Positions 1 through 64,000 of a stretch of DNA of 64,000 nt are shown here, piece after piece (the stretch's first letter is position 1; each line of letters starts with the position of its first letter). The position numbers and the translations under genes were made by a program. Source of the stretch: a virus; the IMG/VR virus record IMGVR_UViG_3300032050_000009, positions 62,001 through 126,000 of that record, one strand, 5' to 3'. A model generated the notes under the pieces. It was not told the DNA's origin. It saw nothing but the letters and a program-made list of their open reading frames with translations, and made no database searches.

Positions 1-2
1 GT

Positions 3-668
3 ATTAATATTACCATAACATCTGCGGCAACTAATACACTTGTATTTAGTGCGGGAACAGGTGGAGCCGGTGCCGTTAGTTCAGTTACTGCAGGCTCAGG
101 ATTATCAGGTAATTCAACAACAGGGGCAATTACATTAATTAATACTCAAGTTCAAGGAATAACAGGAATTACCGCTGGTTCAGGTATTTCGGTTAGTACC
201 ACCGATAATGTAACCACAATAACAAATGGAGTACAAGTTGCAATGCTGACATCCGACCAAACCAGTCTTACAACAACACTTGCGGACATTACTGATTTAT
301 CTTTTGCGGTTGTTAGTGGGAGTATCTATAGATTTAGGTTTGTATTTCATTATGAGGCCTTTAATACCTCAACAGGTAGTAGATGGACTATTAATGGCCC
401 TACCACCAGCATTCTGTCATATAGGTCAATGTATACTTTAGGTGTTGGAACACAAACATTAAACCCAGCCATAAATACTTATGATACACCAGCGACAGCA
501 AACGCATCATCAACCGCAACCGCAGGAAATATTGCGATAGTTGAAGGTGTTATAAAACCTTCGGCCAATGGGACTGTTGTTGCAAGATTTGCTTCAGAGT
601 TTCCGATTGCCGGTGCTTTTATTAGAGCAAAAGAAGGGTCATATGTTGAATATCAAAAAATTTCATAA
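3..668 (+). CDS. Tail fibre/adhesin protein, C-terminal part (5' truncated by window edge)
   Basis: The frame is open from base 3 without a start, so this is the last ~221 residues of a gene that begins before the window. The visible N-terminal part is rich in Gly, Ser, Thr, Asn and Ala, with GITAGSGISVS-type phrases typical of trimeric phage tail-fibre shafts. A more globular region follows (about 243-668), resembling a fibre tip with alternating beta-strand composition. An internal ATG at 243 could be mistaken for a start, but upstream coding character continues through it. The position just before a glycosylation cluster and near two other adhesins suggests a host-recognition region. Family assignment rests on composition only; no enzymatic motif is seen. 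Confidence 0.6.
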   Translation: MNITITSAATNTLVFSAGTGGAGAVSSVTAGSGLSGNSTTGAITLINTQVQGITGITAGSGISVSTTDNVTTITNGVQVAMLTSDQTSLTTTLADITDLSFAVVSGSIYRFRFVFHYEAFNTSTGSRWTINGPTTSILSYRSMYTLGVGTQTLNPAINTYDTPATANASSTATAGNIAIVEGVIKPSANGTVVARFASEFPIAGAFIRAKEGSYVEYQKIS

Positions 669-670
669 GT

Positions 671-871
671 ATGAAAAAATATATAATATACAATTATGTC
701 GGGAATGGATTTTGGGGCGGGGAATCTCGAGGATTCCAAGAAGGATTTGTTTATAACGATAAAGTAGAAATATTCGAATCTAAAATTGATGCCGAAAATG
801 AAATAACTAGCAACATCATATCTAATTATCAAGGAGTATTTGAGGTAATAGAGGTTTTCAGAAATATATAA
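671..871 (+). CDS. Small hypothetical protein (66 aa)
   Basis: A 66-residue product starts two bases after the stop of the fibre gene, so it is probably cotranscribed with it. It begins MKKYIIYNYVGNGFWGG and is otherwise mixed alpha/beta in composition with many aromatic residues. There is no signal peptide, membrane segment, Cys pair or recognisable family motif. The tight spacing and sensible codon use argue for a real gene; function is unknown. It may be a fibre accessory or chaperone judged only by its location. Confidence 0.5.
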   Translation: MKKYIIYNYVGNGFWGGESRGFQEGFVYNDKVEIFESKIDAENEITSNIISNYQGVFEVIEVFRNI

Positions 872-944
872 TCAATTTCAAAGATTTATTATTTCCTATT
901 TAATATTCATATTTAAATTTTATTAAAAAATATAAGATTTAATT

Positions 945-2195
945 ATGAACAGAATATTCGTACAAATCGCAAGTTACAGAGACCCTGAGCTCGTCCCAAC
1001 AATTAAAAGTATGTTGGAAAATGCAAAAAAACCAAAAAATTTAAGATTCGGTATTGCTCGTCAATTTCACCCTGAGGACGGTTTTGATGACCTTTCAGAA
1101 TGGAAAAAAGATAAAAGATTTAGAGTTTTAGATATTCCTCATATGGATTCTGAAGGAGTTTGTTGGGCAAGAAATTTAACTCAACAATTGTACGAAGGTG
1201 AAGAATATACAATGCAAATCGATTCACATATGAGGTTTGAAAAGGATTGGGATGTTGAGTTTATTTCAATGATTAAACAACTTCAAAAAGATGGTTACCC
1301 AAAACCATTATTGACAGGTTACGTTTCATCTTTTGACCCTGATAATGACCCACAAGGTCGCGTTAGAGAACCATGGAGAATGGTATTTGACCGTTTTATT
1401 CCTGAAGGGGCAGTATTCTTTTTACCAGAATCAATTCCTGGATGGCAGATGATGACAAAACCAATTCCGGCTCGTTTCTATTCGGCTCACTTCTGTTTTA
1501 CACTAGGAGCGTTTAGTGAAGAAGTTCAACATGACCCTGATTTTTATTTCCACGGAGAAGAGATTTCGATAGCCGCAAGAGCGTATACCTGGGGTTATGA
1601 TTTATTCCACCCTCATAAAGTTCTTGTATGGCATGAATATACTCGTAAAGGTAGAGTTAAACAGTGGGATGATGTTAGAGATTGGGGTAAGAAAAATGAC
1701 TACTGTCACAAAAAGAATCGCTCATTGTTTGGAATGGATGATGAAGGAGAGATGGACCATGGTAAATATGGATTTGGTCCAATCAGAAGTTTAAGAGATT
1801 ATGAAAAATATTCAGGTTTGTTATTCTCAAAAAGAGCAGTACAACAATACACTTTAGATAAAGAATATCCACCAAATCCATATAACTACGCAAGTGAAGA
1901 AGAATGGATGAACGATTTTGCGGCAATATTCAAGCACTGTATTGATGTTGGTTATTCTCAAGTACCTGAAACTGACTATGAATTTTGGGTAGTTGCTTTC
2001 CATGATGAAAATGATGAGACAATTTATAGAAAAGATGCTGACCCTGGTGAAATTAATATGATGATGAATGACCCCGATGGTTACTGCAAAGTTTGGAGAG
2101 AATTTGAAACCTCAAAGAAACCAAAGTATTGGGTAGTTTGGCCATACTCAGTATCTAAAGGATGGTGTGAGAGAATAAGCGGAAATTTATATTAA
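945..2195 (+). CDS. GlcNAc-type glycosyltransferase (GT-A fold, Skp1/GlcNAc family-like)
   Basis: This 416-residue protein resembles the GlcNAc-transferase family of Pfam PF11397, whose eukaryotic members include the Skp1 hydroxyproline GlcNAc transferase. It opens with FVQIASYRDPEL (residues 5-16), the typical first strand of the family. MQIDSHMRF (about residues 90-98) carries the expected DxH/DxD-like metal site. FHGEEI, AARAYTWGYD and WHEYTR around residues 205-232 match the family's acceptor-side motifs. It would use a UDP-sugar; the acceptor is unknown. It is the first of six plus-strand genes of glycan-type enzymes (945-9277), followed 6 bases later by the next. Its DNA looks less AT-rich than the next genes. 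Family call is fairly secure, substrate is not. Confidence 0.8.
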   Translation: MNRIFVQIASYRDPELVPTIKSMLENAKKPKNLRFGIARQFHPEDGFDDLSEWKKDKRFRVLDIPHMDSEGVCWARNLTQQLYEGEEYTMQIDSHMRFEKDWDVEFISMIKQLQKDGYPKPLLTGYVSSFDPDNDPQGRVREPWRMVFDRFIPEGAVFFLPESIPGWQMMTKPIPARFYSAHFCFTLGAFSEEVQHDPDFYFHGEEISIAARAYTWGYDLFHPHKVLVWHEYTRKGRVKQWDDVRDWGKKNDYCHKKNRSLFGMDDEGEMDHGKYGFGPIRSLRDYEKYSGLLFSKRAVQQYTLDKEYPPNPYNYASEEEWMNDFAAIFKHCIDVGYSQVPETDYEFWVVAFHDENDETIYRKDADPGEINMMMNDPDGYCKVWREFETSKKPKYWVVWPYSVSKGWCERISGNLY

Positions 2196-2201
2196 TTTAA
2201 T

Positions 2202-3146
2202 ATGAAATTAAGAATCCATAATCCAACTAATGAGATTACAAAAAAAAATCGTGATTATAATGTTTTTTGGGATGATTTAACTATTGAACTAAAAAAAAAT
2301 AACGAAGTTTATGAAAACAGATTTTTTGAGCAAGCTCATTTTGATAGATTTAATGTGAATTTTAAATCTTTATCAAAACAAGACGGATTATTAATGTTAG
2401 AATGCGAATATCTCATAGAAAATATTGAAACGGGTGATTTTTTAATTTTTTCAGTGGCAGATGATTTAACACACTGTATATTAGATGAGAGAAGTAACCC
2501 AAAACTAAAAAAAGTTTTTGTTTCTCAATTTATAGACTATAAAATAAAACATCACGTAGATGATTATTTTGAAAAATATTCTCCTTGGATTTATTTTCCT
2601 AGTTTTGATGTTGATTTAGAGCAATTTTACCAAAAAAGAAAGGAGAAAAACTCATTTGTTGATAAATTATTTTTTAGGGGGGCAACCGCACATAGACCAA
2701 TTATTAACCATTTTGATAGAAACATTTTAGAAGGATTAAATCCGATAAATACTAATGACTATTTTAATGAGCTAATAAATTACAGCATTGGTTTATCAAT
2801 TGCGGGGGTCGGAGAATTATGTTATAGGGATGTGGAATATATGGCATTAGGAATTCCATTTATACGGTTTGAGTTCCAGTCTCAATTAATTGAGCCATTA
2901 ATACCAGGACATCATTATATTTCAATACCGTATGATAATTCTATCCCAAAACATAACGAAGTTTTTACAGACAGATTAGGAGAATTTAATCACGCAAAAA
3001 TTATTGAGAGTAAATTTAAAGAAATAATTAACGATAAAGAATATTTAAAATTTGTTGGCGAAAACGCAAGAAAATATTATGAAAAGAATTTATCAAAAAA
3101 ATCAAGATTAGAAAACTCAATTAAATTAATAAATGAAATATTATGA
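2202..3146 (+). CDS. Probable GT-B glycosyltransferase (GT90/exostosin-like)
   Basis: The 314-residue product has a C-terminal half like nucleotide-sugar-binding GT-B domains: LFFRGATAHRPI near residue 155, then SIGLSIAGVGELCYRDVEYM and ALGIPFIRFEF (about 195-225), and LIPGHHYISIPY further on. In GT90/CAP10 and exostosin-like enzymes the arrangement 'FRG...', 'G.GE..YR..E.MA.G.P' and 'P..HYI' is characteristic. The N-terminal half is not diagnostic. Its stop overlaps the next gene's start (ATGA-type, 3143-3146), so translation is probably coupled. Its role within the cluster is inferred to be transfer of one sugar onto a phage or host glycan; donor and acceptor cannot be told from sequence. 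Confidence 0.65.
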   Translation: MKLRIHNPTNEITKKNRDYNVFWDDLTIELKKNNEVYENRFFEQAHFDRFNVNFKSLSKQDGLLMLECEYLIENIETGDFLIFSVADDLTHCILDERSNPKLKKVFVSQFIDYKIKHHVDDYFEKYSPWIYFPSFDVDLEQFYQKRKEKNSFVDKLFFRGATAHRPIINHFDRNILEGLNPINTNDYFNELINYSIGLSIAGVGELCYRDVEYMALGIPFIRFEFQSQLIEPLIPGHHYISIPYDNSIPKHNEVFTDRLGEFNHAKIIESKFKEIINDKEYLKFVGENARKYYEKNLSKKSRLENSIKLINEIL

Positions 3147-5395
3147 AAACTTTAATATATACATCAATATATTCTAACCTATGGGGTACCGAATTTGGAG
3201 GGAGACCTAGCAGAGAATTGCATTATAAATATAGTTTATTATCAATTTTAAAACTTAATCCTGATAAACTAATATGTTTCACTAGCGAGGAAGAACTGGG
3301 TGAGTTAAAATCTTGGTTTTATGAAATAAATAAAATTTCAGAAGATAAATTAGAATTTATTGTTTTTGATTTAACTGAAAGTCGTTTTTTCAATGAAATT
3401 AGAAATTTAAAAAATTTGTCAGAAATTATAACTTCGGATAGATGTTATGAAATACAATATAATAAATTTTTTTGGTTGGAAAACATTACAAATATTGAAG
3501 ACTATGAAAAAATTTATTGGTTTGATGCCGGACTATCCCATGGGGGGTTATTTCCTGAAGAGTATTCTTATGGACAAGGGTTCCAAAAACATTTTTCATT
3601 TACAGTATTTAATGAAGATTATTTAAATTACTTAAATACAATAACTAAAGACAAAATTGTGATTGTTAGTAAAAACAACAGCGGTAGATTTTATTGGAGC
3701 TCCTCAATTCCAACAAAGTATTATGACAGTTATAACAATAGTGAACATATTATTGGTGGTTTTTTTGGGGGAAACGTAAGCTTAATGGTAGAATTTAAAA
3801 ATCAATTTGAAAAAATACTTTTTTCATTATTAACAAATGAATCCGAATTATATCATGAAGAATTGATTATGTCTTTTATGTATTTTAATAATCCTGTACT
3901 GTTTACGCCATTAAAATTTGATGATTGGTATAATAGAAATAATCCAGAAACAAATAGTTTAATTATTAAGTATTTTTATGAAATTTTTAAAATAAAATCC
4001 TCCTCTAAAATTTGCATCGCAACCTCTTGTATTGAGATTAATGGTGGAAGTCATTATGTCGAAAAAACTAAAAATCTTATAGAAAGTTATTTAAAATATA
4101 CAAAATATGATTTAGTCATATTAACTAACCAAATGAAACAATTTGAGGAAATAAAAAATTACCGAGTTAAATTTTTTAATTACTACGATAATTTTAATGA
4201 GCCTTTAACATCGGCAAACTTTTTTAATATGCACCTAAAACGGTTACCAATTAAATTATCATTAAATTTAGGATATGAAATTATTTTTTATAATGATTGT
4301 GATTGTTTTATAACAGGATGGGATAATGATAGTTTTATAGAAAAATGTAATGAAGATTTTGATGTGGCATTTGTTTCCCACGCCAATCCCCAATTGGGTG
4401 GATTGAGGTCTATTTATAAACATTTTCAGGATAAGATAGATATTGAATTTAATGAACTATATTATGATGAATTAGATAACGCTCCAAATCCGGCCGAAAC
4501 TAGAGTCATTTTCAAAAAAAATGAAAAATTAATTAAATTTTTACATTTTTGGGATTTAGTTTCTTATAAAAACAACGATTATTTTACATACCATGATGGT
4601 GTTTATTTTGGAACATCGGCGATATACTCAGGTATGAAAATGATTGGAATAACTCCATTCGATGAATTTACAAAATATTGTAGAATAAGTCATGATGGAG
4701 GCGAATTAGACTATTTTGGTATTAAAATTATAGAAAACACGGTTGATATGGAACAAAATCATACAGAAATTGAAAGTTATGTTCACGGCTCCTTTAATTA
4801 TAAAGGACTTTCTATGTTACAACATAGAAATATAAATGATAAATTTAAGAAATTGTTAGAAACGACTAAACCAAAAAAAATTATAGAAATTGGTACTGAG
4901 TTCGGTGGGCTAACACTTTTGTTACAAGACATTGTACATGAATTAAATTTAGATACTATCATAAGAACTTATGATATAAAAGACCCAGTTTTTCTTTTAA
5001 GTCACCCTGAGTTAAAAGATAACGTTGAAATTATAAAAAAAGATTTATTTTTATATAATCCATTTAGATTATCAGAAAATTCTACCAAAGAACTCAAAGA
5101 GTTTATGTCAGATGACGGGGTTAACATAATATTATGTGACGGAGGGGATAAAAAAAATGAATTCAACGCTCTTTCAAAAATACTGAATGATGGTGATATA
5201 ATCATGTTACATGATTATATTACAGATGAACACGAGTTTCAAGAAAAATTTTTAAATAAAATTTGGAATTGGCACGAATCAAAATTTTCAGATATTGAAA
5301 TCTCAGTTAAGGAAAATAATTTAGAACCTTTTATGCCTGATGATTTTTTACAAGTCGTATGGGGTTCATTTATTAAAAAAAGAAATGAGGGCTAA
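3143..5395 (+). CDS. Three-module protein: HtrL/YibB-like domain + GT-A-like domain + class I SAM methyltransferase-like domain
   Basis: A 750-residue fusion. Module 1 (about 1-280) matches the HtrL/YibB family (PF09612), with YWFDAGLSHGG and FFGGNVSLM. Module 2 (about 290-545) looks like a GT-A glycosyltransferase: it begins KICIATSCIEINGG and carries a DxD-like FYNDCDCF, then YFTYHDGVYFG. Module 3 (about 570-748) is a Rossmann methyltransferase or cephalosporin-hydroxylase-like domain: KIIEIGTEFGGLTLLL, ILCDGGDKKNEFNAL, IIMLHDYI, KIWNW. Modules 1 and 3 have clear paralogues in the gene at 6908-9277, where they occur in the opposite order. It overlaps both neighbours by a few bases. The cluster probably builds or caps a glycan; the precise chemistry of each module is inferred from family resemblance. 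Confidence 0.7.
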   Translation: MKTLIYTSIYSNLWGTEFGGRPSRELHYKYSLLSILKLNPDKLICFTSEEELGELKSWFYEINKISEDKLEFIVFDLTESRFFNEIRNLKNLSEIITSDRCYEIQYNKFFWLENITNIEDYEKIYWFDAGLSHGGLFPEEYSYGQGFQKHFSFTVFNEDYLNYLNTITKDKIVIVSKNNSGRFYWSSSIPTKYYDSYNNSEHIIGGFFGGNVSLMVEFKNQFEKILFSLLTNESELYHEELIMSFMYFNNPVLFTPLKFDDWYNRNNPETNSLIIKYFYEIFKIKSSSKICIATSCIEINGGSHYVEKTKNLIESYLKYTKYDLVILTNQMKQFEEIKNYRVKFFNYYDNFNEPLTSANFFNMHLKRLPIKLSLNLGYEIIFYNDCDCFITGWDNDSFIEKCNEDFDVAFVSHANPQLGGLRSIYKHFQDKIDIEFNELYYDELDNAPNPAETRVIFKKNEKLIKFLHFWDLVSYKNNDYFTYHDGVYFGTSAIYSGMKMIGITPFDEFTKYCRISHDGGELDYFGIKIIENTVDMEQNHTEIESYVHGSFNYKGLSMLQHRNINDKFKKLLETTKPKKIIEIGTEFGGLTLLLQDIVHELNLDTIIRTYDIKDPVFLLSHPELKDNVEIIKKDLFLYNPFRLSENSTKELKEFMSDDGVNIILCDGGDKKNEFNALSKILNDGDIIMLHDYITDEHEFQEKFLNKIWNWHESKFSDIEISVKENNLEPFMPDDFLQVVWGSFIKKRNEG

Positions 5396-6281
5396 AATTA
5401 TTCTCCATTGCATTTCAGGATTCGGGGACCAATATGCAAATATTTTGACAGGATACAAAGCATGTAAAGATTTTACTAATTTCGGGTACGAAGTTGAAAT
5501 TTTATGGATAAATAAAAATTTATACTTTTCTCCAGATTTACCTTTAGATTATCTTTATGACTTTAGTCTTTTTAAAAAAATGAATATAAAAATAAATTAT
5601 ATACATAATGAGTCTGAGATTTCAGACGGTTTTTTATATTTAAACACCGGTCAAAACGCAATAAAAATATTTGTTGACAAAATAATCGATGAAATTAATG
5701 AATATGAATTACCTGTTTTTGACTATTTTGGTTTTCGCAGAAACTCTTACTCGTCTTTTTGTCCTGAAAAATTACCTGATTTTGATTATCAGTTTATAAA
5801 TGAAGAAGTACTTGAAATTGGAAATAAGTTTATAGAAAAAAAATCAAAAATTAAATCTGTTCATTTTAGATGTGACGATTTATTTATTCTTTCAGATTAT
5901 GATATTGTACTCGAAGATGTTTTTTATAACTCAATGATTAATAGGGTTTACGAATTTATTGAAATGAATAATAATCAGGATATAATGATTTGTTCTAACA
6001 ATAAAAGTTTAGTAAAACATATTACAAAAAATTTCAAAAATACATTTTATAATACATTTGATAGTGACTTAGATTTACATTATTCATATAATAAAAATTA
6101 TGAAGAAATGATTAATATTAATCACGCTAGACAAATTGTGGCAGAAATGACCTTATTTTCAAGATGTGATAATATTTTCACTGTTAGTAAAAGTCTATCA
6201 AACTTTTTAACATACGGTGTTGCTCATAATCATTATCATAAGGACTGGGATACTAAAATAAAAAATTTAATAACTAATTAA
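5385..6281 (+). CDS. Probable fucosyltransferase-like (GT11/GT23-type) glycosyltransferase
   Basis: I start this 298-residue protein at the ATG at 5385, which overlaps the previous stop by 11 bases; an upstream in-frame ATG at 5340 would add 15 residues lying entirely inside the preceding gene and is less likely. It begins KIILHCISGFGDQYANILTG, reminiscent of the glycine-rich first strand of fucosyltransferases. The C-terminal half has VHFRCDDLF (the H-x-R type nucleotide-sugar site), IMICSNNKSLVKHI, and AEMTLFSRCDNIFTVSKS near the end, the order seen in GT11/NodZ-like enzymes. Strongly AT-rich, like its neighbours. The GT call is moderately supported; fucose as the sugar is a guess from fold-level similarity. 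Confidence 0.5.
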   Translation: MRAKIILHCISGFGDQYANILTGYKACKDFTNFGYEVEILWINKNLYFSPDLPLDYLYDFSLFKKMNIKINYIHNESEISDGFLYLNTGQNAIKIFVDKIIDEINEYELPVFDYFGFRRNSYSSFCPEKLPDFDYQFINEEVLEIGNKFIEKKSKIKSVHFRCDDLFILSDYDIVLEDVFYNSMINRVYEFIEMNNNQDIMICSNNKSLVKHITKNFKNTFYNTFDSDLDLHYSYNKNYEEMININHARQIVAEMTLFSRCDNIFTVSKSLSNFLTYGVAHNHYHKDWDTKIKNLITN

Positions 6282-6289
6282 AAAATATT

Positions 6290-6889
6290 ATGGATTGTTT
6301 TTCACAAATTGGTCAAGATAAAATAGTTTTAAAATACTTAAAAAATAAACAAAATGGTTTTTTTGTAGATATTGGTTGCGGATATCCTAAAAATATTAAC
6401 AATACTTATTTATTAGAAAGTAAATATAACTGGAACGGAATATCTATCGATTTAAATGATTGTAAAGAGGATAATGGTGAAGGATGGGAAAGTATACGTA
6501 AAACTAAAAGAATTCTTTCTGATGCTCTAACAATAAATTATTCTGATTTATTTAAAAATAATAATTTACCATATAATGTTGATTATTTAAGCTTGGATTT
6601 AGAACCACCAGAATTAACGCTAGAATGTTTATATAAAATACCTTTTGACGAGTATAATTTCAACGTAATCTCATTTGAGATTGACACTGGTAGAGAAGGT
6701 GATTATTACAGAATCTCAAAAAGCCGCGAATTTTTACAGTCTAAAGGTTACACATTAATTGGTTCTTTGTGTGGAGGGCAGGATGACATATATCTACATA
6801 ATTCAATATCTCACTTAAAAAATGAATTTAAATTTGAGGACCCATCAATTGAATGGACAACTTGGCCCCAATCTACATTATATAAATAA
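6290..6889 (+). CDS. FkbM-family SAM methyltransferase
   Basis: A 199-residue protein with the compact FkbM (Methyltransf_21) layout: SQIGQDKIVLKYL near residue 5, then GFFVDIGCGYPKNINNTYLL (motif I, SAM-binding glycine loop), NWNGISIDLN (motif II acidic residue), YLSLDLEPPE and NVISFEID (later strands). FkbM enzymes usually O-methylate sugars or small metabolites. It sits 8 bases after the fucosyltransferase-like gene and 18 before the second fusion gene, so it is in the same operon. Likely role: O-methylation of a sugar added by the neighbouring transferases, perhaps capping chain growth (inference). Length is typical for the minimal domain. Confidence 0.8.
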   Translation: MDCFSQIGQDKIVLKYLKNKQNGFFVDIGCGYPKNINNTYLLESKYNWNGISIDLNDCKEDNGEGWESIRKTKRILSDALTINYSDLFKNNNLPYNVDYLSLDLEPPELTLECLYKIPFDEYNFNVISFEIDTGREGDYYRISKSREFLQSKGYTLIGSLCGGQDDIYLHNSISHLKNEFKFEDPSIEWTTWPQSTLYK

Positions 6890-6907
6890 ACATTAAAAAT
6901 ATTAAAC

Positions 6908-9277
6908 ATGATTTTTCAAAATAAGATAACTAAAAAAAGTAATTTAGTAGATAACGATAGTTTGTCGGTTTATAATAATGAATGGGTTGCCCAACAAAAT
7001 CATAACGCATTCGAAATTTTCTTTTATTTCATAAAGGAGACCAGACCTAAAAGAATTTTAGAAATAGGAACTGCTCTAGGTGGATTTACTTATTTTTTAA
7101 AAGATACTTGTAATTCTCTAAATATAGATTGTGAAATAATGTCATTTGATATAAATGAAAATCATACATATGAAAAATTAAAAGAATTTGGAGTTGATGT
7201 GAGCGTTGAAAATATTTTTGACTCAAATTATACTACAGTTTCACAAAGTGTTATTGACTTTATTCAATCTGAAGGAACTACAATTGTATTGTGTGATGGT
7301 GGTAATAAAAAATTAGAATTTAATATTTTGTCAAATTATTTAAAAGAAAATGATTTTATATTAGGACATGACTATTCATACGATAAAGAATATTTTGATA
7401 ATAATATAAATCTTAAAATTTGGAATTGGTTAGAATTAACTGAAAAAGATATTGAGGAACCATGTAATAGAAATAATTTAGTTGATTACAGAAGAGATTT
7501 ATTCCAATCTGTTGTTTGGGTATGTAAAATGAAATCTGATGAAAAAATAAATGAACCTAAAGAAAATGAGAATATAGAAATTATGGAACCTGAGAACTTA
7601 AGTCACACAACTTTTGTAACAGGATTGTGGAACATTAAAAGAGATTCATTAACTGAAGGATGGTCTAGAAGTTTCGACCATTATTTGGAAAAATTTAATG
7701 AATTATTAAAAGTAAATGTTAACTTAATTATTTTTGGAGAAAAGGAATTAGAGTCTTTTGTTTGGGAAAGAAGAAGTAAATCAAACACGCAATTTATAGA
7801 AAGAAGTGTAGAATGGTTTAAGTCATCTGTACCGTATGAAAAAATTCAAGAGATTAGAAACAATCCTGAATGGTACGGTCAGTCAGGATGGCTTCCCGAC
7901 TCAACACAAGCGAAATTAGAATGGTATAATCCATTAGTCATGTCAAAAATGTTTTTACTACATGATGCAAAAATAATGGACCAATTTAATTCGGATGAAA
8001 TGTATTGGATTGATGCAGGATTATCAAACACGGTTCATCCAGGTTATTTTACTCACGATAAGGTACAAAATAAACTGAGTAAGTATTTTAATAAATTTAG
8101 TTTTGTTTGTTTCCCATACGAAGCGTCAAATGAAATTCATGGGTTTTCTTATCCTAAAATAAATGAATACGCCGGTTCAAATGTAAATTTGGTTGGTAGA
8201 GGAGGATTCTTCGGAGGACCTAAGGAAAGTATTTCTGAAATTAACTCAATCTATTATTCGATGTTGATTAATACCCTAACAGATGGATATATGGGCACTG
8301 AAGAATCAATATTTTCGATATTATTATACAAGTATTCTAATTTAATTAACTACTTTGAAATCGAAGATAATGGACTTATGGGTAAATTTTTTGAGGATTT
8401 GAAAAATGATACTTTAGAGGTCAAAACTAAACACACATTACCAAGTGGAGAACCTGTTAAAGATATTAGTAAGACATCACTATATGTGATTGGTTTTAAT
8501 AGTCCAAATCAACTAAAAACATTAATTCAATCTATGGTTGAATATGATGAGGATTTTATCAAAAAACCAAAGAAATATCTTTTGAATAACTCAACGGATA
8601 GAAGTACTGATTCGGGTTACGAAGAATTGTGTGCAATGTATGATTTTGAAATAATTAATCCTGGTGAAAACTTGGGTATATGTGGGGGTAGACAATTTGT
8701 TGCCGAACATTTTGATAAGACAGACTCAGAATTTTATTGGTGGTTTGAGGATGACATGTTTTTCTATCCAAAAAAAGGAGAAGTATGTAGAAATGGGTTT
8801 AATAGATACGTGAGTAATTTATACGATAAAAGTATGAGAATTGCTCAATCTGAGAATTTTGATTTTTTGAAGCTCAATTTTTCTGAGTTTTTTGGTGATA
8901 ATTCGGTGCAGTGGTCATGGTATAATACGCCGCAACATGTTAGAGAAGAGTTTTGGCCTCAAAATACTAAATTACCTCAAATGGGATTAGACCCAAATGC
9001 TCCGAGAACTGTCTTCAAAAATATTAAATCTTTAGATGGAGTTCCATATGCCGATGGAGAAATTTATTACTGCAACTGGCCACAAGTAATTTCTAAGAAA
9101 GGTAACCAAAAAATGTTTTTAGACACAAAGTGGGCACACCCATACGAACAGACTTGGATGTCGTTTATGTATCAGGAAACTAAAAAGGGTAACTTAAATG
9201 GTGGAATATTATTGATGACTCCTACTGAGCACAACCGTTTTGAACACTACGCGGCCGAACTTAGAAAAGAAAGTTAA
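6908..9277 (+). CDS. Three-module protein: methyltransferase-like domain + HtrL/YibB-like domain + GT2-like domain
   Basis: A 789-residue fusion. Module 1 (about 45-215) is a Rossmann domain paralogous to the C-terminus of the 3143-5395 product: RILEIGTALGGFTYFL, IVLCDGGNKKLEFNIL, FILGHDYSYD, KIWNWLE. Module 2 (about 232-500) is HtrL/YibB-like: TTFVTGLWNIKRDS, EMYWIDAGLSNTVHPGY, GRGGFFGGP. Module 3 (about 520-789) is GT2-like, with SLYVIGFNSPNQLKTLIQS, PGENLGICGGRQF and the acidic WWFEDDMFF metal site near residue 611. The shared modules are in the reverse order to the earlier gene. It ends the glycan cluster, overlapping the convergent HNH gene by 4 bases. The activities are inferred from folds and motifs; acceptor unknown. 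Confidence 0.7.
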   Translation: MIFQNKITKKSNLVDNDSLSVYNNEWVAQQNHNAFEIFFYFIKETRPKRILEIGTALGGFTYFLKDTCNSLNIDCEIMSFDINENHTYEKLKEFGVDVSVENIFDSNYTTVSQSVIDFIQSEGTTIVLCDGGNKKLEFNILSNYLKENDFILGHDYSYDKEYFDNNINLKIWNWLELTEKDIEEPCNRNNLVDYRRDLFQSVVWVCKMKSDEKINEPKENENIEIMEPENLSHTTFVTGLWNIKRDSLTEGWSRSFDHYLEKFNELLKVNVNLIIFGEKELESFVWERRSKSNTQFIERSVEWFKSSVPYEKIQEIRNNPEWYGQSGWLPDSTQAKLEWYNPLVMSKMFLLHDAKIMDQFNSDEMYWIDAGLSNTVHPGYFTHDKVQNKLSKYFNKFSFVCFPYEASNEIHGFSYPKINEYAGSNVNLVGRGGFFGGPKESISEINSIYYSMLINTLTDGYMGTEESIFSILLYKYSNLINYFEIEDNGLMGKFFEDLKNDTLEVKTKHTLPSGEPVKDISKTSLYVIGFNSPNQLKTLIQSMVEYDEDFIKKPKKYLLNNSTDRSTDSGYEELCAMYDFEIINPGENLGICGGRQFVAEHFDKTDSEFYWWFEDDMFFYPKKGEVCRNGFNRYVSNLYDKSMRIAQSENFDFLKLNFSEFFGDNSVQWSWYNTPQHVREEFWPQNTKLPQMGLDPNAPRTVFKNIKSLDGVPYADGEIYYCNWPQVISKKGNQKMFLDTKWAHPYEQTWMSFMYQETKKGNLNGGILLMTPTEHNRFEHYAAELRKES

Positions 9278-9861
9278 ATTATAACTTTATTACTTTTTTT
9301 CAAATTATCTTCAGCCCAAAGGGGCTGAAGATTTGTATAATGACATAGTTTAAAAATTTCATCCTCAGTTTTTGCAATTGACAAAGGGGTTATATGGTCA
9401 ATATGGATATATTGACCAACTAACTCCCAACTCATACCCTCAGTAAATTTAGATTCTATGTATTCCTTTAAGAATTCAGGGGTACATCCTATAATTTCAA
9501 ATGTTTTTCCCTTTTTAAAAGATTTCTTTGATTTAAGAAATAGTTGTAATCTGGCTCTCATAATGACCTTCAGTCTATATATTATATCGGTCTTATAATT
9601 ATACATAGCCCATTCTTTCTGATAAGTTGGATTTTTCTCGAACCACTTTTTTTTAGACGTTTTAACCTTTTCTTTGTTTTTGTTAACATATTTTTGTTTT
9701 ATAAGGTTAATTTTTTGTTTGTTTTTTTTATTGTAAATTACTGATAATTCATTAGAACAAATTTTACACTCAGGTCTTTTTCCATCACGACTTTTTTTTC
9801 TGTTGTAAAACTCACAAACCTCTTTTTCAATACCACATTTACTACACACTTTTGTTTCCAT
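9274..9861 (-). CDS. HNH endonuclease
   Basis: A 195-residue minus-strand gene. The N-terminus holds two Cys pairs (CSKCG at 6-10 and CKIC at 32-35), a zinc-ribbon-like module. A Lys-rich middle follows. The C-terminus has the HNH core: HIDHITPLS around residues 153-161 (D155, H156), TNLQPLWAEDN around 176-186, and N191 in NLKKSNK. Such free-standing HNH proteins are usually homing or group I-like mobile endonucleases in T4-like phages. It overlaps an upstream 51-aa ribbon-helix-helix gene by 20 bases, suggesting coupled translation, and lies on the opposite strand to both flanking gene sets, consistent with an inserted mobile cassette. Confidence 0.9.
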   Translation of the reverse strand: METKVCSKCGIEKEVCEFYNRKKSRDGKRPECKICSNELSVIYNKKNKQKINLIKQKYVNKNKEKVKTSKKKWFEKNPTYQKEWAMYNYKTDIIYRLKVIMRARLQLFLKSKKSFKKGKTFEIIGCTPEFLKEYIESKFTEGMSWELVGQYIHIDHITPLSIAKTEDEIFKLCHYTNLQPLWAEDNLKKSNKVII

Positions 9862-9997
9862 AGTATTCTCTAAGTAACTTGTTTATCAAGGTTGACTTTT
9901 TAATTTTATCTTTAACCATTATATCAAATAGTTCTCGGTCTAAACTAATACCGAATTTAACTTTACAATCTTCTGTTTGTTTTTTTGGTCGTCCCAT
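9842..9997 (-). CDS. Small ribbon-helix-helix (CopG/Arc-like) DNA-binding protein, 51 aa
   Basis: Read on the minus strand from the ATG at 9997 to the TAG at 9842, this gives a 51-residue product starting MGRPKKQTEDCKVKFG. The body fits a ribbon-helix-helix fold: a short basic strand (KVKFGISLD), helix 1 (RELFDIMVKDKI), a turn with S/T (KKST) and helix 2 (LINKLLREYYG). Its 3' end overlaps the start of the HNH gene by 20 bases, so the two form an operon. It may repress the HNH gene or other phage promoters; the target is unknown. A promoter-like element lies 16 bases upstream. Confidence 0.7.
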   Translation of the reverse strand: MGRPKKQTEDCKVKFGISLDRELFDIMVKDKIKKSTLINKLLREYYGNKSV

Positions 9998-10012
9998 ATT
10001 ATATAAGTATTT

Positions 10013-10044
10013 CAAAAATATAAAAAAGTTTCACTATTACTAAA
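10013..10044 (-). promoter_or_regulatory. Bacteroidetes-type promoter for the RHH-HNH pair
   Basis: On the minus strand TTTAG, 19 bases, then TATTTTTG matches the Bacteroidetes vegetative promoter pattern (TTTG, 19-21 bases, TAnnTTTG), with one mismatch in the upstream box. It lies 16 bases before the ATG at 9997. This is pattern matching in AT-rich DNA, so moderate confidence. Confidence 0.4.
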
Positions 10045-10057
10045 GATTTGAAACAAC

Positions 10058-10096
10058 ATATTTATTATCGTCTATTTCTTAAATAGAAATATTTAT
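10058..10096 (+). promoter_or_regulatory. Two copies of the late-promoter-like octamer ATATTTAT
   Basis: ATATTTAT occurs at 10058-10065 and again at 10089-10096. The second copy ends 16 bases before the ATG at 10113. The same octamer, in gene orientation, precedes most structural genes of the window and is the likely core of the phage late promoter. Confidence 0.5.
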
Positions 10097-10112
10097 AAGA
10101 TAAAATAGATTG

Positions 10113-12224
10113 ATGGAATTCTTAATTAAGAAAAATGCAACTCTCCCACTTTTAAAGTTACAGGTAGTTAAGGACGGTAGAAGTGACTACAATAATTTTA
10201 TGAAACTTATTGAAGTTTCATCAATCTATTTTTCTATGACGGACCTTGAGACGGGAATTCCAAAAATAATGTCTCGTCCTGCAGGTTTTGTTGAAAAAAC
10301 TTTTGATGACCCAAATGCAGAAACTGAGTATTATCTATACTACCAATTCACTTCTACCGACACCAATATGGAAGGTAGGTTTGAGGGCCAGTTCATGCTT
10401 AGAAACTCTGAAGGAGTTTTGATTCTACCAATTAGAGAAAAATTATATATTTCAGTTCAGGAATCATTTATTGCTAATGATTTAAATTATGAAAGTTGTT
10501 ATGTTTCAGAATTTCCATGTTGTATTGAATCACCTATTGAACCTATTTGTCCTCCGTGTCCTACTTTACCTCCTCCATCATCAACACCACAACCTACACC
10601 ATCGGTAACTCCTAATTATTGTAAAATATTTCCATCCGAAGAGCAAGATATATCAATATTTGACGACTCTGAGGCCTCAGTATATCCCGTTACATTTTTA
10701 GTTTATGGTATAACTAATGCCATAGATAGTATAAGTTTAACTTTAAATGGATATAGTCATACTTATGTTGGCGATGTTGGTATGATATTATTATCACCGG
10801 ATGGTTTAAGATATTCTATAATAACAGGGAGGAAAGGGTCTGTTTATGGTATAGATAACGGAACTGTCACGTTAAGCACATTGTCAAATACTTTATGGGA
10901 CGGACACTCAACCGGAAATTTTATAAATGACCCTTATGTTTATGAAACAGTTTTATTTGGTTCCCCATGTCCATATCAGTTTATCCAAGGTCAGTCTACT
11001 TTGGACTTGAGTGTTTTTATAACTGAGACTCCAGCTGAATATGCAAATGGTTTATGGACTTTATATATTCAAGATTTCGCTCCTGAAGACGAAGGTTTTC
11101 TACAGTCAGCGACCTTGACCATATGTGACTCTGGAATTCCAAGAACACCAACACCCACACCGACTCTAACCCGTACCCCAACATTAACTCCTGGGTTGGT
11201 TATAAAAATGAATTTATTTGGATTAATAAGTCCTGGTTCAGTTAATATAGAATATTATTTGGTTATAGATAAGCCATTTTTTGATGATATAATATTAGAA
11301 TTTACTCATGTCTTATTATCGTCAGGTGGTGAAATAGAGATTACATCTCAAATAGAAATAGATAAAGAGAAAACATCAAATGTATTAACATTAACATTAG
11401 ACTATGATTTTGAGTCACTTAGCGGAACCAGTTATTTTAAAAATGTTAATATTATACCTGCCGAATATTCTAACAAATTCATAGTTACTGAGATTGTAGA
11501 ATTCAATTATCCGACACCTACACCGACACCTACCCCAACTCCAACACCTCAATGTAACTTATATTTGGCGACTGATTTTGATTTTGATTATGTTCTTATT
11601 ACTGAGGACTTCCAAAATTTAGTATTAGAAGAAACCTGTAATTTAATTAACATAAACGCAATTTATTATGAAGTTTTAGGTGGCATTTTATTTACGTATA
11701 CCGTAACTTCATCATATCCGGTCGATACCGACGTTGAGGTATCGTTCCAAAACATTATTGGTTATGGATACGAATCTGTACAGTTATTTAATTTGTCACT
11801 TGTGATTTCAGCAGGAACTCAATCGGCTCAAACTTTATTCTACGATTTTACAACTCCATATTCAAGTTATTATGGGGTATCGGCGTTTTACGAGGTTGGA
11901 ACTTCGGTGACGGGATATACTTCATATGGTTACAGTGTTTATACAAATTATAGTTTTGTACCTCCGATTAATAACCCGGTTATCCCTCCTGCTCCGACAG
12001 ACTTAATTCCAACTTCTTTACCTCCAACTCCTACACCGACTAATACTCAAACATCAACTAATACACCAACCCCAAGTGTTACGAATACTAATACTCCAAC
12101 TACTAGTGAAACCCCAACTCCAACCCCTACCCCTACATCAACACCTCCGGTACCACCTTTGACAATAATAGATACATTGACAGACCCTAATGGAGAAAAT
12201 CTAAAAGGTGTTATTGTAATTTAA
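10113..12224 (+). CDS. Multidomain adhesin/fibre protein with a P-domain and Pro/Thr linkers
   Basis: 703 residues from the ATG at 10113 (a TTG at 10110 would add one residue). The layout is beads on a string. Residues 1-146 form an N-terminal beta-rich domain, probably the virion anchor. A Pro/Thr linker follows at ~147-168. Residues ~170-343 resemble the proprotein-convertase P-domain: GDVGMILLSPDG, a long beta region, then LWTLYIQDFAPEDEGFL and ATLTICD. A second linker is at ~344-360, an Ig-like domain at ~361-466, a linker at ~467-480, another beta domain, and a long linker at ~633-683. P-domains normally follow a subtilisin catalytic domain; none is present here. Likely a surface-binding fibre decorated by flexible linkers. 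Confidence 0.65.
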   Translation: MEFLIKKNATLPLLKLQVVKDGRSDYNNFMKLIEVSSIYFSMTDLETGIPKIMSRPAGFVEKTFDDPNAETEYYLYYQFTSTDTNMEGRFEGQFMLRNSEGVLILPIREKLYISVQESFIANDLNYESCYVSEFPCCIESPIEPICPPCPTLPPPSSTPQPTPSVTPNYCKIFPSEEQDISIFDDSEASVYPVTFLVYGITNAIDSISLTLNGYSHTYVGDVGMILLSPDGLRYSIITGRKGSVYGIDNGTVTLSTLSNTLWDGHSTGNFINDPYVYETVLFGSPCPYQFIQGQSTLDLSVFITETPAEYANGLWTLYIQDFAPEDEGFLQSATLTICDSGIPRTPTPTPTLTRTPTLTPGLVIKMNLFGLISPGSVNIEYYLVIDKPFFDDIILEFTHVLLSSGGEIEITSQIEIDKEKTSNVLTLTLDYDFESLSGTSYFKNVNIIPAEYSNKFIVTEIVEFNYPTPTPTPTPTPTPQCNLYLATDFDFDYVLITEDFQNLVLEETCNLININAIYYEVLGGILFTYTVTSSYPVDTDVEVSFQNIIGYGYESVQLFNLSLVISAGTQSAQTLFYDFTTPYSSYYGVSAFYEVGTSVTGYTSYGYSVYTNYSFVPPINNPVIPPAPTDLIPTSLPPTPTPTNTQTSTNTPTPSVTNTNTPTTSETPTPTPTPTSTPPVPPLTIIDTLTDPNGENLKGVIVI
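11143..11190 (+). repeat. Pro/Thr codon repeat linker (after P-domain)
   Basis: A run of near-identical ACN CCN codon pairs encodes alternating Thr-Pro between the P-domain and the next Ig-like domain. Similar tracts occur at 11511-11550 and 12010-12160 in the same gene. Such tracts can expand or recombine by slippage. Confidence 0.75.
11511..11550 (+). repeat. Pro/Thr codon repeat linker
   Basis: An almost pure (CCN ACN)n tract encodes about thirteen alternating Pro and Thr residues, joining two beta-rich domains of the fibre protein. Confidence 0.8.
12010..12160 (+). repeat. Long Pro/Thr/Ser/Asn-rich repeat linker
   Basis: About fifty residues of imperfect TPTP, TNTP and STPP units near the C-terminus of the fibre protein. 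Base usage is biased to A and C on the coding strand, unlike the rest of the gene. Confidence 0.75.
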
Positions 12225-12245
12225 AAAATTAAAAAAAAATAAAAG

Positions 12246-12253
12246 ATATTTAT
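12246..12253 (+). promoter_or_regulatory. Late-promoter-like octamer ATATTTAT
   Basis: The octamer is followed by AAATAAAA and ends 13 bases before the ATG at 12267. The same extended form (GATATTTATAAATAAAA) recurs before 46235 and, nearly identical, before 30217. Confidence 0.5.
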
Positions 12254-12266
12254 AAATAAAATTAAA

Positions 12267-15200
12267 ATGGCGAATATTAAGATATCTCAATTAGTTTTGG
12301 CAACACCAGGTCCTGAGAGTATTTTTCCTTTCACAGATAATGGTGCTACATATAAAGGATACGTTTCGGGACTAACCACTAACTATATTGAGGTTACTAA
12401 AAATGAACTTGAATCTTTAATTCAAACATCAAGTTTAATTCCTGGTTATTTCTATATAATAAGTGGGGTTGATTTTGACCTATATGGTGGAACAACAATA
12501 ATTTTAGAGTCAGTTTCCCCAAATAAATTATCTGAGAAAGGTGTTGGTTTATTTTATAATCCAAAATATGACCAAACTATCGACGGATATGGAATTTGGA
12601 CGAGACACATGACTCCTACATTCGATAGTATTAGTGGAGGGATATTTACACCAAATGAAACTGTTACATGTGATTTGGGTGGAACTGGAACTTATATATC
12701 TGATGAATTAATAGAATGGGTAAATGGGGATTGGAGTGGTGCGACCTCAATTACTGGAAACACAAGTGGTGTTATTGCAACTATTAGTCGTTCATTGACT
12801 CCTGAATATGTATTTGGTGATGAAAATTCCAGCTCGGCTATATGGGGAGGATTTTTATGGGTAAATCAAGGTGGTGATATTTCTAATGAGTCCGTTGGAA
12901 TTGGTGATGGTTCATCGATATACAGCGGATTTACCGAAAATAGACCAATATTTCCATCAACATTGTCAATAGACACTGGTATAGAACAATTTTTAGATAA
13001 TGGAAGTGGTCAATTAGTCGGAAATGGTGGAGGTACAGGGACCACAAATTATGATACCGGTGAATGGTCTTTAGAGACTACAGGTTCTGTAAGTTCTGGT
13101 TATAGTATAACCGCATCATATATGGCATCGACCGTTGGTGTTTCATTAAATAAGTATGAATTAAGTTCTACGTGGTCTCCCATTCCGTTTAATGATTTTA
13201 ACTATAATTTAGTTGCCGACGAAATAATTTATGATTACGAAAAAGATAAAATAATTTACAGAAGAGATGGATTTGGAAATGAAGTTTCTTGTACGTATCA
13301 AAGTATAAAACAATTTGAAATAGACAATTATGGTAATCCAATTAAGGATTTTCAGTGGGGTAATAATCAAACAAATTGGGGTAATTCTACAGGGTTATTT
13401 TTATTTAATGATGTTCCTGATTTAGGAAGTGATATTTTGTATGGAGGTAACGATTTATTCGATACTGGTAACATTTTAAATACTGAATTATTCACCCAAA
13501 TACCTTACACCCACACTCAAATGGTTGACCCACCTGTTCACAGTAATCAAGAAACTTCTCCATTTTATTTTACTTTAAACGGAATTGTTTTATCTGGCGA
13601 TTCTTATTTCGGGGCAGCGTCAAGTTATTTTACAAATCTTTATCCCGGATTATTTGTTATGATGGCTACAAATACTTCTGTAGATGAGTTTTACATTAAT
13701 GGTTCACTTGGTACAGATTGTGATTCTGTTTTAGATTCTTATCAACAAACCTACACAGGATTCTCTGAAACTTATACCGCGTTTGTTAAAAGATATTTTA
13801 ATAACACAAATAATGAACCATCAAACAACCATATTATAATTGTTAATAGTGATGGTACGGGAATAAATCATGATTATAGTAGCGGAGGATGTGATAGTGA
13901 TTTTGACCAAATATCGGGTTTAACGGCATCTAGTGTAACCAAAATTTATTATTTACTGATGTCATTATCACCCATAGATAAGATAAGTGACAATGAGATT
14001 GATAATATCGTAAGTATTTTTCTATCACTTGTTGATGGGTATTTTATCGAGGAATCTAAATTTAATATAGACACTCAATATACTAATATTACTGGTTTAT
14101 TTAATAATAGTCAAACCACAACTAAATACGGTATAATGGGTAATAAAATAACAGACAGTTATCTTGATTGCTTAAATTTCCAAGGAGGGTTTATTTGGGA
14201 TAATAATTTAACTCAAAGTAGTGTTTTCTCTGAAAACTATTTCGCACCAACTAGAAACTCAAATTTTTCCTACAATAATGTTATCTCAGAAACAATATTT
14301 TCAGATAATATATTTAGTCCTAGGTCTGAATTTCAAAATTGTGAAATATCAAACTCGGTAATAAATAGTAATATACTTGGAGGTTATAACACAAATAATA
14401 CTTATATTGCGGACAGTGAAATATTTTTAAGTGTTGTTTATAACAATCAATTTCACAATACTAATATTAATAAAATAAATTTGAAATTTGGTTCTGAGTT
14501 TTCTAATAATATAACTGACAACTCTAATATTGGTTCAAATAATATAATTACAGATAGTTTGTTAAATGATAATATATTTATTTCAACTAGTATTGAAGGT
14601 AATGAAATCATAGATGATTCATCCATAGAATTTAATAATTTATCAATTTCAAATATTGCATTTAATACAATACATAATTCATCGATATCCAATAACACAT
14701 TAATTAATAATGGAAATATTTTATATAACACATTAAGTCAAATTTCAATTATTGATTATAATTACTTATCGGCAAATACTTTTGTACAAAATAACACTTT
14801 AAGTCAGAATTCATCGATAGAATATAATTCAGGATTCACTAATTCTTATATTGAATATAATAATCTTTCATTAAGTTATTTATCAGGAAACACGTTAGAT
14901 GATAGTTCTTTTATTTCCGAAAACGAGATAACCCAAACATCTGAAATATCAATTAATACTATTTTATCATCATCTTTTATTAGTAATAATATAGTAAAAA
15001 ATCAGTCAAATATAATTGATAATACTCAAAATGGTGGTTCAGAATTAAGATTAAATGACCTAAACAATAGTTTTATTTATAATAATACTCTTAGTGCCAG
15101 TACAATTAATCAAAATTATTTAAATTCATTTTCTGAAATACTATACGGTGTTTTAAATAATTCAACATTTGAAAATAATTTACTAAAATATTCGTCACTT

Positions 15201-15701
15201 GATTTATCGTCAATATGTTTAATGGATAATAAAAATATATCTAAAACAAATTTTGTTGATTCAAATATAAATGATATTTCAGAAAATTCAGTGGTAATTT
15301 ACGACTCTTACTCTAAACAAGTGTTCACAAATTCAACTGGAGGAACTAGGATAAGTTATTATGATGGTACTGATACATTAATCATTGGTAATATAAATGA
15401 TTCGGTGGTACCGACTTTAAATATTACGGGATGGACCGCAGTTAGTTCTTATGATATTGATGTTTACGTTAATATTACATTGGATGGAGGAAATTCAGTA
15501 ACTGAACGAGGGGTGGTATGGGACACTTCTCCATATCCAACTATTTCTAATAATGTTGTTGTAGAAGGGGGAACGGGTATTGGTTCTTACACCACTAACT
15601 TAACCGGACTAACTTCAGGCTCAACAATATACTTCAGAGGATACGCCGTTAACTCAAGTGGAACCGGATACACATGTCAAGATTCATATGATACACCTTA
15701 A
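12267..15701 (+). CDS. Large tail fibre/adhesin with beta-helix repeats and C-terminal FN3-like domain
   Basis: 1144 residues. The N-terminus (ANIKISQLVLATPGPESIF, then DNGATYKGYVSGL) is the standard opening of phage fibre proteins that attach to the baseplate. Residues ~50-600 are beta-rich and Gly/Ser-rich. Residues ~610-1015 are an Asn/Ser/Ile-rich imperfect repeat of short strands and N-N turns, as in right-handed parallel beta-helix adhesins. The last ~110 residues form an FN3-like domain with ERGVVWDTSPYPTIS and YFRGYAVNSSGTGY, phrases common in Bacteroidetes surface proteins. Likely role: receptor binding, perhaps with depolymerase activity in the helix, though no catalytic motif is visible. 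A late-promoter-like octamer lies 13 bases upstream. Good evidence for an adhesin; the receptor is unknown. Confidence 0.75.
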   Translation: MANIKISQLVLATPGPESIFPFTDNGATYKGYVSGLTTNYIEVTKNELESLIQTSSLIPGYFYIISGVDFDLYGGTTIILESVSPNKLSEKGVGLFYNPKYDQTIDGYGIWTRHMTPTFDSISGGIFTPNETVTCDLGGTGTYISDELIEWVNGDWSGATSITGNTSGVIATISRSLTPEYVFGDENSSSAIWGGFLWVNQGGDISNESVGIGDGSSIYSGFTENRPIFPSTLSIDTGIEQFLDNGSGQLVGNGGGTGTTNYDTGEWSLETTGSVSSGYSITASYMASTVGVSLNKYELSSTWSPIPFNDFNYNLVADEIIYDYEKDKIIYRRDGFGNEVSCTYQSIKQFEIDNYGNPIKDFQWGNNQTNWGNSTGLFLFNDVPDLGSDILYGGNDLFDTGNILNTELFTQIPYTHTQMVDPPVHSNQETSPFYFTLNGIVLSGDSYFGAASSYFTNLYPGLFVMMATNTSVDEFYINGSLGTDCDSVLDSYQQTYTGFSETYTAFVKRYFNNTNNEPSNNHIIIVNSDGTGINHDYSSGGCDSDFDQISGLTASSVTKIYYLLMSLSPIDKISDNEIDNIVSIFLSLVDGYFIEESKFNIDTQYTNITGLFNNSQTTTKYGIMGNKITDSYLDCLNFQGGFIWDNNLTQSSVFSENYFAPTRNSNFSYNNVISETIFSDNIFSPRSEFQNCEISNSVINSNILGGYNTNNTYIADSEIFLSVVYNNQFHNTNINKINLKFGSEFSNNITDNSNIGSNNIITDSLLNDNIFISTSIEGNEIIDDSSIEFNNLSISNIAFNTIHNSSISNNTLINNGNILYNTLSQISIIDYNYLSANTFVQNNTLSQNSSIEYNSGFTNSYIEYNNLSLSYLSGNTLDDSSFISENEITQTSEISINTILSSSFISNNIVKNQSNIIDNTQNGGSELRLNDLNNSFIYNNTLSASTINQNYLNSFSEILYGVLNNSTFENNLLKYSSLDLSSICLMDNKNISKTNFVDSNINDISENSVVIYDSYSKQVFTNSTGGTRISYYDGTDTLIIGNINDSVVPTLNITGWTAVSSYDIDVYVNITLDGGNSVTERGVVWDTSPYPTISNNVVVEGGTGIGSYTTNLTGLTSGSTIYFRGYAVNSSGTGYTCQDSYDTP
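14100..15300 (+). repeat. Degenerate repeat encoding beta-helix rungs
   Basis: Very AT-rich sequence coding for recurrent S-x-I-x-x-N-x-L-type units with many AAT and TCA/TCT codons, inside the fibre gene. The units are divergent at DNA level, so I infer a protein-level repeat rather than recent tandem duplication. Confidence 0.55.
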
Positions 15702-15714
15702 ATAAAATAAAAAA

Positions 15715-15990
15715 ATGAGACCAAATAGAAGAAATACTCAAAATCAAAGCGAAGGTTTAATAATCTCTTTACCAACTGAGGTTGTTGTTAGAGAAATACC
15801 TGCAGTTCAAATTAAAACCTCAACAATTGAAGTTCTTTCTGTAGAAGACCTATCAAAACAAAGAAAAATTGTTGCCAATACAAAAGAACTTGGTCCAGTT
15901 ACCCTTTGGGAAAATCAAATGTATGATAGAATAGGTCAATGGACTGATGTTGACATTGAAACAAGATTAATTGAATTATTTTTAAAGTAA
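15715..15990 (+). CDS. Hypothetical protein (91 aa)
   Basis: A 91-residue, mainly charged protein beginning MRPNRRNTQNQSEGLI and ending WTDVDIETRLIELFLK. The middle (EVVVREIPAVQIKTSTIEVL) looks like beta strands and the end like a helix. No known family is recognised. Its stop overlaps the ATG of the protease gene (TAATG at 15988-15992), so the two are translationally coupled and may act together, for instance as inhibitor, scaffold or adaptor of the protease; that is inference from position only. Confidence 0.6.
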   Translation: MRPNRRNTQNQSEGLIISLPTEVVVREIPAVQIKTSTIEVLSVEDLSKQRKIVANTKELGPVTLWENQMYDRIGQWTDVDIETRLIELFLK

Positions 15991-16673
15991 TGGAAACAGA
16001 AAATACCGAAATAACTTATAAATTAGGGAGACAATATATTCCTGATGAGAGAGACCAAAACTATCTCATATCAACTCATTTGTTAAAAAGAACAAATAGA
16101 ACTAGAATTACCAGTCGTTATTGGGATGACACAATTTGGTGGGGAGACCAAGGCAATACACCTCAGTGTGTAGGATATGCATGGTCTCACTGGCTAAGTG
16201 ATGGTCCTGTATATCATAGAGGAATCGCTCCAAAAATACAACCAAACATTATTTATGAAAACGCTCAAAGATTGGATATTTGGCCCGGAGAAAACTATGA
16301 TGGAACCTCAGTAAGAGGAGGTGCAAAATTCCTACAAAATCAAAAATTAATCTCAAGGTATTATTGGGGGTTTAATTTAAAAACACTAATTGATTCTGTA
16401 TTAAATTTGGGACCAGTTGTTGTTGGTACTAATTGGTATTATGGTATGTTTTTTCCAAATTCTTCAGGGGTTATTAGAGCAACAGGACCATTAGCTGGAG
16501 GTCATGCTTATGTGATAAACGGAATTGCAACAACTTCACAAATGTTCAGAATTAAAAATAGTTGGGGTAAGGGATGGGGTCAAGGAGGTCATGCCTATAT
16601 AAGTTTCACAGATATGAATAGACTTATAATGGAACAAGGTGAAATTTGTTTGGCGACAGAGATAAGAACTTAA
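15990..16673 (+). CDS. Papain-family (C1A) cysteine protease
   Basis: 227 residues with the complete papain catalytic set in order: oxyanion Gln54 and nucleophile Cys60 in GDQGNTPQCVGYAWSHW, His172 in LAGGHAYVINGI, and Asn190 in FRIKNSWGKGWGQGGHAYI. The segment NIIYENAQRLD plus GTSVRGGAKFL, and LGPVVVGTNWY, match the C1A substrate-cleft strands. There is no signal peptide and no inhibitory propeptide; only ~48 residues precede the active-site region, so it could be active on synthesis. It follows two adhesin genes and is coupled to a 91-aa gene, suggesting a virion or fibre role: processing of structural proteins or cleavage of host surface protein. The family call is strong; the substrate is unknown. 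Confidence 0.9.
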   Translation: METENTEITYKLGRQYIPDERDQNYLISTHLLKRTNRTRITSRYWDDTIWWGDQGNTPQCVGYAWSHWLSDGPVYHRGIAPKIQPNIIYENAQRLDIWPGENYDGTSVRGGAKFLQNQKLISRYYWGFNLKTLIDSVLNLGPVVVGTNWYYGMFFPNSSGVIRATGPLAGGHAYVINGIATTSQMFRIKNSWGKGWGQGGHAYISFTDMNRLIMEQGEICLATEIRT

Positions 16674-16691
16674 TTGATTTAGTGGGTTTTA

Positions 16692-16730
16692 ATATTTATA
16701 ATTGATACAAAGGTAAATGTCGTAATTTCG
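16692..16730 (+). promoter_or_regulatory. Putative promoter region of the DNA polymerase gene
   Basis: An ATATTTAT octamer (16692-16699) overlaps a possible Bacteroidetes-type pair: TTG at 16702-16704, 18 bases, then TAATTTCG (16723-16730, one mismatch to TAnnTTTG). The ATG is 24 bases after the second box. Either or both could drive gene 43; not resolvable by eye. Confidence 0.35.
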
Positions 16731-16754
16731 CGGCAGCCAATAAACCAATCAATT

Positions 16755-19562
16755 ATGACAAGTCAAGAAGAAATCAAAGCGTTTCTAGAAGGAAACGACC
16801 CTGAAGAGCACATCGTTGCCATAGAATTTGATTACGTTTCAGATTCTATATATAAAATCAAAGAAGTACCTGGTAAAGGTAAAGAAATCAAAAAAGACAC
16901 ATTCGTTGCATTTGCGTGGGTCGGAGACCTACGAGGTTTAAATTTTTATCAGTCATCAAAGGCATTACAGAAAGAAGCTATGTCTAAGTATGGAATTATG
17001 ATTGATAAACTTGAGACAGGCGGTAATGAACGAATGGAAGAAGGTTTAAAGTATATGGTTAAATCCTTAAAGGGTTATCGTTCTTTAATTCAATTCTTCC
17101 GTGATGGGGGTGTTGACCCTTGGGGTGAAAGAACAAAAGACCTAATTATGATTTTACCACCAACCGAACAATATCTTATATCGAGAGAAAAACGACTATT
17201 TAAAGGATACGACGAATACAATGATATTACGAGGTTTGTATTCGACTTAGAGACGACCGCACTCGAACCAAAAGACGGTCGTATCTTTATGATAGGTATC
17301 AAGACAAACAAAGGATACCAAAAAGTAATTGAGTGTTCTAATGAGGACGAGGAGAGACTAGGACTTGTAGAATTCTTCAACATCATAGATGAGTTAAAGC
17401 CTAGTATTTTGGGAGGTTACAATTCCGCGAACTTCGATTGGTATTGGATATTCGAACGTTGTAAGGCTCTGAACCTCGATATTAAAAGAATTTGTAAAAC
17501 ACTTAACCCAAAACATACAATAAAGGAAAGTGAGAACTTACTTAAACTCGCCAACGAAGTTGAAAGATACAATCAGGTTGGAATGTGGGGGTATAACGTA
17601 ATTGATATTATTCACTCAGTCCGTAGAGCACAAGCAATTAATTCAAGTATTAAGTCAGCGGGTTTGAAATATATCACTCAATATATTGACGCGGAATCCG
17701 AAGACCGAGTTTATATTGACCACACCGAGATTGGCCCGATGTATGCCAAAAAGGAAGAATATTGGTTAAACATTAAGAACGGAAAATACAAGAAAGCCAA
17801 CAATCCTGAATTTAATTATTTAGATACAAGATTTCCTGGCACATACATTAAGACAACAGGTGATGATATTGTAGAGAGGTATCTCGACGATGACTTGGAG
17901 GAAACCTTACTTGTTGACGAAGAATTTAACCAAGGAACATTCCTACTTGCATCCCTTGTACCAACGACCTATGAGAGGGTATCTACTATGGGTACGGCAA
18001 CACTTTGGAAAATGTTGATGCTTGCTTGGAGTTACAAACACAAACTTGCAATTCCAAAAAAACAATCAAAAACGGATTTTGTTGGCGGATTGTCACGACT
18101 ATTAAAGGTTGGTTACTCTACAAAAGTATTGAAGCTTGACTACTCGTCACTTTATCCTTCAATCCAACTTGTACACGATGTGTTTCCTGATTGTGACATT
18201 ACAGGCGCAATGAAGGGTATGTTATCTTACTTCCGTAATTCTCGTATCATGTATAAGAACTTGGCGGCAGAATGGTATGATAAAGATAAAAAGACATCTT
18301 TAAAGTATGACCGTAAACAACTTCCGATTAAGATTTTCATCAACTCAATGTTCGGAGCTTTGTCGGCCCCACAAGTATTTGCGTGGGGTGATATGTATAT
18401 GGGAGAACAGATTACTTGTACTGGTAGACAATACCTTCGTATGATGATTAAGTTCTTTATGAAAAAAGGTTATACCCCACTTGTAATGGATACTGACGGT
18501 GTTAACTTTTCAAAACCTGAAGGTGTGGAGGATAGAGTTTATATCGGTAAAGGTTTAAACTGGAAAGTTAAGGAGGGTAAAGAATATCGTGGGGACGACG
18601 CAGATGTTGCCGAGTTTAACGACACATTTATGAGAGGTGAGATGGCATTAGATACTGATGGAACTTGGCCATCGTGTATCAATCTTGCTCGTAAGAATTA
18701 CGCGGTTATGGATGCCAAGGGTAAGATTAAACTCACGGGTAATACAATTAAGTCAAAGAAACTTCCACTTTACATTGAGGACTTTTTGGACAAGGGTGTT
18801 AAACAATTACTAGAGGGTAAGGGTCAAGAATTTATCGAATGGTATTATGAGTATGTTCAAAAAATCTATAACAAACAAATCCCACTTATGAAGATTGCCC
18901 AAAGAGCGAAAGTTAAATTGTCTATTGATGATTATAGAAAACGCTCAAAGGAAAAAACAAAAGCGGGTAATGAAATGTCGAGAATGGCACATATGGAACT
19001 TGCAATTCGTGATAATGTGGCAGTCAATCTTGGTGATGTGATTTACTATGTTAATAACGGTATTAAGGCTTCACACGGAGATGTTCAGAAAGTTAATAAA
19101 CCTAAAAAGGGTTGGTCAGATGAAACAAAAGAACAACATCTAAAAGAATTTGGTAAACCATTAAATGACAGTATTAATTCAATCATACAATTAAACTGTT
19201 ATAGGATTGAGCCATCAGATTTGGAAAACAATCCTGAAATGACAGGTGATTATAATGTACCAAGAGCGATTGCAACATTTAACAAACGAATTGAACCACT
19301 ACTTGTGGTATTCAAACAGGAAGTTCGCGATGGTTTGATTGTTGATAATCCTGAGGAAAGAATGTTCTTTACGAAAGACCAATCAGAACTAATTAATGGT
19401 TTACCGTTTGAAAAAGGTGACCAAGATACTTTGGAAGAAGTTTTGACAATATCAGAACCTGAAATGAAGTATTGGGAAAAACGAGGATTACATCCTGATT
19501 ATATGTATGAATTGGCGGATAAAGGGTGGGAAGAAAAATTAATTCAGTTTGAGTCCGTCTGA
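16755..19562 (+). CDS. gp43: Family B DNA polymerase with 3'-5' exonuclease (T4 gp43-like)
   Basis: 935 residues, close to T4 gp43 (898). The exonuclease domain shows Exo I as FVFDLETTALEP (D164, E166) and Exo II as GGYNSANFDWYW (D228). Polymerase motif A is KLDYSSLYPSIQL (D462), motif B is KQLPIKIFINSMFGALSA, and motif C is VMDTDGVNF (D579, D581), a variant of the usual YGDTDS in which the first positions are changed. It replicates the phage genome together with the SSB, helicase and recombinase encoded at 47205-52239. It stands alone between the adhesin/protease genes and a convergent minus-strand block, whose last gene overlaps its 3' end by 24 bases. Clamp and loader genes are not in the window. 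Confidence 0.95.
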   Translation: MTSQEEIKAFLEGNDPEEHIVAIEFDYVSDSIYKIKEVPGKGKEIKKDTFVAFAWVGDLRGLNFYQSSKALQKEAMSKYGIMIDKLETGGNERMEEGLKYMVKSLKGYRSLIQFFRDGGVDPWGERTKDLIMILPPTEQYLISREKRLFKGYDEYNDITRFVFDLETTALEPKDGRIFMIGIKTNKGYQKVIECSNEDEERLGLVEFFNIIDELKPSILGGYNSANFDWYWIFERCKALNLDIKRICKTLNPKHTIKESENLLKLANEVERYNQVGMWGYNVIDIIHSVRRAQAINSSIKSAGLKYITQYIDAESEDRVYIDHTEIGPMYAKKEEYWLNIKNGKYKKANNPEFNYLDTRFPGTYIKTTGDDIVERYLDDDLEETLLVDEEFNQGTFLLASLVPTTYERVSTMGTATLWKMLMLAWSYKHKLAIPKKQSKTDFVGGLSRLLKVGYSTKVLKLDYSSLYPSIQLVHDVFPDCDITGAMKGMLSYFRNSRIMYKNLAAEWYDKDKKTSLKYDRKQLPIKIFINSMFGALSAPQVFAWGDMYMGEQITCTGRQYLRMMIKFFMKKGYTPLVMDTDGVNFSKPEGVEDRVYIGKGLNWKVKEGKEYRGDDADVAEFNDTFMRGEMALDTDGTWPSCINLARKNYAVMDAKGKIKLTGNTIKSKKLPLYIEDFLDKGVKQLLEGKGQEFIEWYYEYVQKIYNKQIPLMKIAQRAKVKLSIDDYRKRSKEKTKAGNEMSRMAHMELAIRDNVAVNLGDVIYYVNNGIKASHGDVQKVNKPKKGWSDETKEQHLKEFGKPLNDSINSIIQLNCYRIEPSDLENNPEMTGDYNVPRAIATFNKRIEPLLVVFKQEVRDGLIVDNPEERMFFTKDQSELINGLPFEKGDQDTLEEVLTISEPEMKYWEKRGLHPDYMYELADKGWEEKLIQFESV

Positions 19563-19856
19563 AGATATAATGTACCAAATATTGTTTAGTTTCAATAGAT
19601 GAACACATGACCCTTTTTCTAATAAAATTTCATCATATTCTTCATCTATTTTATTTTCGGTACATGAAACAATCACAGGAGATAATGATTTAATTGTTAT
19701 TTCATTAGTTTTTTTATTATCTAAAACAACTTTATCCACTGTATTTTTAACCAAAATAAATTCTTCATCACTCGTCCAATATACAGGCTCCTCAACAATT
19801 TTTTTAATTGTGTAAACTTTTTGCCCCACTTGTTTTCGTAAAAATTTATTATCCAT
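19539..19856 (-). CDS. Hypothetical protein (105 aa)
   Basis: I take the ATG at 19856, one base after the gp13 stop, giving MDNKFLRKQVGQKVYTI; a longer reading from 19922 would lie inside gp13. The protein is beta-rich with short charged turns (VEEPVYWTSDEEFILVKNT, and HLLKLNNIWYIISSDGLKLN at the end) and has the look of a small SH3-like or OB-like barrel, though I recognise no family. It is cotranscribed behind the neck gene and its end overlaps the polymerase gene convergently. A head-tail or virion accessory role is plausible only by location. Confidence 0.6.
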   Translation of the reverse strand: MDNKFLRKQVGQKVYTIKKIVEEPVYWTSDEEFILVKNTVDKVVLDNKKTNEITIKSLSPVIVSCTENKIDEEYDEILLEKGSCVHLLKLNNIWYIISSDGLKLN

Positions 19857-19857
19857 A

Positions 19858-20979
19858 TTAAATAACGTATATTTGTCTCGGCATTGCTGTAAATTTCTTT
19901 TGTTTGTTAAGATTTTCGGCAATCAATGCCTCTCTTTCCATTACTTTTTCAGGTTTCAATCTTGTCAAACGACCTTCAGCTCCGATTAATTCTTCAATTA
20001 ATTTTGATTTTTCATCTTTAGCCTCAGTGGCCAATGAAGCGTAGTCCATTGTTAATTCAGAATCAGGAGTTTTAATGTTACCACTAAACTTACCTCTTAC
20101 TCTTGATAAAGTTTCTTTTGCATATGCGAAAAACCACCTACGAACCCATATTTGAGATGGATTATTTAGGTCAATCCAATTTATTTTTTCAAAAGGTACA
20201 TCAGATGGTAACTTAATAATATCAGGATTGTCCTTTAAACATTTATCTCTATCGGCACCCTCAACATCATAATACCAATACCATACTTTTCCTCTCATTA
20301 GGGTGGCGTTACCGAAATCAAATTTACCTCCAGGTGTATTCATAAGATGTAACGCCTTTTTACCTTCAGGTAATGCGGTTACTCTATATGTTAAATCTCC
20401 AGCAATGATTCTTCTTTGAATGTTGATTTCTTGCATTCTTAATAACATGTCGAATGCTGGCATCATAAAGTATGACCCTGAATAACCCATCTGAGAATAA
20501 CCCGCGGGTCCACCTAATCCAACACCACCTAAGGCTCCAAATGACCAAGGGTCAAATAGTAAATTATTTAACTCGGCCGGAGTAAACCATAAAAGTTCAT
20601 TAAGTTCTCTATTAGCGGGAATTTCATAAATTTGTTGATTTGGTTGTAGTTGGACATAATCCTTCTTTAACACAGAATCACCTCCTGTCTGTAAACCAAC
20701 TATCTTAGAATAGGCATAGGTATATCTTTCTTCATAGTCTAAACTTTTTGTAATAAAAGCCTTTGACAAAGACTGAGTATCTAAATTAAGTCCATATAAC
20801 GAGGACCATTGTGACTCTATTAACCAATCTTGTACATATTGTGAATAATCATCAATAGATAATTCTAACAAAGAGTCTAATTGTTCGTCCTCAAGTTCCA
20901 CACTTCTAAGTGGGGCACCTAACAAGTGTCTTAATCTCTTATAGAGCTCACTTCTATATGGTTCTTCAATTATGGCCAT
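19858..20979 (-). CDS. gp13: Neck protein, T4 gp13-like
   Basis: A 373-residue protein with the gp13 hallmark N-terminus: YKRLRHLLGAPLRSVEL and EDEQLDSLLELSIDDYSQYV, followed by WLIESQW. Related gp13 proteins of marine T4-like phages have the same 'LGAP...EDEQLD...DYSQYVQ' start. The middle is rich in Gly, Met and Tyr (GGVGLGGPAGYSQMGYSG). The C-terminus holds WVRRWFFAYAKETLSRVRGKFSG and LIGAEGRLTRLKPEK. In T4, gp13 with gp14 closes the head and forms the tail-attachment site. T4 gp13 is 309 residues, so this is somewhat longer. A late-promoter-like octamer lies 15 bases upstream. Its gp14 partner is nearby on the opposite strand (23646). Confidence 0.75.
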   Translation of the reverse strand: MAIIEEPYRSELYKRLRHLLGAPLRSVELEDEQLDSLLELSIDDYSQYVQDWLIESQWSSLYGLNLDTQSLSKAFITKSLDYEERYTYAYSKIVGLQTGGDSVLKKDYVQLQPNQQIYEIPANRELNELLWFTPAELNNLLFDPWSFGALGGVGLGGPAGYSQMGYSGSYFMMPAFDMLLRMQEINIQRRIIAGDLTYRVTALPEGKKALHLMNTPGGKFDFGNATLMRGKVWYWYYDVEGADRDKCLKDNPDIIKLPSDVPFEKINWIDLNNPSQIWVRRWFFAYAKETLSRVRGKFSGNIKTPDSELTMDYASLATEAKDEKSKLIEELIGAEGRLTRLKPEKVMEREALIAENLNKQKKFTAMPRQIYVI

Positions 20980-20994
20980 TGATTTGTTTATTAT

Positions 20995-21002
20995 ATAAAT
21001 AT
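20995..21002 (-). promoter_or_regulatory. Late-promoter-like octamer ATATTTAT (minus strand)
   Basis: On the minus strand ATATTTAT ends 15 bases before the gp13 ATG (20979). Finding the motif in the minus orientation before a minus-strand gene supports it being directional. Confidence 0.5.
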
Positions 21003-21016
21003 TTACTTAAATAGAA

Positions 21017-21796
21017 TTATTTTTGACCAAAGTTTACAGGTCCTTTTATACTCTCTAAAATTTGGGTTTTTGTGGTCTTTACTGACTCATTAGTTTCCTT
21101 ATCAGTTTTCAACTTGTAAAGTTCATTTACAAATTGCCAATTTACTACATCCCAAAAATTTTTAATATACTCGTCTCTTTTACTTTGGTATTTTAGATAA
21201 TACGCATGTTCCCAAAGGTCCAAACCTAGCAAAGGATATCCACCATCAATAACATTCATAAGTGGATTATCTTGATTGGCGGTTGACATAATCTTTAATT
21301 TATTATTCTTGGTTAAGATTAACCAAACCCATCCCGAACCAAATCTATCTTTAGCAGTTTCCTCAAATTCTTGTTTGAACTCATTAACACTACCAAAATG
21401 TTTTTTAATTTTTTCTATAACTTCACCTTCGGCCTTTTGTTTTTTTGGTGACAACATTTTCCAAAACATTGCATGATTAAAAGCCCCACCGGCGTTATTT
21501 CTAATTTTGTTATTATATCTACTTATTGATTTTACAATTTCCTCGAGTTCAACATCACCATAATCTTTTTTTGACAAAGCGTCGTTTAATTTTTTGACAT
21601 ATGTTTTGTAGTGATTGTTATAATGAACATCCATTGTTTTAGAATCAATGAAATTTTTTAAAGAAGAATATGAATATGGTAATTTATCGATACCAATTCG
21701 TTTCATTTCAGTTATAAGAAAGTTTTGATTATCTTTCTTTTCTTGTAAAATAATTTCTTCCTTAAGTAATTCGGCTTTAGACTCTAAGTTTTTCAT
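21017..21796 (-). CDS. sodA: Superoxide dismutase, Fe/Mn family, Mn-type residues
   Basis: 259 residues from the ATG at 21796. All four metal ligands are present: His58 in DVHYNNHYKTYV, His108 in NNAGGAFNHAMFW, and Asp193 and His197 in LDLWEHAYYLKYQ. The second-shell Gln that separates Mn- from Fe-type enzymes is in the Mn position (Gln175 in STANQDNPLM, with Gly in NNAGG), so Mn or cambialistic use is predicted. It converts superoxide to peroxide and oxygen. There is no signal peptide; the N-terminal ~40 residues are an extra charged helix absent from typical ~200-residue SODs. It sits between gp13 and a helicase gene with its own late-promoter-like octamer, so late expression or virion association is possible. 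Family call is very strong. Confidence 0.93.
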   Translation of the reverse strand: MKNLESKAELLKEEIILQEKKDNQNFLITEMKRIGIDKLPYSYSSLKNFIDSKTMDVHYNNHYKTYVKKLNDALSKKDYGDVELEEIVKSISRYNNKIRNNAGGAFNHAMFWKMLSPKKQKAEGEVIEKIKKHFGSVNEFKQEFEETAKDRFGSGWVWLILTKNNKLKIMSTANQDNPLMNVIDGGYPLLGLDLWEHAYYLKYQSKRDEYIKNFWDVVNWQFVNELYKLKTDKETNESVKTTKTQILESIKGPVNFGQK

Positions 21797-21813
21797 CAAG
21801 ATATTTTATAGAT

Positions 21814-21821
21814 ATAAATAT
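21814..21821 (-). promoter_or_regulatory. Late-promoter-like octamer ATATTTAT before the SOD gene (minus strand)
   Basis: ATATTTAT on the minus strand lies 17 bases before the SOD ATG at 21796, in the gap after the helicase gene. Confidence 0.5.
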
Positions 21822-21833
21822 CTCATTTTAGAC

Positions 21834-23573
21834 TTATAAACGAGAGTTTATTCTATTCATCAATTCTTCTATAAAATCAGCCTTATCCAAATTATCCCCC
21901 ATAACAGTATCGATTATATTTTTCTTTTTGGATAACATGTCATAAATAACCCCTTCAATCGTGTTGTCAAAAATTGGATAATAAACGGATACTGAATTTT
22001 TTTGACCGTATCTATAAGCTCTATCTTCGGCTTGTTGATGATGAGCGGGAACGAAAGATAGGTCGTTGAATATAACCGCCTCGGCAGCGGTCAAGGTTAA
22101 ACCAACTCCTGCAGCCAACAAATTACCCACGAATACTTTAATCTTATCGTTCTCTTGAAATTGGTCAACGGCATGTTGTCTCATTGGTTTACTTGTTGAC
22201 CCATCTAAACGAACCGCTTGTTTACCAAAATGGTCGGCAATTTTATTTAATGTGTCAGTAAAGTTGGTAAAGACTATAACTTTTTTATCTTGGTCAATAA
22301 TATTTTGAATTAATTCTATGGTATCTGAGACTTTTTCATCGGCAATTGTTTGTCTTACTTTCATTAACTTGTTAAATTGAACAGTTAATGATGATGATTC
22401 GTCTTTTCTATTTTCATACCAATTGTAATAATCACCCATCAACTCCTCATAAACTTTTGACTTTAATCTGAGATATACAGGAGAAATAATTTTATCGGGT
22501 AAATCTAAAACTTCAGTTTTTAATCTCCTGAGAACCTGTCGAGAAGTCCTATCTCTTAATTCCTCCAAATTTGAAGCCCCTGTAACATTCCAAACTTTTC
22601 TATTTCCGGCCTTAAATTGATATCCTTGACAATATCTTATGGCGTAGGCCATCCAATTTTGAGCAACGGGACTATCAATTAAACTTAATAGGTTAAAATA
22701 ATTCATCGGACGAGATGTCATTGGAGTTCCCGTTAACAACCACAGTCTTTTTACATTTTTGGCAAAACTATTAATCAATTTGGTTCTTTGAGCTTGAACA
22801 TTTTGAACATAGTGAGCCTCATCTATTATAATTAAATCAAAATTTCCTTGGGTTATAGGTGAATTTTGTTTGTCTTTTAAATCATAAAAATTCTTTATGA
22901 TATCATAGTTAACAATCACAAAATCATGTTCTAATGAGAAGTTTTTTCCCTCCGCAATATAAACACTCCTATCAGTGTAGTTTTGAATCTCTCTCATCCA
23001 ATTAATTTTGAGAGATGCGGGACATATTATTAATACTTTTTGAATACCCGTCTCTAACGCGGCAATAATTGTTGCGGTGGTTTTACCCAATCCCATGTCG
23101 TCAGCCAAAATAAACCTTGTACTACCAACCAATTTTTCAATAGCAATTTTCTGATGTTCTAAAGCGGGTCTATGTTTATACTTTTCATAGTCAACTGTAA
23201 CATCTTTAATAACGTGCGTTTTAATTATGGCACCTTTGGGTAACCAAAAATCGTGAAGAGTTTCCCCCGAAAAAACTTTACCCCATACATGATATGATTT
23301 TTCTTTTTCAACTAATAGTTTCTCAATCCACAATTCAGTAGGTATTTCAGAATAAAGTTTTTCATCGGCAATTTTCTTAGCAAAATATGGGTCCAAATCA
23401 ACCCATTTTTTAGCCACTTTCGGAACAACGTCATGATAAGTTGTAATATATTCAGATTGGGCTCTTGTAGGGTAAAACTTTTTGTTTGATTCTTTTTGAG
23501 TTTTTAATCTTAAAATATAATTGTTAGCACCCGAATACGACTCTAAAATATTCAGAGCTCTATTTTCAATCAT
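21834..23573 (-). CDS. SNF2-family (SMARCAL1/HARP-like) helicase/ATPase
   Basis: 579 residues from the ATG at 23573; an ORF extending to 23654 overlaps the divergent neck gene and begins with a hydrophobic tail, so I prefer the shorter start. Motif I is ADDMGLGKTTATI, motif Ia ICPASLKINWMREI, motif II IIDEAHYVQN, motif III LTGTPMTSRP. The second RecA lobe has VFTNFTDTLNKIADHFG, VRLDGSTS, VFVGNLLAAGVGLTLTAAE and motif VI HQQAEDRAYRYGQK, which is diagnostic of SNF2 proteins of the annealing-helicase kind. T4 phages usually carry UvsW instead; this may fill the same recombination/fork-remodelling role (inference). It is divergent from the gp14 gene. Confidence 0.88.
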   Translation of the reverse strand: MIENRALNILESYSGANNYILRLKTQKESNKKFYPTRAQSEYITTYHDVVPKVAKKWVDLDPYFAKKIADEKLYSEIPTELWIEKLLVEKEKSYHVWGKVFSGETLHDFWLPKGAIIKTHVIKDVTVDYEKYKHRPALEHQKIAIEKLVGSTRFILADDMGLGKTTATIIAALETGIQKVLIICPASLKINWMREIQNYTDRSVYIAEGKNFSLEHDFVIVNYDIIKNFYDLKDKQNSPITQGNFDLIIIDEAHYVQNVQAQRTKLINSFAKNVKRLWLLTGTPMTSRPMNYFNLLSLIDSPVAQNWMAYAIRYCQGYQFKAGNRKVWNVTGASNLEELRDRTSRQVLRRLKTEVLDLPDKIISPVYLRLKSKVYEELMGDYYNWYENRKDESSSLTVQFNKLMKVRQTIADEKVSDTIELIQNIIDQDKKVIVFTNFTDTLNKIADHFGKQAVRLDGSTSKPMRQHAVDQFQENDKIKVFVGNLLAAGVGLTLTAAEAVIFNDLSFVPAHHQQAEDRAYRYGQKNSVSVYYPIFDNTIEGVIYDMLSKKKNIIDTVMGDNLDKADFIEELMNRINSRL

Positions 23574-23633
23574 ATTTTCTATTTGTCCTGTTTCCAAAAC
23601 AATCTTTAATGTTATAAAAATAGTAAAAATTAG

Positions 23634-23641
23634 ATATTTAT
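23634..23641 (+). promoter_or_regulatory. Late-promoter-like octamer ATATTTAT very close to the gp14 start
   Basis: The octamer ends only 4 bases before the ATG at 23646. If it acts like a -10 element, transcription would start at or inside the start codon, implying a leaderless message or a misplaced start. Confidence 0.45.
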
Positions 23642-23645
23642 CAAT

Positions 23646-24161
23646 ATGGGACAACCAAGAGTACCGATTTCAAGAATAGGTAAATTTTTCGGAGCGGAGG
23701 ATTATGACCTTGATATATCAATGGGAGAGGAATGGTTACATGGTGATATGAATTTCACATTGGTTTTGTATAGTGTTGATAGATATAAGACTAAAACCGA
23801 TGATGTTTATGGAGAAACTCTAACTGACGGTATAAAGTTTAATCCACCAGTTGAATTTAAGGCATTTGTTCAAATAATGGCTCCTGAGAATAAAAATTTG
23901 GGAACTTCTAAAATAGAACAAACGGAACCTGGTAATATTAAAATTTCAGTATATCAAAAACATTTGGAGGAACTTGGGATTGATATAAACTTTGGTGATT
24001 ACATTGGATATTATGAAACTGAATCACGAGTTAGATACTATACGGTTAATAATGATGGTCGTGTTGTTTCAGATAACAAACACACATACGCTGGATATTT
24101 ACCTTTTTATAGAACAATAACCGCATCACCTGTGACGGATAACGAATTTAGAGGATTATGA
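23646..24161 (+). CDS. gp14: Neck protein, T4 gp14-like
   Basis: 171 residues, shorter than T4 gp14 (256). Features resembling the phage gp14 family: VYGETLTDGIKFNPPVEFKA and FVQIMAPENKNLG, then ISVYQKHLEELGIDINFGDY and IGYYETESRVRYYTV, a beta-rich arrangement. In T4 gp14 joins gp13 in sealing the packaged head. The gene order neck-terminator-sheath-tube that follows supports the assignment. Its stop overlaps a 52-aa zinc-ribbon gene (ATGA), so it is translationally coupled. Confidence is moderate because identification relies on pattern and context. Confidence 0.6.
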   Translation: MGQPRVPISRIGKFFGAEDYDLDISMGEEWLHGDMNFTLVLYSVDRYKTKTDDVYGETLTDGIKFNPPVEFKAFVQIMAPENKNLGTSKIEQTEPGNIKISVYQKHLEELGIDINFGDYIGYYETESRVRYYTVNNDGRVVSDNKHTYAGYLPFYRTITASPVTDNEFRGL

Positions 24162-24316
24162 AAATAAAAATAACTGAATTACAATTACAAAAATTAACCG
24201 AAATGGTTGATTCAGAAAAAGTGGTTTGTGATGAGTGTGGGTGGTCGTGGAAATTATCAGAAGGAGGAGACGACCTTTATATCTGTCATAAATGTGGACA
24301 TAACAATGAAGAATAA
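24158..24316 (+). CDS. Small zinc-ribbon protein (52 aa)
   Basis: A 52-residue gene embedded by overlaps at both ends: ATGA with the gp14 stop and TAATG with the next gene. The product has two CxxC knuckles, CDECGWSW (about residue 24) and CHKCGHNN (about 43), typical of a treble-clef or ribbon zinc site. The N-terminus (MKIKITELQLQKLTEMVDSE) is a charged helix. It may recruit a nucleic acid or protein partner, or be a small transcription/assembly factor; nothing decides this. The coding potential is supported by the exact overlaps. Confidence 0.65.
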   Translation: MKIKITELQLQKLTEMVDSEKVVCDECGWSWKLSEGGDDLYICHKCGHNNEE

Positions 24317-25353
24317 TGCCATTACCTAAAAAAATTAAAAAACATATTCCTTTAACTCAACCTAAGACTTTATTAAGTAGGAGATATGAACTTGCTGAAA
24401 AAATTCAACAAGACGGGACATTTTTACCGAAGTCATTATTACATGCGGATTTGGATAAAGGATTTTTAGATTTTGTTAAAGATGAGTTAAAAACAATTGT
24501 TGATGGTAAAGTGGTCCCAATGGTTGACATTCTTATAACCACTCAAAATTGGGCTCAATTTACAGAAACTTGGAATTTCCAAAATTTAGATAAAAACGCG
24601 GAACCTCCATTCATTACAGTAGTCAGGGCACCTGAAGTTAAATTTGGAACGAATCCTGCGGTAATGTACAATATACCAAATAGAAAACAATATTTTTATG
24701 CTCAAGTTCCGACTTGGGACGGGAATAGACAAGGGTTCGATGTATATAAAATACCACAACCTGTTCCTGTAGATATAACTTATTCTGTGAAAATTATTTG
24801 TAATAGAATGAGAGAATTAAACTCATTCAATAAAAATGTCATAGAAAAATTTGCATCAAGACAGGCTTATCAGGTTATTAAAGGTCATTATATTCCAATT
24901 ATAATGGGTGAAATTTCTGATGAATCAGTTATGGAACTCGAGAAAAGAAAGTTTTATATACAAAATTATTCATTTACAATGTTAGGTTTTTTAATTGATG
25001 AGAATGAATTTGAGGTGTCACCCGCAATTTCAAGAGTTTTACAATTAACTGAAACTGAAAGAAAAGATGTTAGAAGGCAAAAGAAAAGAAATTCAAATCC
25101 TGATAGCACAACTATGAACATAGATTTTCCTGTGGATGTCGACATTTATACCAAAAAATTTGATTATTCAGTTAATGTCAATATTAGTAATCCTGTCAAT
25201 ATATCGTCATATTCGGTTTATATTAATGACAATTATTTTGGTGATGATGTTTTACAAATACAGATTAATAATGGGGACGTTTTAAAAATATCGGTAGTTA
25301 AATCAGATTACTATAGTCAAACATCTATGGTATTCAACAATCTTTTGGTTTAA
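24316..25353 (+). CDS. gp15: Tail terminator / sheath-stabilising protein, gp15-like (putative)
   Basis: 345 residues beginning MPLPKKIKKHIPLTQPKT. The middle part (VPVDITYSVKIICNRMREL, SRQAYQVIKGHYIPIIMGE and FYIQNYSFTMLGFLIDE) resembles tail-terminator/tail-completion proteins of T4-like phages, which close the tail tube and sheath at the head-proximal end. The last ~80 residues (VDVDIYTKKFDYSVNVNIS onward) form an extra Ig-like beta domain not expected in T4 gp15 (272 residues). Position between gp14 and the sheath fits gp15 exactly. It converges with a minus-strand RHH gene whose stop overlaps by 4 bases. Confidence 0.6.
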   Translation: MPLPKKIKKHIPLTQPKTLLSRRYELAEKIQQDGTFLPKSLLHADLDKGFLDFVKDELKTIVDGKVVPMVDILITTQNWAQFTETWNFQNLDKNAEPPFITVVRAPEVKFGTNPAVMYNIPNRKQYFYAQVPTWDGNRQGFDVYKIPQPVPVDITYSVKIICNRMRELNSFNKNVIEKFASRQAYQVIKGHYIPIIMGEISDESVMELEKRKFYIQNYSFTMLGFLIDENEFEVSPAISRVLQLTETERKDVRRQKKRNSNPDSTTMNIDFPVDVDIYTKKFDYSVNVNISNPVNISSYSVYINDNYFGDDVLQIQINNGDVLKISVVKSDYYSQTSMVFNNLLV

Positions 25354-25514
25354 TCCTCACCGTAAATATCTTTTTTTTCTTTACAGGTTTCAATAATAAG
25401 TTTCTCTAAAAACCTATAAATCTTAACTCCTTTCTTGTCACAATAATCTTTTAATAGTTTGTGAACATCTTTTGAAATCTTTAAATTCTTTATTTCTCGA
25501 CCGTTCTGCAACAT
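25350..25514 (-). CDS. Small ribbon-helix-helix protein (54 aa)
   Basis: Read on the minus strand from the ATG at 25514, the 54-residue product is MLQNGREIKNLKISKDVHKL and onward, ending YGED. It has a short basic strand (IKNLKIS), helix 1 (KDVHKLLKDYCDKKG) and helix 2 (YRFLEKLIIETCKEKK), the Arc/CopG arrangement. It sits between the tail terminator and sheath genes on the opposite strand, like an inserted regulator. A terminator-like hairpin lies between its upstream region and its ATG, suggesting attenuation. Target unknown. Confidence 0.65.
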   Translation of the reverse strand: MLQNGREIKNLKISKDVHKLLKDYCDKKGVKIYRFLEKLIIETCKEKKDIYGED

Positions 25515-25519
25515 AAGAT

Positions 25520-25543
25520 AAAAAAGGCAGAAAATAGTCTGCC
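25520..25543 (-). terminator. Terminator-like hairpin in the leader of the RHH gene (minus strand)
   Basis: On the minus strand GGCAGA (25543-25538), a 6-base loop and TCTGCC (25531-25526) are followed by TTTTT. The U-run is on the minus strand only. It lies just upstream of the ATG at 25514, so it would end minus transcripts before the RHH gene or act as an attenuator. Confidence 0.5.
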
Positions 25544-25592
25544 CAATTTATAAATACTTATCATAAAGTCAAGAATTTTGGTTTTTTCTCAA

Positions 25593-25600
25593 ATATTTAT
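25593..25600 (+). promoter_or_regulatory. Late-promoter-like octamer ATATTTAT before the tail sheath gene
   Basis: The octamer is in the gene orientation and ends 35 bases before the sheath ATG at 25636, leaving an A-rich leader without a Shine-Dalgarno sequence. Confidence 0.5.
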
Positions 25601-25635
25601 CTATAAAAATAAATTAACTAACAAAAAAATTAATA

Positions 25636-28600
25636 ATGGCTTCTAACAGTAAAGTATTCGTATCTCCCGGGGTTTATACCTCTGAGGTCGATTTGAGTTT
25701 TGTATCACAAAGTGTTGGTGTTACAACTCTAGGTATTGTTGGTGAAACTTTAAAGGGTCCGGCTTTTGAGCCAATCTTTATTACCAACTTTGATGAATTC
25801 ACCACCTATTTTGGTGGGACTACACCAGAAAAGTTTATAAACACACAAATCCCAAAATATGAGGCGGCTTATATAGCTAAGGCTTATTTACAACAATCTA
25901 ATCAATTGTTTGTTACAAGAATTTTAGGTCTATCAGGATATGATGCAGGACCATCTTGGTCTATAAGAGTTAAAGCCAACGTTGATACAACTACAGTTGG
26001 GTTTAATTGTTTGTCATTTGCGGGTCCTGATATTTCTACAGGATGTGCTGTTGAATGTACTCAGTTTGAAGAATATCCATTCCAAATAGACTTTTCAGGA
26101 TGTAATACAGGTATAGATTCGATTGTTTATTTAGATGAAACTCAGATTCCTGATATAATTTTAAATAAATTAAATTTACCTTATGAGCAATTTGATGGTG
26201 GAATTTCGTCATTGGATGAAAATATTAAAACACAAATAAACAACGCAATCGAGGATAATAGTTTACAATCAACTCAAATAAATTATTACGGTGTTGTTCC
26301 GACAACAATATACAATGATTTTATAAGTTTTGGTTACACTGGAATATCAAATGTATTTGAAGTTGATAATATTAGTTTTGATAATGCTGATTTTTCAGAC
26401 CCTAACAATGACCCTTGGTATTATGCAATGTTTGATAACGTAGGTAATGCGGTATACACAGGTTCATCTTTCTATTCTTATTTAAGTATAACCCCAACAA
26501 CAACCTCAACTAATTGTGCGACTTTCTATAATTATAGTGTTTTAGGTGTAGAAGGTAGTATAAATTATGATACAAATACAATTGATGTCGTTTTACCATA
26601 CGCTTCTTTCTCAGGAACTGATTTAACATCAATCGTAAGTGATTTTAGCGCTTGTTGTAGCGGAGTTACTGTAAATACAATACTACAAGAAAGTGGTATA
26701 ACTACAAATGACTTTAGTTTCGGTAGTTTAACATACGAATTAGTATCGAATGACTCAACAGTTACAACATATTGGACAGTTTCTGTAACTATACAAAATC
26801 CATGTAATCCTATAGTTTCAGGAAACACTGGTTCTGGTAATGTAGGTGAAGTACTGGAATGTTTTAGTGGAAGTGTTTTCGGTGTGATTTATGTTTATTC
26901 AGGAATGGCTTATACTAATTATGATGATTTAGTAATTGCAACACTCCGTTCAAGAGGTTTGGCCACTTATTCATCAGATAATGGAGCGGTATATGAAGTA
27001 CCTAGTTTAACAGGTGTTACTTTAAATTGTACAGGTTCTTACTCAGGAATAACTAAAAACCCATACCTAACATTTGGAGTTAATGTAACAAGTAAAGATG
27101 GGGACGTGTATTTCTTTGAAACATCATTTACTAATTCAGATACCGAATATATAACTAAAGTTTTTGGAACAACTAACTTCTCAAAACCTAGAACTGTGGT
27201 TCCACTTTTTGTAGAAGAGAAATTCCAATTACTTTTAAACTATGGTTATAGAAAAGGTTATATAAGAGGTTTGGATTGTGAGTTAATTGCTTTACCCGAC
27301 GCAAGACAAGGATTTGACCCAACTTCAATTGGGTGGTATTTAGAACAATATCAATCCCCAACATCTCCTTGGGTTGTTTCTGAATTAAGAGGTAATAAAG
27401 TTTATAACTTATTTAAGTTTACAACTATTGCTGACGGTAACGACGCAAATACCGAAGTTAAAATTTCTATAGCAAATATTTCATTTGGTAATGGAACATT
27501 TGATGTTTTAGTTAGAGATTTTTATGATTCAGACGCCAACCCTGTTGTAATTGAGAAATTCACTAACTGTACTATGAATCCAAATGAAAACAGTTTCATA
27601 GCTAAAAAAATTGGTACTAAAGACGGTGAATATCAATTAAACTCAAAATATGTTATGATTGAGATAAATGAGGACGCTCCAGTTGATGCGTTACCTTGTG
27701 GATTCTTAGGTTACAATATGAGAGAGTATGCCGGTGCTAGACCTCCGTTCCCAATTTATAAAACAAAATATGATTTCCCTGGAGAAGTAGTTTATGACCC
27801 ACCATTTGGTTTGGCCACAGGTGGTAATGATGCGATTACATCTCCTGGTGACAATGTTCGTAGAACTTATTTAGGTGTATCAGATACTATAGGTATCGAT
27901 GTTGATTTTTACCAATATAAAGGTAAACAAACACCATTAAATATTTGTACTGATACTACAGGTGATGATTGGGCATATAGAACAAGAGGTTTCCACATGG
28001 ATATAAACGCAAGTGCTATAACTATTGGAAACGGATATACAACCTCAGGTGCACCAGCATTCTATGTTGGGTCTGCATCATTCACTAGTGACCCTGATAA
28101 TGAAACAAATCCATACTACAGAATATACGCTCGTAAATTCTCATTGTTGTGCCAGGGTGGTTTTGATGGATGGGATATATACAGAGAATACAGAACTAAT
28201 TCTGACAGATTTGTGTTAGGAAAGAGTGGATATTTAAGAGGGGCTTGTCCCGATACAAGATATCCAAACGCAACAGGATGGGGAGCATTCAAACAGATAT
28301 CAGTTGGTGATAATACTATGGACTATGGTAACACAGACTATTACGCTTATTTGTTAGGACAAAGAACATTCTCAAATCCTGAAGCTGTTAATATAAATGT
28401 GTTTGTTACACCTGGTATTGACTATGTTAATAATTCTAATTTGGTTGAGGCGGCTGTAGAAATGGTAGAATTTGATAGAGCAGATTCGTTGTACATTACA
28501 ACTACTCCTGACTATAACATGTTCTCACCAACTGCAGGTGAACCAACTGAATTAATTTACCCACAGGAAGCGGTAGACAATTTGGAAACCGCTGGTTTGG

Positions 28601-29223
28601 ATTCTAACTACACATGTACTTATTATCCTTGGGTATTAACTAGAGACACAGTTAATAACACTCAAATTTACATTCCTGCAACCGCCGAGGTTACTAAAAA
28701 CTTAGCGTTGACTGATAACATTGCGTTCCCATGGTTCGCAGCTGCTGGTTACACTCGTGGTATAGTAAATGCGATTAAGGCTCGTAAGAAGCTAACTCAA
28801 GAAGACAGAGATACTCTTTATCAAGGTAGAATTAACCCAATTGCAACCTTTTCTGATGTAGGAACTGTAATTTGGGGTAATAAAACTCTACAGATTAGAC
28901 AGTCGGCTCTTGACAGAATTAATGTTAGACGATTACTATTACAAGCTCGTAAGTTGATTTCGGCAGTTTCTGTTAGATTGTTGTTTGAACAAAATGACCA
29001 AAAAGTCAGACAAGATTTCTTGGATGCGGTTAACCCAATCTTAGATGCTATCAGAAGAGACAGAGGATTATACGATTTCCGTGTAACAGTTTCTTCAGAT
29101 ACTGCTGACTTAGATAGAAACCAAATGACAGGTAAGATTTATATTAAACCAACTAGGTCACTTGAATTTATCGATATTACATTCTATATAACCCCAACAG
29201 GTGCGTCGTTTGAAAATATCTAA
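25636..29223 (+). CDS. gp18: Contractile tail sheath protein (gp18-like) with large inserted Ig-like region
   Basis: 1195 residues, nearly twice T4 gp18 (659). The N-terminus (FVSPGVYTSEVDLSFVSQSV, then GIVGETLKGPAFEP) and the C-terminus (GRINPIATFSDVGTVIWGNK, ALDRINVRRLLLQARKLIS, LYDFRVTV) are textbook sheath. Between them lies a long insertion (~130-500). Within it residues ~300-393 read like an Ig-type domain of Bacteroidetes surface proteins: INYDTNTIDVVLPYASFSG, DLTSIVSDFSACCSGVTV, then a YELVSNDSTVTTYWTVSVTI strand pair. The sheath contracts to drive the tube through the envelope. The insertion would stick out from the sheath. The gene is followed by a strong terminator. Confidence 0.93.
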   Translation: MASNSKVFVSPGVYTSEVDLSFVSQSVGVTTLGIVGETLKGPAFEPIFITNFDEFTTYFGGTTPEKFINTQIPKYEAAYIAKAYLQQSNQLFVTRILGLSGYDAGPSWSIRVKANVDTTTVGFNCLSFAGPDISTGCAVECTQFEEYPFQIDFSGCNTGIDSIVYLDETQIPDIILNKLNLPYEQFDGGISSLDENIKTQINNAIEDNSLQSTQINYYGVVPTTIYNDFISFGYTGISNVFEVDNISFDNADFSDPNNDPWYYAMFDNVGNAVYTGSSFYSYLSITPTTTSTNCATFYNYSVLGVEGSINYDTNTIDVVLPYASFSGTDLTSIVSDFSACCSGVTVNTILQESGITTNDFSFGSLTYELVSNDSTVTTYWTVSVTIQNPCNPIVSGNTGSGNVGEVLECFSGSVFGVIYVYSGMAYTNYDDLVIATLRSRGLATYSSDNGAVYEVPSLTGVTLNCTGSYSGITKNPYLTFGVNVTSKDGDVYFFETSFTNSDTEYITKVFGTTNFSKPRTVVPLFVEEKFQLLLNYGYRKGYIRGLDCELIALPDARQGFDPTSIGWYLEQYQSPTSPWVVSELRGNKVYNLFKFTTIADGNDANTEVKISIANISFGNGTFDVLVRDFYDSDANPVVIEKFTNCTMNPNENSFIAKKIGTKDGEYQLNSKYVMIEINEDAPVDALPCGFLGYNMREYAGARPPFPIYKTKYDFPGEVVYDPPFGLATGGNDAITSPGDNVRRTYLGVSDTIGIDVDFYQYKGKQTPLNICTDTTGDDWAYRTRGFHMDINASAITIGNGYTTSGAPAFYVGSASFTSDPDNETNPYYRIYARKFSLLCQGGFDGWDIYREYRTNSDRFVLGKSGYLRGACPDTRYPNATGWGAFKQISVGDNTMDYGNTDYYAYLLGQRTFSNPEAVNINVFVTPGIDYVNNSNLVEAAVEMVEFDRADSLYITTTPDYNMFSPTAGEPTELIYPQEAVDNLETAGLDSNYTCTYYPWVLTRDTVNNTQIYIPATAEVTKNLALTDNIAFPWFAAAGYTRGIVNAIKARKKLTQEDRDTLYQGRINPIATFSDVGTVIWGNKTLQIRQSALDRINVRRLLLQARKLISAVSVRLLFEQNDQKVRQDFLDAVNPILDAIRRDRGLYDFRVTVSSDTADLDRNQMTGKIYIKPTRSLEFIDITFYITPTGASFENI

Positions 29224-29233
29224 TCAATAATAT

Positions 29234-29270
29234 AAGACAGGTCGGCAAAAGTCGGCCTGTCTTTATATTT
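29234..29270 (+). terminator. Intrinsic terminator after the sheath gene
   Basis: A 13-bp stem (29234-29246 with 29251-29263, two G-T wobbles), AAAA loop, then a U-rich tail. It starts 11 bases after the sheath stop. Confidence 0.85.
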
Positions 29271-29272
29271 AT
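29265..29272 (+). promoter_or_regulatory. Late-promoter-like octamer ATATTTAT overlapping the terminator tail
   Basis: It lies 8 bases before the ATG at 29281, immediately after the sheath terminator, so the next gene could be restarted independently. Confidence 0.45.
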
Positions 29273-29280
29273 TTAATAGT

Positions 29281-30099
29281 ATGAGAGTAAAATCAATTAA
29301 CGAAGGAATCACAGAAACCGGAACTCCCGACATGAAGTATTACGCATTTGATTGGGATGATAATATTTTAATAATGCCAACTAAAATAATTCTTAAAGAT
29401 GAAAAGGATGATGAAGTTGGTATGTCTACCGAAGATTTTGCCGAATATCGAATGAAAATAGGTAAAGAACCATTTGAATATGATGGTCACAATATTGTGG
29501 GGTTTGCTGAAAATCCATTTAGATACTTCAGTGTGGAGGGTGATAAACAGTTTATAATTGATTCTCTATTAGGGAAACCAGGACCCGCTTGGTCTGATTT
29601 TGTGGAGGCAATTAATAACGGTTCAATTTTTTCAATTGTGACTGCTAGAGGACACACTCCTGAAGTTATGAAAGAGTCAGTCTACAACATGATAATTTCA
29701 AACCATATGGGAATTGATTCTAATGAACTTTTAAAAAACTTAGAAAAATTTAGAGACATAGAAGGTATTGGTAAATCATCAAAAAAAGAAATGATAAGAG
29801 AATACTTAGATATGTGTCGATTTTACCCTGTGACTTATGGTAAAGGTAGTGCGGTTAGTCCCGAAGAAGGAAAAATTAAAGCTTTAAATGAATTTGTGGG
29901 ATATGTTAAAAGAATCTCTAAACACATAGAGAAAAAGGCATATTTAAAGAATAGAATATCAAATAATTTTGTACCTACAATTGGATTTTCTGATGATGAC
30001 CTAATGAATTTGGAAAAAGTTAAAAGTCATTTTGAAAATGAACCAGATAATATAATTAAAACAATTTCAACTGCAGGAGGAGTAAAAAAACCTTATTAA
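29281..30099 (+). CDS. HAD-superfamily hydrolase-like protein
   Basis: 272 residues. HAD motif I is YYAFDWDDNILI (about residues 20-31, nucleophile Asp in DWD), motif II is FSIVTARGHTP (T and R), a Lys in EEGKIKAL fits motif III, and GFSDDDLMNL fits the acidic motif IV. HAD enzymes are phosphatases, including the 3'-phosphatase half of T4 polynucleotide kinase; no kinase P-loop is present here. An ~80-residue cap-like segment lies between motifs I and II. The gene sits unexpectedly between the sheath and tube genes with its own late-promoter-like octamer. The substrate is unknown; nucleotide, sugar phosphate or nucleic-acid end is possible. Confidence 0.75.
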   Translation: MRVKSINEGITETGTPDMKYYAFDWDDNILIMPTKIILKDEKDDEVGMSTEDFAEYRMKIGKEPFEYDGHNIVGFAENPFRYFSVEGDKQFIIDSLLGKPGPAWSDFVEAINNGSIFSIVTARGHTPEVMKESVYNMIISNHMGIDSNELLKNLEKFRDIEGIGKSSKKEMIREYLDMCRFYPVTYGKGSAVSPEEGKIKALNEFVGYVKRISKHIEKKAYLKNRISNNFVPTIGFSDDDLMNLEKVKSHFENEPDNIIKTISTAGGVKKPY

Positions 30100-30172
30100 T
30101 TATTTACTAGTGATTTATAACTAGAAGTTATTTGAAAAAACCCAAAAGTAAATAGAAAAAAATTATTATTAG

Positions 30173-30180
30173 ATATTTAT
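30173..30180 (+). promoter_or_regulatory. Late-promoter-like octamer ATATTTAT before the tail tube gene
   Basis: Within the 117-base gap 30100-30216, the octamer followed by AAATAAAA ends 36 bases before the tube ATG (30217). Nothing else is seen in the gap. Confidence 0.5.
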
Positions 30181-30216
30181 AAATAAAAAGAATAAAAAAT
30201 TTAAAACAAAAATACA

Positions 30217-30705
30217 ATGGCTGATTTATTAATGAAAATGCCCATACCTTATGAACCCAAAAGGAATAACCGATTTATTTTACGTTTTCCTTCTACATTA
30301 GGTATAAACGAGTGGTTCGTTGAATCTGCCGCTCGACCTCATATTACGATTGTTAGTACTGAGATTCCATTCTTAAATACCTCAACTTATGTTGCTGGTC
30401 GTTTTACGTGGGGAGAAATAAGTGTGGTATTTAGAGACCCAATTGGACCTTCGGCTTCACAGGCACTTATGGAATGGGTTCGTTTATGTGCGGAATCTGT
30501 TACAGGTCGTATGGGTTATGCTGCGGGTTATAAAAAGAATGTTGACCTTGAAATGTTGGACCCTACAGGTGTTGTAGTAGAAAAATGGATTTTAGAAGGA
30601 ACATTCTTAAACGATGTTAACTTTAATTCTTTAAGTTATTCTGATGATAAGTTAGCAACAGTTACGGCTAAAATGAGAATGGACCGTTGTATCTTGGTTT
30701 ACTAA
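30217..30705 (+). CDS. gp19: Tail tube protein (T4 gp19-like)
   Basis: 162 residues, matching T4 gp19 (163). It contains PYEPKRNNRFILRFPS, WFVESAARPHITIVSTEIPF, GEISVVFRDPIGPSASQALM and LEMLDPTGVVVEKWIL, the beta-barrel tube fold seen throughout contractile tails. Stacked hexamers form the rigid inner tube that is pushed through the host envelope when the sheath contracts. The gene is expressed from a late-promoter-like octamer and ended by a perfect terminator hairpin. High confidence. Confidence 0.92.
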   Translation: MADLLMKMPIPYEPKRNNRFILRFPSTLGINEWFVESAARPHITIVSTEIPFLNTSTYVAGRFTWGEISVVFRDPIGPSASQALMEWVRLCAESVTGRMGYAAGYKKNVDLEMLDPTGVVVEKWILEGTFLNDVNFNSLSYSDDKLATVTAKMRMDRCILVY

Positions 30706-30730
30706 TTTAATACTTTACAATATTATATAA

Positions 30731-30760
30731 ATCCCATATTATTAATATGGGATTTTTTTT
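30731..30760 (+). terminator. Intrinsic terminator after the tube gene
   Basis: Perfect 10-bp stem (30731-30740 with 30744-30753), 3-base loop, then eight T residues. It lies 25 bases after the tube stop. Confidence 0.9.
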
Positions 30761-30764
30761 TATT

Positions 30765-30896
30765 ATGGAAAACAATACAGGATTTACATGTAATACTTGT
30801 GGTAAAGTCTTCGAAACCGAGGAAGAGTTTTTGAATAGACATAATAATAAGAAAAAACCCGAAGAAAATCAACAAAAAGACAATTTAAAGGAATAG
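30765..30896 (+). CDS. Small zinc-finger-like protein (43 aa)
   Basis: A 43-residue gene between the tube terminator and the chaperone gene. The product FTCNTCGKVFETEEEFLNRH is the C2H2 zinc-finger pattern with C-x2-C, conserved aromatic and Leu positions, and the first His, but no second His at the usual distance; Asn/Lys residues follow. The C-terminal half is a charged Lys/Glu/Gln tail. It could bind nucleic acid or a protein partner with three-ligand zinc, or be a degenerate finger. No promoter of its own is seen. Confidence 0.55.
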   Translation: MENNTGFTCNTCGKVFETEEEFLNRHNNKKKPEENQQKDNLKE

Positions 30897-30900
30897 TATT

Positions 30901-31656
30901 ATGGATGAATCATTAATAAAGGCTGCGACTGAAAATTTTAATTTACCACATGACGTGGTGGTTCTACCAACTGGTGGAGTGTTTTACAAATCAAAAAAGA
31001 AAAGTATTAAAGTTGGTTATTTAACGGCTAACGATGAGAACTATCTAATGTCAGGATTGGGTACTAGGGACAATATAGTTATGACATTGTTAAGGAACAA
31101 AATTTACGAGCACGACTTAAGACCTGAGGAACTCTTAGAAGAAGATATTCAGGCAATACTTTTATTCTTGAGAAATACCTCGTTTGGTCCTGAGTATATA
31201 GTCAAATTAGAAGACCCAAAAAGTAAAAAAGAGTTTGAGGAAACACTAATATTGGACGAAATTAACATCAAAAAGGGGAAAATTTTACCAAGTGAAGATG
31301 GTACTTTTACCACGAAATTACCGGTTAGCGGCAGTTCTGTAAAACTAAGACCCTTATCTTTTGGTGAATTGTTTGAAATAGATAAATTATTAGAAAATTA
31401 CCCCAAAGGAAGGGTTGCACCTAGAGTGACTATGAGATTACAAAGACAAATTATGGAAGTTGACGGTAACTCAGATACAAGTCAAATTTCTCTTTTTATA
31501 GATAAATTACCAATAGGTGACTCCAAATACATTAAAAACTTTATAAAAGAAAATATTCCGTCGTTAGATTTAAATAAAACAGTAATTACCCCATCAGGAG
31601 ATAAGATAGATGTTGACATCGTCTTTGGGGTAGAATTTTTTCGGCCTTTCTTCTAA
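30901..31656 (+). CDS. Tail assembly chaperone / gp26-like baseplate protein, first frame
   Basis: 251 residues: an N-terminal strand-turn VVVLPTGGVFYKSKKKSIKV, LTANDENYLM, then a helical region (LRPEELLEEDIQAILLFLRN), a beta domain (KLPVSGSSVKLRPLSFGEL) and the C-terminal DIVFGVEFFRPFF. The 'LP..G..Y ... A.DE' start is shared with the T4 gp26-type 'T4 baseplate' family. It lies between tail tube and tape measure, where tailed phages place their tail-assembly chaperones, and its frame is followed directly by a +1-shifted open extension (31634-31798). I therefore favour a tape-measure chaperone with frameshifting; a gp26-like hub role is the alternative. Family call moderate, function inferred. 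Confidence 0.65.
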   Translation: MDESLIKAATENFNLPHDVVVLPTGGVFYKSKKKSIKVGYLTANDENYLMSGLGTRDNIVMTLLRNKIYEHDLRPEELLEEDIQAILLFLRNTSFGPEYIVKLEDPKSKKEFEETLILDEINIKKGKILPSEDGTFTTKLPVSGSSVKLRPLSFGELFEIDKLLENYPKGRVAPRVTMRLQRQIMEVDGNSDTSQISLFIDKLPIGDSKYIKNFIKENIPSLDLNKTVITPSGDKIDVDIVFGVEFFRPFF

Positions 31657-31798
31657 ACATAAAATTTCTTTAGCGAACGAATACATTATATTATCTAAGA
31701 ATCTTAGTACATCTTACTTTGATTTTACATCAATGCCGACTTATTTCAGAAAATATCTGATAGATAAGGTTATTGAGATGAATACTCCTAAAACCTAA
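31634..31798 (+). CDS. Probable frameshift-encoded C-terminal extension of the tail chaperone
   Basis: In the +1 frame relative to the preceding gene, sequence is open from the stop at 31631-31633 to TAA at 31796-31798. It lacks its own good start. It reads LSSKHKISLANEYIIL, then STSYFDFTSMPTYFRKYLID, ending EMNTPKT. The E-x-x-x-L and 'MP.Y.R...L' pattern is like the second half of tail-assembly chaperones and gp51/gp26 C-termini. A +1 (or -2) shift within about 31634-31654, near the FFRPFF and TAA codons, would fuse it to the 251-residue protein, giving about 300 residues. No classical slippery heptamer is evident, so the mechanism is uncertain; a sequencing indel is the main alternative. 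Confidence 0.5.
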   Translation, partial: NFFGLSSKHKISLANEYIILSKNLSTSYFDFTSMPTYFRKYLIDKVIEMNTPKT

Positions 31799-31804
31799 AA
31801 CAAA

Positions 31805-31812
31805 GTATTTAT
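31805..31812 (+). promoter_or_regulatory. Late-promoter-like octamer GTATTTAT before the tape measure gene
   Basis: Ends 15 bases before the ATG at 31828. The leader also has AAAAGG, one of the few Shine-Dalgarno-like sequences in the window. Confidence 0.45.
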
Positions 31813-31827
31813 TTTAAAAGGATAATA

Positions 31828-33657
31828 ATGATGTATCAACCAACACCAGGAGGCTCAAATCAGGAGGCAGCGAGTGATTTTTATGATTACGTAAGTAAAT
31901 TGGGTAGTAAAAGTATGGAAGCCTTTTTTGGCAACTTTTACCCAGGATTAAGAAATCTTGTTAACACAGTTCAAGAAATTGACGCTGACGCCACTAAAGT
32001 GGCTAAAACTTTTGGACAAGGTAGAGAAAATATTGCGGGTATTAAAATTGCGTTGGTCGACGCTGCGACTTCAGTTGAGGCTTTGGGAGGTAAATTTGTT
32101 GATGTTGCAAAAATACAAACTGACTTAACTAATAGTTTAGGTAGGTCGGTTATGCTAACATCAGAATCATACGACGACATTTTTGCAACAACACAAGTAA
32201 CTGGACAAGAAGCTGGAAAACTGTTTACTAGTTTTAAAAATATTGGGACATCCGCTTATGGTGTTGCCTCCGGAATGCAAAAAATTGTTGACACCGCTAG
32301 ACAACAAGGTCTTAGTGTTGAGAAGGTTAGTGAGCAGGCGATGAGTAATATGGAATCAATGAACAAGTACAATTTTCAAGGGGGTGTTGACGGATTGGCT
32401 AAAATGGCAGCCCAAGCAACTAGTTTAAGAATTGATATGGCAACTACTCTTAATTTTTCAAATGATTTATATAAGCCCGAAAAGGCGATTGAAATGTCAG
32501 CGGCACTCCAAAGACTTGGGGTTACTCAGTCTGAATTGTTGGACCCACTAAGATTAATGGATTTATCTATTAATGACCCAACAGAACTTCAAAATCAGTT
32601 AGTACAAATGACTCAACAATTTGTAACTATGAATGAAGCCGGACAATTTGAGATTGCTCCTGAGGGAAAACTTAGAATGAGAGAATTAGAACAAGCCACT
32701 GGAATTGCGTATGGAGAGTTAACAAAAATGGCTTTAGGTTCCGCAGAATTAGAAAATAAGTTGTCTAAAATAAGATTTCCTGAGTTTATGACCGAAGAGC
32801 AACAAAAAATGGTTGCAAATTTGTCCGAAATGAAGGATGGTCAATATGTAATATCAATTGATGGTACAGAACAAAACTTACAAGAGTTACTTGCTAGAAC
32901 AGATAGTCAGGAAGAAATTAACAAAATATTAGAGGCTGCCAAACCTAAAACAATGGAAGATTTGGCTAAGGAACAGTTGAACCTCCAACAAAGTATGGAA
33001 GCGAGCTTAGCAAAAATGGCCGGGAGAACCTCAAGAGCGTTGGCGACATCTAAAATAGGTGAGGAAGTTACTGAGGCGATAAAAGAAGGTTATACAAATA
33101 TGACAGATGTTGTAACCGATAGAGATGTTATGTCGGCAAAAAGTATTCGTGAGTTGTTTAACATTGCGGACCCTAAAGAGATGACGAATTTAATGAAAGA
33201 TGTTTTGTCAGGTAAAGATGTTGATGTTGGAGGAAAATTCATGGAAATGGGTGAAGATGCCGGAGGTTTATTAGGTGAACAAATGAAAAGTTTGGCTCAA
33301 AATTTGGCCGAACAAGGAAAAAAATTAGAAGAGTCTGATAATATATTTGCCGGTGTTGTAAATACGTTAGTTGATGAACTTTCTGGATACATAAAAGAAG
33401 TTAGTGGAGTTGACATAAAAGCAAAAATTGCGGAATATCAAGGTAATGAAACACAGTCAACAAAAACTACCCCACAAACCAATACACAAACTATTAACAA
33501 TAATTCAACTGTGGATGTAAATATAAAATTAGATGTTCCACCTGGAATGTCAGTTCAAGAAGTTTCAGACGCATTAAGAACCGAACAAATTAAACAAGAA
33601 ATAGTTAAAATTGTTGAGGAAAAATATCCCGACCTTAAGTTAAAACCAGCACATTAA
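31828..33657 (+). CDS. Tail tape measure protein (T4 gp29-like position)
   Basis: 609 residues, close to T4 gp29 (590), so a tail of similar length is expected. Almost wholly alpha-helical, Ala/Lys/Glu/Met-rich, with coiled-coil stretches such as VQEIDADATKVAKTFGQG, ATSLRIDMATTLNFSNDL and LNLQQSMEASLAKMAG. The end is a short Thr/Asn/Gln linker (about 560-580) followed by a small strand-helix cap (VDVNIKLDVPPGMSVQEVSD). It sits right after the chaperone gene and before the baseplate genes, the universal position of tape-measure genes. It starts at ATG 31828 (or the next codon). Function follows from length, composition and order, not from a family signature. Confidence 0.72.
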   Translation: MMYQPTPGGSNQEAASDFYDYVSKLGSKSMEAFFGNFYPGLRNLVNTVQEIDADATKVAKTFGQGRENIAGIKIALVDAATSVEALGGKFVDVAKIQTDLTNSLGRSVMLTSESYDDIFATTQVTGQEAGKLFTSFKNIGTSAYGVASGMQKIVDTARQQGLSVEKVSEQAMSNMESMNKYNFQGGVDGLAKMAAQATSLRIDMATTLNFSNDLYKPEKAIEMSAALQRLGVTQSELLDPLRLMDLSINDPTELQNQLVQMTQQFVTMNEAGQFEIAPEGKLRMRELEQATGIAYGELTKMALGSAELENKLSKIRFPEFMTEEQQKMVANLSEMKDGQYVISIDGTEQNLQELLARTDSQEEINKILEAAKPKTMEDLAKEQLNLQQSMEASLAKMAGRTSRALATSKIGEEVTEAIKEGYTNMTDVVTDRDVMSAKSIRELFNIADPKEMTNLMKDVLSGKDVDVGGKFMEMGEDAGGLLGEQMKSLAQNLAEQGKKLEESDNIFAGVVNTLVDELSGYIKEVSGVDIKAKIAEYQGNETQSTKTTPQTNTQTINNNSTVDVNIKLDVPPGMSVQEVSDALRTEQIKQEIVKIVEEKYPDLKLKPAH

Positions 33658-33672
33658 AAAAAACCTTTTATT

Positions 33673-33680
33673 GTATTTAT
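33673..33680 (+). promoter_or_regulatory. Late-promoter-like octamer GTATTTAT before the 1684-aa baseplate gene
   Basis: Ends 15 bases before the ATG at 33696, in the 38-base gap following the tape measure stop. Confidence 0.45.
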
Positions 33681-33695
33681 ATATAAAATGTTATA

Positions 33696-36600
33696 ATGTC
33701 AGAGAGCACTTTATCATTTGCATCTAGTGAATCTTTTCGTAAATCACTTATTGTAAGAAATTTACAACCTTATTCTGTTACAGGTGTTTATACTCCACCG
33801 TCTGGCGATATAACTTATGAGTATAATCAATCTGATTTTTCAGTAATTGATTCACCTGATAAATTGATTGCAAAAAATCCATTTGCAAATCAATTATATC
33901 CTCTTAATGAATTTGGACCATCGGGTGGATTTGATTTCAACATCAACTATAATGGACCTCTTGTTCCAGTAAAACCAACCGCTCAACCGTACTATCCATT
34001 AATTGATAGCCCCTTAGTCGGGTTGAGTAATTATTGGTTAAATGAATTAGTTACAGGTCCTGCAAATCAAAACAGCTTTATACCCGATGGAGGATTCAAA
34101 TTTTTATATGAGGTTGACGATTTACCTAACTTAAATAAATATTTTTCGCCTTATTGGGACCCACCAACATTTGTTCCATCATTTTATAGTCCGTATGAGA
34201 TATTAACATCTACAAATCCGGTTGGTTCAGACGGACCATTATCACAAGATTCATTTATCGCTCGTTTAGGTGCTCAAACATTAAAGGAACTTTTTATTGA
34301 GAGAATTAATTTTGAGATTTATCAAAACACGGTAGGGGCTGTCAACTTAGCTAGTTTACAGGACCCATTCGAGGCTAGTTTATTAATAACAGGTCAACAA
34401 CCTTTAGTTTACAGAAATTGGAGAATTACCGTACCTGAAAATCCTATATTAGCGGCGGTTGATTTTGCGACAAGATTAGCTGGTGCTTATTGGCCCGTGT
34501 CACCAATACCTGGTGATTATTTTGATGAAAACACCAACGGTAATTTACAGACCAGTCAAACATCAACGGCATTAAATGTTACTAATAATTTAACAGGTGG
34601 TTTTTTAGGACCGATTTTAAATATAACTAGAAATCCATCCGAAATATTTTTAGCAAATACAGGAAATGGACAAAGGTCGGCACTATTCAATAATATAGAT
34701 TATAATAGATATAGACCCGCATATGATAGAGGATTATTAGGTACTTTAGCTCAAGGGTTGACAAACCTACTAGCATCCGCAATTAATCCTAATAATGGAA
34801 CGTTAATAGGTGGTTATTATGTTGGAAGTAATACTTCAGAACCTTCACAAATAAATTCACCACCCAATCAGTTGCCAATAAATCCATATGGACAACAGGT
34901 CCAAACACCTGTTTATGGTCCATCCGAATTAGCTATATTATACGAAGGAAATCAAGAAGTTCTTAATTTTGGATTAGCTGGAAAATCTTTATCAGATGGA
35001 GGAGGAATTGATGGTCAATTTGTTTGGACATCGCCAAAATATAAAGGAAATGCGGGATACAAACCAACACCAGGTGGCGGAGCGGGAAGTTTGGACGAAC
35101 AATTCAATTTAGTTAGTTCTAATTATACTCGTGACTCATCAACAAATATTGATTTTAAAGATAACTCAATATTAGACCAAACTCAAAGGTTAATTGAATC
35201 TGCTGACTTAGTAGAAGGTATTGCTAGATTAAAACACGTAGGTAATGCAATCAATCAAGTTTCTAAAGTATTCAATGATGGATATAAAGAAATGACTAAA
35301 GGTTCTAAAGTTTTATCTTATGTTGATAATACCACAGGAACTCAAGCGGGTATTGAATATTGTAGAGTCTTTGCTAAAGATACTCCTTACTATACCTACT
35401 CTGATTTACAAAAGACTGAGGGTATTACTAATTCAGGAAGAAGATTTTCATATTCCGTATTAGATAACACCTTCAATTTGAATATTTCTCCAACTAAAAA
35501 CCCTGGCTCAACAAATATTATTGCTGACGGAAATAACGGAACAGGTGGGTATGCTAAAAAATATATGTTCTCTATTGAAAATTTAGCGTGGAGAACATCC
35601 AGTAGACCCGGATATACCTATGACGAACTTCCAACATGTGAAAAAGGTCCAAATGGGGGTAGGGTAATGTGGTTTCCTCCATATGATTTAAAATTTAGTG
35701 ATACAAGTAAACCAAGTTTTAGTCCGACTTCTTTTTTAGGTAGACCTGAGCCGATTTATACATATAAAGACACTAGTCGTAGTGGAACTTTAAGTTGGAC
35801 TATTATAGTTGATAGTCCTTCAATTATGAATTTAATTATTGAAAAACAATTGAAAGGTACTGCAAGAGAAAGAGTTGATTCTATTATTGATTCCTTTTTT
35901 GCGGGGTGTGTAAAGTACGATATATATGAGTTAGCCCAAAAATTTAATACTATACCGGCCAAGGATTTATATACCTACCAAGAAATTTTGAATAATCCAC
36001 AATTAACCGAAGAAGAGGTAAACTATGTTGTTGAATCAATACCAAAAGACCCTGAAGTTTGTGTGTCGGATTTATGGGGAGATGTTCCTGAAACTAAAAA
36101 AGTGTCTAATGAGCCTGAATTAGAAGCATTTGCCGATACCTATACTAATTTGTCATTTTATTTTGATAATAATGTGCCAGGGCCTAATAATGGTACAACA
36201 TCGAATGAGGATTATTTGAGTGCTTACAACTCATATGTTAGTAATAAACAAGTTTACGGAGCTCAGGCTAATAATTTATTTAATACTGATGATTTTAATG
36301 GTAATGTTCTTGATTTCTTTGATAATGTTATAACAAATAATTTTGAAAAAATTAATAGTGGTTCATCTTGTATGGTACAAGATTTATATAAGATATTATC
36401 AGAACAAAAGGGAACTATTGTTATAACTTTAGAAGGTGCGGCTTCGGCTAAGGCAACGCCTGAATATAATCAAAAATTATCCGAAAGAAGAATTGATTCT
36501 GTAATAAAATATTTACAAAATTATTCTGAAGGTGATGTTTCGTTTAAAAAATATTTAGAAGACGGTTCTTTAAAAATAAATTCTGCCGGAGGGTCTGGTG

Positions 36601-38750
36601 AAAACACAACAATTCCGGTTGGGGAAGGTAATATATCTCAAGACCCAATTAATTGTACCGAAGAAACTAAAGATAAGAACGGTAAAACTAATCAAGGTTC
36701 GTTAATTTATTCTGTAAGTGCTATGGCCTGCAGAAGGGTAAGGATTACTAGTATTAACTATACCGATATACCAAAAGAAGAAACGACATTTGTTAATAAA
36801 GTTACAGGTCAAACAACTACAATTGAAAATCCCCCTTCTGACGAAACATCAGGACAAGGTATAACCCCTCAGTTTCCAAAACCACAACCAACCATAACTA
36901 TTGAGAAGAAACTAAAAGAAGGTATTAGTAAAAAAATATTAAGAAACTTATTAAGTGAATGTGATTATTTTGAGGTACTAAAACAAGACGTACCAATGGT
37001 ATATGATTCGATTAAAGAAAAAATTAAATATTTTAATCCGGCGTTCCACTCAATGACACCTGAGGGTTTAAATGCTAGATTAACTTTCCTTAATCAGTGT
37101 ACTAGACCTGGAGAAACAGTTCCTACTATAGGAGCGGATGGTAAACCAAAAACAAATGATGCAATTAACACTTCATTTGGAGCTCCCCCCATTTTAATAT
37201 TAAGAATTGGAGATTTTTATAATTGTAAGATAGTGCCTGATAATATAGCATTTACATATGAGCCATTAATTTATGATATGAATCCTGAGGGTATTGGATT
37301 ACAACCAATGGTGGTGAAAGTTCAAATGTCTTTTTCCATGATTGGAGGACATGGATTGAAAGAACCAGTTGACCAATTGCAGAATGCGTTGTCATTTAAT
37401 TATTATGCTAACACAGAAATTTATGATGAAAGGTCAACATGGACTGATGATTCATGGAAAGTAATTGATAAGAAATTAATAGACTCAATTGAACAGTCAG
37501 AACAACCAGCAACAGTTGCTAATGTAGAGAACCAACGAACTAATGATGGAGGAACAACAATTGGTGAAATTATAACTAATATACCTGTTGAAAGTGGTCA
37601 AACTGGTGAAATAGCATATCAAAAAATAATGGATACCCTGTTTGACCAAACAAAAGGATATATTGATGCGGTTCCTAATCTTTTAGAAAAAATAATGTTG
37701 AATACAAACCAAGGTATTGTTCAGATTATAAGTAATAATAGATTATATAGTGAAGGTTTACTTAATGTTGATTTGGATGAAGTTGGCTCGGCTCCAATTT
37801 ACGGAGCCCCAAATAAAATGGACGCGAAAATAAAAGAAATTTTTGATAAAGTAATATTAGAAATTCAGGACCAAACTAACCCAATTATTAGTGAATTAAA
37901 CACTATTGAATGGCAACCAAAAGATTTATCTGCGGTCATTACCAATATGGTCGATTATATTAATTCTCTTTCTTCTGAATTCTCAAACGGAATATTCACT
38001 ACTATACAGGAATTAGTTTTGTTGGAACAAGATTATGTGCAAAATTTAAGAAAAATAAATTTGGTTGCAGATTTAACTGATGGTAAAATTATTGATAAGG
38101 GAGTTCCAAGACCCTACACTCTTTCGGGAACTGATAAGGTGAGTGAATCAACAACCATTGATGACGATACTATAACAACAACAGATGATGAATTGTGGAA
38201 TGATATTGCGAGATTACAATTAACGCTAGAAGAGTATTATGAATTTTTACAAGATAAAAAGATATTTGAACCAATAGGTGATTTTACTGCAGATTTTATC
38301 CCGATATATCAAGATTTTATAGGTAATGCAGAGTCACCAACACCGGAAAAAACATTCTTTTTAGTTGTCGGTAGAATTTTTGATAATAGAACAAAACGTC
38401 AAGAATTTGTAAATGCGGTAATAAAAGGTGATTTAGAAAATGTAAAAGACCCACAAAAATTAAAAAAGAAATTCGAGGATATTGTTGATGATTTAGCTAA
38501 AGAATACAGTAAAGAAATTTCCGCCGAAGAAAAGTTATATAAAGACTTTAAGAAAAGTAGTGAATTTAAAGATTTTTCTGAAGGTTTGGACGAAAAACTA
38601 TACCCTAAAGGAAAAACTCGTAAATTTACTTATACCACAGTACCTGGAACTGATGCGGAAACTCAAAAAACTGCTATTTCACAGTTATATAGTGGAGGAA
38701 ATACCGGTGAGGATAGTACATATATAGGAAAAGCAAAATTCAATTCATAA
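33696..38750 (+). CDS. Giant baseplate/tail structural protein with OmpA-like domain
   Basis: 1684 residues. The first ~880 are Asn/Pro/Gly/Tyr-rich, like baseplate or tail-hub scaffolds (WTIIVDSPSIMNLIIEKQLK and similar). Residues ~895-985 resemble an OmpA-like peptidoglycan-binding domain: GTIVITLEGAASAKATPEYN then LSERRIDSVIKYLQ. The usual Asp of the ligand site is Ala here, while the Arg after LSER is kept, so binding may be weakened. Further on, LILRIGDFYNCKIVPDNIAF and VVKVQMSFSMIGGHGLKEP look like a conserved baseplate module, and the last ~250 residues are Lys/Glu-rich helix. It lies directly before a LysM protein and the hub giant, so a cell-wall-facing baseplate part is likely. No close family is recognised. 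Confidence 0.65.
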   Translation: MSESTLSFASSESFRKSLIVRNLQPYSVTGVYTPPSGDITYEYNQSDFSVIDSPDKLIAKNPFANQLYPLNEFGPSGGFDFNINYNGPLVPVKPTAQPYYPLIDSPLVGLSNYWLNELVTGPANQNSFIPDGGFKFLYEVDDLPNLNKYFSPYWDPPTFVPSFYSPYEILTSTNPVGSDGPLSQDSFIARLGAQTLKELFIERINFEIYQNTVGAVNLASLQDPFEASLLITGQQPLVYRNWRITVPENPILAAVDFATRLAGAYWPVSPIPGDYFDENTNGNLQTSQTSTALNVTNNLTGGFLGPILNITRNPSEIFLANTGNGQRSALFNNIDYNRYRPAYDRGLLGTLAQGLTNLLASAINPNNGTLIGGYYVGSNTSEPSQINSPPNQLPINPYGQQVQTPVYGPSELAILYEGNQEVLNFGLAGKSLSDGGGIDGQFVWTSPKYKGNAGYKPTPGGGAGSLDEQFNLVSSNYTRDSSTNIDFKDNSILDQTQRLIESADLVEGIARLKHVGNAINQVSKVFNDGYKEMTKGSKVLSYVDNTTGTQAGIEYCRVFAKDTPYYTYSDLQKTEGITNSGRRFSYSVLDNTFNLNISPTKNPGSTNIIADGNNGTGGYAKKYMFSIENLAWRTSSRPGYTYDELPTCEKGPNGGRVMWFPPYDLKFSDTSKPSFSPTSFLGRPEPIYTYKDTSRSGTLSWTIIVDSPSIMNLIIEKQLKGTARERVDSIIDSFFAGCVKYDIYELAQKFNTIPAKDLYTYQEILNNPQLTEEEVNYVVESIPKDPEVCVSDLWGDVPETKKVSNEPELEAFADTYTNLSFYFDNNVPGPNNGTTSNEDYLSAYNSYVSNKQVYGAQANNLFNTDDFNGNVLDFFDNVITNNFEKINSGSSCMVQDLYKILSEQKGTIVITLEGAASAKATPEYNQKLSERRIDSVIKYLQNYSEGDVSFKKYLEDGSLKINSAGGSGENTTIPVGEGNISQDPINCTEETKDKNGKTNQGSLIYSVSAMACRRVRITSINYTDIPKEETTFVNKVTGQTTTIENPPSDETSGQGITPQFPKPQPTITIEKKLKEGISKKILRNLLSECDYFEVLKQDVPMVYDSIKEKIKYFNPAFHSMTPEGLNARLTFLNQCTRPGETVPTIGADGKPKTNDAINTSFGAPPILILRIGDFYNCKIVPDNIAFTYEPLIYDMNPEGIGLQPMVVKVQMSFSMIGGHGLKEPVDQLQNALSFNYYANTEIYDERSTWTDDSWKVIDKKLIDSIEQSEQPATVANVENQRTNDGGTTIGEIITNIPVESGQTGEIAYQKIMDTLFDQTKGYIDAVPNLLEKIMLNTNQGIVQIISNNRLYSEGLLNVDLDEVGSAPIYGAPNKMDAKIKEIFDKVILEIQDQTNPIISELNTIEWQPKDLSAVITNMVDYINSLSSEFSNGIFTTIQELVLLEQDYVQNLRKINLVADLTDGKIIDKGVPRPYTLSGTDKVSESTTIDDDTITTTDDELWNDIARLQLTLEEYYEFLQDKKIFEPIGDFTADFIPIYQDFIGNAESPTPEKTFFLVVGRIFDNRTKRQEFVNAVIKGDLENVKDPQKLKKKFEDIVDDLAKEYSKEISAEEKLYKDFKKSSEFKDFSEGLDEKLYPKGKTRKFTYTTVPGTDAETQKTAISQLYSGGNTGEDSTYIGKAKFNS

Positions 38751-38753
38751 GTT

Positions 38754-39080
38754 ATGGCAAAAAAACAATATTATAATAGATATAGTGAGTTTCTTGTTGA
38801 TGGTTCACCATCGGTAGTGACATATGTTGATTTGCCTTCTAAAAGTACTGACAAAAGGTACATTTATAAAGTTGGTCAATCTAGATTAGATAAGGTATCA
38901 CAACAATATTATGGGACTCCTTTTTTTGGGTGGTTAATTTTAATGGGTAACCCAAAATTTGGAGGACAAGAATGGAATATAGTTGACGGCAGTGTATTGA
39001 CTATTCCATTTCCGCTGATAACTTCATTACAGGACTATAAAAATCAGTTAGACAATCATTTCTTTTATTATGGCAGATAA
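38754..39080 (+). CDS. LysM-containing baseplate wedge protein (gp53-like)
   Basis: 108 residues beginning four bases after the giant gene. The core YIYKVGQSRLDKVSQQYYGT, then FFGWLILMGNPKFGGQEW and DGSVLTIPFPL, is a LysM repeat as found in T4 gp53 and in tail protein X, where it links baseplate wedges. T4 gp53 is longer (196 residues); here only the LysM part and a short N-terminal (YYNRYSEFLVDG) remain. Its stop overlaps the start of the 2378-aa gene by 11 bases, indicating coupled translation. Confidence 0.75.
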   Translation: MAKKQYYNRYSEFLVDGSPSVVTYVDLPSKSTDKRYIYKVGQSRLDKVSQQYYGTPFFGWLILMGNPKFGGQEWNIVDGSVLTIPFPLITSLQDYKNQLDNHFFYYGR

Positions 39081-42000
39081 TTCAGAGAACATATTAGTAG
39101 AATTTGATTACAACAACATTACCATAATAGACCCAAACAAAGTTATTGATGAAAATGGTAACGCTAAAGAAAGATACGTAAGTCAGGAAGACTTAGTCAT
39201 GTATGCTAATTTGGAATGTAAACCAATTCCAAGAACAAAATTAGCTGTTGGGTCTAATAATGACGATATCATCCGAAATACATCAATTGCCTCTATTAAT
39301 TTCTTAAAACCGGGTGGTAAACGAATACTTGAAAATGATTATACAGATAATTTAACAGGTCAGGAGAATCTAAAGTCGGAAAACAAGATTAATTCAAAGG
39401 ATGAAGAGTATTATGCAAAACAAACCAATTTATCGGGAGGAAATAATGGTACGGTAGATAGTGGGTTGTTAGGTATAACATCAATTTCTATACAACAAAA
39501 CACCTCTTTTACTCCTGTGATAACAATTGAGTTAGAAGACGTTAAAGGTAGAGCGTTATTTGAATCGGGTAATAATTCACCATATGCTGCATTTTTTAAT
39601 ATGCCATACCCAATATTTTATTTGACTATAAAGGGATATTATGGAAAGGCGGTAAGATTACCATTAATGTTACAAAGTTTTAATAGTAGGTACAATACAT
39701 CTTCGGGTAATTTCCATATTACTCTTAGTATGATTACCTATAAATATAATGTGTTAAATGAGGTAACTATGGCGGCAGCAATTGCAACACCACAAATGTA
39801 TCAAAAAAATATTGATATAAAAGGTGTTGAAGGAGGACCGTCACAATTTGCAAATATAACTAGTGTATCGGTTTCGTTAGGTAAACAGAAAATGCACGAG
39901 ATGTATAGTGAATATAAAACCAAAGGACTAATACCCGATGATTTTCCTGAGATAACAATTCTCCAAATGTATTATAGATTGGAGAATTTTATCAAAAACA
40001 CTTTAGAATCTTATATACAACAAAACCTTGACCCATTAAACAACGTACAAGAATATGAAAAAAAGTTAAGAGAATATCAGGGAAATATCGCAACTTATCA
40101 AAAATCGTGGAAAGATAAGTATATGGATAACGAAAATTTCTATGTTAGTAATTTAAGTGGGGAAAAACTTTATTCGTTCAAAAAAGAGTTCGATGAACAA
40201 TCGAAACGAGAGGTGGCCTTAGCGGAGTTAAAAAAATACATTACTGAGTATAATGAAATTTTGAATAAAAATGAAACAGTAGGTACTAACGGGTCATATG
40301 AAATAAATGGAAACTTAGAAAAATGTGCTATCCCAAATAATATAACCTTCGACATATTTTTAGAAATAATTGATAAACCCGAAGATGTCAATTTACAAAA
40401 AACATTAAATCAAAGGTCGAGTAAGAAAAAATTTACTAACGATGAAATTAGTAAATTACAAGCCGAACTAAACACAAATATGACATTTAATTCGGGAAAA
40501 ATTATAATGAAAGATGGGGGCATTGTTCCTGAATATACGTATTACAAATTTGGTGATTTAAATGAAGAACAGTCACCTGTACCATTGTTTAGAACATTTT
40601 TAGGTGAAATTAATAGAATGTTCAAAGATGTTAAATCATATCGAGAAAAAATTCAAGACGCTCTTACTAAAGCTTTAACAGAAAAAATTCAATCAAAAGA
40701 TAACGGAATTGGATTTGTGCCTACGATTAGAAATGTTCTATCTGTTATTTTTGCAAATGGAGAGGCGTTTCTAAGAATAATGGACGATGTCCATGCAAAG
40801 GCGTGGGAAGTTAGAGACGACACAGACAGAAAGAAGGCTATTTTAGACCCATCAGTTTCGAACGCAAATCCTGATAATTTATCAAGTGGTGATAATACTA
40901 ACCTACCGATATATCCATGGCCACAATATATTGTAGAAACCGCCGGAGAAAATGGGCAAGAAAAATACATTGTTGCGTACCCTGGTGACCCTAAGTATTC
41001 TAATTTAACTAACGCTACTTCTTATGAAAAATGGCCTGAAGTTGAATTTGTTGAAGAATTTATTAATGCGTTTGTAAATAGAAATCCTGAAATAGATAAT
41101 CCAGAACCAGTATCTAATGAACAAACCGATATTAATAGACTTAGTTTTAATGCTATAGAATTTCCTGTTGAGAATATTGTTTATGGCAATAAAGAAGAAG
41201 TTAAATTTTTCTTTGAAATATACGAAAGACTATTTTATACAATTTATTATTCAAGGTTATCAAGAGCAGAATCATCAATTCAAGAAAAAGATTTGGTTAG
41301 TAGTATCATCGCAGACGCTGAAAAAACTAATTTGCTTTATGCTTTAGGTACTGACAACCCATTTTTAATTGAAAAATTTAAACAGTATGGAATTAATTCT
41401 GCTAATTTTGAAACCACACTCAGACATATATCAAATGGAGGTACAGGACAAAGCTGGCAAAATTTTATTAGAGGTATATTCAATACAAGTTACATAAGAA
41501 ATACGGTACAAAATTCACAATTTGAATTTTTAAATTTAGACAAAATTTTAGAAACTAAATCAAATCCACTACTTTCTTTGGATAGAGAGGATGATTTTTT
41601 AAATTATATAACAGGTAGTAGCTCTTCTAATAGTTATGATTATTCAGACATTTATCCTTTAACTAATTTAAGTTGGTGTAAAGATAAATTAGCTAATGGT
41701 CAATCAATTTCGGATAATAAATCGGCGTTTAACACTACAAAAATTTTGACTTATAATAAGTCAAATAAGACTATTACTAATTTTCCTTATAATTTATCTA
41801 CATTAGAAAAAAGACCAATAACTAATTTTATATACGAAAATACTGTAGTACCAACCGCTGATACTACAACAAATCTAGTTGATTTTTATAACGAAAGAGT
41901 ACGTTCTGAACAATTAGTAACTGAAGGAGATTTAATTTATTACAATTATTCAGGACAAGTAGGATTTTATCAAACAACTTCCATGTTGAATACACCGTTT

Positions 42001-45000
42001 TATGTGAACTCAATACAACAGGCGGTAGAAAAATTTAGAAATTATGATGACTATCCTTACACCGTACCTGCGTATTTGTTCTTAAATAGTTTACCACTAT
42101 CAACTCTAAGAGAAAAGTATAAAACTTATAAAACTTCCGATTCAAATATTACTGTTGAAGATTTAGATTATATCTTGGCTAGTTTGAAAAAATTCGGAGC
42201 GATACACAAAGTACCTTATGCGTGGATTTTGAAAATTGGTTCAATTTACCACAGATACAAAAAATATGTTGAAGACAATATTGACATATTAGATGATTGT
42301 TGGCAAAACTTTAAACAAGTTGAGAATTTTGACCCTATTACTAATGTACCAACTAGAAATTATGGTTTAATAATTAATGGGGCAAATATCGACATAGTTT
42401 TAGAAAAAGATACAATCATTGGTACCGAAACATCCACTCTGATAAACACAGGTTTTTATCCAAAACTAATAAATGATTTCAATGTGTTTTATCAGGGATA
42501 TATGATTTATAGTACTTTTACCGATACTGATATTCAGAACGGTTTCGATAGTGGAGTGACTTTAAATTATGTGTCAGAAGCCATTATTGACGAACCTGAA
42601 GGGTTTGACGATGCCAACCCTATGAGAGATTTACGAGTAATACCATGGTCTGTTAATGTGGATAATATAATAAAAACTTTTACATATCCGATACCATCCC
42701 AAGGTTCATTACTTAACCAAACATTTAATGAATGTTTTATTAAGGAAGGTAACATTGACAAATTAAAATTGGAAGTTAAGGGTAATCAGGCAATGTACGA
42801 TGGCTCAATTAGAAATTTTTGGGCGGCACCTCACTATGGATATTTTGATTTATCAAAAATAAAAAAACCAGAATATGATGAATATATAAAAATAATTTTT
42901 ACCGAAAGCGATGTATCGTCACAAGAAAATTTTGGTTTACACAACCCTATTGTAGGATACTCAAAAATCAGTGAAATATTTTCGGCATTTGATACAGAAA
43001 TTTTAAATAAGTTTGAAGAAGAGTTTTTAAATTTTTCCAAATCAGTATATGATTACGATTTAAAAAATTTATCTGAAACTTTAACCAAAACTGAAAAATC
43101 TTTCAAAAATTTCCAATTTTTAATGAGAGAAATGATGAAAGTGCCTAAACAAAGTACCACAGGAGCAACAGGTACCGAAGCGGTTTCAAGAACTCAAGAA
43201 ATTCAATGTCAAACAATTAATTCATACATTAAAGAATTTTTAAATTTTGACTACGTATTCAAATATGGAAATCCATCGTCATTCGATAAAAAACTATTCT
43301 ACAGTTTTTCCAATAAATTTATTGAAGACCCATACACATGGGAAAAATATACTGAGGCAACACCAGACGCATTACCAGTTCAAGGGGGGTCTGTTACATT
43401 AACAACATCACAAACAAATTTCCCTGAAGAATGGAAAACTCTTAGAATATATGTTGGATTTTCAGATATACCTGAACTCACTTATAAAGATAGTGGTTCA
43501 TTTATAACCGATTTCTTCATAGATTTAAATGTTGGATTTAATGTACAGAATATCAAAAATTTTGCACCGATAATTAAAATTTATGCAACACAAAAATTAA
43601 CACAAACTCAACCACAAACTTCGGTTTCCCCATTACCAATACCGCCTGTTTTACCTACACAACAATTTGTGGGATTAATAATAGAAATTTTTACTTTAAA
43701 TGATGGGTCAACTGTAACTATCTATAAACAAAACGAAAATAAATTTTCATTATTTAGGAATTTTTCACAGGAAATAAAGTTTGTTGGAGAACAAGTAGGT
43801 ATATCTGGAGAAACCAATTTGAATTTAGCAAAAATTGCAATAACTGAAATTTACGGTTTTTATTCACAATCACCTTTAGACCCACAATATATTGCCGCAG
43901 TAACAACTCCTCCCGAACCACAGTTCCCATTAGTACCGAGTTCAACCAACAATTGGGGTAAAGTCACATTCATTAACAATATGGATAACTACCTAAGTGC
44001 TGTTGACAGATTCCAAGGAACAATTGTAGATAATTTAATGATAACATTAAGGTCTAAATTACCTTTAATAACTGTTGAAAACAGTAAAGGTGTTAGAAAA
44101 GATTTAGATGGTTCTCAGACAAAATTAGAACTATGGGAGTCATTTAAAGCAACTAACGATAAATGGATTTCTGGTGGTGATTTTAAAAATAAAACAATTT
44201 TTGAAGATTTACTATTATTAGATAGAGCTAGTAGGAATATTGGTGACACGGTTATTGCCGACATTTTTCATTTGAAAAATTTTATAATGGATGCTAGTCC
44301 CAAAATGTCAGTATTAAGTTTTGCTCAGTCTGTCTTATTAAGAAATAACTTCATGGTGATGAATATACCATCGTATGTTAATTTCTATAATGTACAAGAT
44401 GCGGTTAAAAATCCAAAACCTAGACCCGAAGGTACTTTAGAATTCGCTAATACTTTGTTTGGTACTTTTTTGAATGTTGACTATAGAGATTCATCATCTA
44501 AAATGGTTTGTTTTTTCATCTCAAAACCATCAGAACATTTAGCAATAAATAAAAATGTTGATTACAGGTTCAAAGATGACGCTTTTGATTTGAGAAAAAC
44601 TTCTAATCCATTAGTAGAAAATCAAGTTGGTAAAACAGATTGGGACAAATCGAATAAAGTTGTAGGATTTAATGTTGATATTGGGACACAAAATCAACAA
44701 ATATTCCAAAGTTTTGACGTATCTCAAGAGGCAGGAACCTCTACTGCTGAGTCATTAGAGGTGATTAATCAAATGGCAAACCAATCAGGTAATAGAGGAG
44801 GTGCAACGCAGAATTTATCTTTATATAACATTTATAAAAACAGAAGTTATAAATGTAAGATAATGATGATGGGTAACGCAATGATACAACCAAGTATGTA
44901 TTTTAATTTGAGGTATGTACCTATGTTCAGCGGACCATATATGATTTTGGATGTAACACATAACATAGTCCCTGGTATGTTTCACACCACAATTACCGGT

Positions 45001-46206
45001 ATTAGACAACCAACCGCGTCTTTACCGAAAGTTGACCAATTTGTCCAAACGATAAGAACAAATCTTTTAAAAATAATAAAGGATAAGTTAAAAGTTGAAT
45101 CAAGTTCAAATACACCTCAAGTTGCGCAATCAACACAAAATGTAACAAATACAAACGCAGCCGCAGGAACATCAAATAGTGTGACTTCTCCGACTCTAAC
45201 CACCGGACCAACCTCGAATACAACAACTAATTCAATTGACCAATTAAGATTATTGAATTATGAATTGAATAATAGTCCCGCAAGTACAAAATCTGCTAAT
45301 CAAGAATGTGTATCTAATTCAGACTACGCATCTTACACTAAAGCTGAAATTGTTAAAAAAGAATTTAACTTAACTCAAATGTATGAAATTGTTAATTCTG
45401 TTTTAAATTTAAATGGAGGTGCAAACATTAAGTTAGCCCATACAATTTATGCATTTATTTGGTTAAATTCAAATGGTTCGGCAGCGGGTTTTTCGTCAAA
45501 CAATTTCAATTTTGGGGGGATTGACTTAACAAGTTCATGGGGACAATCAGGAGAGTCAAACTTCTTAAAAGAATATTTTTGTTCTACCGACAATGTACCA
45601 TATGCATCTTTCCAAAATACTGATAAGTTTGTTACATTTTTATCTAATAGGTGGAGAAGTAGAGTTGCGACAATTAGTGAGGACAATTATAAAGAAATAA
45701 CTAAATTTATTATTTTAAATTCTAAACAAAATATTAAACCTGAAACCATATATGAAGACATGGATATTGTTGATTTAGGAAATATTGAAAGTCAAGTTCA
45801 ATCTGCGATTTTTGCATACGACCAAGTTAATAGACAATCTGCAACTTCGACAGAACCAACACAGTTATTAAGTATAACAAGAACCTCAGTAGGTGACCCC
45901 AAATTTGTTGTGACAGTTAATAACACAAATAATGAAAAATGGGTTATGATAGTTGCGGAGTATAAAGTGACTTCACCATCTGAATGTTCACAAACTGATT
46001 ATCAATATAATATATCAAACTTGATTTCTAGTGACAAACAAAGTTTATCAATATCTTTAGAGGACATTCAATTAGATTCGGATTGTTCAGACACTCCAGT
46101 AGAATCTGTGAAATTTAGAGTAACTTTGAACCCTGTATTGTCCGATGGAGTAACGCTTGATAATAGTAGAAGTCAAACTGTACAATATATTAGTGGAAAT
46201 TTCTAA
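39070..46206 (+). CDS. Giant baseplate hub-like protein (2378 aa)
   Basis: The largest complete gene here. Residues ~130-240 (ITSISIQQNTSFTPVITIEL, PIFYLTIKGYYGKAVRLPLM, GNFHITLSMITYKYNVLNE) look like the first beta domain of gp27/VgrG-type hub proteins. Residues ~1920-1985 (MMGNAMIQPSMYFNLRYVPM, YMILDVTHNIVPG, TTITGIRQP) match the closing hub domain. Between them is a huge insertion, largely helical and charged with several beta blocks. Near residue 2110-2220 is a lysozyme-like segment (IKLAHTIYAFIWLNSNG, NNFNFGGIDL, FVTFLSNRW) without the expected catalytic Glu. An Ig-like domain ends the protein. So it may merge hub and cell-wall-facing modules. Family assignment is tentative. Confidence 0.6.
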   Translation: MADNSENILVEFDYNNITIIDPNKVIDENGNAKERYVSQEDLVMYANLECKPIPRTKLAVGSNNDDIIRNTSIASINFLKPGGKRILENDYTDNLTGQENLKSENKINSKDEEYYAKQTNLSGGNNGTVDSGLLGITSISIQQNTSFTPVITIELEDVKGRALFESGNNSPYAAFFNMPYPIFYLTIKGYYGKAVRLPLMLQSFNSRYNTSSGNFHITLSMITYKYNVLNEVTMAAAIATPQMYQKNIDIKGVEGGPSQFANITSVSVSLGKQKMHEMYSEYKTKGLIPDDFPEITILQMYYRLENFIKNTLESYIQQNLDPLNNVQEYEKKLREYQGNIATYQKSWKDKYMDNENFYVSNLSGEKLYSFKKEFDEQSKREVALAELKKYITEYNEILNKNETVGTNGSYEINGNLEKCAIPNNITFDIFLEIIDKPEDVNLQKTLNQRSSKKKFTNDEISKLQAELNTNMTFNSGKIIMKDGGIVPEYTYYKFGDLNEEQSPVPLFRTFLGEINRMFKDVKSYREKIQDALTKALTEKIQSKDNGIGFVPTIRNVLSVIFANGEAFLRIMDDVHAKAWEVRDDTDRKKAILDPSVSNANPDNLSSGDNTNLPIYPWPQYIVETAGENGQEKYIVAYPGDPKYSNLTNATSYEKWPEVEFVEEFINAFVNRNPEIDNPEPVSNEQTDINRLSFNAIEFPVENIVYGNKEEVKFFFEIYERLFYTIYYSRLSRAESSIQEKDLVSSIIADAEKTNLLYALGTDNPFLIEKFKQYGINSANFETTLRHISNGGTGQSWQNFIRGIFNTSYIRNTVQNSQFEFLNLDKILETKSNPLLSLDREDDFLNYITGSSSSNSYDYSDIYPLTNLSWCKDKLANGQSISDNKSAFNTTKILTYNKSNKTITNFPYNLSTLEKRPITNFIYENTVVPTADTTTNLVDFYNERVRSEQLVTEGDLIYYNYSGQVGFYQTTSMLNTPFYVNSIQQAVEKFRNYDDYPYTVPAYLFLNSLPLSTLREKYKTYKTSDSNITVEDLDYILASLKKFGAIHKVPYAWILKIGSIYHRYKKYVEDNIDILDDCWQNFKQVENFDPITNVPTRNYGLIINGANIDIVLEKDTIIGTETSTLINTGFYPKLINDFNVFYQGYMIYSTFTDTDIQNGFDSGVTLNYVSEAIIDEPEGFDDANPMRDLRVIPWSVNVDNIIKTFTYPIPSQGSLLNQTFNECFIKEGNIDKLKLEVKGNQAMYDGSIRNFWAAPHYGYFDLSKIKKPEYDEYIKIIFTESDVSSQENFGLHNPIVGYSKISEIFSAFDTEILNKFEEEFLNFSKSVYDYDLKNLSETLTKTEKSFKNFQFLMREMMKVPKQSTTGATGTEAVSRTQEIQCQTINSYIKEFLNFDYVFKYGNPSSFDKKLFYSFSNKFIEDPYTWEKYTEATPDALPVQGGSVTLTTSQTNFPEEWKTLRIYVGFSDIPELTYKDSGSFITDFFIDLNVGFNVQNIKNFAPIIKIYATQKLTQTQPQTSVSPLPIPPVLPTQQFVGLIIEIFTLNDGSTVTIYKQNENKFSLFRNFSQEIKFVGEQVGISGETNLNLAKIAITEIYGFYSQSPLDPQYIAAVTTPPEPQFPLVPSSTNNWGKVTFINNMDNYLSAVDRFQGTIVDNLMITLRSKLPLITVENSKGVRKDLDGSQTKLELWESFKATNDKWISGGDFKNKTIFEDLLLLDRASRNIGDTVIADIFHLKNFIMDASPKMSVLSFAQSVLLRNNFMVMNIPSYVNFYNVQDAVKNPKPRPEGTLEFANTLFGTFLNVDYRDSSSKMVCFFISKPSEHLAINKNVDYRFKDDAFDLRKTSNPLVENQVGKTDWDKSNKVVGFNVDIGTQNQQIFQSFDVSQEAGTSTAESLEVINQMANQSGNRGGATQNLSLYNIYKNRSYKCKIMMMGNAMIQPSMYFNLRYVPMFSGPYMILDVTHNIVPGMFHTTITGIRQPTASLPKVDQFVQTIRTNLLKIIKDKLKVESSSNTPQVAQSTQNVTNTNAAAGTSNSVTSPTLTTGPTSNTTTNSIDQLRLLNYELNNSPASTKSANQECVSNSDYASYTKAEIVKKEFNLTQMYEIVNSVLNLNGGANIKLAHTIYAFIWLNSNGSAAGFSSNNFNFGGIDLTSSWGQSGESNFLKEYFCSTDNVPYASFQNTDKFVTFLSNRWRSRVATISEDNYKEITKFIILNSKQNIKPETIYEDMDIVDLGNIESQVQSAIFAYDQVNRQSATSTEPTQLLSITRTSVGDPKFVVTVNNTNNEKWVMIVAEYKVTSPSECSQTDYQYNISNLISSDKQSLSISLEDIQLDSDCSDTPVESVKFRVTLNPVLSDGVTLDNSRSQTVQYISGNF

Positions 46207-46214
46207 AATAAAAG

Positions 46215-46222
46215 ATATTTAT
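46215..46222 (+). promoter_or_regulatory. Late-promoter-like octamer ATATTTAT
   Basis: Followed by AAATAAAA and ending 12 bases before the ATG at 46235. Almost identical in context to the copy at 12246. Confidence 0.5.
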
Positions 46223-46234
46223 AAATAAAAACTT

Positions 46235-46459
46235 ATGGGTACTAAAGAGATATTAGATAGTTATTTGGGTAAGAACACTCGAATAACAGAAAGAGATAAC
46301 GGTAACGGTTATAAAGAAGTTTGTGATTTAGATACGGGTGAGTGTTATACTCTTAGAATTAAAGATGGTTTAATTGAGAGAGTTGATAACACTATGAATA
46401 CCAATAAAAAAATTCAGGTTGAAACTTTACATGGAGTTAAACAACTTTTAAACGGTTAA
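46235..46459 (+). CDS. Hypothetical protein (74 aa)
   Basis: 74 residues starting MGTKEILDSYLGKNTRITER. The middle (YKEVCDLDTGECYTLRIKDG) is a two-stranded beta hairpin with two Cys, and the end (VETLHGVKQLLNG) a short helix. No family is recognised. A late-promoter-like octamer lies 12 bases upstream, so it is probably a late, possibly virion or assembly, gene; it is followed 3 bases later by the Pro-rich gene. Confidence 0.6.
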   Translation: MGTKEILDSYLGKNTRITERDNGNGYKEVCDLDTGECYTLRIKDGLIERVDNTMNTNKKIQVETLHGVKQLLNG

Positions 46460-46462
46460 AAA

Positions 46463-47119
46463 ATGGGAATAGATACTAAAATATTAAACGAATTAAAAAG
46501 ATATAACGATATCAATCGATATATAACTGAACAAGACGTTCCACCTCCACCTCCTGGAGAAGAAGCAGTTCCACCACCAGCACCCGCCGACCCAGGCGCG
46601 GTCCCACCACCTCCTGGTGCTCCGGCCCCTGAAGCGGCGGTACCACAACCTGTTGATGTTGCAACAGACCCTGATGTTGAAAAAATTGGGGACGAGGAAG
46701 GAAAAGAATCTAAAGGTGAAGAGTTAGAAATAACTGACTTAGTTAAGTCACAAAAAAATATTGAAACAAAACAAGAAGAATACTTTGATAACTTATTTAA
46801 ACATTTAGAAGAGTTGGAAAGTAAATTGTCTAATATGGACTCTATAGTTACCAAATTGAATGATTTGGAGGCTAAAGTTGAAAAATATAGAACAAAAACT
46901 CCGGAGGAAAAACTTGAATTACGTAGTTTAGATTCAGGACCGTTTAATCAGAAACTTAGTGATTTTTTTGAAGATAAAGAGATTGATATGGAAAAAACGG
47001 GAAAGAATGATTATGTTTTAACTCAGGATGATGTTGAAGGTTATTCACCTATAGACATCAAAAAAAGTTTTAGAGATTTTGGAGATGAGGAATCGGGAGA
47101 CTTCACCGAGGTAAGATAA
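46463..47119 (+). CDS. Acidic Pro-rich/coiled-coil protein (218 aa), probable late structural or assembly factor
   Basis: 218 residues in three zones. Residues 1-24 are a basic helix (KILNELKRYNDINRYI). Residues ~25-70 are a proline/alanine-rich linker (PPPPPGEEAVPPPAPADPG). Residues ~70-165 are acidic helix with coiled-coil heptads (IETKQEEYFDNLFKHLEELE, MDSIVTKLNDLEAKVEKYR). The end has a short acidic domain (SDFFEDKEIDMEK, YSPIDIKKSFRDFGDEE). Such architecture fits scaffold, capsid-core or tethering proteins. It shares a probable operon with the 74-aa gene and ends in a strong terminator. No homologue is recognised. Confidence 0.6.
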   Translation: MGIDTKILNELKRYNDINRYITEQDVPPPPPGEEAVPPPAPADPGAVPPPPGAPAPEAAVPQPVDVATDPDVEKIGDEEGKESKGEELEITDLVKSQKNIETKQEEYFDNLFKHLEELESKLSNMDSIVTKLNDLEAKVEKYRTKTPEEKLELRSLDSGPFNQKLSDFFEDKEIDMEKTGKNDYVLTQDDVEGYSPIDIKKSFRDFGDEESGDFTEVR

Positions 47120-47120
47120 T

Positions 47121-47145
47121 AAAAGGGGTCATTTGACCCCTTTTT
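47121..47145 (+). terminator. Intrinsic terminator after the Pro-rich gene
   Basis: A perfect 10-bp stem of AAAAGGGGTC (47121-47130) and GACCCCTTTT (47135-47144), ATTT loop, ending in a T run. It separates late genes from the replication block. Confidence 0.88.
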
Positions 47146-47148
47146 AAT

Positions 47149-47177
47149 TTGACAAAACAAAGGCTGACACTTATTAT
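47149..47177 (+). promoter_or_regulatory. Near-consensus sigma70-like promoter of the SSB gene
   Basis: TTGACA (47149-47154), a 17-base spacer and TATTAT (47172-47177), close to the ideal -35/-10 pair, 27 bases before the ATG at 47205. No late-type octamer occurs here, as suits an early or middle gene. Confidence 0.6.
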
Positions 47178-47204
47178 TAATAAACAATTTTAAATTTAAT
47201 TATT

Positions 47205-48056
47205 ATGGCGACAAACAATTCTTTAGATGCGATTCTTTCGCAGTACGAAAATTCAAAACAAGGCGGTTCATCTAACGCCTCAAAAATGTCTCAAGATGAA
47301 AGAATGAAAAAGTATTTCGCGGCTATCCTCAAGGATAACGAGAAACAAGGTCAAAAACGACTACGAATACTCCCAACAAAAGACGGAAGTTCACCATTCA
47401 AAGAGGTATGGTTCCACGAAGTTCAAGTTGATGGAAAATGGCAGAAGTTTTTTGACCCAGGTAAAAATGACAACGAGCGTTCTCCATTGTCTGAAGTTTA
47501 CGAAGAACTTATGTCAACAGGAAAAGAGTCTGATAAGGAACTTGCAAAACAGTACAAACCACGTAAATTCTATATTGTTAAGGTTATTGACCGTGACAAC
47601 GAACAAGACGGAGTTAAGTTTTGGCGTTTCAAGCATAACTATAAGAACGAAGGTATCTTGGATAAAATCATCCCAATTTTCCGTCAAAAAGGAGATATCA
47701 CTGACCCTGAAAATGGTAGAGATATCATTCTTGAATTGACAAAGGCTAAGACCCCAAAAGGAGCTACTTATACTGTCATTCAGACAATTATGCACGATGA
47801 CCCATCTCCTCTACATGAGGATAAGGAGACAAAAGAAACTTGGGTTAATGATGAATTGACTTGGGGTGATGTATATTCTAAGAAGCCGGCCGAGTATCTC
47901 GAAGCTATTGCTCGTGGCGAAGTTCCACGTTGGGATTCTGACGCTGGTAAGTATATCTACGGAAGTGAAATTGAGGAAACGGTATCTATGGGTGGTAAGA
48001 AATCAGTCGTTGACCCACAGTCAGACGATGAACCATCAGACGACCTTCCTTTCTAA
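47205..48056 (+). CDS. gp32: Single-stranded DNA-binding protein (T4 gp32-like)
   Basis: 283 residues, close to T4 gp32 (301). N-terminal basic cooperativity region: KMSQDERMKKYFAAILKD. OB-fold core: KRLRILPTKDGSSPFKEVWF, KFYIVKVIDRD, KFWRFKHNYKNEGILDKIIP. There is an acidic C-terminal tail (QSDDEPSDDLPF) of the kind that docks partner proteins, here ending like bacterial SSB. Unlike T4 gp32 the protein has no cysteine at all, so the zinc site is lost. It coats single-stranded DNA for the polymerase, UvsX and helicase encoded nearby. It has its own promoter and terminator, matching its high-level need. Confidence 0.88.
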   Translation: MATNNSLDAILSQYENSKQGGSSNASKMSQDERMKKYFAAILKDNEKQGQKRLRILPTKDGSSPFKEVWFHEVQVDGKWQKFFDPGKNDNERSPLSEVYEELMSTGKESDKELAKQYKPRKFYIVKVIDRDNEQDGVKFWRFKHNYKNEGILDKIIPIFRQKGDITDPENGRDIILELTKAKTPKGATYTVIQTIMHDDPSPLHEDKETKETWVNDELTWGDVYSKKPAEYLEAIARGEVPRWDSDAGKYIYGSEIEETVSMGGKKSVVDPQSDDEPSDDLPF

Positions 48057-48071
48057 TAAAAAATGTTAAAC

Positions 48072-48101
48072 AAACTACCCCTGAAATATGGGGTGGTTTT
48101 T
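48072..48101 (+). terminator. Intrinsic terminator after the SSB gene
   Basis: A 10-bp stem (48072-48081 with 48090-48099, one G-T wobble), 8-base loop, T-tail. Probably partial termination, leaving a graded read-through into the downstream recombination genes. Confidence 0.8.
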
Positions 48102-48115
48102 AATACCTTAAAAAA

Positions 48116-48340
48116 ATGACAACTCAAGAAAAAATTACGCAAAAATTGTATGAGGCGTTGACAAACAAGTACTCCGCCCAAATTTCAGAAGCTGAAGCAA
48201 CATTAATGGTCTATTTCAATAATCCTGTTGGTATCGGAGAACATCCTCAACATTTGGAAGAGATGGATAAATTTGTTGACCAATTGGCAAGTGCAAAAGA
48301 TAAGCTAGACGCTTTACAACAATTCAAGAAATATAGTTAA
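48116..48340 (+). CDS. Hypothetical protein between SSB and UvsX (74 aa)
   Basis: 74 residues, wholly helical by composition: MTTQEKITQKLYEALTNKYS and EMDKFVDQLASAKDKLDALQ, with a short loop PVGIGEHPQH. No family is recognised. It starts 15 bases after the SSB terminator and ends two bases before UvsX, so it is in the recombination/replication operon and could be a small partner of SSB, UvsX or the polymerase (inference). Confidence 0.65.
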   Translation: MTTQEKITQKLYEALTNKYSAQISEAEATLMVYFNNPVGIGEHPQHLEEMDKFVDQLASAKDKLDALQQFKKYS

Positions 48341-48341
48341 T

Positions 48342-49352
48342 ATGGCAATTAAGAAAAAAGAATTAGGTTTAGATTCAATCAAATCTAAGTTCTCTACTTC
48401 GGCAAAATATAAACCTCAAAGATATTTTGACTTGGGTACAGAATTTTTGGATGCGGTTGGAATACCAGGGCCGGCGATTGGACACATCAATATGTTCTTG
48501 GGTCACTCTGATACGGGTAAAACCACTGCACTTGTAAAGGCGGCGGTCGATGCTCAGAAAAAAGGAATCCTACCTGTATTCATTATCACCGAACAAAAGT
48601 GGTCATTTGAACACGCTCGTATTATGGGGTTCCAATGTGAGGAGGTTGTGGATGAATCAACAGGTGAGATTGATTGGGATGGTTTTTATCTATTCAACAA
48701 TAATTTTGATTACATCGAACAAATTACCGAGTATATCAACAACTTGTTGGATGCCCAAGAAAAAGGTGAATTGGATTATAGTTTGCTTTTCCTTTGGGAC
48801 TCAGTTGGTTCAGTTCCTTGTAAGATGACTTTTGAAGGTAAAGGTGGTAAACAACACAATGCTTCAGTTCTTGCTGACAAGATTGGTATGGGTATTAACC
48901 AAAGAATTTCAGGTAGTCGTAAAGCTGATTCAAAGTTTGAAAACACACTTGTAATTGTTAATCAACCTTGGGTTGAACTTCCTGATAATCCATTTGGTCA
49001 ACCAAAAATTAAGGCAAAAGGTGGTGAAGCAATTTGGTTAAACTCATCTTTGGTATTTTTGTTTGGTAATCAAAAAGGTGCTGGTACTACAAAAATTACC
49101 GCCACAAAAGATAAGAGAACTGTTAAATTTGCAGTTCGTACCAAAGTATCTGTACTTAAAAATCATATCAATGGATTAGGTTATGAGGATGGTAAAATTA
49201 TAGTAACACCACACGGATTTATGGCTGGTAAAGAACCGGCAGAAGAAAAGGCATCTATCGAAAGTTACAAAAAAGAACACGCTGAATATTGGAAAGATAT
49301 TTTGGGTGTATCTGATTTGGATTTTGATTTGAAAGAAGAAGTCGAACCTTAA
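48342..49352 (+). CDS. uvsX: UvsX RecA-like recombinase
   Basis: 336 residues. Walker A is GHSDTGKTTAL (G54-K60), the Walker B strand is YSLLFLWDSVGSV, and TLVIVNQPWVEL and AKGGEAIWLNSSLVFLFGNQ match the L1/L2 DNA-binding region of UvsX. A catalytic Glu follows in IITEQKWSFEHARI. It forms filaments on ssDNA for strand exchange and recombination-primed replication, with gp32-type SSB displaced by a mediator (not seen here). Somewhat shorter than T4 UvsX (391), missing part of the N-terminal domain. Starts two bases after the previous stop. Confidence 0.93.
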   Translation: MAIKKKELGLDSIKSKFSTSAKYKPQRYFDLGTEFLDAVGIPGPAIGHINMFLGHSDTGKTTALVKAAVDAQKKGILPVFIITEQKWSFEHARIMGFQCEEVVDESTGEIDWDGFYLFNNNFDYIEQITEYINNLLDAQEKGELDYSLLFLWDSVGSVPCKMTFEGKGGKQHNASVLADKIGMGINQRISGSRKADSKFENTLVIVNQPWVELPDNPFGQPKIKAKGGEAIWLNSSLVFLFGNQKGAGTTKITATKDKRTVKFAVRTKVSVLKNHINGLGYEDGKIIVTPHGFMAGKEPAEEKASIESYKKEHAEYWKDILGVSDLDFDLKEEVEP

Positions 49353-49363
49353 TTAAATAAAAG

Positions 49364-50368
49364 GTGACCAAAACATTATTAATTGACGGAAACAATTTAT
49401 TAAAAATTGGATTTCATGGTGTGAAAGATTTCTTTCACGAAGGTAAACACGTTGGGGGTATTTGGCATTTTCTAAATACTACCCGACGTTTTATTGAAGA
49501 AGAAAACTTTGATAAAGTAGTCGTATTCTGGGATGGTGAAGGGAGTTCTCTCACAAGAAAAATAATATACCCCCAATACAAGGAGAACAGAAAACCTGGT
49601 TATGACTTTAAAGAGGAGTCGTTTTACCAACAAAAACATAGAGTAAAACAATATCTTGAAGAGATGTTTGTTCGTCAGGTTGATATTAACAACAATGAGG
49701 CTGATGACCTTATTGCTTATTATTGTCAGATTGCAAATGATGAGATTATAACCATTTTCTCGAGTGATAAAGACCTAACACAGCTTATATCACAAAACGT
49801 GTCTATATACTCACCCAGTAAAAGATTAACCTATAAAAAAGGTGATTTTATCAAACTACACGAGGTTGAGATACCCCACTATAATGTAAAAACATATAAA
49901 ATATTGTCAGGTGATAAGTCTGATAATATTGATGGTATCTATTATTTGGGTGAAAAAACTTTAGTCAAATTATTTCCTGAGATACTTGACCATGAGGTTT
50001 CTTTTAACGATATTTTAACAAGAGCCGAGGTATTACTTACTGAGGACAAAAAAAACAAAATATTACAAAACTTACTTTCAGGTAAAACAAAATCAGGTAT
50101 CTATGGAAATGAATTTTTTGAGATTAACAACAAAATCGTGGATTTGTCTAATCCGTTAATCACAGAGGAAGGTAAGGAAATAGTCAAATTATATTATAGT
50201 GAAACATTAGACCCCGAGGGGAGAGGGTATAGAAACCTAATCCGTATGATGATGGAGGATGGGTTCTTCAAATTTCTCCCAAAACATGACGAGGCTTGGG
50301 TAAACTTTGTAAAACCGTTTATGAAATTAACAAGAAAAGAAAAAAAACAATTTAAAACCAAAAAGTAA
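49364..50368 (+). CDS. rnh: 5'-3' exonuclease/RNase H, FEN family (T4 rnh-like)
   Basis: 334 residues from a GTG start (AAGGTGACC), with only ~11 bases between this and UvsX. The metal-binding acidic set of FEN nucleases is present: D8 in LLIDGNNLL, D57 in FWDGEG, E112/D114/D115 in NNNEADDLIAYY, D135/D137 in SSDKDLTQ and D184/D187 in LSGDKSDNIDGI. The helix-hairpin-helix after that (YYLGEKTLVKLFPEI) is also standard. It removes RNA primers and flaps during lagging-strand replication. T4 Rnh is 305 residues. Confidence 0.9.
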   Translation: MTKTLLIDGNNLLKIGFHGVKDFFHEGKHVGGIWHFLNTTRRFIEEENFDKVVVFWDGEGSSLTRKIIYPQYKENRKPGYDFKEESFYQQKHRVKQYLEEMFVRQVDINNNEADDLIAYYCQIANDEIITIFSSDKDLTQLISQNVSIYSPSKRLTYKKGDFIKLHEVEIPHYNVKTYKILSGDKSDNIDGIYYLGEKTLVKLFPEILDHEVSFNDILTRAEVLLTEDKKNKILQNLLSGKTKSGIYGNEFFEINNKIVDLSNPLITEEGKEIVKLYYSETLDPEGRGYRNLIRMMMEDGFFKFLPKHDEAWVNFVKPFMKLTRKEKKQFKTKK

Positions 50369-50374
50369 TTTTTT

Positions 50375-50827
50375 ATGAAAGAGCAAGATTTAACAAAACT
50401 TGAGTTTTTGATGATGGTTAACGATAACATCATCGTTCAGAGGTATTTTAATGTTCGTGATTACAATCCCGAAGCAAAATACTCATCCGAACTTTATGAG
50501 TTTATTTTAGAATTTAAAAATACTCTCATGCATCGTTTGAAGATGAAAACTGTGGATTATATGCTTGAAAATTCTTATGAGATTCAGGGTAACCCATCTA
50601 TTTTGGATACGTCATATACCGACGGACCAGAACACTTTAACATCTTTATTAAACATGGGGACATGACAATTTGTCATCGTCAGATTGATGCTAAGATTTT
50701 CCCTCCTAAAATAAGATACACCGTAGATATCCGCCCTCATATAAAAAGTTTGCTTTCATCACTTACTGACATTTTTTCAGCGAAAAATTTAACTTTTGAA
50801 TTCGCGGGAATTAGTACTAAGCGATAA
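50375..50827 (+). CDS. Hypothetical protein in the replication operon (150 aa)
   Basis: 150 residues, mixed alpha/beta: KEQDLTKLEFLMMVNDNIIV, YSSELYEFILEFKNTLMHRL, then HFNIFIKHGDMTICHRQIDA and YTVDIRPHIKSLLSSL. I recognise no family. It lies between the FEN nuclease and the helicase, 6 bases from the former, so a helicase loader or primer-related role is conceivable; gp59-like identity is not supported by any visible motif. Its stop overlaps the first base of a late-promoter-like octamer. Confidence 0.65.
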   Translation: MKEQDLTKLEFLMMVNDNIIVQRYFNVRDYNPEAKYSSELYEFILEFKNTLMHRLKMKTVDYMLENSYEIQGNPSILDTSYTDGPEHFNIFIKHGDMTICHRQIDAKIFPPKIRYTVDIRPHIKSLLSSLTDIFSAKNLTFEFAGISTKR

Positions 50828-50834
50828 TATTTAT
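50827..50834 (+). promoter_or_regulatory. Late-promoter-like octamer ATATTTAT before the helicase gene
   Basis: Ends 22 bases before the ATG at 50857. Its presence before a replication gene means the motif is not strictly limited to structural genes. Confidence 0.4.
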
Positions 50835-50856
50835 CAAAAACGAACAAAAATTTACT

Positions 50857-52239
50857 ATGGCGTCAAACAAAAATTTCGATTATTTAGGGTCTTCTTTTCA
50901 AATACAATTATTGAATCAAATCATTATTGATAAAGAGTTCGGAAGGTCCATAATTGACGTTATAGAACAACAATATTTTGAAAATAAGTACTTCAAAATC
51001 ATCTTGCAAATGATTAAGGAGTACTATTCCAAATACGAACACGTACCTACTTTTGATACATTAGAGCAAATAACCAAGTCTGAACTACAACAAGAATTGG
51101 CCTCTAAAATTGTGTTGGACACTATCACAAAAATCAAAGACTCCCCAATTGAAGGCAGTGGTTTTATTCAAGAAAAGGCTCTCAAGTTTTGTAAACAACA
51201 AGAACTACAAAAAGCCATTACTAAAGCTCAAAAAGTTATTGATGGTGGTGAGTTTGAAAGTTATGACAAACTAGAAGAACTAGTTAGAGAAGCTCTACAA
51301 GTTGGAGAACGAGAAGATGGAATGGCCGATGTATTCTCTAATTTGGATGATGTACTTAACGAAGACTATCGTCACCCAATTCCGATGGGAATACCAGGTA
51401 TCGACAGATTGTTAAAAGGAGGTTTGGCAAAAGGAGAATTAGGAGTTATCTTAGCCCCCACGGGAGTAGGTAAATCTACATTCTTAACCAAAATTGCAAA
51501 TCACTCATTTAATTTGGGATACAATGTACTTCAAATATTCTTCGAGGATAACCCAAAAATTATTCAACGTAAACACATCACACTTTGGACAAAAGTCCAT
51601 CCCGATGAGTTATCAACTAAAAAAGATGAGGTGATGGATAAGGTTAGAGAGGTACAAAGTAAGATGGAAAACCGTCTTATTTTAAAGAAACTACCATCAG
51701 ATACTTTAACAATGCTTCAAATCAAAAATCAACTTCGCAAGATGATTGCTGATGGAGTTAAGTTAGATATGGTTGTATTAGACTATATTGACTGTATCGT
51801 TCCTGATAAAAATTTGGGTGATGAATGGAAGAGTGAAGGTTCGGTTATGAGAGGTTTCGAAGCAATGTGTCACGAGTTGAATCTGGTTGGGTGGACGGCA
51901 ACACAGGGTAACAGAAGTTCGATTTCATCAGAGGTCGTAACAACAGACCAAATGGGTGGGTCAATTAAGAAGGCTCAAGTTGGTCACGTTATTATATCTG
52001 TTGCGAAAACATTACAACAAAAAGAGATGAAACTGGCCACAATTGCAATAACCAAATCAAGAATTGGTGACGATGGTATTGTGTTTGAAAATTGTAAGTT
52101 CGATAACGGTATGTTAGAAATCGATACCGAAAGTTCGGTAACGTTCTTAGGACTTGAAGAACAGAAAGAAGAACAACAAAGACAACGAGTAAAAGATTTA
52201 CTCGAAAGAAGAAAACAAAGAGAACAACAAAATAATTAA
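50857..52239 (+). CDS. gp41: Replicative DNA helicase (DnaB/gp41-like)
   Basis: 460 residues, close to T4 gp41 (475). The N-terminal collar domain is helical ([20 protein letters not shown]). The RecA-like motor has Walker [14 protein letters not shown] (K206 lysine), Walker [11 protein letters not shown] and the arginine-finger-side [15 protein letters not shown] and TKSRIGDDG. The C-terminus is a Gln/Arg/Glu-rich helix likely to contact the primase. A separate primase (gp61) is not in the window. It unwinds the fork ahead of the family-B polymerase. Confidence 0.92.
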
Positions 52240-52244
52240 TTAAT

Positions 52245-53192
52245 ATGGAAAAGATTTTAGTAGAGAATCCTAATAGGTTTGTAATATTTCCTATCGAACA
52301 TAACGATATATGGGAATATTATAAAATGCACCAAGCCGCGTTTTGGACGGCTGAAGAGGTTGATTTATCAGGTGATATTCGTGATTGGGAAAACCTTTCA
52401 GAAAATGAACAATACTTTGTTAAAAATGTACTGTCATTCTTTGCAGCATCCGATGGTATTGTAAATGAAAACTTGGCGGAGAATTTCTATAGAGAAGTAC
52501 AATACCCTGAAGCAAAATTCTTTTACGGATTTCAACTTGCAATGGAAAACATTCACAGTCTAATGTACTCACTCTTGATTGATACATATGTGTCAAATCC
52601 AAAAGAAAAAGATGAATGTTTTCATGCGATTGACAGACTTCCAGCGGTTCAAAAGAAAGCAAAATGGGCTCTTGATTGGATTACAAACGCATCATTCCAA
52701 GAAAGACTTGTGGCTTTTGCGGCCGTAGAAGGAATTTTCTTTTCAGGTTCATTCTGTTCAATATTTTGGTTGAAATCAAGAGGACTTATGCAAGGTTTAT
52801 GTAATGCAAATTCGCTCATCTTTAAAGATGAAAATCTTCACTGTGACTTTGCAATTCACCTCTTGAATAATCACTGTGAAAACAAACCAAGTGAAAAGAG
52901 AATTAAAGAGATTTTGTTGTCAGCTCTTGAGATTGAAAAAGAATTTATTACCGAATCACTTCCAGTTTCACTTATCGGAATGAACTCAAATCTTATGAAA
53001 CAATATCTTGAGTTTGTTGTTGATGGTCTACTTGTTAAAATGGGATGTAAGAAACAATTTAATGTTGAACAACCATTTAAATTTATGGAACAAATCGCAG
53101 TTGAAACAAAAGGTAACTTCTTTGAATCAAGAACTGTTGAGTACCAAAAAGCAAAGTTGAACGAAACATTGTCCTTTACGGACGACTTTTAA
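52245..53192 (+). CDS. nrdB: Ribonucleotide reductase class I small subunit (NrdB)
   Basis: 315 residues. The diiron ligands are all present: D70 ([10 protein letters not shown]), E101 and H104 ([10 protein letters not shown]), E162 (AAVEGIFF), E196 and H199 (KDENLHCDF); the radical tyrosine is Y108, four after H104. So it is a normal tyrosyl-radical type Ia subunit. It provides the radical for NrdA, whose gene follows 19 bases later. The nrdB-nrdA order is the reverse of the usual one. Starts five bases after the helicase stop, so probably in the same operon. Confidence 0.95.
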
Positions 53193-53211
53193 TTGATTAT
53201 CTTTTAAAACT

Positions 53212-55644
53212 ATGATGTCTTTAAAAATTAAAAAAAGAAGTGGGGAGGACTCGTCCTTTAACCCACAGAAAATATATAACCGAATTAAAAGAGCGGCAAA
53301 AGGTTTGAACGTAAATTCGGACGAAATCTTTATTAAAGTAATCACTTCGGTACCAACCGAAGGTGAGATTATGACCAAAGATTTGGATAAATTAATTTAT
53401 GAAATAGCCGCCGCTTATACTGGTAGTCACCACGATTATTCTAGACTCGCATCGTCTGTTGCAATTTCATCTTATCACAAAGAAACAAACCCAAGTTTCT
53501 CAAACACTATGATGGAACTTTACAAAGAAAGAATTGTTAATGATGAGTTTATCAATATGATTAGCAGTTACGGTCCGTCAAATATTGATGAGGTTATCAA
53601 TCACGACAATGACTATAATTTTGATTACTTTGCTTGGAGGTCATTACAAGAGATGTATCTTTTGAAACTACCAAGTGGTAAGACAATCGAGCGTCCACAA
53701 CATATGTATATGCGTGTTGCAATATGGGTAACTAAATCATTTGAACAAGCGGTCGAATACTATAAGTCACTATCAAGTCAGCTTATTTCACCGGCAACAC
53801 CAATTATGATTAATGCCGGTACAAAAATTCCACAACTCGCCTCTTGTGTTCTTCACTATAATGATGCGGACTCTAGAGAAGGTCTTTTGAACACGATGAA
53901 AGATATTTCAACATATTCATCAGACGCTGCGGGTATTGGTTTATCTATGTCAAATATCCGAAGCAAAGAAAGTAGAATTTCATCATCAGGTGGATTTGCG
54001 GGAGGACTTTTAAAGTATTTAAAAATTGTTAATGAATCACTTCGTTTCTTTAACCAACAAGGACGTAGACCTGGTTCCGCAGCAATTTATTTGGAACCTT
54101 GGCATAAAGATATTTTTGACCTTTTAGATATTAAAAAGAATACGGGAGCTGAAGAATTGAGAGCACGTGATTTGTTTACCGCACTTTGGATTCCTGATAA
54201 CTTTATGAAAGCTGTTAAGAACAATGGTGATTGGTATTTGTTCTGTCCTAACGATATTAAGAAAGCGGGTGTTAAACCCCTCCAAGAATGTTATGGTGAT
54301 GAATATGAAGAAAACTATAACAAAGCAGTTGAATTAGGTCTTGGTAAAAAAGTTAAAGCCCAAGAAATTTGGTCAAAGATTATTGAGTCACAGATTGAAA
54401 CTGGTGTACCATATCTCTGCTCAAAGGATAACGCAAACAAAAAGACAAACCACCAAAACATCGGTGTAATCAAACAGTCAAATCTTTGTAATGAAATTTA
54501 TCAATACACAGATGAAAACACAACTGCGATTTGTACACTATCATCAATGGTATTAAAGAACTTCATTAAAGAAGGAACATTTGACCATCAGTTGTTGTAC
54601 GAGGAAACTCGTAAAGTTGTAAGGGCTCTTAACAAAGTTGTGGATATTAACAACTACTCAACTGAAAAGGGAAACAAGGGTGGTCGTGAACAAAGAGCAA
54701 TTGCCATTGGAACACAGGGTCTTGCTGATGTATTCTATTTGATGGATTATATCTTTACATCTGATGAAGCGAAGAAACTAAATAAAGAAATATTTGAAAC
54801 AATTTATTTTGCGGCAATTACTGAAAGTTGTCGTTTATGTAAGTCAGAAGAATATAAACCATATGATTTCTTTAACGGCTCACCGATGTCAGAAGGAGTG
54901 TTCCAATTTGATATGTGGGGACTCAATGAAGGTGATTTATCAGGAAGATGGGATTGGAAATTACTTAAAGAAGAAGTTAAAGATTATGGTGTTTGCAATT
55001 CTTTATTCACCGCTCAAATGCCTGTTGCGTCATCTGCTAAAATTACAGGCTCATATGAGATGACAGAACCCGCTCACTCGGCAATCTTTAACAGACGTGT
55101 TGTTGGTGGTGAAATTATGATTGTTAACAAATACTTGATTAATGATTTTGAGAAGCTCGGTATTTGGGGAGAAGACCTGAAGAATGAAATTATTCTTAAT
55201 GAAGGTTCAGTTCAGGGGATTAATTTCAATAACTACCTTGACCCTGAGGACAAACAGTACAATAAGAAAGTTAAAAGAATTGAGCACCTTATTCCAAAGT
55301 ATAAAACAATTTGGGAAATCTCACAGAAGGAATTGATTGAAATGGCGGCCGACAGAGCTCCGTTTATTGACCAATCACAGTCGATGAATATCTATATGGG
55401 TAACCCAACTCTATCTAAGATTTCATCATCACACTTCTATGGTTGGGAAAAGGGGCTAAAAACACTTTGTTATTATGTTAGAACAAAGGCAATTTCAACA
55501 GGGGCAAAACACTTGGCGGTTGACATATCAAAAATGTCAAAACCAAATGTTACACCTGAACCACCAAAAGTTGATTATAGTAACATGAATTTACCACCAA
55601 AACCAGCTAATTCTGAGTTTGAATGTTTTGGTTGTTCATCATAA
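53212..55644 (+). CDS. nrdA: Ribonucleotide reductase class I large subunit (NrdA)
   Basis: 810 residues. N-terminal ATP-cone-like region (about 1-90, SSFNPQKIYNRIKRAAKG) that senses ATP/dATP. Active-site set: C212 (QLASCVLHY), N424-C426-E428 (SNLCNEI), C441 (AICTLSS), the Y754-Y755 radical relay (LCYYVRT), and the C-terminal redox pair C805/C808 (FECFGCSS). GGFAGGLLKYLK and FFNQQGRRPGSAAIYLEP are conserved. It reduces NDPs to dNDPs for phage DNA synthesis; no thioredoxin or glutaredoxin gene is visible nearby. Terminated by a strong hairpin. Confidence 0.95.
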   Translation: MMSLKIKKRSGEDSSFNPQKIYNRIKRAAKGLNVNSDEIFIKVITSVPTEGEIMTKDLDKLIYEIAAAYTGSHHDYSRLASSVAISSYHKETNPSFSNTMMELYKERIVNDEFINMISSYGPSNIDEVINHDNDYNFDYFAWRSLQEMYLLKLPSGKTIERPQHMYMRVAIWVTKSFEQAVEYYKSLSSQLISPATPIMINAGTKIPQLASCVLHYNDADSREGLLNTMKDISTYSSDAAGIGLSMSNIRSKESRISSSGGFAGGLLKYLKIVNESLRFFNQQGRRPGSAAIYLEPWHKDIFDLLDIKKNTGAEELRARDLFTALWIPDNFMKAVKNNGDWYLFCPNDIKKAGVKPLQECYGDEYEENYNKAVELGLGKKVKAQEIWSKIIESQIETGVPYLCSKDNANKKTNHQNIGVIKQSNLCNEIYQYTDENTTAICTLSSMVLKNFIKEGTFDHQLLYEETRKVVRALNKVVDINNYSTEKGNKGGREQRAIAIGTQGLADVFYLMDYIFTSDEAKKLNKEIFETIYFAAITESCRLCKSEEYKPYDFFNGSPMSEGVFQFDMWGLNEGDLSGRWDWKLLKEEVKDYGVCNSLFTAQMPVASSAKITGSYEMTEPAHSAIFNRRVVGGEIMIVNKYLINDFEKLGIWGEDLKNEIILNEGSVQGINFNNYLDPEDKQYNKKVKRIEHLIPKYKTIWEISQKELIEMAADRAPFIDQSQSMNIYMGNPTLSKISSSHFYGWEKGLKTLCYYVRTKAISTGAKHLAVDISKMSKPNVTPEPPKVDYSNMNLPPKPANSEFECFGCSS

Positions 55645-55647
55645 AAT

Positions 55648-55674
55648 AAATCCCGAGTAATCGGGATTTTTTAT
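55648..55674 (+). terminator. Intrinsic terminator after nrdA
   Basis: A perfect 9-bp stem (AAATCCCGA, 55648-55656, with TCGGGATTT, 55661-55669), GTAA loop and T-rich tail. It separates the replication block from the late genes that follow. Confidence 0.88.
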
Positions 55675-55679
55675 TTAAG

Positions 55680-55687
55680 ATATTTAT
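55680..55687 (+). promoter_or_regulatory. Late-promoter-like octamer ATATTTAT, 4 bases before a start codon
   Basis: Placed just after the nrdA terminator and ending four bases before the ATG at 55692. With the copy at 23634 this is the second very short spacing in the window, consistent with leaderless mRNA. Confidence 0.5.
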
Positions 55688-55691
55688 TAAT

Positions 55692-56315
55692 ATGGCGGTA
55701 TATAATGAAAATATCGAATTATTTAAATGTTTAGTTAGGGTATCACATTTTACAAAAAATCCTAACGATGATAATAAATTCCACAAGGCTTATGCTTTTG
55801 CCATTCAATCAGTTGCTGGAAAAATATTAACATTCCATGTAATGACGGATTATGGAATGATGAGGTCAAGAGTTCCAATTTCTGAAATATTCATGAAAGA
55901 ACCGACTAACGACATACCGTTTCACTTTAAACAATTATGGGATTGTTTTTCTGAAAACGTAACTGTAACAACTTATGATTATTTATATGAAAAAAGGTGT
56001 CAGGTTGTTTTAAGAGATGGGTCAAAAATTTGGGCAACATATCTTATGACGGTTGATTGGTACAGAAATCCATATTCTGATGAACCTTCAGATTATAAGT
56101 GCGGGCACATTTTAATTGGTGATGACGGTTATCTTTTGTGCCAACCCAATAATAGAATTTATTGGAAGGATTCAAATTGGGTTACAAACAAATTCCCAAT
56201 AGAACCAAAAGAGATTAAAGTTGACACTGATTTACCTTCAGTCGAAACTTTATCCGATAGATGGGTTGCAGAAGATGGGGATTGTTATTATTATAATATA
56301 AAATCGACCGAATAA
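55692..56315 (+). CDS. Hypothetical late protein (207 aa)
   Basis: 207 residues. Beta-rich with several aromatic and Cys residues: ELFKCLVRVSHFTKNPNDDN, ILTFHVMTDYGMMRSRVPIS, HFKQLWDCFSENVTVTTYDY, WYRNPYSDEPSDYKCGHILI and CQPNNRIYWKDSNWVTNKFP. No family is recognised. It precedes gp25 and gp6 and has a late-type octamer, so it is probably a virion or baseplate-assembly protein rather than a nucleotide-metabolism gene, despite following nrdA. Confidence 0.65.
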   Translation: MAVYNENIELFKCLVRVSHFTKNPNDDNKFHKAYAFAIQSVAGKILTFHVMTDYGMMRSRVPISEIFMKEPTNDIPFHFKQLWDCFSENVTVTTYDYLYEKRCQVVLRDGSKIWATYLMTVDWYRNPYSDEPSDYKCGHILIGDDGYLLCQPNNRIYWKDSNWVTNKFPIEPKEIKVDTDLPSVETLSDRWVAEDGDCYYYNIKSTE

Positions 56316-56322
56316 TATTTAT
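56315..56322 (+). promoter_or_regulatory. Late-promoter-like octamer ATATTTAT before gp25
   Basis: Ends 17 bases before the ATG at 56340, overlapping the preceding stop codon by one base. Confidence 0.5.
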
Positions 56323-56339
56323 TATAAAATATACACACA

Positions 56340-56786
56340 ATGACATACGGTATAAATTTTCCATTCAGAGATTCTTTCAACGGAACTTATTTTGATTTAT
56401 CATCAACCAATGATGAAGAGATAAGAACTGATTTGGTTCATTTATTATTAACAAGAAAAGGAACTAGATACTTTTTACCTGATTTTGGAACAAGATTGTA
56501 TGAATATTTATTCGAACCATTAGATGGTCCTACTTTTTCCGATATCGAAGCTGAGATTAGGGATACTGTGTCAGAATATATACCCGGTATTACAATAACT
56601 AAAATAGATATAAAACCAGCTTCAAGTGATGACGAGGATAAAGGTTCATATGTTAACGACAATGATGAAAGAGTTTTCAGAGTCCCTGGAATTGGTACTT
56701 TGGAACATACTGCTAAAATAAAAATTGATTATAAAATTAATAACGATGTTTTTAATTCTAGCGATTTCGTTATTATTAATATTTAA
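56340..56786 (+). CDS. gp25: Baseplate wedge protein, gp25/GPW family
   Basis: 148 residues. The signature EIRTDLVHLLLTRKGTRYFL and PDFGTRLYEYLFEPLDG is that of T4 gp25 and other gp25-like (lysozyme-fold) wedge proteins, which start sheath polymerisation on the baseplate. The 3' part (VPGIGTLEHTAKIKIDYKI) is a small beta extension. T4 gp25 is 132 residues. It is followed six bases later by the gp6-like gene, the conserved wedge pair. Confidence 0.9.
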   Translation: MTYGINFPFRDSFNGTYFDLSSTNDEEIRTDLVHLLLTRKGTRYFLPDFGTRLYEYLFEPLDGPTFSDIEAEIRDTVSEYIPGITITKIDIKPASSDDEDKGSYVNDNDERVFRVPGIGTLEHTAKIKIDYKINNDVFNSSDFVIINI

Positions 56787-56791
56787 AAGTT

Positions 56792-58630
56792 ATGGCGAAT
56801 AAAAAAATATCGTATACTACAAGAGATTTTCAGTCGATTAGGACTGAGTTAATAAATTTCACACAAACATATTATCCTGATTTAGTAAGTAACTTTAATG
56901 ATGCTTCGGTTTTTTCTGCTTTATTAGATTTAAACGCGGCGGTTTCAGACAACCTACAGTTCAATATTGACAGAAGTATACAAGAAACAGTACTTCAATA
57001 CGCTCAACAAAGGTCATCAATTTACAATATCGCCCGAACTTATGGATTAAAAATTCCAGGTCAGAGACCATCTGTTGCATTAGTTGACTTTTCGATTACA
57101 GTACCGGCTTTTGGAGATAAGGAAGATTTGAGATATTGTGGTATTTTAAGAAGAGGAGCTCAAGTTAACGGAGGAGGACAAGTTTTTGAAACCGTATACG
57201 ATATTGACTTTTCATCACCAATTAGTGGTGATGGGTTTCCTAATAGATTAAAGATTCCTGTATTTGATTCAAATAACAAGTTAATTAATTATACAATAGT
57301 AAAAAGAGAAACGGTTGTTAATGGAGTTACTAAAGTGTTTAAAAAAGTTGTAACACCAAATGATGTTAAACCATTTTTTGAATTGTTTTTACCTGAAAAA
57401 AATGTACTAGGGGTTACTAGTGTTATACTTAAAGATGGAACTCAATATGCTAACATACCTTCGGCTCAAGAATTTTTAAACAATGACATCAGATGGTATG
57501 AGGTTAAGGCCTTAATTGAGGATAGAGTTTTTGTAGAAGACCCAACTAAAACTTCGGACAGACCAGGTATCAAGGTTGGGAAATATGTGGTAACTAATAA
57601 CAAATTTATAACTGAATATACACCTGAAGGGTTTTTAAAAATGACTTTCGGTGGAGGTAGTCAATCTGCGGACGAACAATTAAGAGAATTCGCTCGAAAT
57701 GGTTACAAATTAGACCTATACAAATACTCGAATAATTTTGCATTAGGTAGTACCTTAAAGGCTAATACGACTATGTTTGTTCAATATAGAATTGGAGGTG
57801 GGTCTACAAGTAATTTAGGGGTGAATGTTATAACACAAATAGGTACGGTTTCATTCTTTGTTAATGGTCCTTCAGAATCTGTAAATAATAATGTTGTAAA
57901 TTCATTAAGATGTATAAATGTTACTGCGGCAATAGGAGGAGCGCCGGCTCCGACCACTGAAGAGGTAAGAAATTATGTTTCATTTAATTTTGCGGCACAA
58001 AACAGGGCTGTTACAGTTAATGACTATGAGTCTATAATAAGAACCATGCCGTCACAATATGGAGCACCGGCAAAAGTGTCAATAACTGAAGAAAATAATA
58101 AGATAAAAATTAAAATGTTATCTTATGATGATTCGGGTAAATTAACTGAGATAATATCAAACACTTTGAAAAGTAATGTTGCTAATTATTTGTCAAACTA
58201 CAGAATGATTAATGATTATATTTCAGTTGAGACGGCAAATGTGATTGATTTATCGTTAACTATAGATGTTGTGTTAGATTCAACTCAAAACCAAGGAGTT
58301 GTAATTTCTTCTATTATAAATTTAGTTTCAGATTATTTTGACCCTGCTAATATGCAGATGGGACAAAATGTTAATGTATCAGAAATACGTAGACTAATCC
58401 AAAGTGAAAATGGGGTATTGTCGATATCTGATATTTTGGTATTTAATAGAATTGGAGGTCAATATTCATCGTCACAAACGTCTCAGAGATACTTAGATTC
58501 GGACACAAAACAGATTGAATTGGTGGATGACACAATATTTGCGGAACCAAATCAAATTTACCAAATTAGATTCCCCGGTAAAGATATTAATATCAGAGTT
58601 AAGAACCTTTCTACGGTTAATTTTTCTTGA
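56792..58630 (+). CDS. gp6: Baseplate wedge protein, gp6/BaseplateJ-like
   Basis: 612 residues, close to T4 gp6 (660). N-terminus: SYTTRDFQSIRTELINFTQT, then DASVFSALLDLNAAVSDNLQ and NIDRSIQETVLQYAQQRSSI, the classical start of gp6/Mu gp47-type baseplate J proteins. The middle beta region ends with VRNYVSFNFAAQNRAVTVND and YESIIRTMPSQYGAPAKVS, again family features; the C-terminal domain has LSLTIDVVLD. It forms the wedge ring that carries the other arms. It continues the gp25-gp6 order. Confidence 0.92.
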   Translation: MANKKISYTTRDFQSIRTELINFTQTYYPDLVSNFNDASVFSALLDLNAAVSDNLQFNIDRSIQETVLQYAQQRSSIYNIARTYGLKIPGQRPSVALVDFSITVPAFGDKEDLRYCGILRRGAQVNGGGQVFETVYDIDFSSPISGDGFPNRLKIPVFDSNNKLINYTIVKRETVVNGVTKVFKKVVTPNDVKPFFELFLPEKNVLGVTSVILKDGTQYANIPSAQEFLNNDIRWYEVKALIEDRVFVEDPTKTSDRPGIKVGKYVVTNNKFITEYTPEGFLKMTFGGGSQSADEQLREFARNGYKLDLYKYSNNFALGSTLKANTTMFVQYRIGGGSTSNLGVNVITQIGTVSFFVNGPSESVNNNVVNSLRCINVTAAIGGAPAPTTEEVRNYVSFNFAAQNRAVTVNDYESIIRTMPSQYGAPAKVSITEENNKIKIKMLSYDDSGKLTEIISNTLKSNVANYLSNYRMINDYISVETANVIDLSLTIDVVLDSTQNQGVVISSIINLVSDYFDPANMQMGQNVNVSEIRRLIQSENGVLSISDILVFNRIGGQYSSSQTSQRYLDSDTKQIELVDDTIFAEPNQIYQIRFPGKDINIRVKNLSTVNFS

Positions 58631-58682
58631 TAATTTATTTATCTAAATAATGGTCTATCTTTTTTTGAAAATAGCAAATAAA

Positions 58683-58690
58683 CTATTTAT
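58683..58690 (+). promoter_or_regulatory. Late-promoter-like octamer CTATTTAT before the last gene
   Basis: Ends 14 bases before the ATG at 58705; an AAAAAAGG follows it and may serve as a weak Shine-Dalgarno sequence. Confidence 0.4.
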
Positions 58691-58704
58691 AAAAAAGGTT
58701 TTTC

Positions 58705-61700
58705 ATGTCGAATTCATACAGAATAAGAACTCAAGTTGGAGTTGATAAAGCGGTTAATGTATTATTAGAACAAGACTTTGAGTCATTAGAGATTTTATCT
58801 CTTAAAATATTACAAAGTCAGATTTATAATAGACAATGTTCTGATTATGGTGTTGTTGTAGGTAGAGTTAGTGCAAATAACGGATTTGGAATACCGAATG
58901 CTAAAGTTTCTATATTCATTCCTTTATCATTAGAGGATGAATCCAATCCAACTATATCTGAATTGTATCCATACAAAACTTTAAATGATTTAAATGAAGA
59001 TGGATATAGGTATAATTTACTACCTTATGAAGTATCTCATGGGGGGCATACGCCAACAGGAACATTTCCATCGAGAGAGGATGTTTTAATAAATCAATCA
59101 TTAATTGAGGTTTTTGACAAATATTATAAATTCACTGCAAAAACAAATGATAGTGGTGACTTTATGATTTTTGGTGTTCCTATAGGGTCTCAAACAGTTC
59201 ATATGGATGTTGATTTGTCGGATATTGGAGAATTTTCTTTGTCTCCTCAAGACTTGGTTAGACTGAACCTTGCGACTGAAGGGCAATTAAACGGTACTAA
59301 ATTTAAGTCTTCGACTAACCTTGGAGAACTTCCTCAAATAAAACAAGCAAATAGAACAATCGAGGTTGTACCATTATGGGGTCAACCTGAAATATGTTAT
59401 TTGGGTATAACTAGAATTGATTTTGACCTTTCACAGGAGTTCGGTATTAAAATAGAACCTGCTGCAATTTTTATGGGGTCAATTTTATCGAATACTGATG
59501 AAAATATTATTAAGAGAAATTGCAAGGCTAACAAAAAAATAGGTAATTTGTGTAGTATGGTTACTGGTCCTGGTAGAATTATATCGATTAGACAAACAAT
59601 TGAATTGGACAACCTTGGAAGACCTTTATTGGAGGAATTCGACTTAGAAAATGGGGGTAATTGTATAGATGAGGAAGGAACATGGTTGATAGATTTACCT
59701 ATGAACTTGGATTATATATACACAAGTGAATCAGGGGAAAGACTAATATCGACAAACAAATCTATAGGGATACCAACAAGGGCTAGATATAGATTTAAAA
59801 TAAGCTGGCAACAACCTCCAACAATAACTGGTAAAATACTAAGAGCCTCCTATTTAGTTCCTAATATTAAAGAGTGGGGATGGACTGGTACCTCTTATCA
59901 GGACCCATTACTTGTAAATTATGAAGATACAGGTAACACAACAGGTGTTATTGAAATACTTGGGGATATTTTTGGAGTTTGTCGAGCGCCTGAAGATTCT
60001 TTTCTTAATCAAGAAACTTATAAGATGGCGGCGGCTTCTTATGCGTTTAGTGTTGATTGGGAAGAATACGGAGCGGGTCCCGACAAAAACCAGATGATTT
60101 TAGAGGCAATAACATGTCAGGACAGATTTTTTGAATTTAGACACAGTAAAGTTTATACCGTATCAAGTTTAATAACTGAGTTCAGAGCCTCCTCAAATAA
60201 TGACTATAGGTATTTGGCAATTAAAGACATTTTGAACAGTGAATGTGAATCAACAACAAATACATTTCCGGCTAATGATGGACAAAAAAATAATGACATT
60301 ATATATTTGTTGTTTTCTATTTTAATGACTCTTATGGTACCAGTGATGTTTGTATTAATGTTACTTTCACACTTTGTTACTCTTATATTTTGTATATTAG
60401 CCTTTATATTAGGGGCACTAAAGGTTGTTATTTGTGGAATTGCTGATTTTTTAAACCTTTTGGGTGACATACCCTTATTGGGTCTTCCATTTCGATTGGC
60501 AGCAATACCTTTTGAGTTTTTATGTAATCCGATTGAAGATGCATATGACAAAATGAAAGAGGAGTGTGGGACCTCAGGTTTACAATTACCTGTTTTTGTT
60601 TACCCTGATTGTAATTTTTGTGAGTGTGCTCCTTTGACCGCTGAGAAAGTACCCGCAGATTTAGGAGATTTGGGGTATCCTGGTTTAAATGAGGCTTTAC
60701 AAGCGGCAGGAGGGACTAGTCTATTACAAGATTTTCATTCTCCAAGTAAATGGGAATGTAGTAGAGTCCCACAACTTTGGTACGACACTAGCGGGAGTGG
60801 GCTTCCTGAAATAGAAACAACACCAATAGCAGGTGAAGATATATCTAATAATATTGGTGCATTACAAACAGGAGGTCCGGCTTTAAGTGGTGTTAAAGTA
60901 CACGCACCAATACAACAAGATATAATAGTAGATGATATTGAAACTGATGCTGGAGGTAGAGGAAATGTCGATGCTTGGAAAATGTTTACAACTAGCATTC
61001 CATTTTTTGAACGGATAAATCTACTTAATACTAAGGCAAAATACTTTATCCCAACTGTAACAAACCCTGGAGGTGGAAGGAATAGAATCAGAGTAAAATT
61101 CGCGTCTGATAATGCCTCCAATACTGGATTTCACGAAGATAATGTTTTAATATTATTTGTAAAACCAAGTCAACTTGGTAATTTTGAATCAGGAAAGATT
61201 TTCTCACCGGTAGAAAAAGATTTTTCACAAGACCTAAATTTAACAAACCCAAGTTTGACCGAAGAAACTCAGTTTGGTAATTTTGCAACAACAGGAACTA
61301 CTTTAGGTACTCCTGTATTAGATTCGAATGGTAATATAACACATTTTGAACGAGATATTGATGTTTACTACGCTAATGCAAGTGGTGCTGGAAACACAGG
61401 ACCCATCAATTATACAATAACCGCATCAACAGGTGACCTCGGAACCAACGAAAATTTCTACAAATTTCCAAGTGATATTGAGTACTTTCAAGTTATAACA
61501 GGATTAACGGTTGCTGATTATCTTCCTTTATCAAATCCTGGTAGTACCTCGGAAACAATTAGAGGTAGAGTATTAGGTAGTTATATGGACATTGTTCATG
61601 ATTTGTGGGATGATGCTCCTGCACCTCTTGGTGATATTAATAATAGTACACAATTATATTATGACCCCGACACAACTGGACCAATTCCAATGGGAGAAGC

Positions 61701-64000
61701 TTCGGGTAATCCGACTAGATGGGATTGTCAGAAAGATGCTCAAGAAATTGGTATAGTGTTTTTAGTTAGAGGAGTTGACCCTTATAGTAGTAGACAAACA
61801 TGTTCATATGATTTAAGTTTATTATTCGGTCACACTAGTTGGCTAACACCTGGATTAACTATTGAAGGACAGTTCAAATTGAACATTCCAATTCAAGGGA
61901 ATATAAGAAATGTTAGACACGGTACTTCATCTATAACAAACAACACATCGATTGACACATACTCAGGGATACATCTTTTTTATCCATCATATAGTTTTTC
62001 TGTTGATAGTACCATGTACCAACAATATACCACTACGGCAACTTCTTATTACATTCGTGGAGATATTGGAGATACCACTGGAATTGGTACAGTTGCGGCA
62101 GGTGCGTTTATAAGTGGGTTAAGAGTGAGTGATAATAACTGGTTTACAAGACAATTTTGGGAAAGATGGACAGGAGGATATTTCTACAACCCTGAAGTTG
62201 AAGGTTCTTTTTTACTTGGATGTAAGTCAGCATATCCCGACGGTGATAATGACCCAAATGATTTTGATAGTTTTAATCAACCTACTAATACTAGAAACAG
62301 AGGTTATTTTAAAGATGAAGTTGTTGAAGGTGCGGGGGTTATGTATTTAGATGCTAGTGAATATCAACCTGCGCATGTTGGAAATAATACCATATGTCTG
62401 GCCGGAAATGTTACGTCAGGGTATCTTTCTTATTCTTATCGTTCATACAATTCATCAGTTCCTACGTATTCAATTAACATAAACATGAACAATTCACAAA
62501 GAATTGTCATGAGGAGTGATAGGTTACCAACAAGCAGTTCTGAACAAATAAATGGTAGTTTTTCTTACGCATTACACGCCAATCAAAATTTCACATTATT
62601 TGAAGTTAATGATGATGGATATGTGCAGTCTTCAGGTATTGGAAGTGGAGAAGGGGGTCCAAGTGAAGTGGATGTTAGTGGTAATCCTACTTTATCAGGT
62701 GCTGGAGATACTTTTAGCTGTGATGGTATAATACCATTAGAATGTTATCAGTATGATGAAAATACTGGTATGGTAACAGTCGCTCCGGCTGGAGACGATT
62801 GTTATTATAATAATGACCAACCCGGAAAACAAAAAATTGTAGTAAATGGATGTTACGTGTTGGTTACAACACCAATGTTAAGTATTCCATTGGATTCAAA
62901 ATTAATTTTTGAATGGGCGGCTAGAGTTAGACTAGGATTTGCCGCTTGTAGAAATATTTTTGGTCTTATTTTTACTAATTATTGGGTTAATGGTACTTTA
63001 TTTATGTTCCCTTTCGGTAATAGAATACAATATACATCACCGCCTTCTAATTCACCATATCCTTGTATTTGTCCTGATGTTGCATTTGTAGACCATATAA
63101 CCAACAATGTTTATTATAGGTCGGCTCCGTATAGGTACAATGTACCACCACTTAGTACCGGGTTTATAGGTAAAGATAGTCCTATTAATAATGGCGAAGG
63201 TGGTCCCGGAAGTGGTACATTTAAAAACAAACCTAATTATAAGAATTTATTATTTCCGACGACAGTAATGGATTTAGGACCAAGAACATTATATACTACA
63301 GAATTAGTTTTAGACGACAGTTATTTAGGATATGTCATGGATAGATTATCAACAACCTCTTACCAAGACACCTCTGACCTTTTGAATCAATTTATAATGT
63401 CTCGATTATTATCGCAGTCTTTGATTGGTGAAATTATATCTTCTTTAGGTGGGCCAGCGACCGATATTGTGAGAAGACTGTTCTCAAGAGGTTATAATAA
63501 GGTAGACGGAGACTACGCTCAAATGGTCGCAATAAATTCACAAATAGGTGTTTTTCCATACGATACTGATGAATATTTAACACCTGAACCTACAGAGGTA
63601 CCAGCGGCACCACAAGGATATGTTTATACAAATCCAAGTAGTTCTAAGTATAATGTTTTTGGAGTTTTTTATAAACAGAATTTTGAACTAAGAGATTGGT
63701 TGTCACCACACAGACTCTTGACAACCCCTGATGGATTAACGGCCAATCCATGTGTTTTTGAGGATTACCCAATTTTTACACAAACAGTACCTTTTTATCA
63801 GTGGTATACTATAGAAAATAGAGGTAGAGACGAAACTCCTAACCCTGACAGTATTTTTGGTGACCAAAGGAATGATTGGTGGACCCCCCAAATTATTGAC
63901 GGTCCCGATACTTTTTTCACATCATATTATCAAGGGATGGATAGATTAAATTCAGGTTTCATGCAACCCGCGGACGGCTCAATTTATTCATTCCACGGAG
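58705..64000 (+). CDS. Giant tail/baseplate structural protein, 3' truncated by window edge (gp7-like position)
   Basis: Open from the ATG at 58705 to the window end, at least 1765 residues, without a stop in this frame. The N-terminus (QVGVDKAVNVLLEQDFESLE, then YGVVVGRVSANNGFGIPNAK) includes a carboxypeptidase-regulatory-like beta domain ending in SGDFMIFGVPIGSQTVHMDV. Residues ~533-585 are strongly hydrophobic (LLFSILMTLMVPVMFVLMLL, and VTLIFCILAFILGALKVVI), long enough for two transmembrane helices, followed by a Cys-rich patch (YPDCNFCECAP). The rest is beta-rich, Gly/Ser/Asn/Tyr-rich structural protein. In T4 the next wedge genes after gp6 are gp7-gp10, so this may replace gp7 or a larger set. 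Function unknown beyond a baseplate role. Confidence 0.65.
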   Translation, partial: MSNSYRIRTQVGVDKAVNVLLEQDFESLEILSLKILQSQIYNRQCSDYGVVVGRVSANNGFGIPNAKVSIFIPLSLEDESNPTISELYPYKTLNDLNEDGYRYNLLPYEVSHGGHTPTGTFPSREDVLINQSLIEVFDKYYKFTAKTNDSGDFMIFGVPIGSQTVHMDVDLSDIGEFSLSPQDLVRLNLATEGQLNGTKFKSSTNLGELPQIKQANRTIEVVPLWGQPEICYLGITRIDFDLSQEFGIKIEPAAIFMGSILSNTDENIIKRNCKANKKIGNLCSMVTGPGRIISIRQTIELDNLGRPLLEEFDLENGGNCIDEEGTWLIDLPMNLDYIYTSESGERLISTNKSIGIPTRARYRFKISWQQPPTITGKILRASYLVPNIKEWGWTGTSYQDPLLVNYEDTGNTTGVIEILGDIFGVCRAPEDSFLNQETYKMAAASYAFSVDWEEYGAGPDKNQMILEAITCQDRFFEFRHSKVYTVSSLITEFRASSNNDYRYLAIKDILNSECESTTNTFPANDGQKNNDIIYLLFSILMTLMVPVMFVLMLLSHFVTLIFCILAFILGALKVVICGIADFLNLLGDIPLLGLPFRLAAIPFEFLCNPIEDAYDKMKEECGTSGLQLPVFVYPDCNFCECAPLTAEKVPADLGDLGYPGLNEALQAAGGTSLLQDFHSPSKWECSRVPQLWYDTSGSGLPEIETTPIAGEDISNNIGALQTGGPALSGVKVHAPIQQDIIVDDIETDAGGRGNVDAWKMFTTSIPFFERINLLNTKAKYFIPTVTNPGGGRNRIRVKFASDNASNTGFHEDNVLILFVKPSQLGNFESGKIFSPVEKDFSQDLNLTNPSLTEETQFGNFATTGTTLGTPVLDSNGNITHFERDIDVYYANASGAGNTGPINYTITASTGDLGTNENFYKFPSDIEYFQVITGLTVADYLPLSNPGSTSETIRGRVLGSYMDIVHDLWDDAPAPLGDINNSTQLYYDPDTTGPIPMGEASGNPTRWDCQKDAQEIGIVFLVRGVDPYSSRQTCSYDLSLLFGHTSWLTPGLTIEGQFKLNIPIQGNIRNVRHGTSSITNNTSIDTYSGIHLFYPSYSFSVDSTMYQQYTTTATSYYIRGDIGDTTGIGTVAAGAFISGLRVSDNNWFTRQFWERWTGGYFYNPEVEGSFLLGCKSAYPDGDNDPNDFDSFNQPTNTRNRGYFKDEVVEGAGVMYLDASEYQPAHVGNNTICLAGNVTSGYLSYSYRSYNSSVPTYSININMNNSQRIVMRSDRLPTSSSEQINGSFSYALHANQNFTLFEVNDDGYVQSSGIGSGEGGPSEVDVSGNPTLSGAGDTFSCDGIIPLECYQYDENTGMVTVAPAGDDCYYNNDQPGKQKIVVNGCYVLVTTPMLSIPLDSKLIFEWAARVRLGFAACRNIFGLIFTNYWVNGTLFMFPFGNRIQYTSPPSNSPYPCICPDVAFVDHITNNVYYRSAPYRYNVPPLSTGFIGKDSPINNGEGGPGSGTFKNKPNYKNLLFPTTVMDLGPRTLYTTELVLDDSYLGYVMDRLSTTSYQDTSDLLNQFIMSRLLSQSLIGEIISSLGGPATDIVRRLFSRGYNKVDGDYAQMVAINSQIGVFPYDTDEYLTPEPTEVPAAPQGYVYTNPSSSKYNVFGVFYKQNFELRDWLSPHRLLTTPDGLTANPCVFEDYPIFTQTVPFYQWYTIENRGRDETPNPDSIFGDQRNDWWTPQIIDGPDTFFTSYYQGMDRLNSGFMQPADGSIYSFHG

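Follow-up and report, generated by a model that had tools for sequence, protein, structure and literature searches.

A tailed-phage locus that probably lets phages make and vary a mucin-like glycan coat on their virions

In bacterial O-antigen and capsule loci, constant border genes flank replaceable glycan genes. Among phages, glycosylated particles are already known. At least 2 glycoproteins were reported for the Xanthomonas jumbo phage XacN1, and the available part of that report does not tie them to particular genes (PMC5852040), while Moraphages have four core glycosyltransferase groups according to an excerpt of their description (PMC12619734). In the pelagimyophages, as excerpted, the host recognition cluster is a hypervariable island with glycosyltransferases near tail genes, which is read as modifying the host O-chain (PMC7029224). 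Outside phages, an excerpt describes how the GT60 enzyme TcOGNT1 of Trypanosoma cruzi makes GlcNAc-alpha-Thr in mucin-like proteins (PMC9472816; see also PMC3769586).

Here we describe a locus that shares with the bacterial loci the constant borders and the replaceable glycan genes between them, but that lies in phage genomes and has a proposed initiator of the protein-acceptor type. Its left border is a GT60-type gene, and its right border is a core named H-G2, in which an HtrL-like module (H) is joined to a glycosyltransferase. Like the pelagimyophage cluster it is a hypervariable island with glycosyltransferases near tail genes, and it differs from that cluster, for which gradual divergence is described in the excerpt, in being replaced completely. 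No earlier description of a GT60/H-G2 cassette was found in the literature searched, among the matches listed and the parts of them available; for example, a passage citing work on mycobacteriophage virion glycosylation (Freeman et al. 2023) mentions neither GT60 nor H-G2 nor cassette exchange. We put at roughly 0.6 the probability that 2 fusion genes of this locus, P0003 and P0006, belong to a virion O-glycosylation locus with exchangeable elongation genes.

Anatomy and origin of the two fusion genes

The source is a tailed-phage record of 173,397 bases with genes for tail sheath, baseplate, replication, and ribonucleotide reductase. The window, i.e. the whole stretch of 64,000 nucleotides that was analyzed, covers bases 62001–126000 of this record, and all genes given below with window coordinates lie on its + strand. 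The initial annotation had described one fusion as HtrL + glycosyltransferase + methyltransferase and another as methyltransferase + HtrL + glycosyltransferase, and both orders are confirmed. Specifically, P0003 (3143–5395, 750 aa) consists of H (residues 1–284, nucleotides 3143–3994), a second glycosyltransferase (about 285–540, nucleotides about 3995–4762), and a CmcI-type methyltransferase module, M (about 541–750, nucleotides about 4763–5392). P0006 (6908–9277, 789 aa) carries M (residues 1–215), H (about 229–500), and another glycosyltransferase (about 515–789). Its M module and linker (6908–7591) fall on the cassette side of a right breakpoint whose position we infer from relatives, and its H-G2 core (7592–9277; H about 7592–8407, glycosyltransferase about 8450–9274) forms the right border. 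P0004 (5340–6281, 313 aa), an unassigned gene with 11 relatives in 182 stretches, and P0005 (6290–6889, 199 aa), weakly FkbM-like with a PF05050 match below cut-off (E 0.086), sit between the fusions. P0002 (2202–3146, 314 aa) is a probable transferase with no family match; its family comprises 20 ORFs in the 182 stretches and is fused to an M module in one of them (L030).

The modules that the fusions have in common are homologous. The M modules, which the initial annotation called paralogous Rossmann (methyltransferase-like) domains, are 37% identical over 182 aligned columns (BLASTP, E 1e-28), and iterated HMMs built from each converge on the same 40 ORFs. The H modules reach only E 2e-4 by BLASTP; profile–profile comparison gives 98.7% probability (E 1.5e-16, 235 columns), iterated HMMs from both converge on an identical set of 133 ORFs, and the strings CDGG(D/N)KK and KIWNW are, as claimed, equally spaced, i.e. 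41 residues apart in both proteins. The Pfam gathering score for HtrL_YibB (PF09612) is reached by H of P0006 alone (55 bits vs a cut-off of 24.1); for H of P0003 no Pfam match was found, and among stand-alone-type H modules 1 of 13 matches this family (E 1.2e-6). Both M modules miss the gathering score of PF04989 (RMNT_CmcI; 21.0 and 16.1 bits vs 23.2), and a stand-alone relative in locus L127 scores 33.0 bits.

Predicted structures agree with these relationships. AlphaFold2 models of the 2 fusions have mean pLDDT values of 89.0 and 89.8 and pTM values of 0.53 and 0.51, which leave the domain arrangement unsure, and the linker at P0006 residues 215–230 is modeled with low confidence. As the earlier proposal expected, the paired modules share folds: both M modules adopt the CmcI fold (P0006, Z 17.3 with rmsd 2.9 over 172 residues; P0003, Z 17.4 with rmsd 3.1 over 171), and both H modules a GT6-type GT-A fold (Z 13.3 and 14.6). 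The last module of P0006 also has a GT-A fold (Z 14.5 to B4GALNT1), and the GT2 label it had been given is not borne out, as no Pfam family of GT2 matched it at E values of 1 or below. For the second glycosyltransferase of P0003, no credible Pfam match was found among 23 family members, no PDB sequence match was found, and fold-search rows barely reach that region.

The initial annotation read the 2 orders as a permutation of one three-module protein. Such a history, in which a single fusion gene was copied and its modules were rearranged in the phage or its ancestors, would account for the homology of the H and M modules, but we regard it as highly improbable. Every M and H has nearer kin outside the source phage than in the other fusion. 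Specifically, M of P0003 clusters with M of other H-GT-M proteins (SH-aLRT 96) and next with that of a P2-M protein (88), M of P0006 clusters with M of other M-H-G2 proteins (99), and the H modules split almost cleanly into those of H-G2 proteins and all others (4 changes over 119 rows), in quick trees without bootstrap, as are all trees here, with redundancy cuts at 90% (M) and 80% (H) identity. The remaining glycosyltransferase modules are unrelated at the HMM level, with iterated sets of 41 and 83 ORFs and zero overlap; permutation inside the source phage was rejected on these sets and the trees. Nor did a GT2-type module replace the other glycosyltransferase, since H-G2 is a conserved unit in its own right.

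Separate genes also outnumber fusions. A survey of 182 stretches, which include the window and from which copies of the window's record were left out (L001, L002, L050, L088–L091, and L097), yielded 4 H-GT-M and 4 M-H-G2 ORFs, with one near copy among each 4, compared with 136 H-G2, 108 H alone, 55 second glycosyltransferase alone, and 39 M alone. Because relatives hold the pieces mostly as separate and often adjacent ORFs, the 2 module orders are best read as fusions of different sets of neighbors. Among 105 non-redundant loci, M lies directly before H-G2 in 19 and the second glycosyltransferase before M in 7; H precedes the second glycosyltransferase in 2 and follows it in 4, so this order is not fixed. 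The broader proposal, that phages have remade a modular system for glycosylation, is supported.

The gene block between the GT60-type and H-G2 genes

The left border, P0001 (945–2195, 416 aa), is a GT60-type GlcNAc-transferase and the proposed initiator. It scores 223 bits against a gathering cut-off of 21 for PF11397, which we take to be CAZy family GT60, and matches phrog_24687 (glycosyltransferase, E 9e-164); no match was found by sequence among solved structures. Family membership and a Thr-rich mucin-like acceptor, here a candidate, are what the locus shares with the T. cruzi system as excerpted. That system is a eukaryotic Golgi one, whereas here the enzyme is phage-encoded, its activity is predicted, and its cassette includes methyltransferases.

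GT60 and H-G2 are constant companions. Of the 61 non-redundant loci that extend 5 kb or more to either side, 60 carry both, and L051 is the only one without a detected GT60. The GT60 matches among 50,697 phage records are XacN1, CM1, and RAS14 only, exactly the records that match H-G2 (over 70–71% of P0006). The N-terminal parts of L181 and L184 were searched for a diverged GT60 or H, and neither was found. In an Acidobacteria MAG (L189), one ORF of 1196 residues reads GT60-H-M-G2, and a Vicinamibacterales MAG (L188) has a GT60-H ORF cut by the end of the stretch; an assembly error is possible, and these single proteins suggest one pathway. In XacN1, the ORF328–ORF334 region holds, in order, GT60 (ORF334), a carbamoyltransferase, H (ORF332), the second glycosyltransferase (ORF331), and H-G2 (ORF330), so that modules 1–2 of P0003 match the adjacent ORF332 and ORF331, and H-G2 comes next. 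It differs in having no methyltransferase fusion in this stretch, and the available part of the XacN1 paper names ORF328 and ORF334 alone as glycosyltransferases and does not mention cassettes (PMC5852040).

The genes between these borders are often replaced wholesale among close relatives. After removal of near-identical loci (98 of 139 kept), we compared 81 non-redundant pairs with an identity of 80% or more in the GT60 gene as well as in the H-G2 gene. Less than 20% of the interval DNA aligned in 43 pairs and more than 80% in 36, with intermediate values in 2. In 42 of the 43 swapped pairs, homology breaks off no more than 30 nt from the GT60 stop codon, and in 38 of the 43 it resumes no more than 30 nt from where H begins, at its first residue. 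For example, the GT60 genes of L126 and L121 are 94% identical, and are followed by 4.6 and 5.9 kb without a match and then by 9.7 kb at 90% identity. Beyond the right border, the 1.5 kb after H-G2 is over half aligned in 22 of 33 swapped pairs. The 1 kb before GT60 is over half aligned in 12 of 30 and 10 of 29 pairs, i.e. variable with or without a swap, and conserved flanks are therefore evident on the downstream side only.

The cassettes are diverse in content. Clustered by single linkage, the 98 loci fall into 27 interval types, and their 367 interval ORFs, which include fused H-G2 proteins starting inside the interval, form 67 families (27 singletons). Pfam families matched 13 of 20 family representatives at E values of 0.01 or below, some of them below cut-off, and none of the other 7; the families matched include GT25, GT10, PLOD-type glycosyltransferase, GT7, FkbM, carbamoyltransferase, nucleotidyltransferase, and methyltransferase. 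P0003 lies inside this exchangeable block of sugar genes, and P0006 at its edge.

The content of the block bears on whether it remodels the host surface instead (LPS or other glycans) during infection, excluding competing phages. HtrL/YibB of Escherichia coli sits among the LPS core genes, and GT25, GT10, and FkbM, all present in cassettes, are families that also occur in LPS or capsule loci. The same reading is given, in the excerpt, for the glycosyltransferases of the pelagimyophage host recognition cluster (PMC7029224). However, the constant partner here is a GT60-type enzyme, from a family known for protein acceptors, the association with mucin-like phage proteins is constant as well, and glycoproteins have been published for XacN1, as seen in part of the report (PMC5852040). 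We therefore find remodeling of the host surface unlikely, though the strongest of the competing explanations.

The right border shows how fusions such as P0006 relate to the block. H-G2 is conserved, with a mean column identity of 58% across 10 diverse members, and its profile had no match among PDB sequences. By contrast, its N-terminal slot is variable, and holds methyltransferases that are CmcI-like (4), TylF-like (8; PF05711, best E 2.1e-28), FkbM-like (10; PF05050, best E 2.7e-18), or of a fourth, weakly assigned type (4). On a quick tree for which 105 of 166 cores were kept, these 4 types look randomly scattered: bearing any of them, as 22 of 103 cores do (2 fused cores dropped), requires 21 changes, compared with a mean of 20.2 (range 16–22) in 200 shuffles. 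For example, the core of L066 has no N-terminal methyltransferase, and the cores of L065 and L067, at least 95% identical, carry TylF. These loci were found through H-G2 and fusion peptides, and the best 80 of at least 595 H-G2 stretches in IMG/VR were retained, which makes the sampling biased.

Thr/Pro-repeat proteins as candidate acceptors

Downstream of P0006 lies a Thr/Pro-repeat protein with a P-domain match (10110–12224, 704 aa; PF01483, E 9.6e-7), which we propose as a glycan acceptor. It has 4 TPTxTxTPT sites, compared with 0 in shuffles, and upstream of the locus, at 50213–55510 of the record, a 1765-residue ORF carries long Thr/Pro repeats. The TPTxTxTPT coding pattern is present in all 20 GT60/H-G2 records tested, which were selected by size (9 to 157 sites each; reversed pattern 0), and none of 9 other phages contains it (T4, P-SSM2, phiKZ, G, Atu_ph07, KVP40, Lu11, Bellamy, and DSL-LC02). 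Across all loci, 164 of 167 Thr/Pro-rich ORFs are encoded on the same strand as H-G2.

Repeats and locus might also co-occur through shared lineage only, with the glycan placed on another virion protein. Conversely to the test above, GT60 is present in 18 of 42 repeat-bearing contigs of at least 40 kb (drawn from 80 listed of at least 119 found), which is far from all, and the 24 without it include many fragments. Likewise, a Thr/Pro-rich ORF lies within the examined stretch in 43 of 61 loci and in none of the other 18, and XacN1 and RAS14 have such ORFs only elsewhere in the genome rather than beside the locus. Against this, XacN1 and RAS14 are distant relatives that nevertheless possess both the locus and the repeats (34 and 9 sites). 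The 34 sites of XacN1 are all coding-strand sites within 11 large ORFs; one of these, ORF350, adjoins a structural protein, and three others, ORF369, ORF370, and ORF372, are near tail sheath genes. Moreover, Bellamy and DSL-LC02, which have H-like genes in glycan operons and no GT60 match, have no site at all. Shared lineage is thus an improbable explanation in our judgment.

Another target would be DNA, with the enzymes glycosylating modified bases of the phage genome. DNA-modifying phage glycosyltransferases are known, and the last glycosyltransferase of P0006 weakly matches phrog_842 (beta-glucosyl-HMC-alpha-glucosyltransferase, E 0.062). However, the source record, which is possibly incomplete, has no PF00303 gene (thymidylate synthase / dCMP hydroxymethylase), and of the 20 GT60/H-G2 records searched, 11 have one and 9 do not. 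DNA is accordingly a very unlikely substrate.

A probable virion glycosylation locus and its meaning

Under virion O-glycosylation, for which we infer acceptor, sugars, order of steps, and purpose from the comparisons above, the GT60-type enzyme (945–2195) would initiate a glycan at Thr residues of Thr/Pro-repeat proteins that the phage itself encodes. The cassette glycosyltransferases and sugar methyltransferases (2202–6889 and the M module of P0006) would extend and cap it, and the constant H-G2 protein (7592–9277) would supply a common part of the glycan. The block between GT60 and H-G2 is swapped whole among related phages, in the manner of bacterial O-antigen and capsule loci, so that the glycan would change and the borders stay; the purpose is probably a change in how the particle is recognized. 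The H-GT-M and M-H-G2 fusions would be joined neighboring genes, and relative to the right border the N-terminal methyltransferases of H-G2 lie with the cassette.

In its fullest form, the proposal is that large tailed phages have a mucin-type coat, probably O-methylated, on Thr/Pro-repeat virion proteins, made with their own GT60 initiator and switched by whole-cassette exchange between 2 constant border genes, with methyltransferase–HtrL fusions as by-products of the right border. We give this complete version about even odds. The locus illustrates how methyltransferase–glycosyltransferase fusions may originate at a recombination border. Virion glycosylation would also account for the many Thr-Pro repeats in GT60/H-G2 phages, and it predicts a virion chemistry that is testable. 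If it is true, a widespread locus pairs an initiator of the mucin type with mucin-like proteins and exchanges its elongation genes en bloc, and phages would vary their surface glycans as bacteria vary O-antigens, i.e. a counterpart of serotype switching.

Borders of the glycan locus

The right border of the exchangeable glycan block is H-G2, the conserved HtrL-like module (H) plus last glycosyltransferase (GT) core, and its end is overlapped by an opposite-strand Endonuclease VII/HNH-type gene lying directly downstream (9274–9861, −; phrog_1035, E = 2.5e-18), whose product may have a role in exchanging the locus.

Some related loci have a copy of GT60, the proposed glycan initiator, on each side of H-G2, e.g. 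L062 (2550–3797 and 11038–12291) and L054 (4149–5396 and 9721–10974).

Other genes in the window

The window also encodes an Fe/Mn superoxide dismutase (21017–21799, −; PF02777, E = 1.5e-40). A 609-aa protein with a weak sulfotransferase match (31828–33657, +; PF19798, E = 0.0029, under the cut-off) is flanked by tail genes, and a 1684-aa protein (33696–38750, +) has a weak OmpA-like match (E = 1.1e-4, also under the cut-off).

Related loci in bacteria and carbamoyltransferase genes

In the isolate Jiulongibacter sediminis, 2 GT60 genes and an H-G2 with an N-terminal FkbM-like methyltransferase (L180, 2453–9650; 1.3-Mb contig) are accompanied by a Thr/Pro-rich ORF; this is either a prophage or a host locus. 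Neisseriaceae bacterium TC5R-5 carries H and the last GT module as separate genes on different contigs (L182 and L183), with the gene for the last GT module behind a GT60.

Carbamoyltransferase genes adjoin GT60 in XacN1 (L092, 11089–13386) and Jiulongibacter (L180, 5743–7311), and carbamoylation may be a further modification of the glycan.
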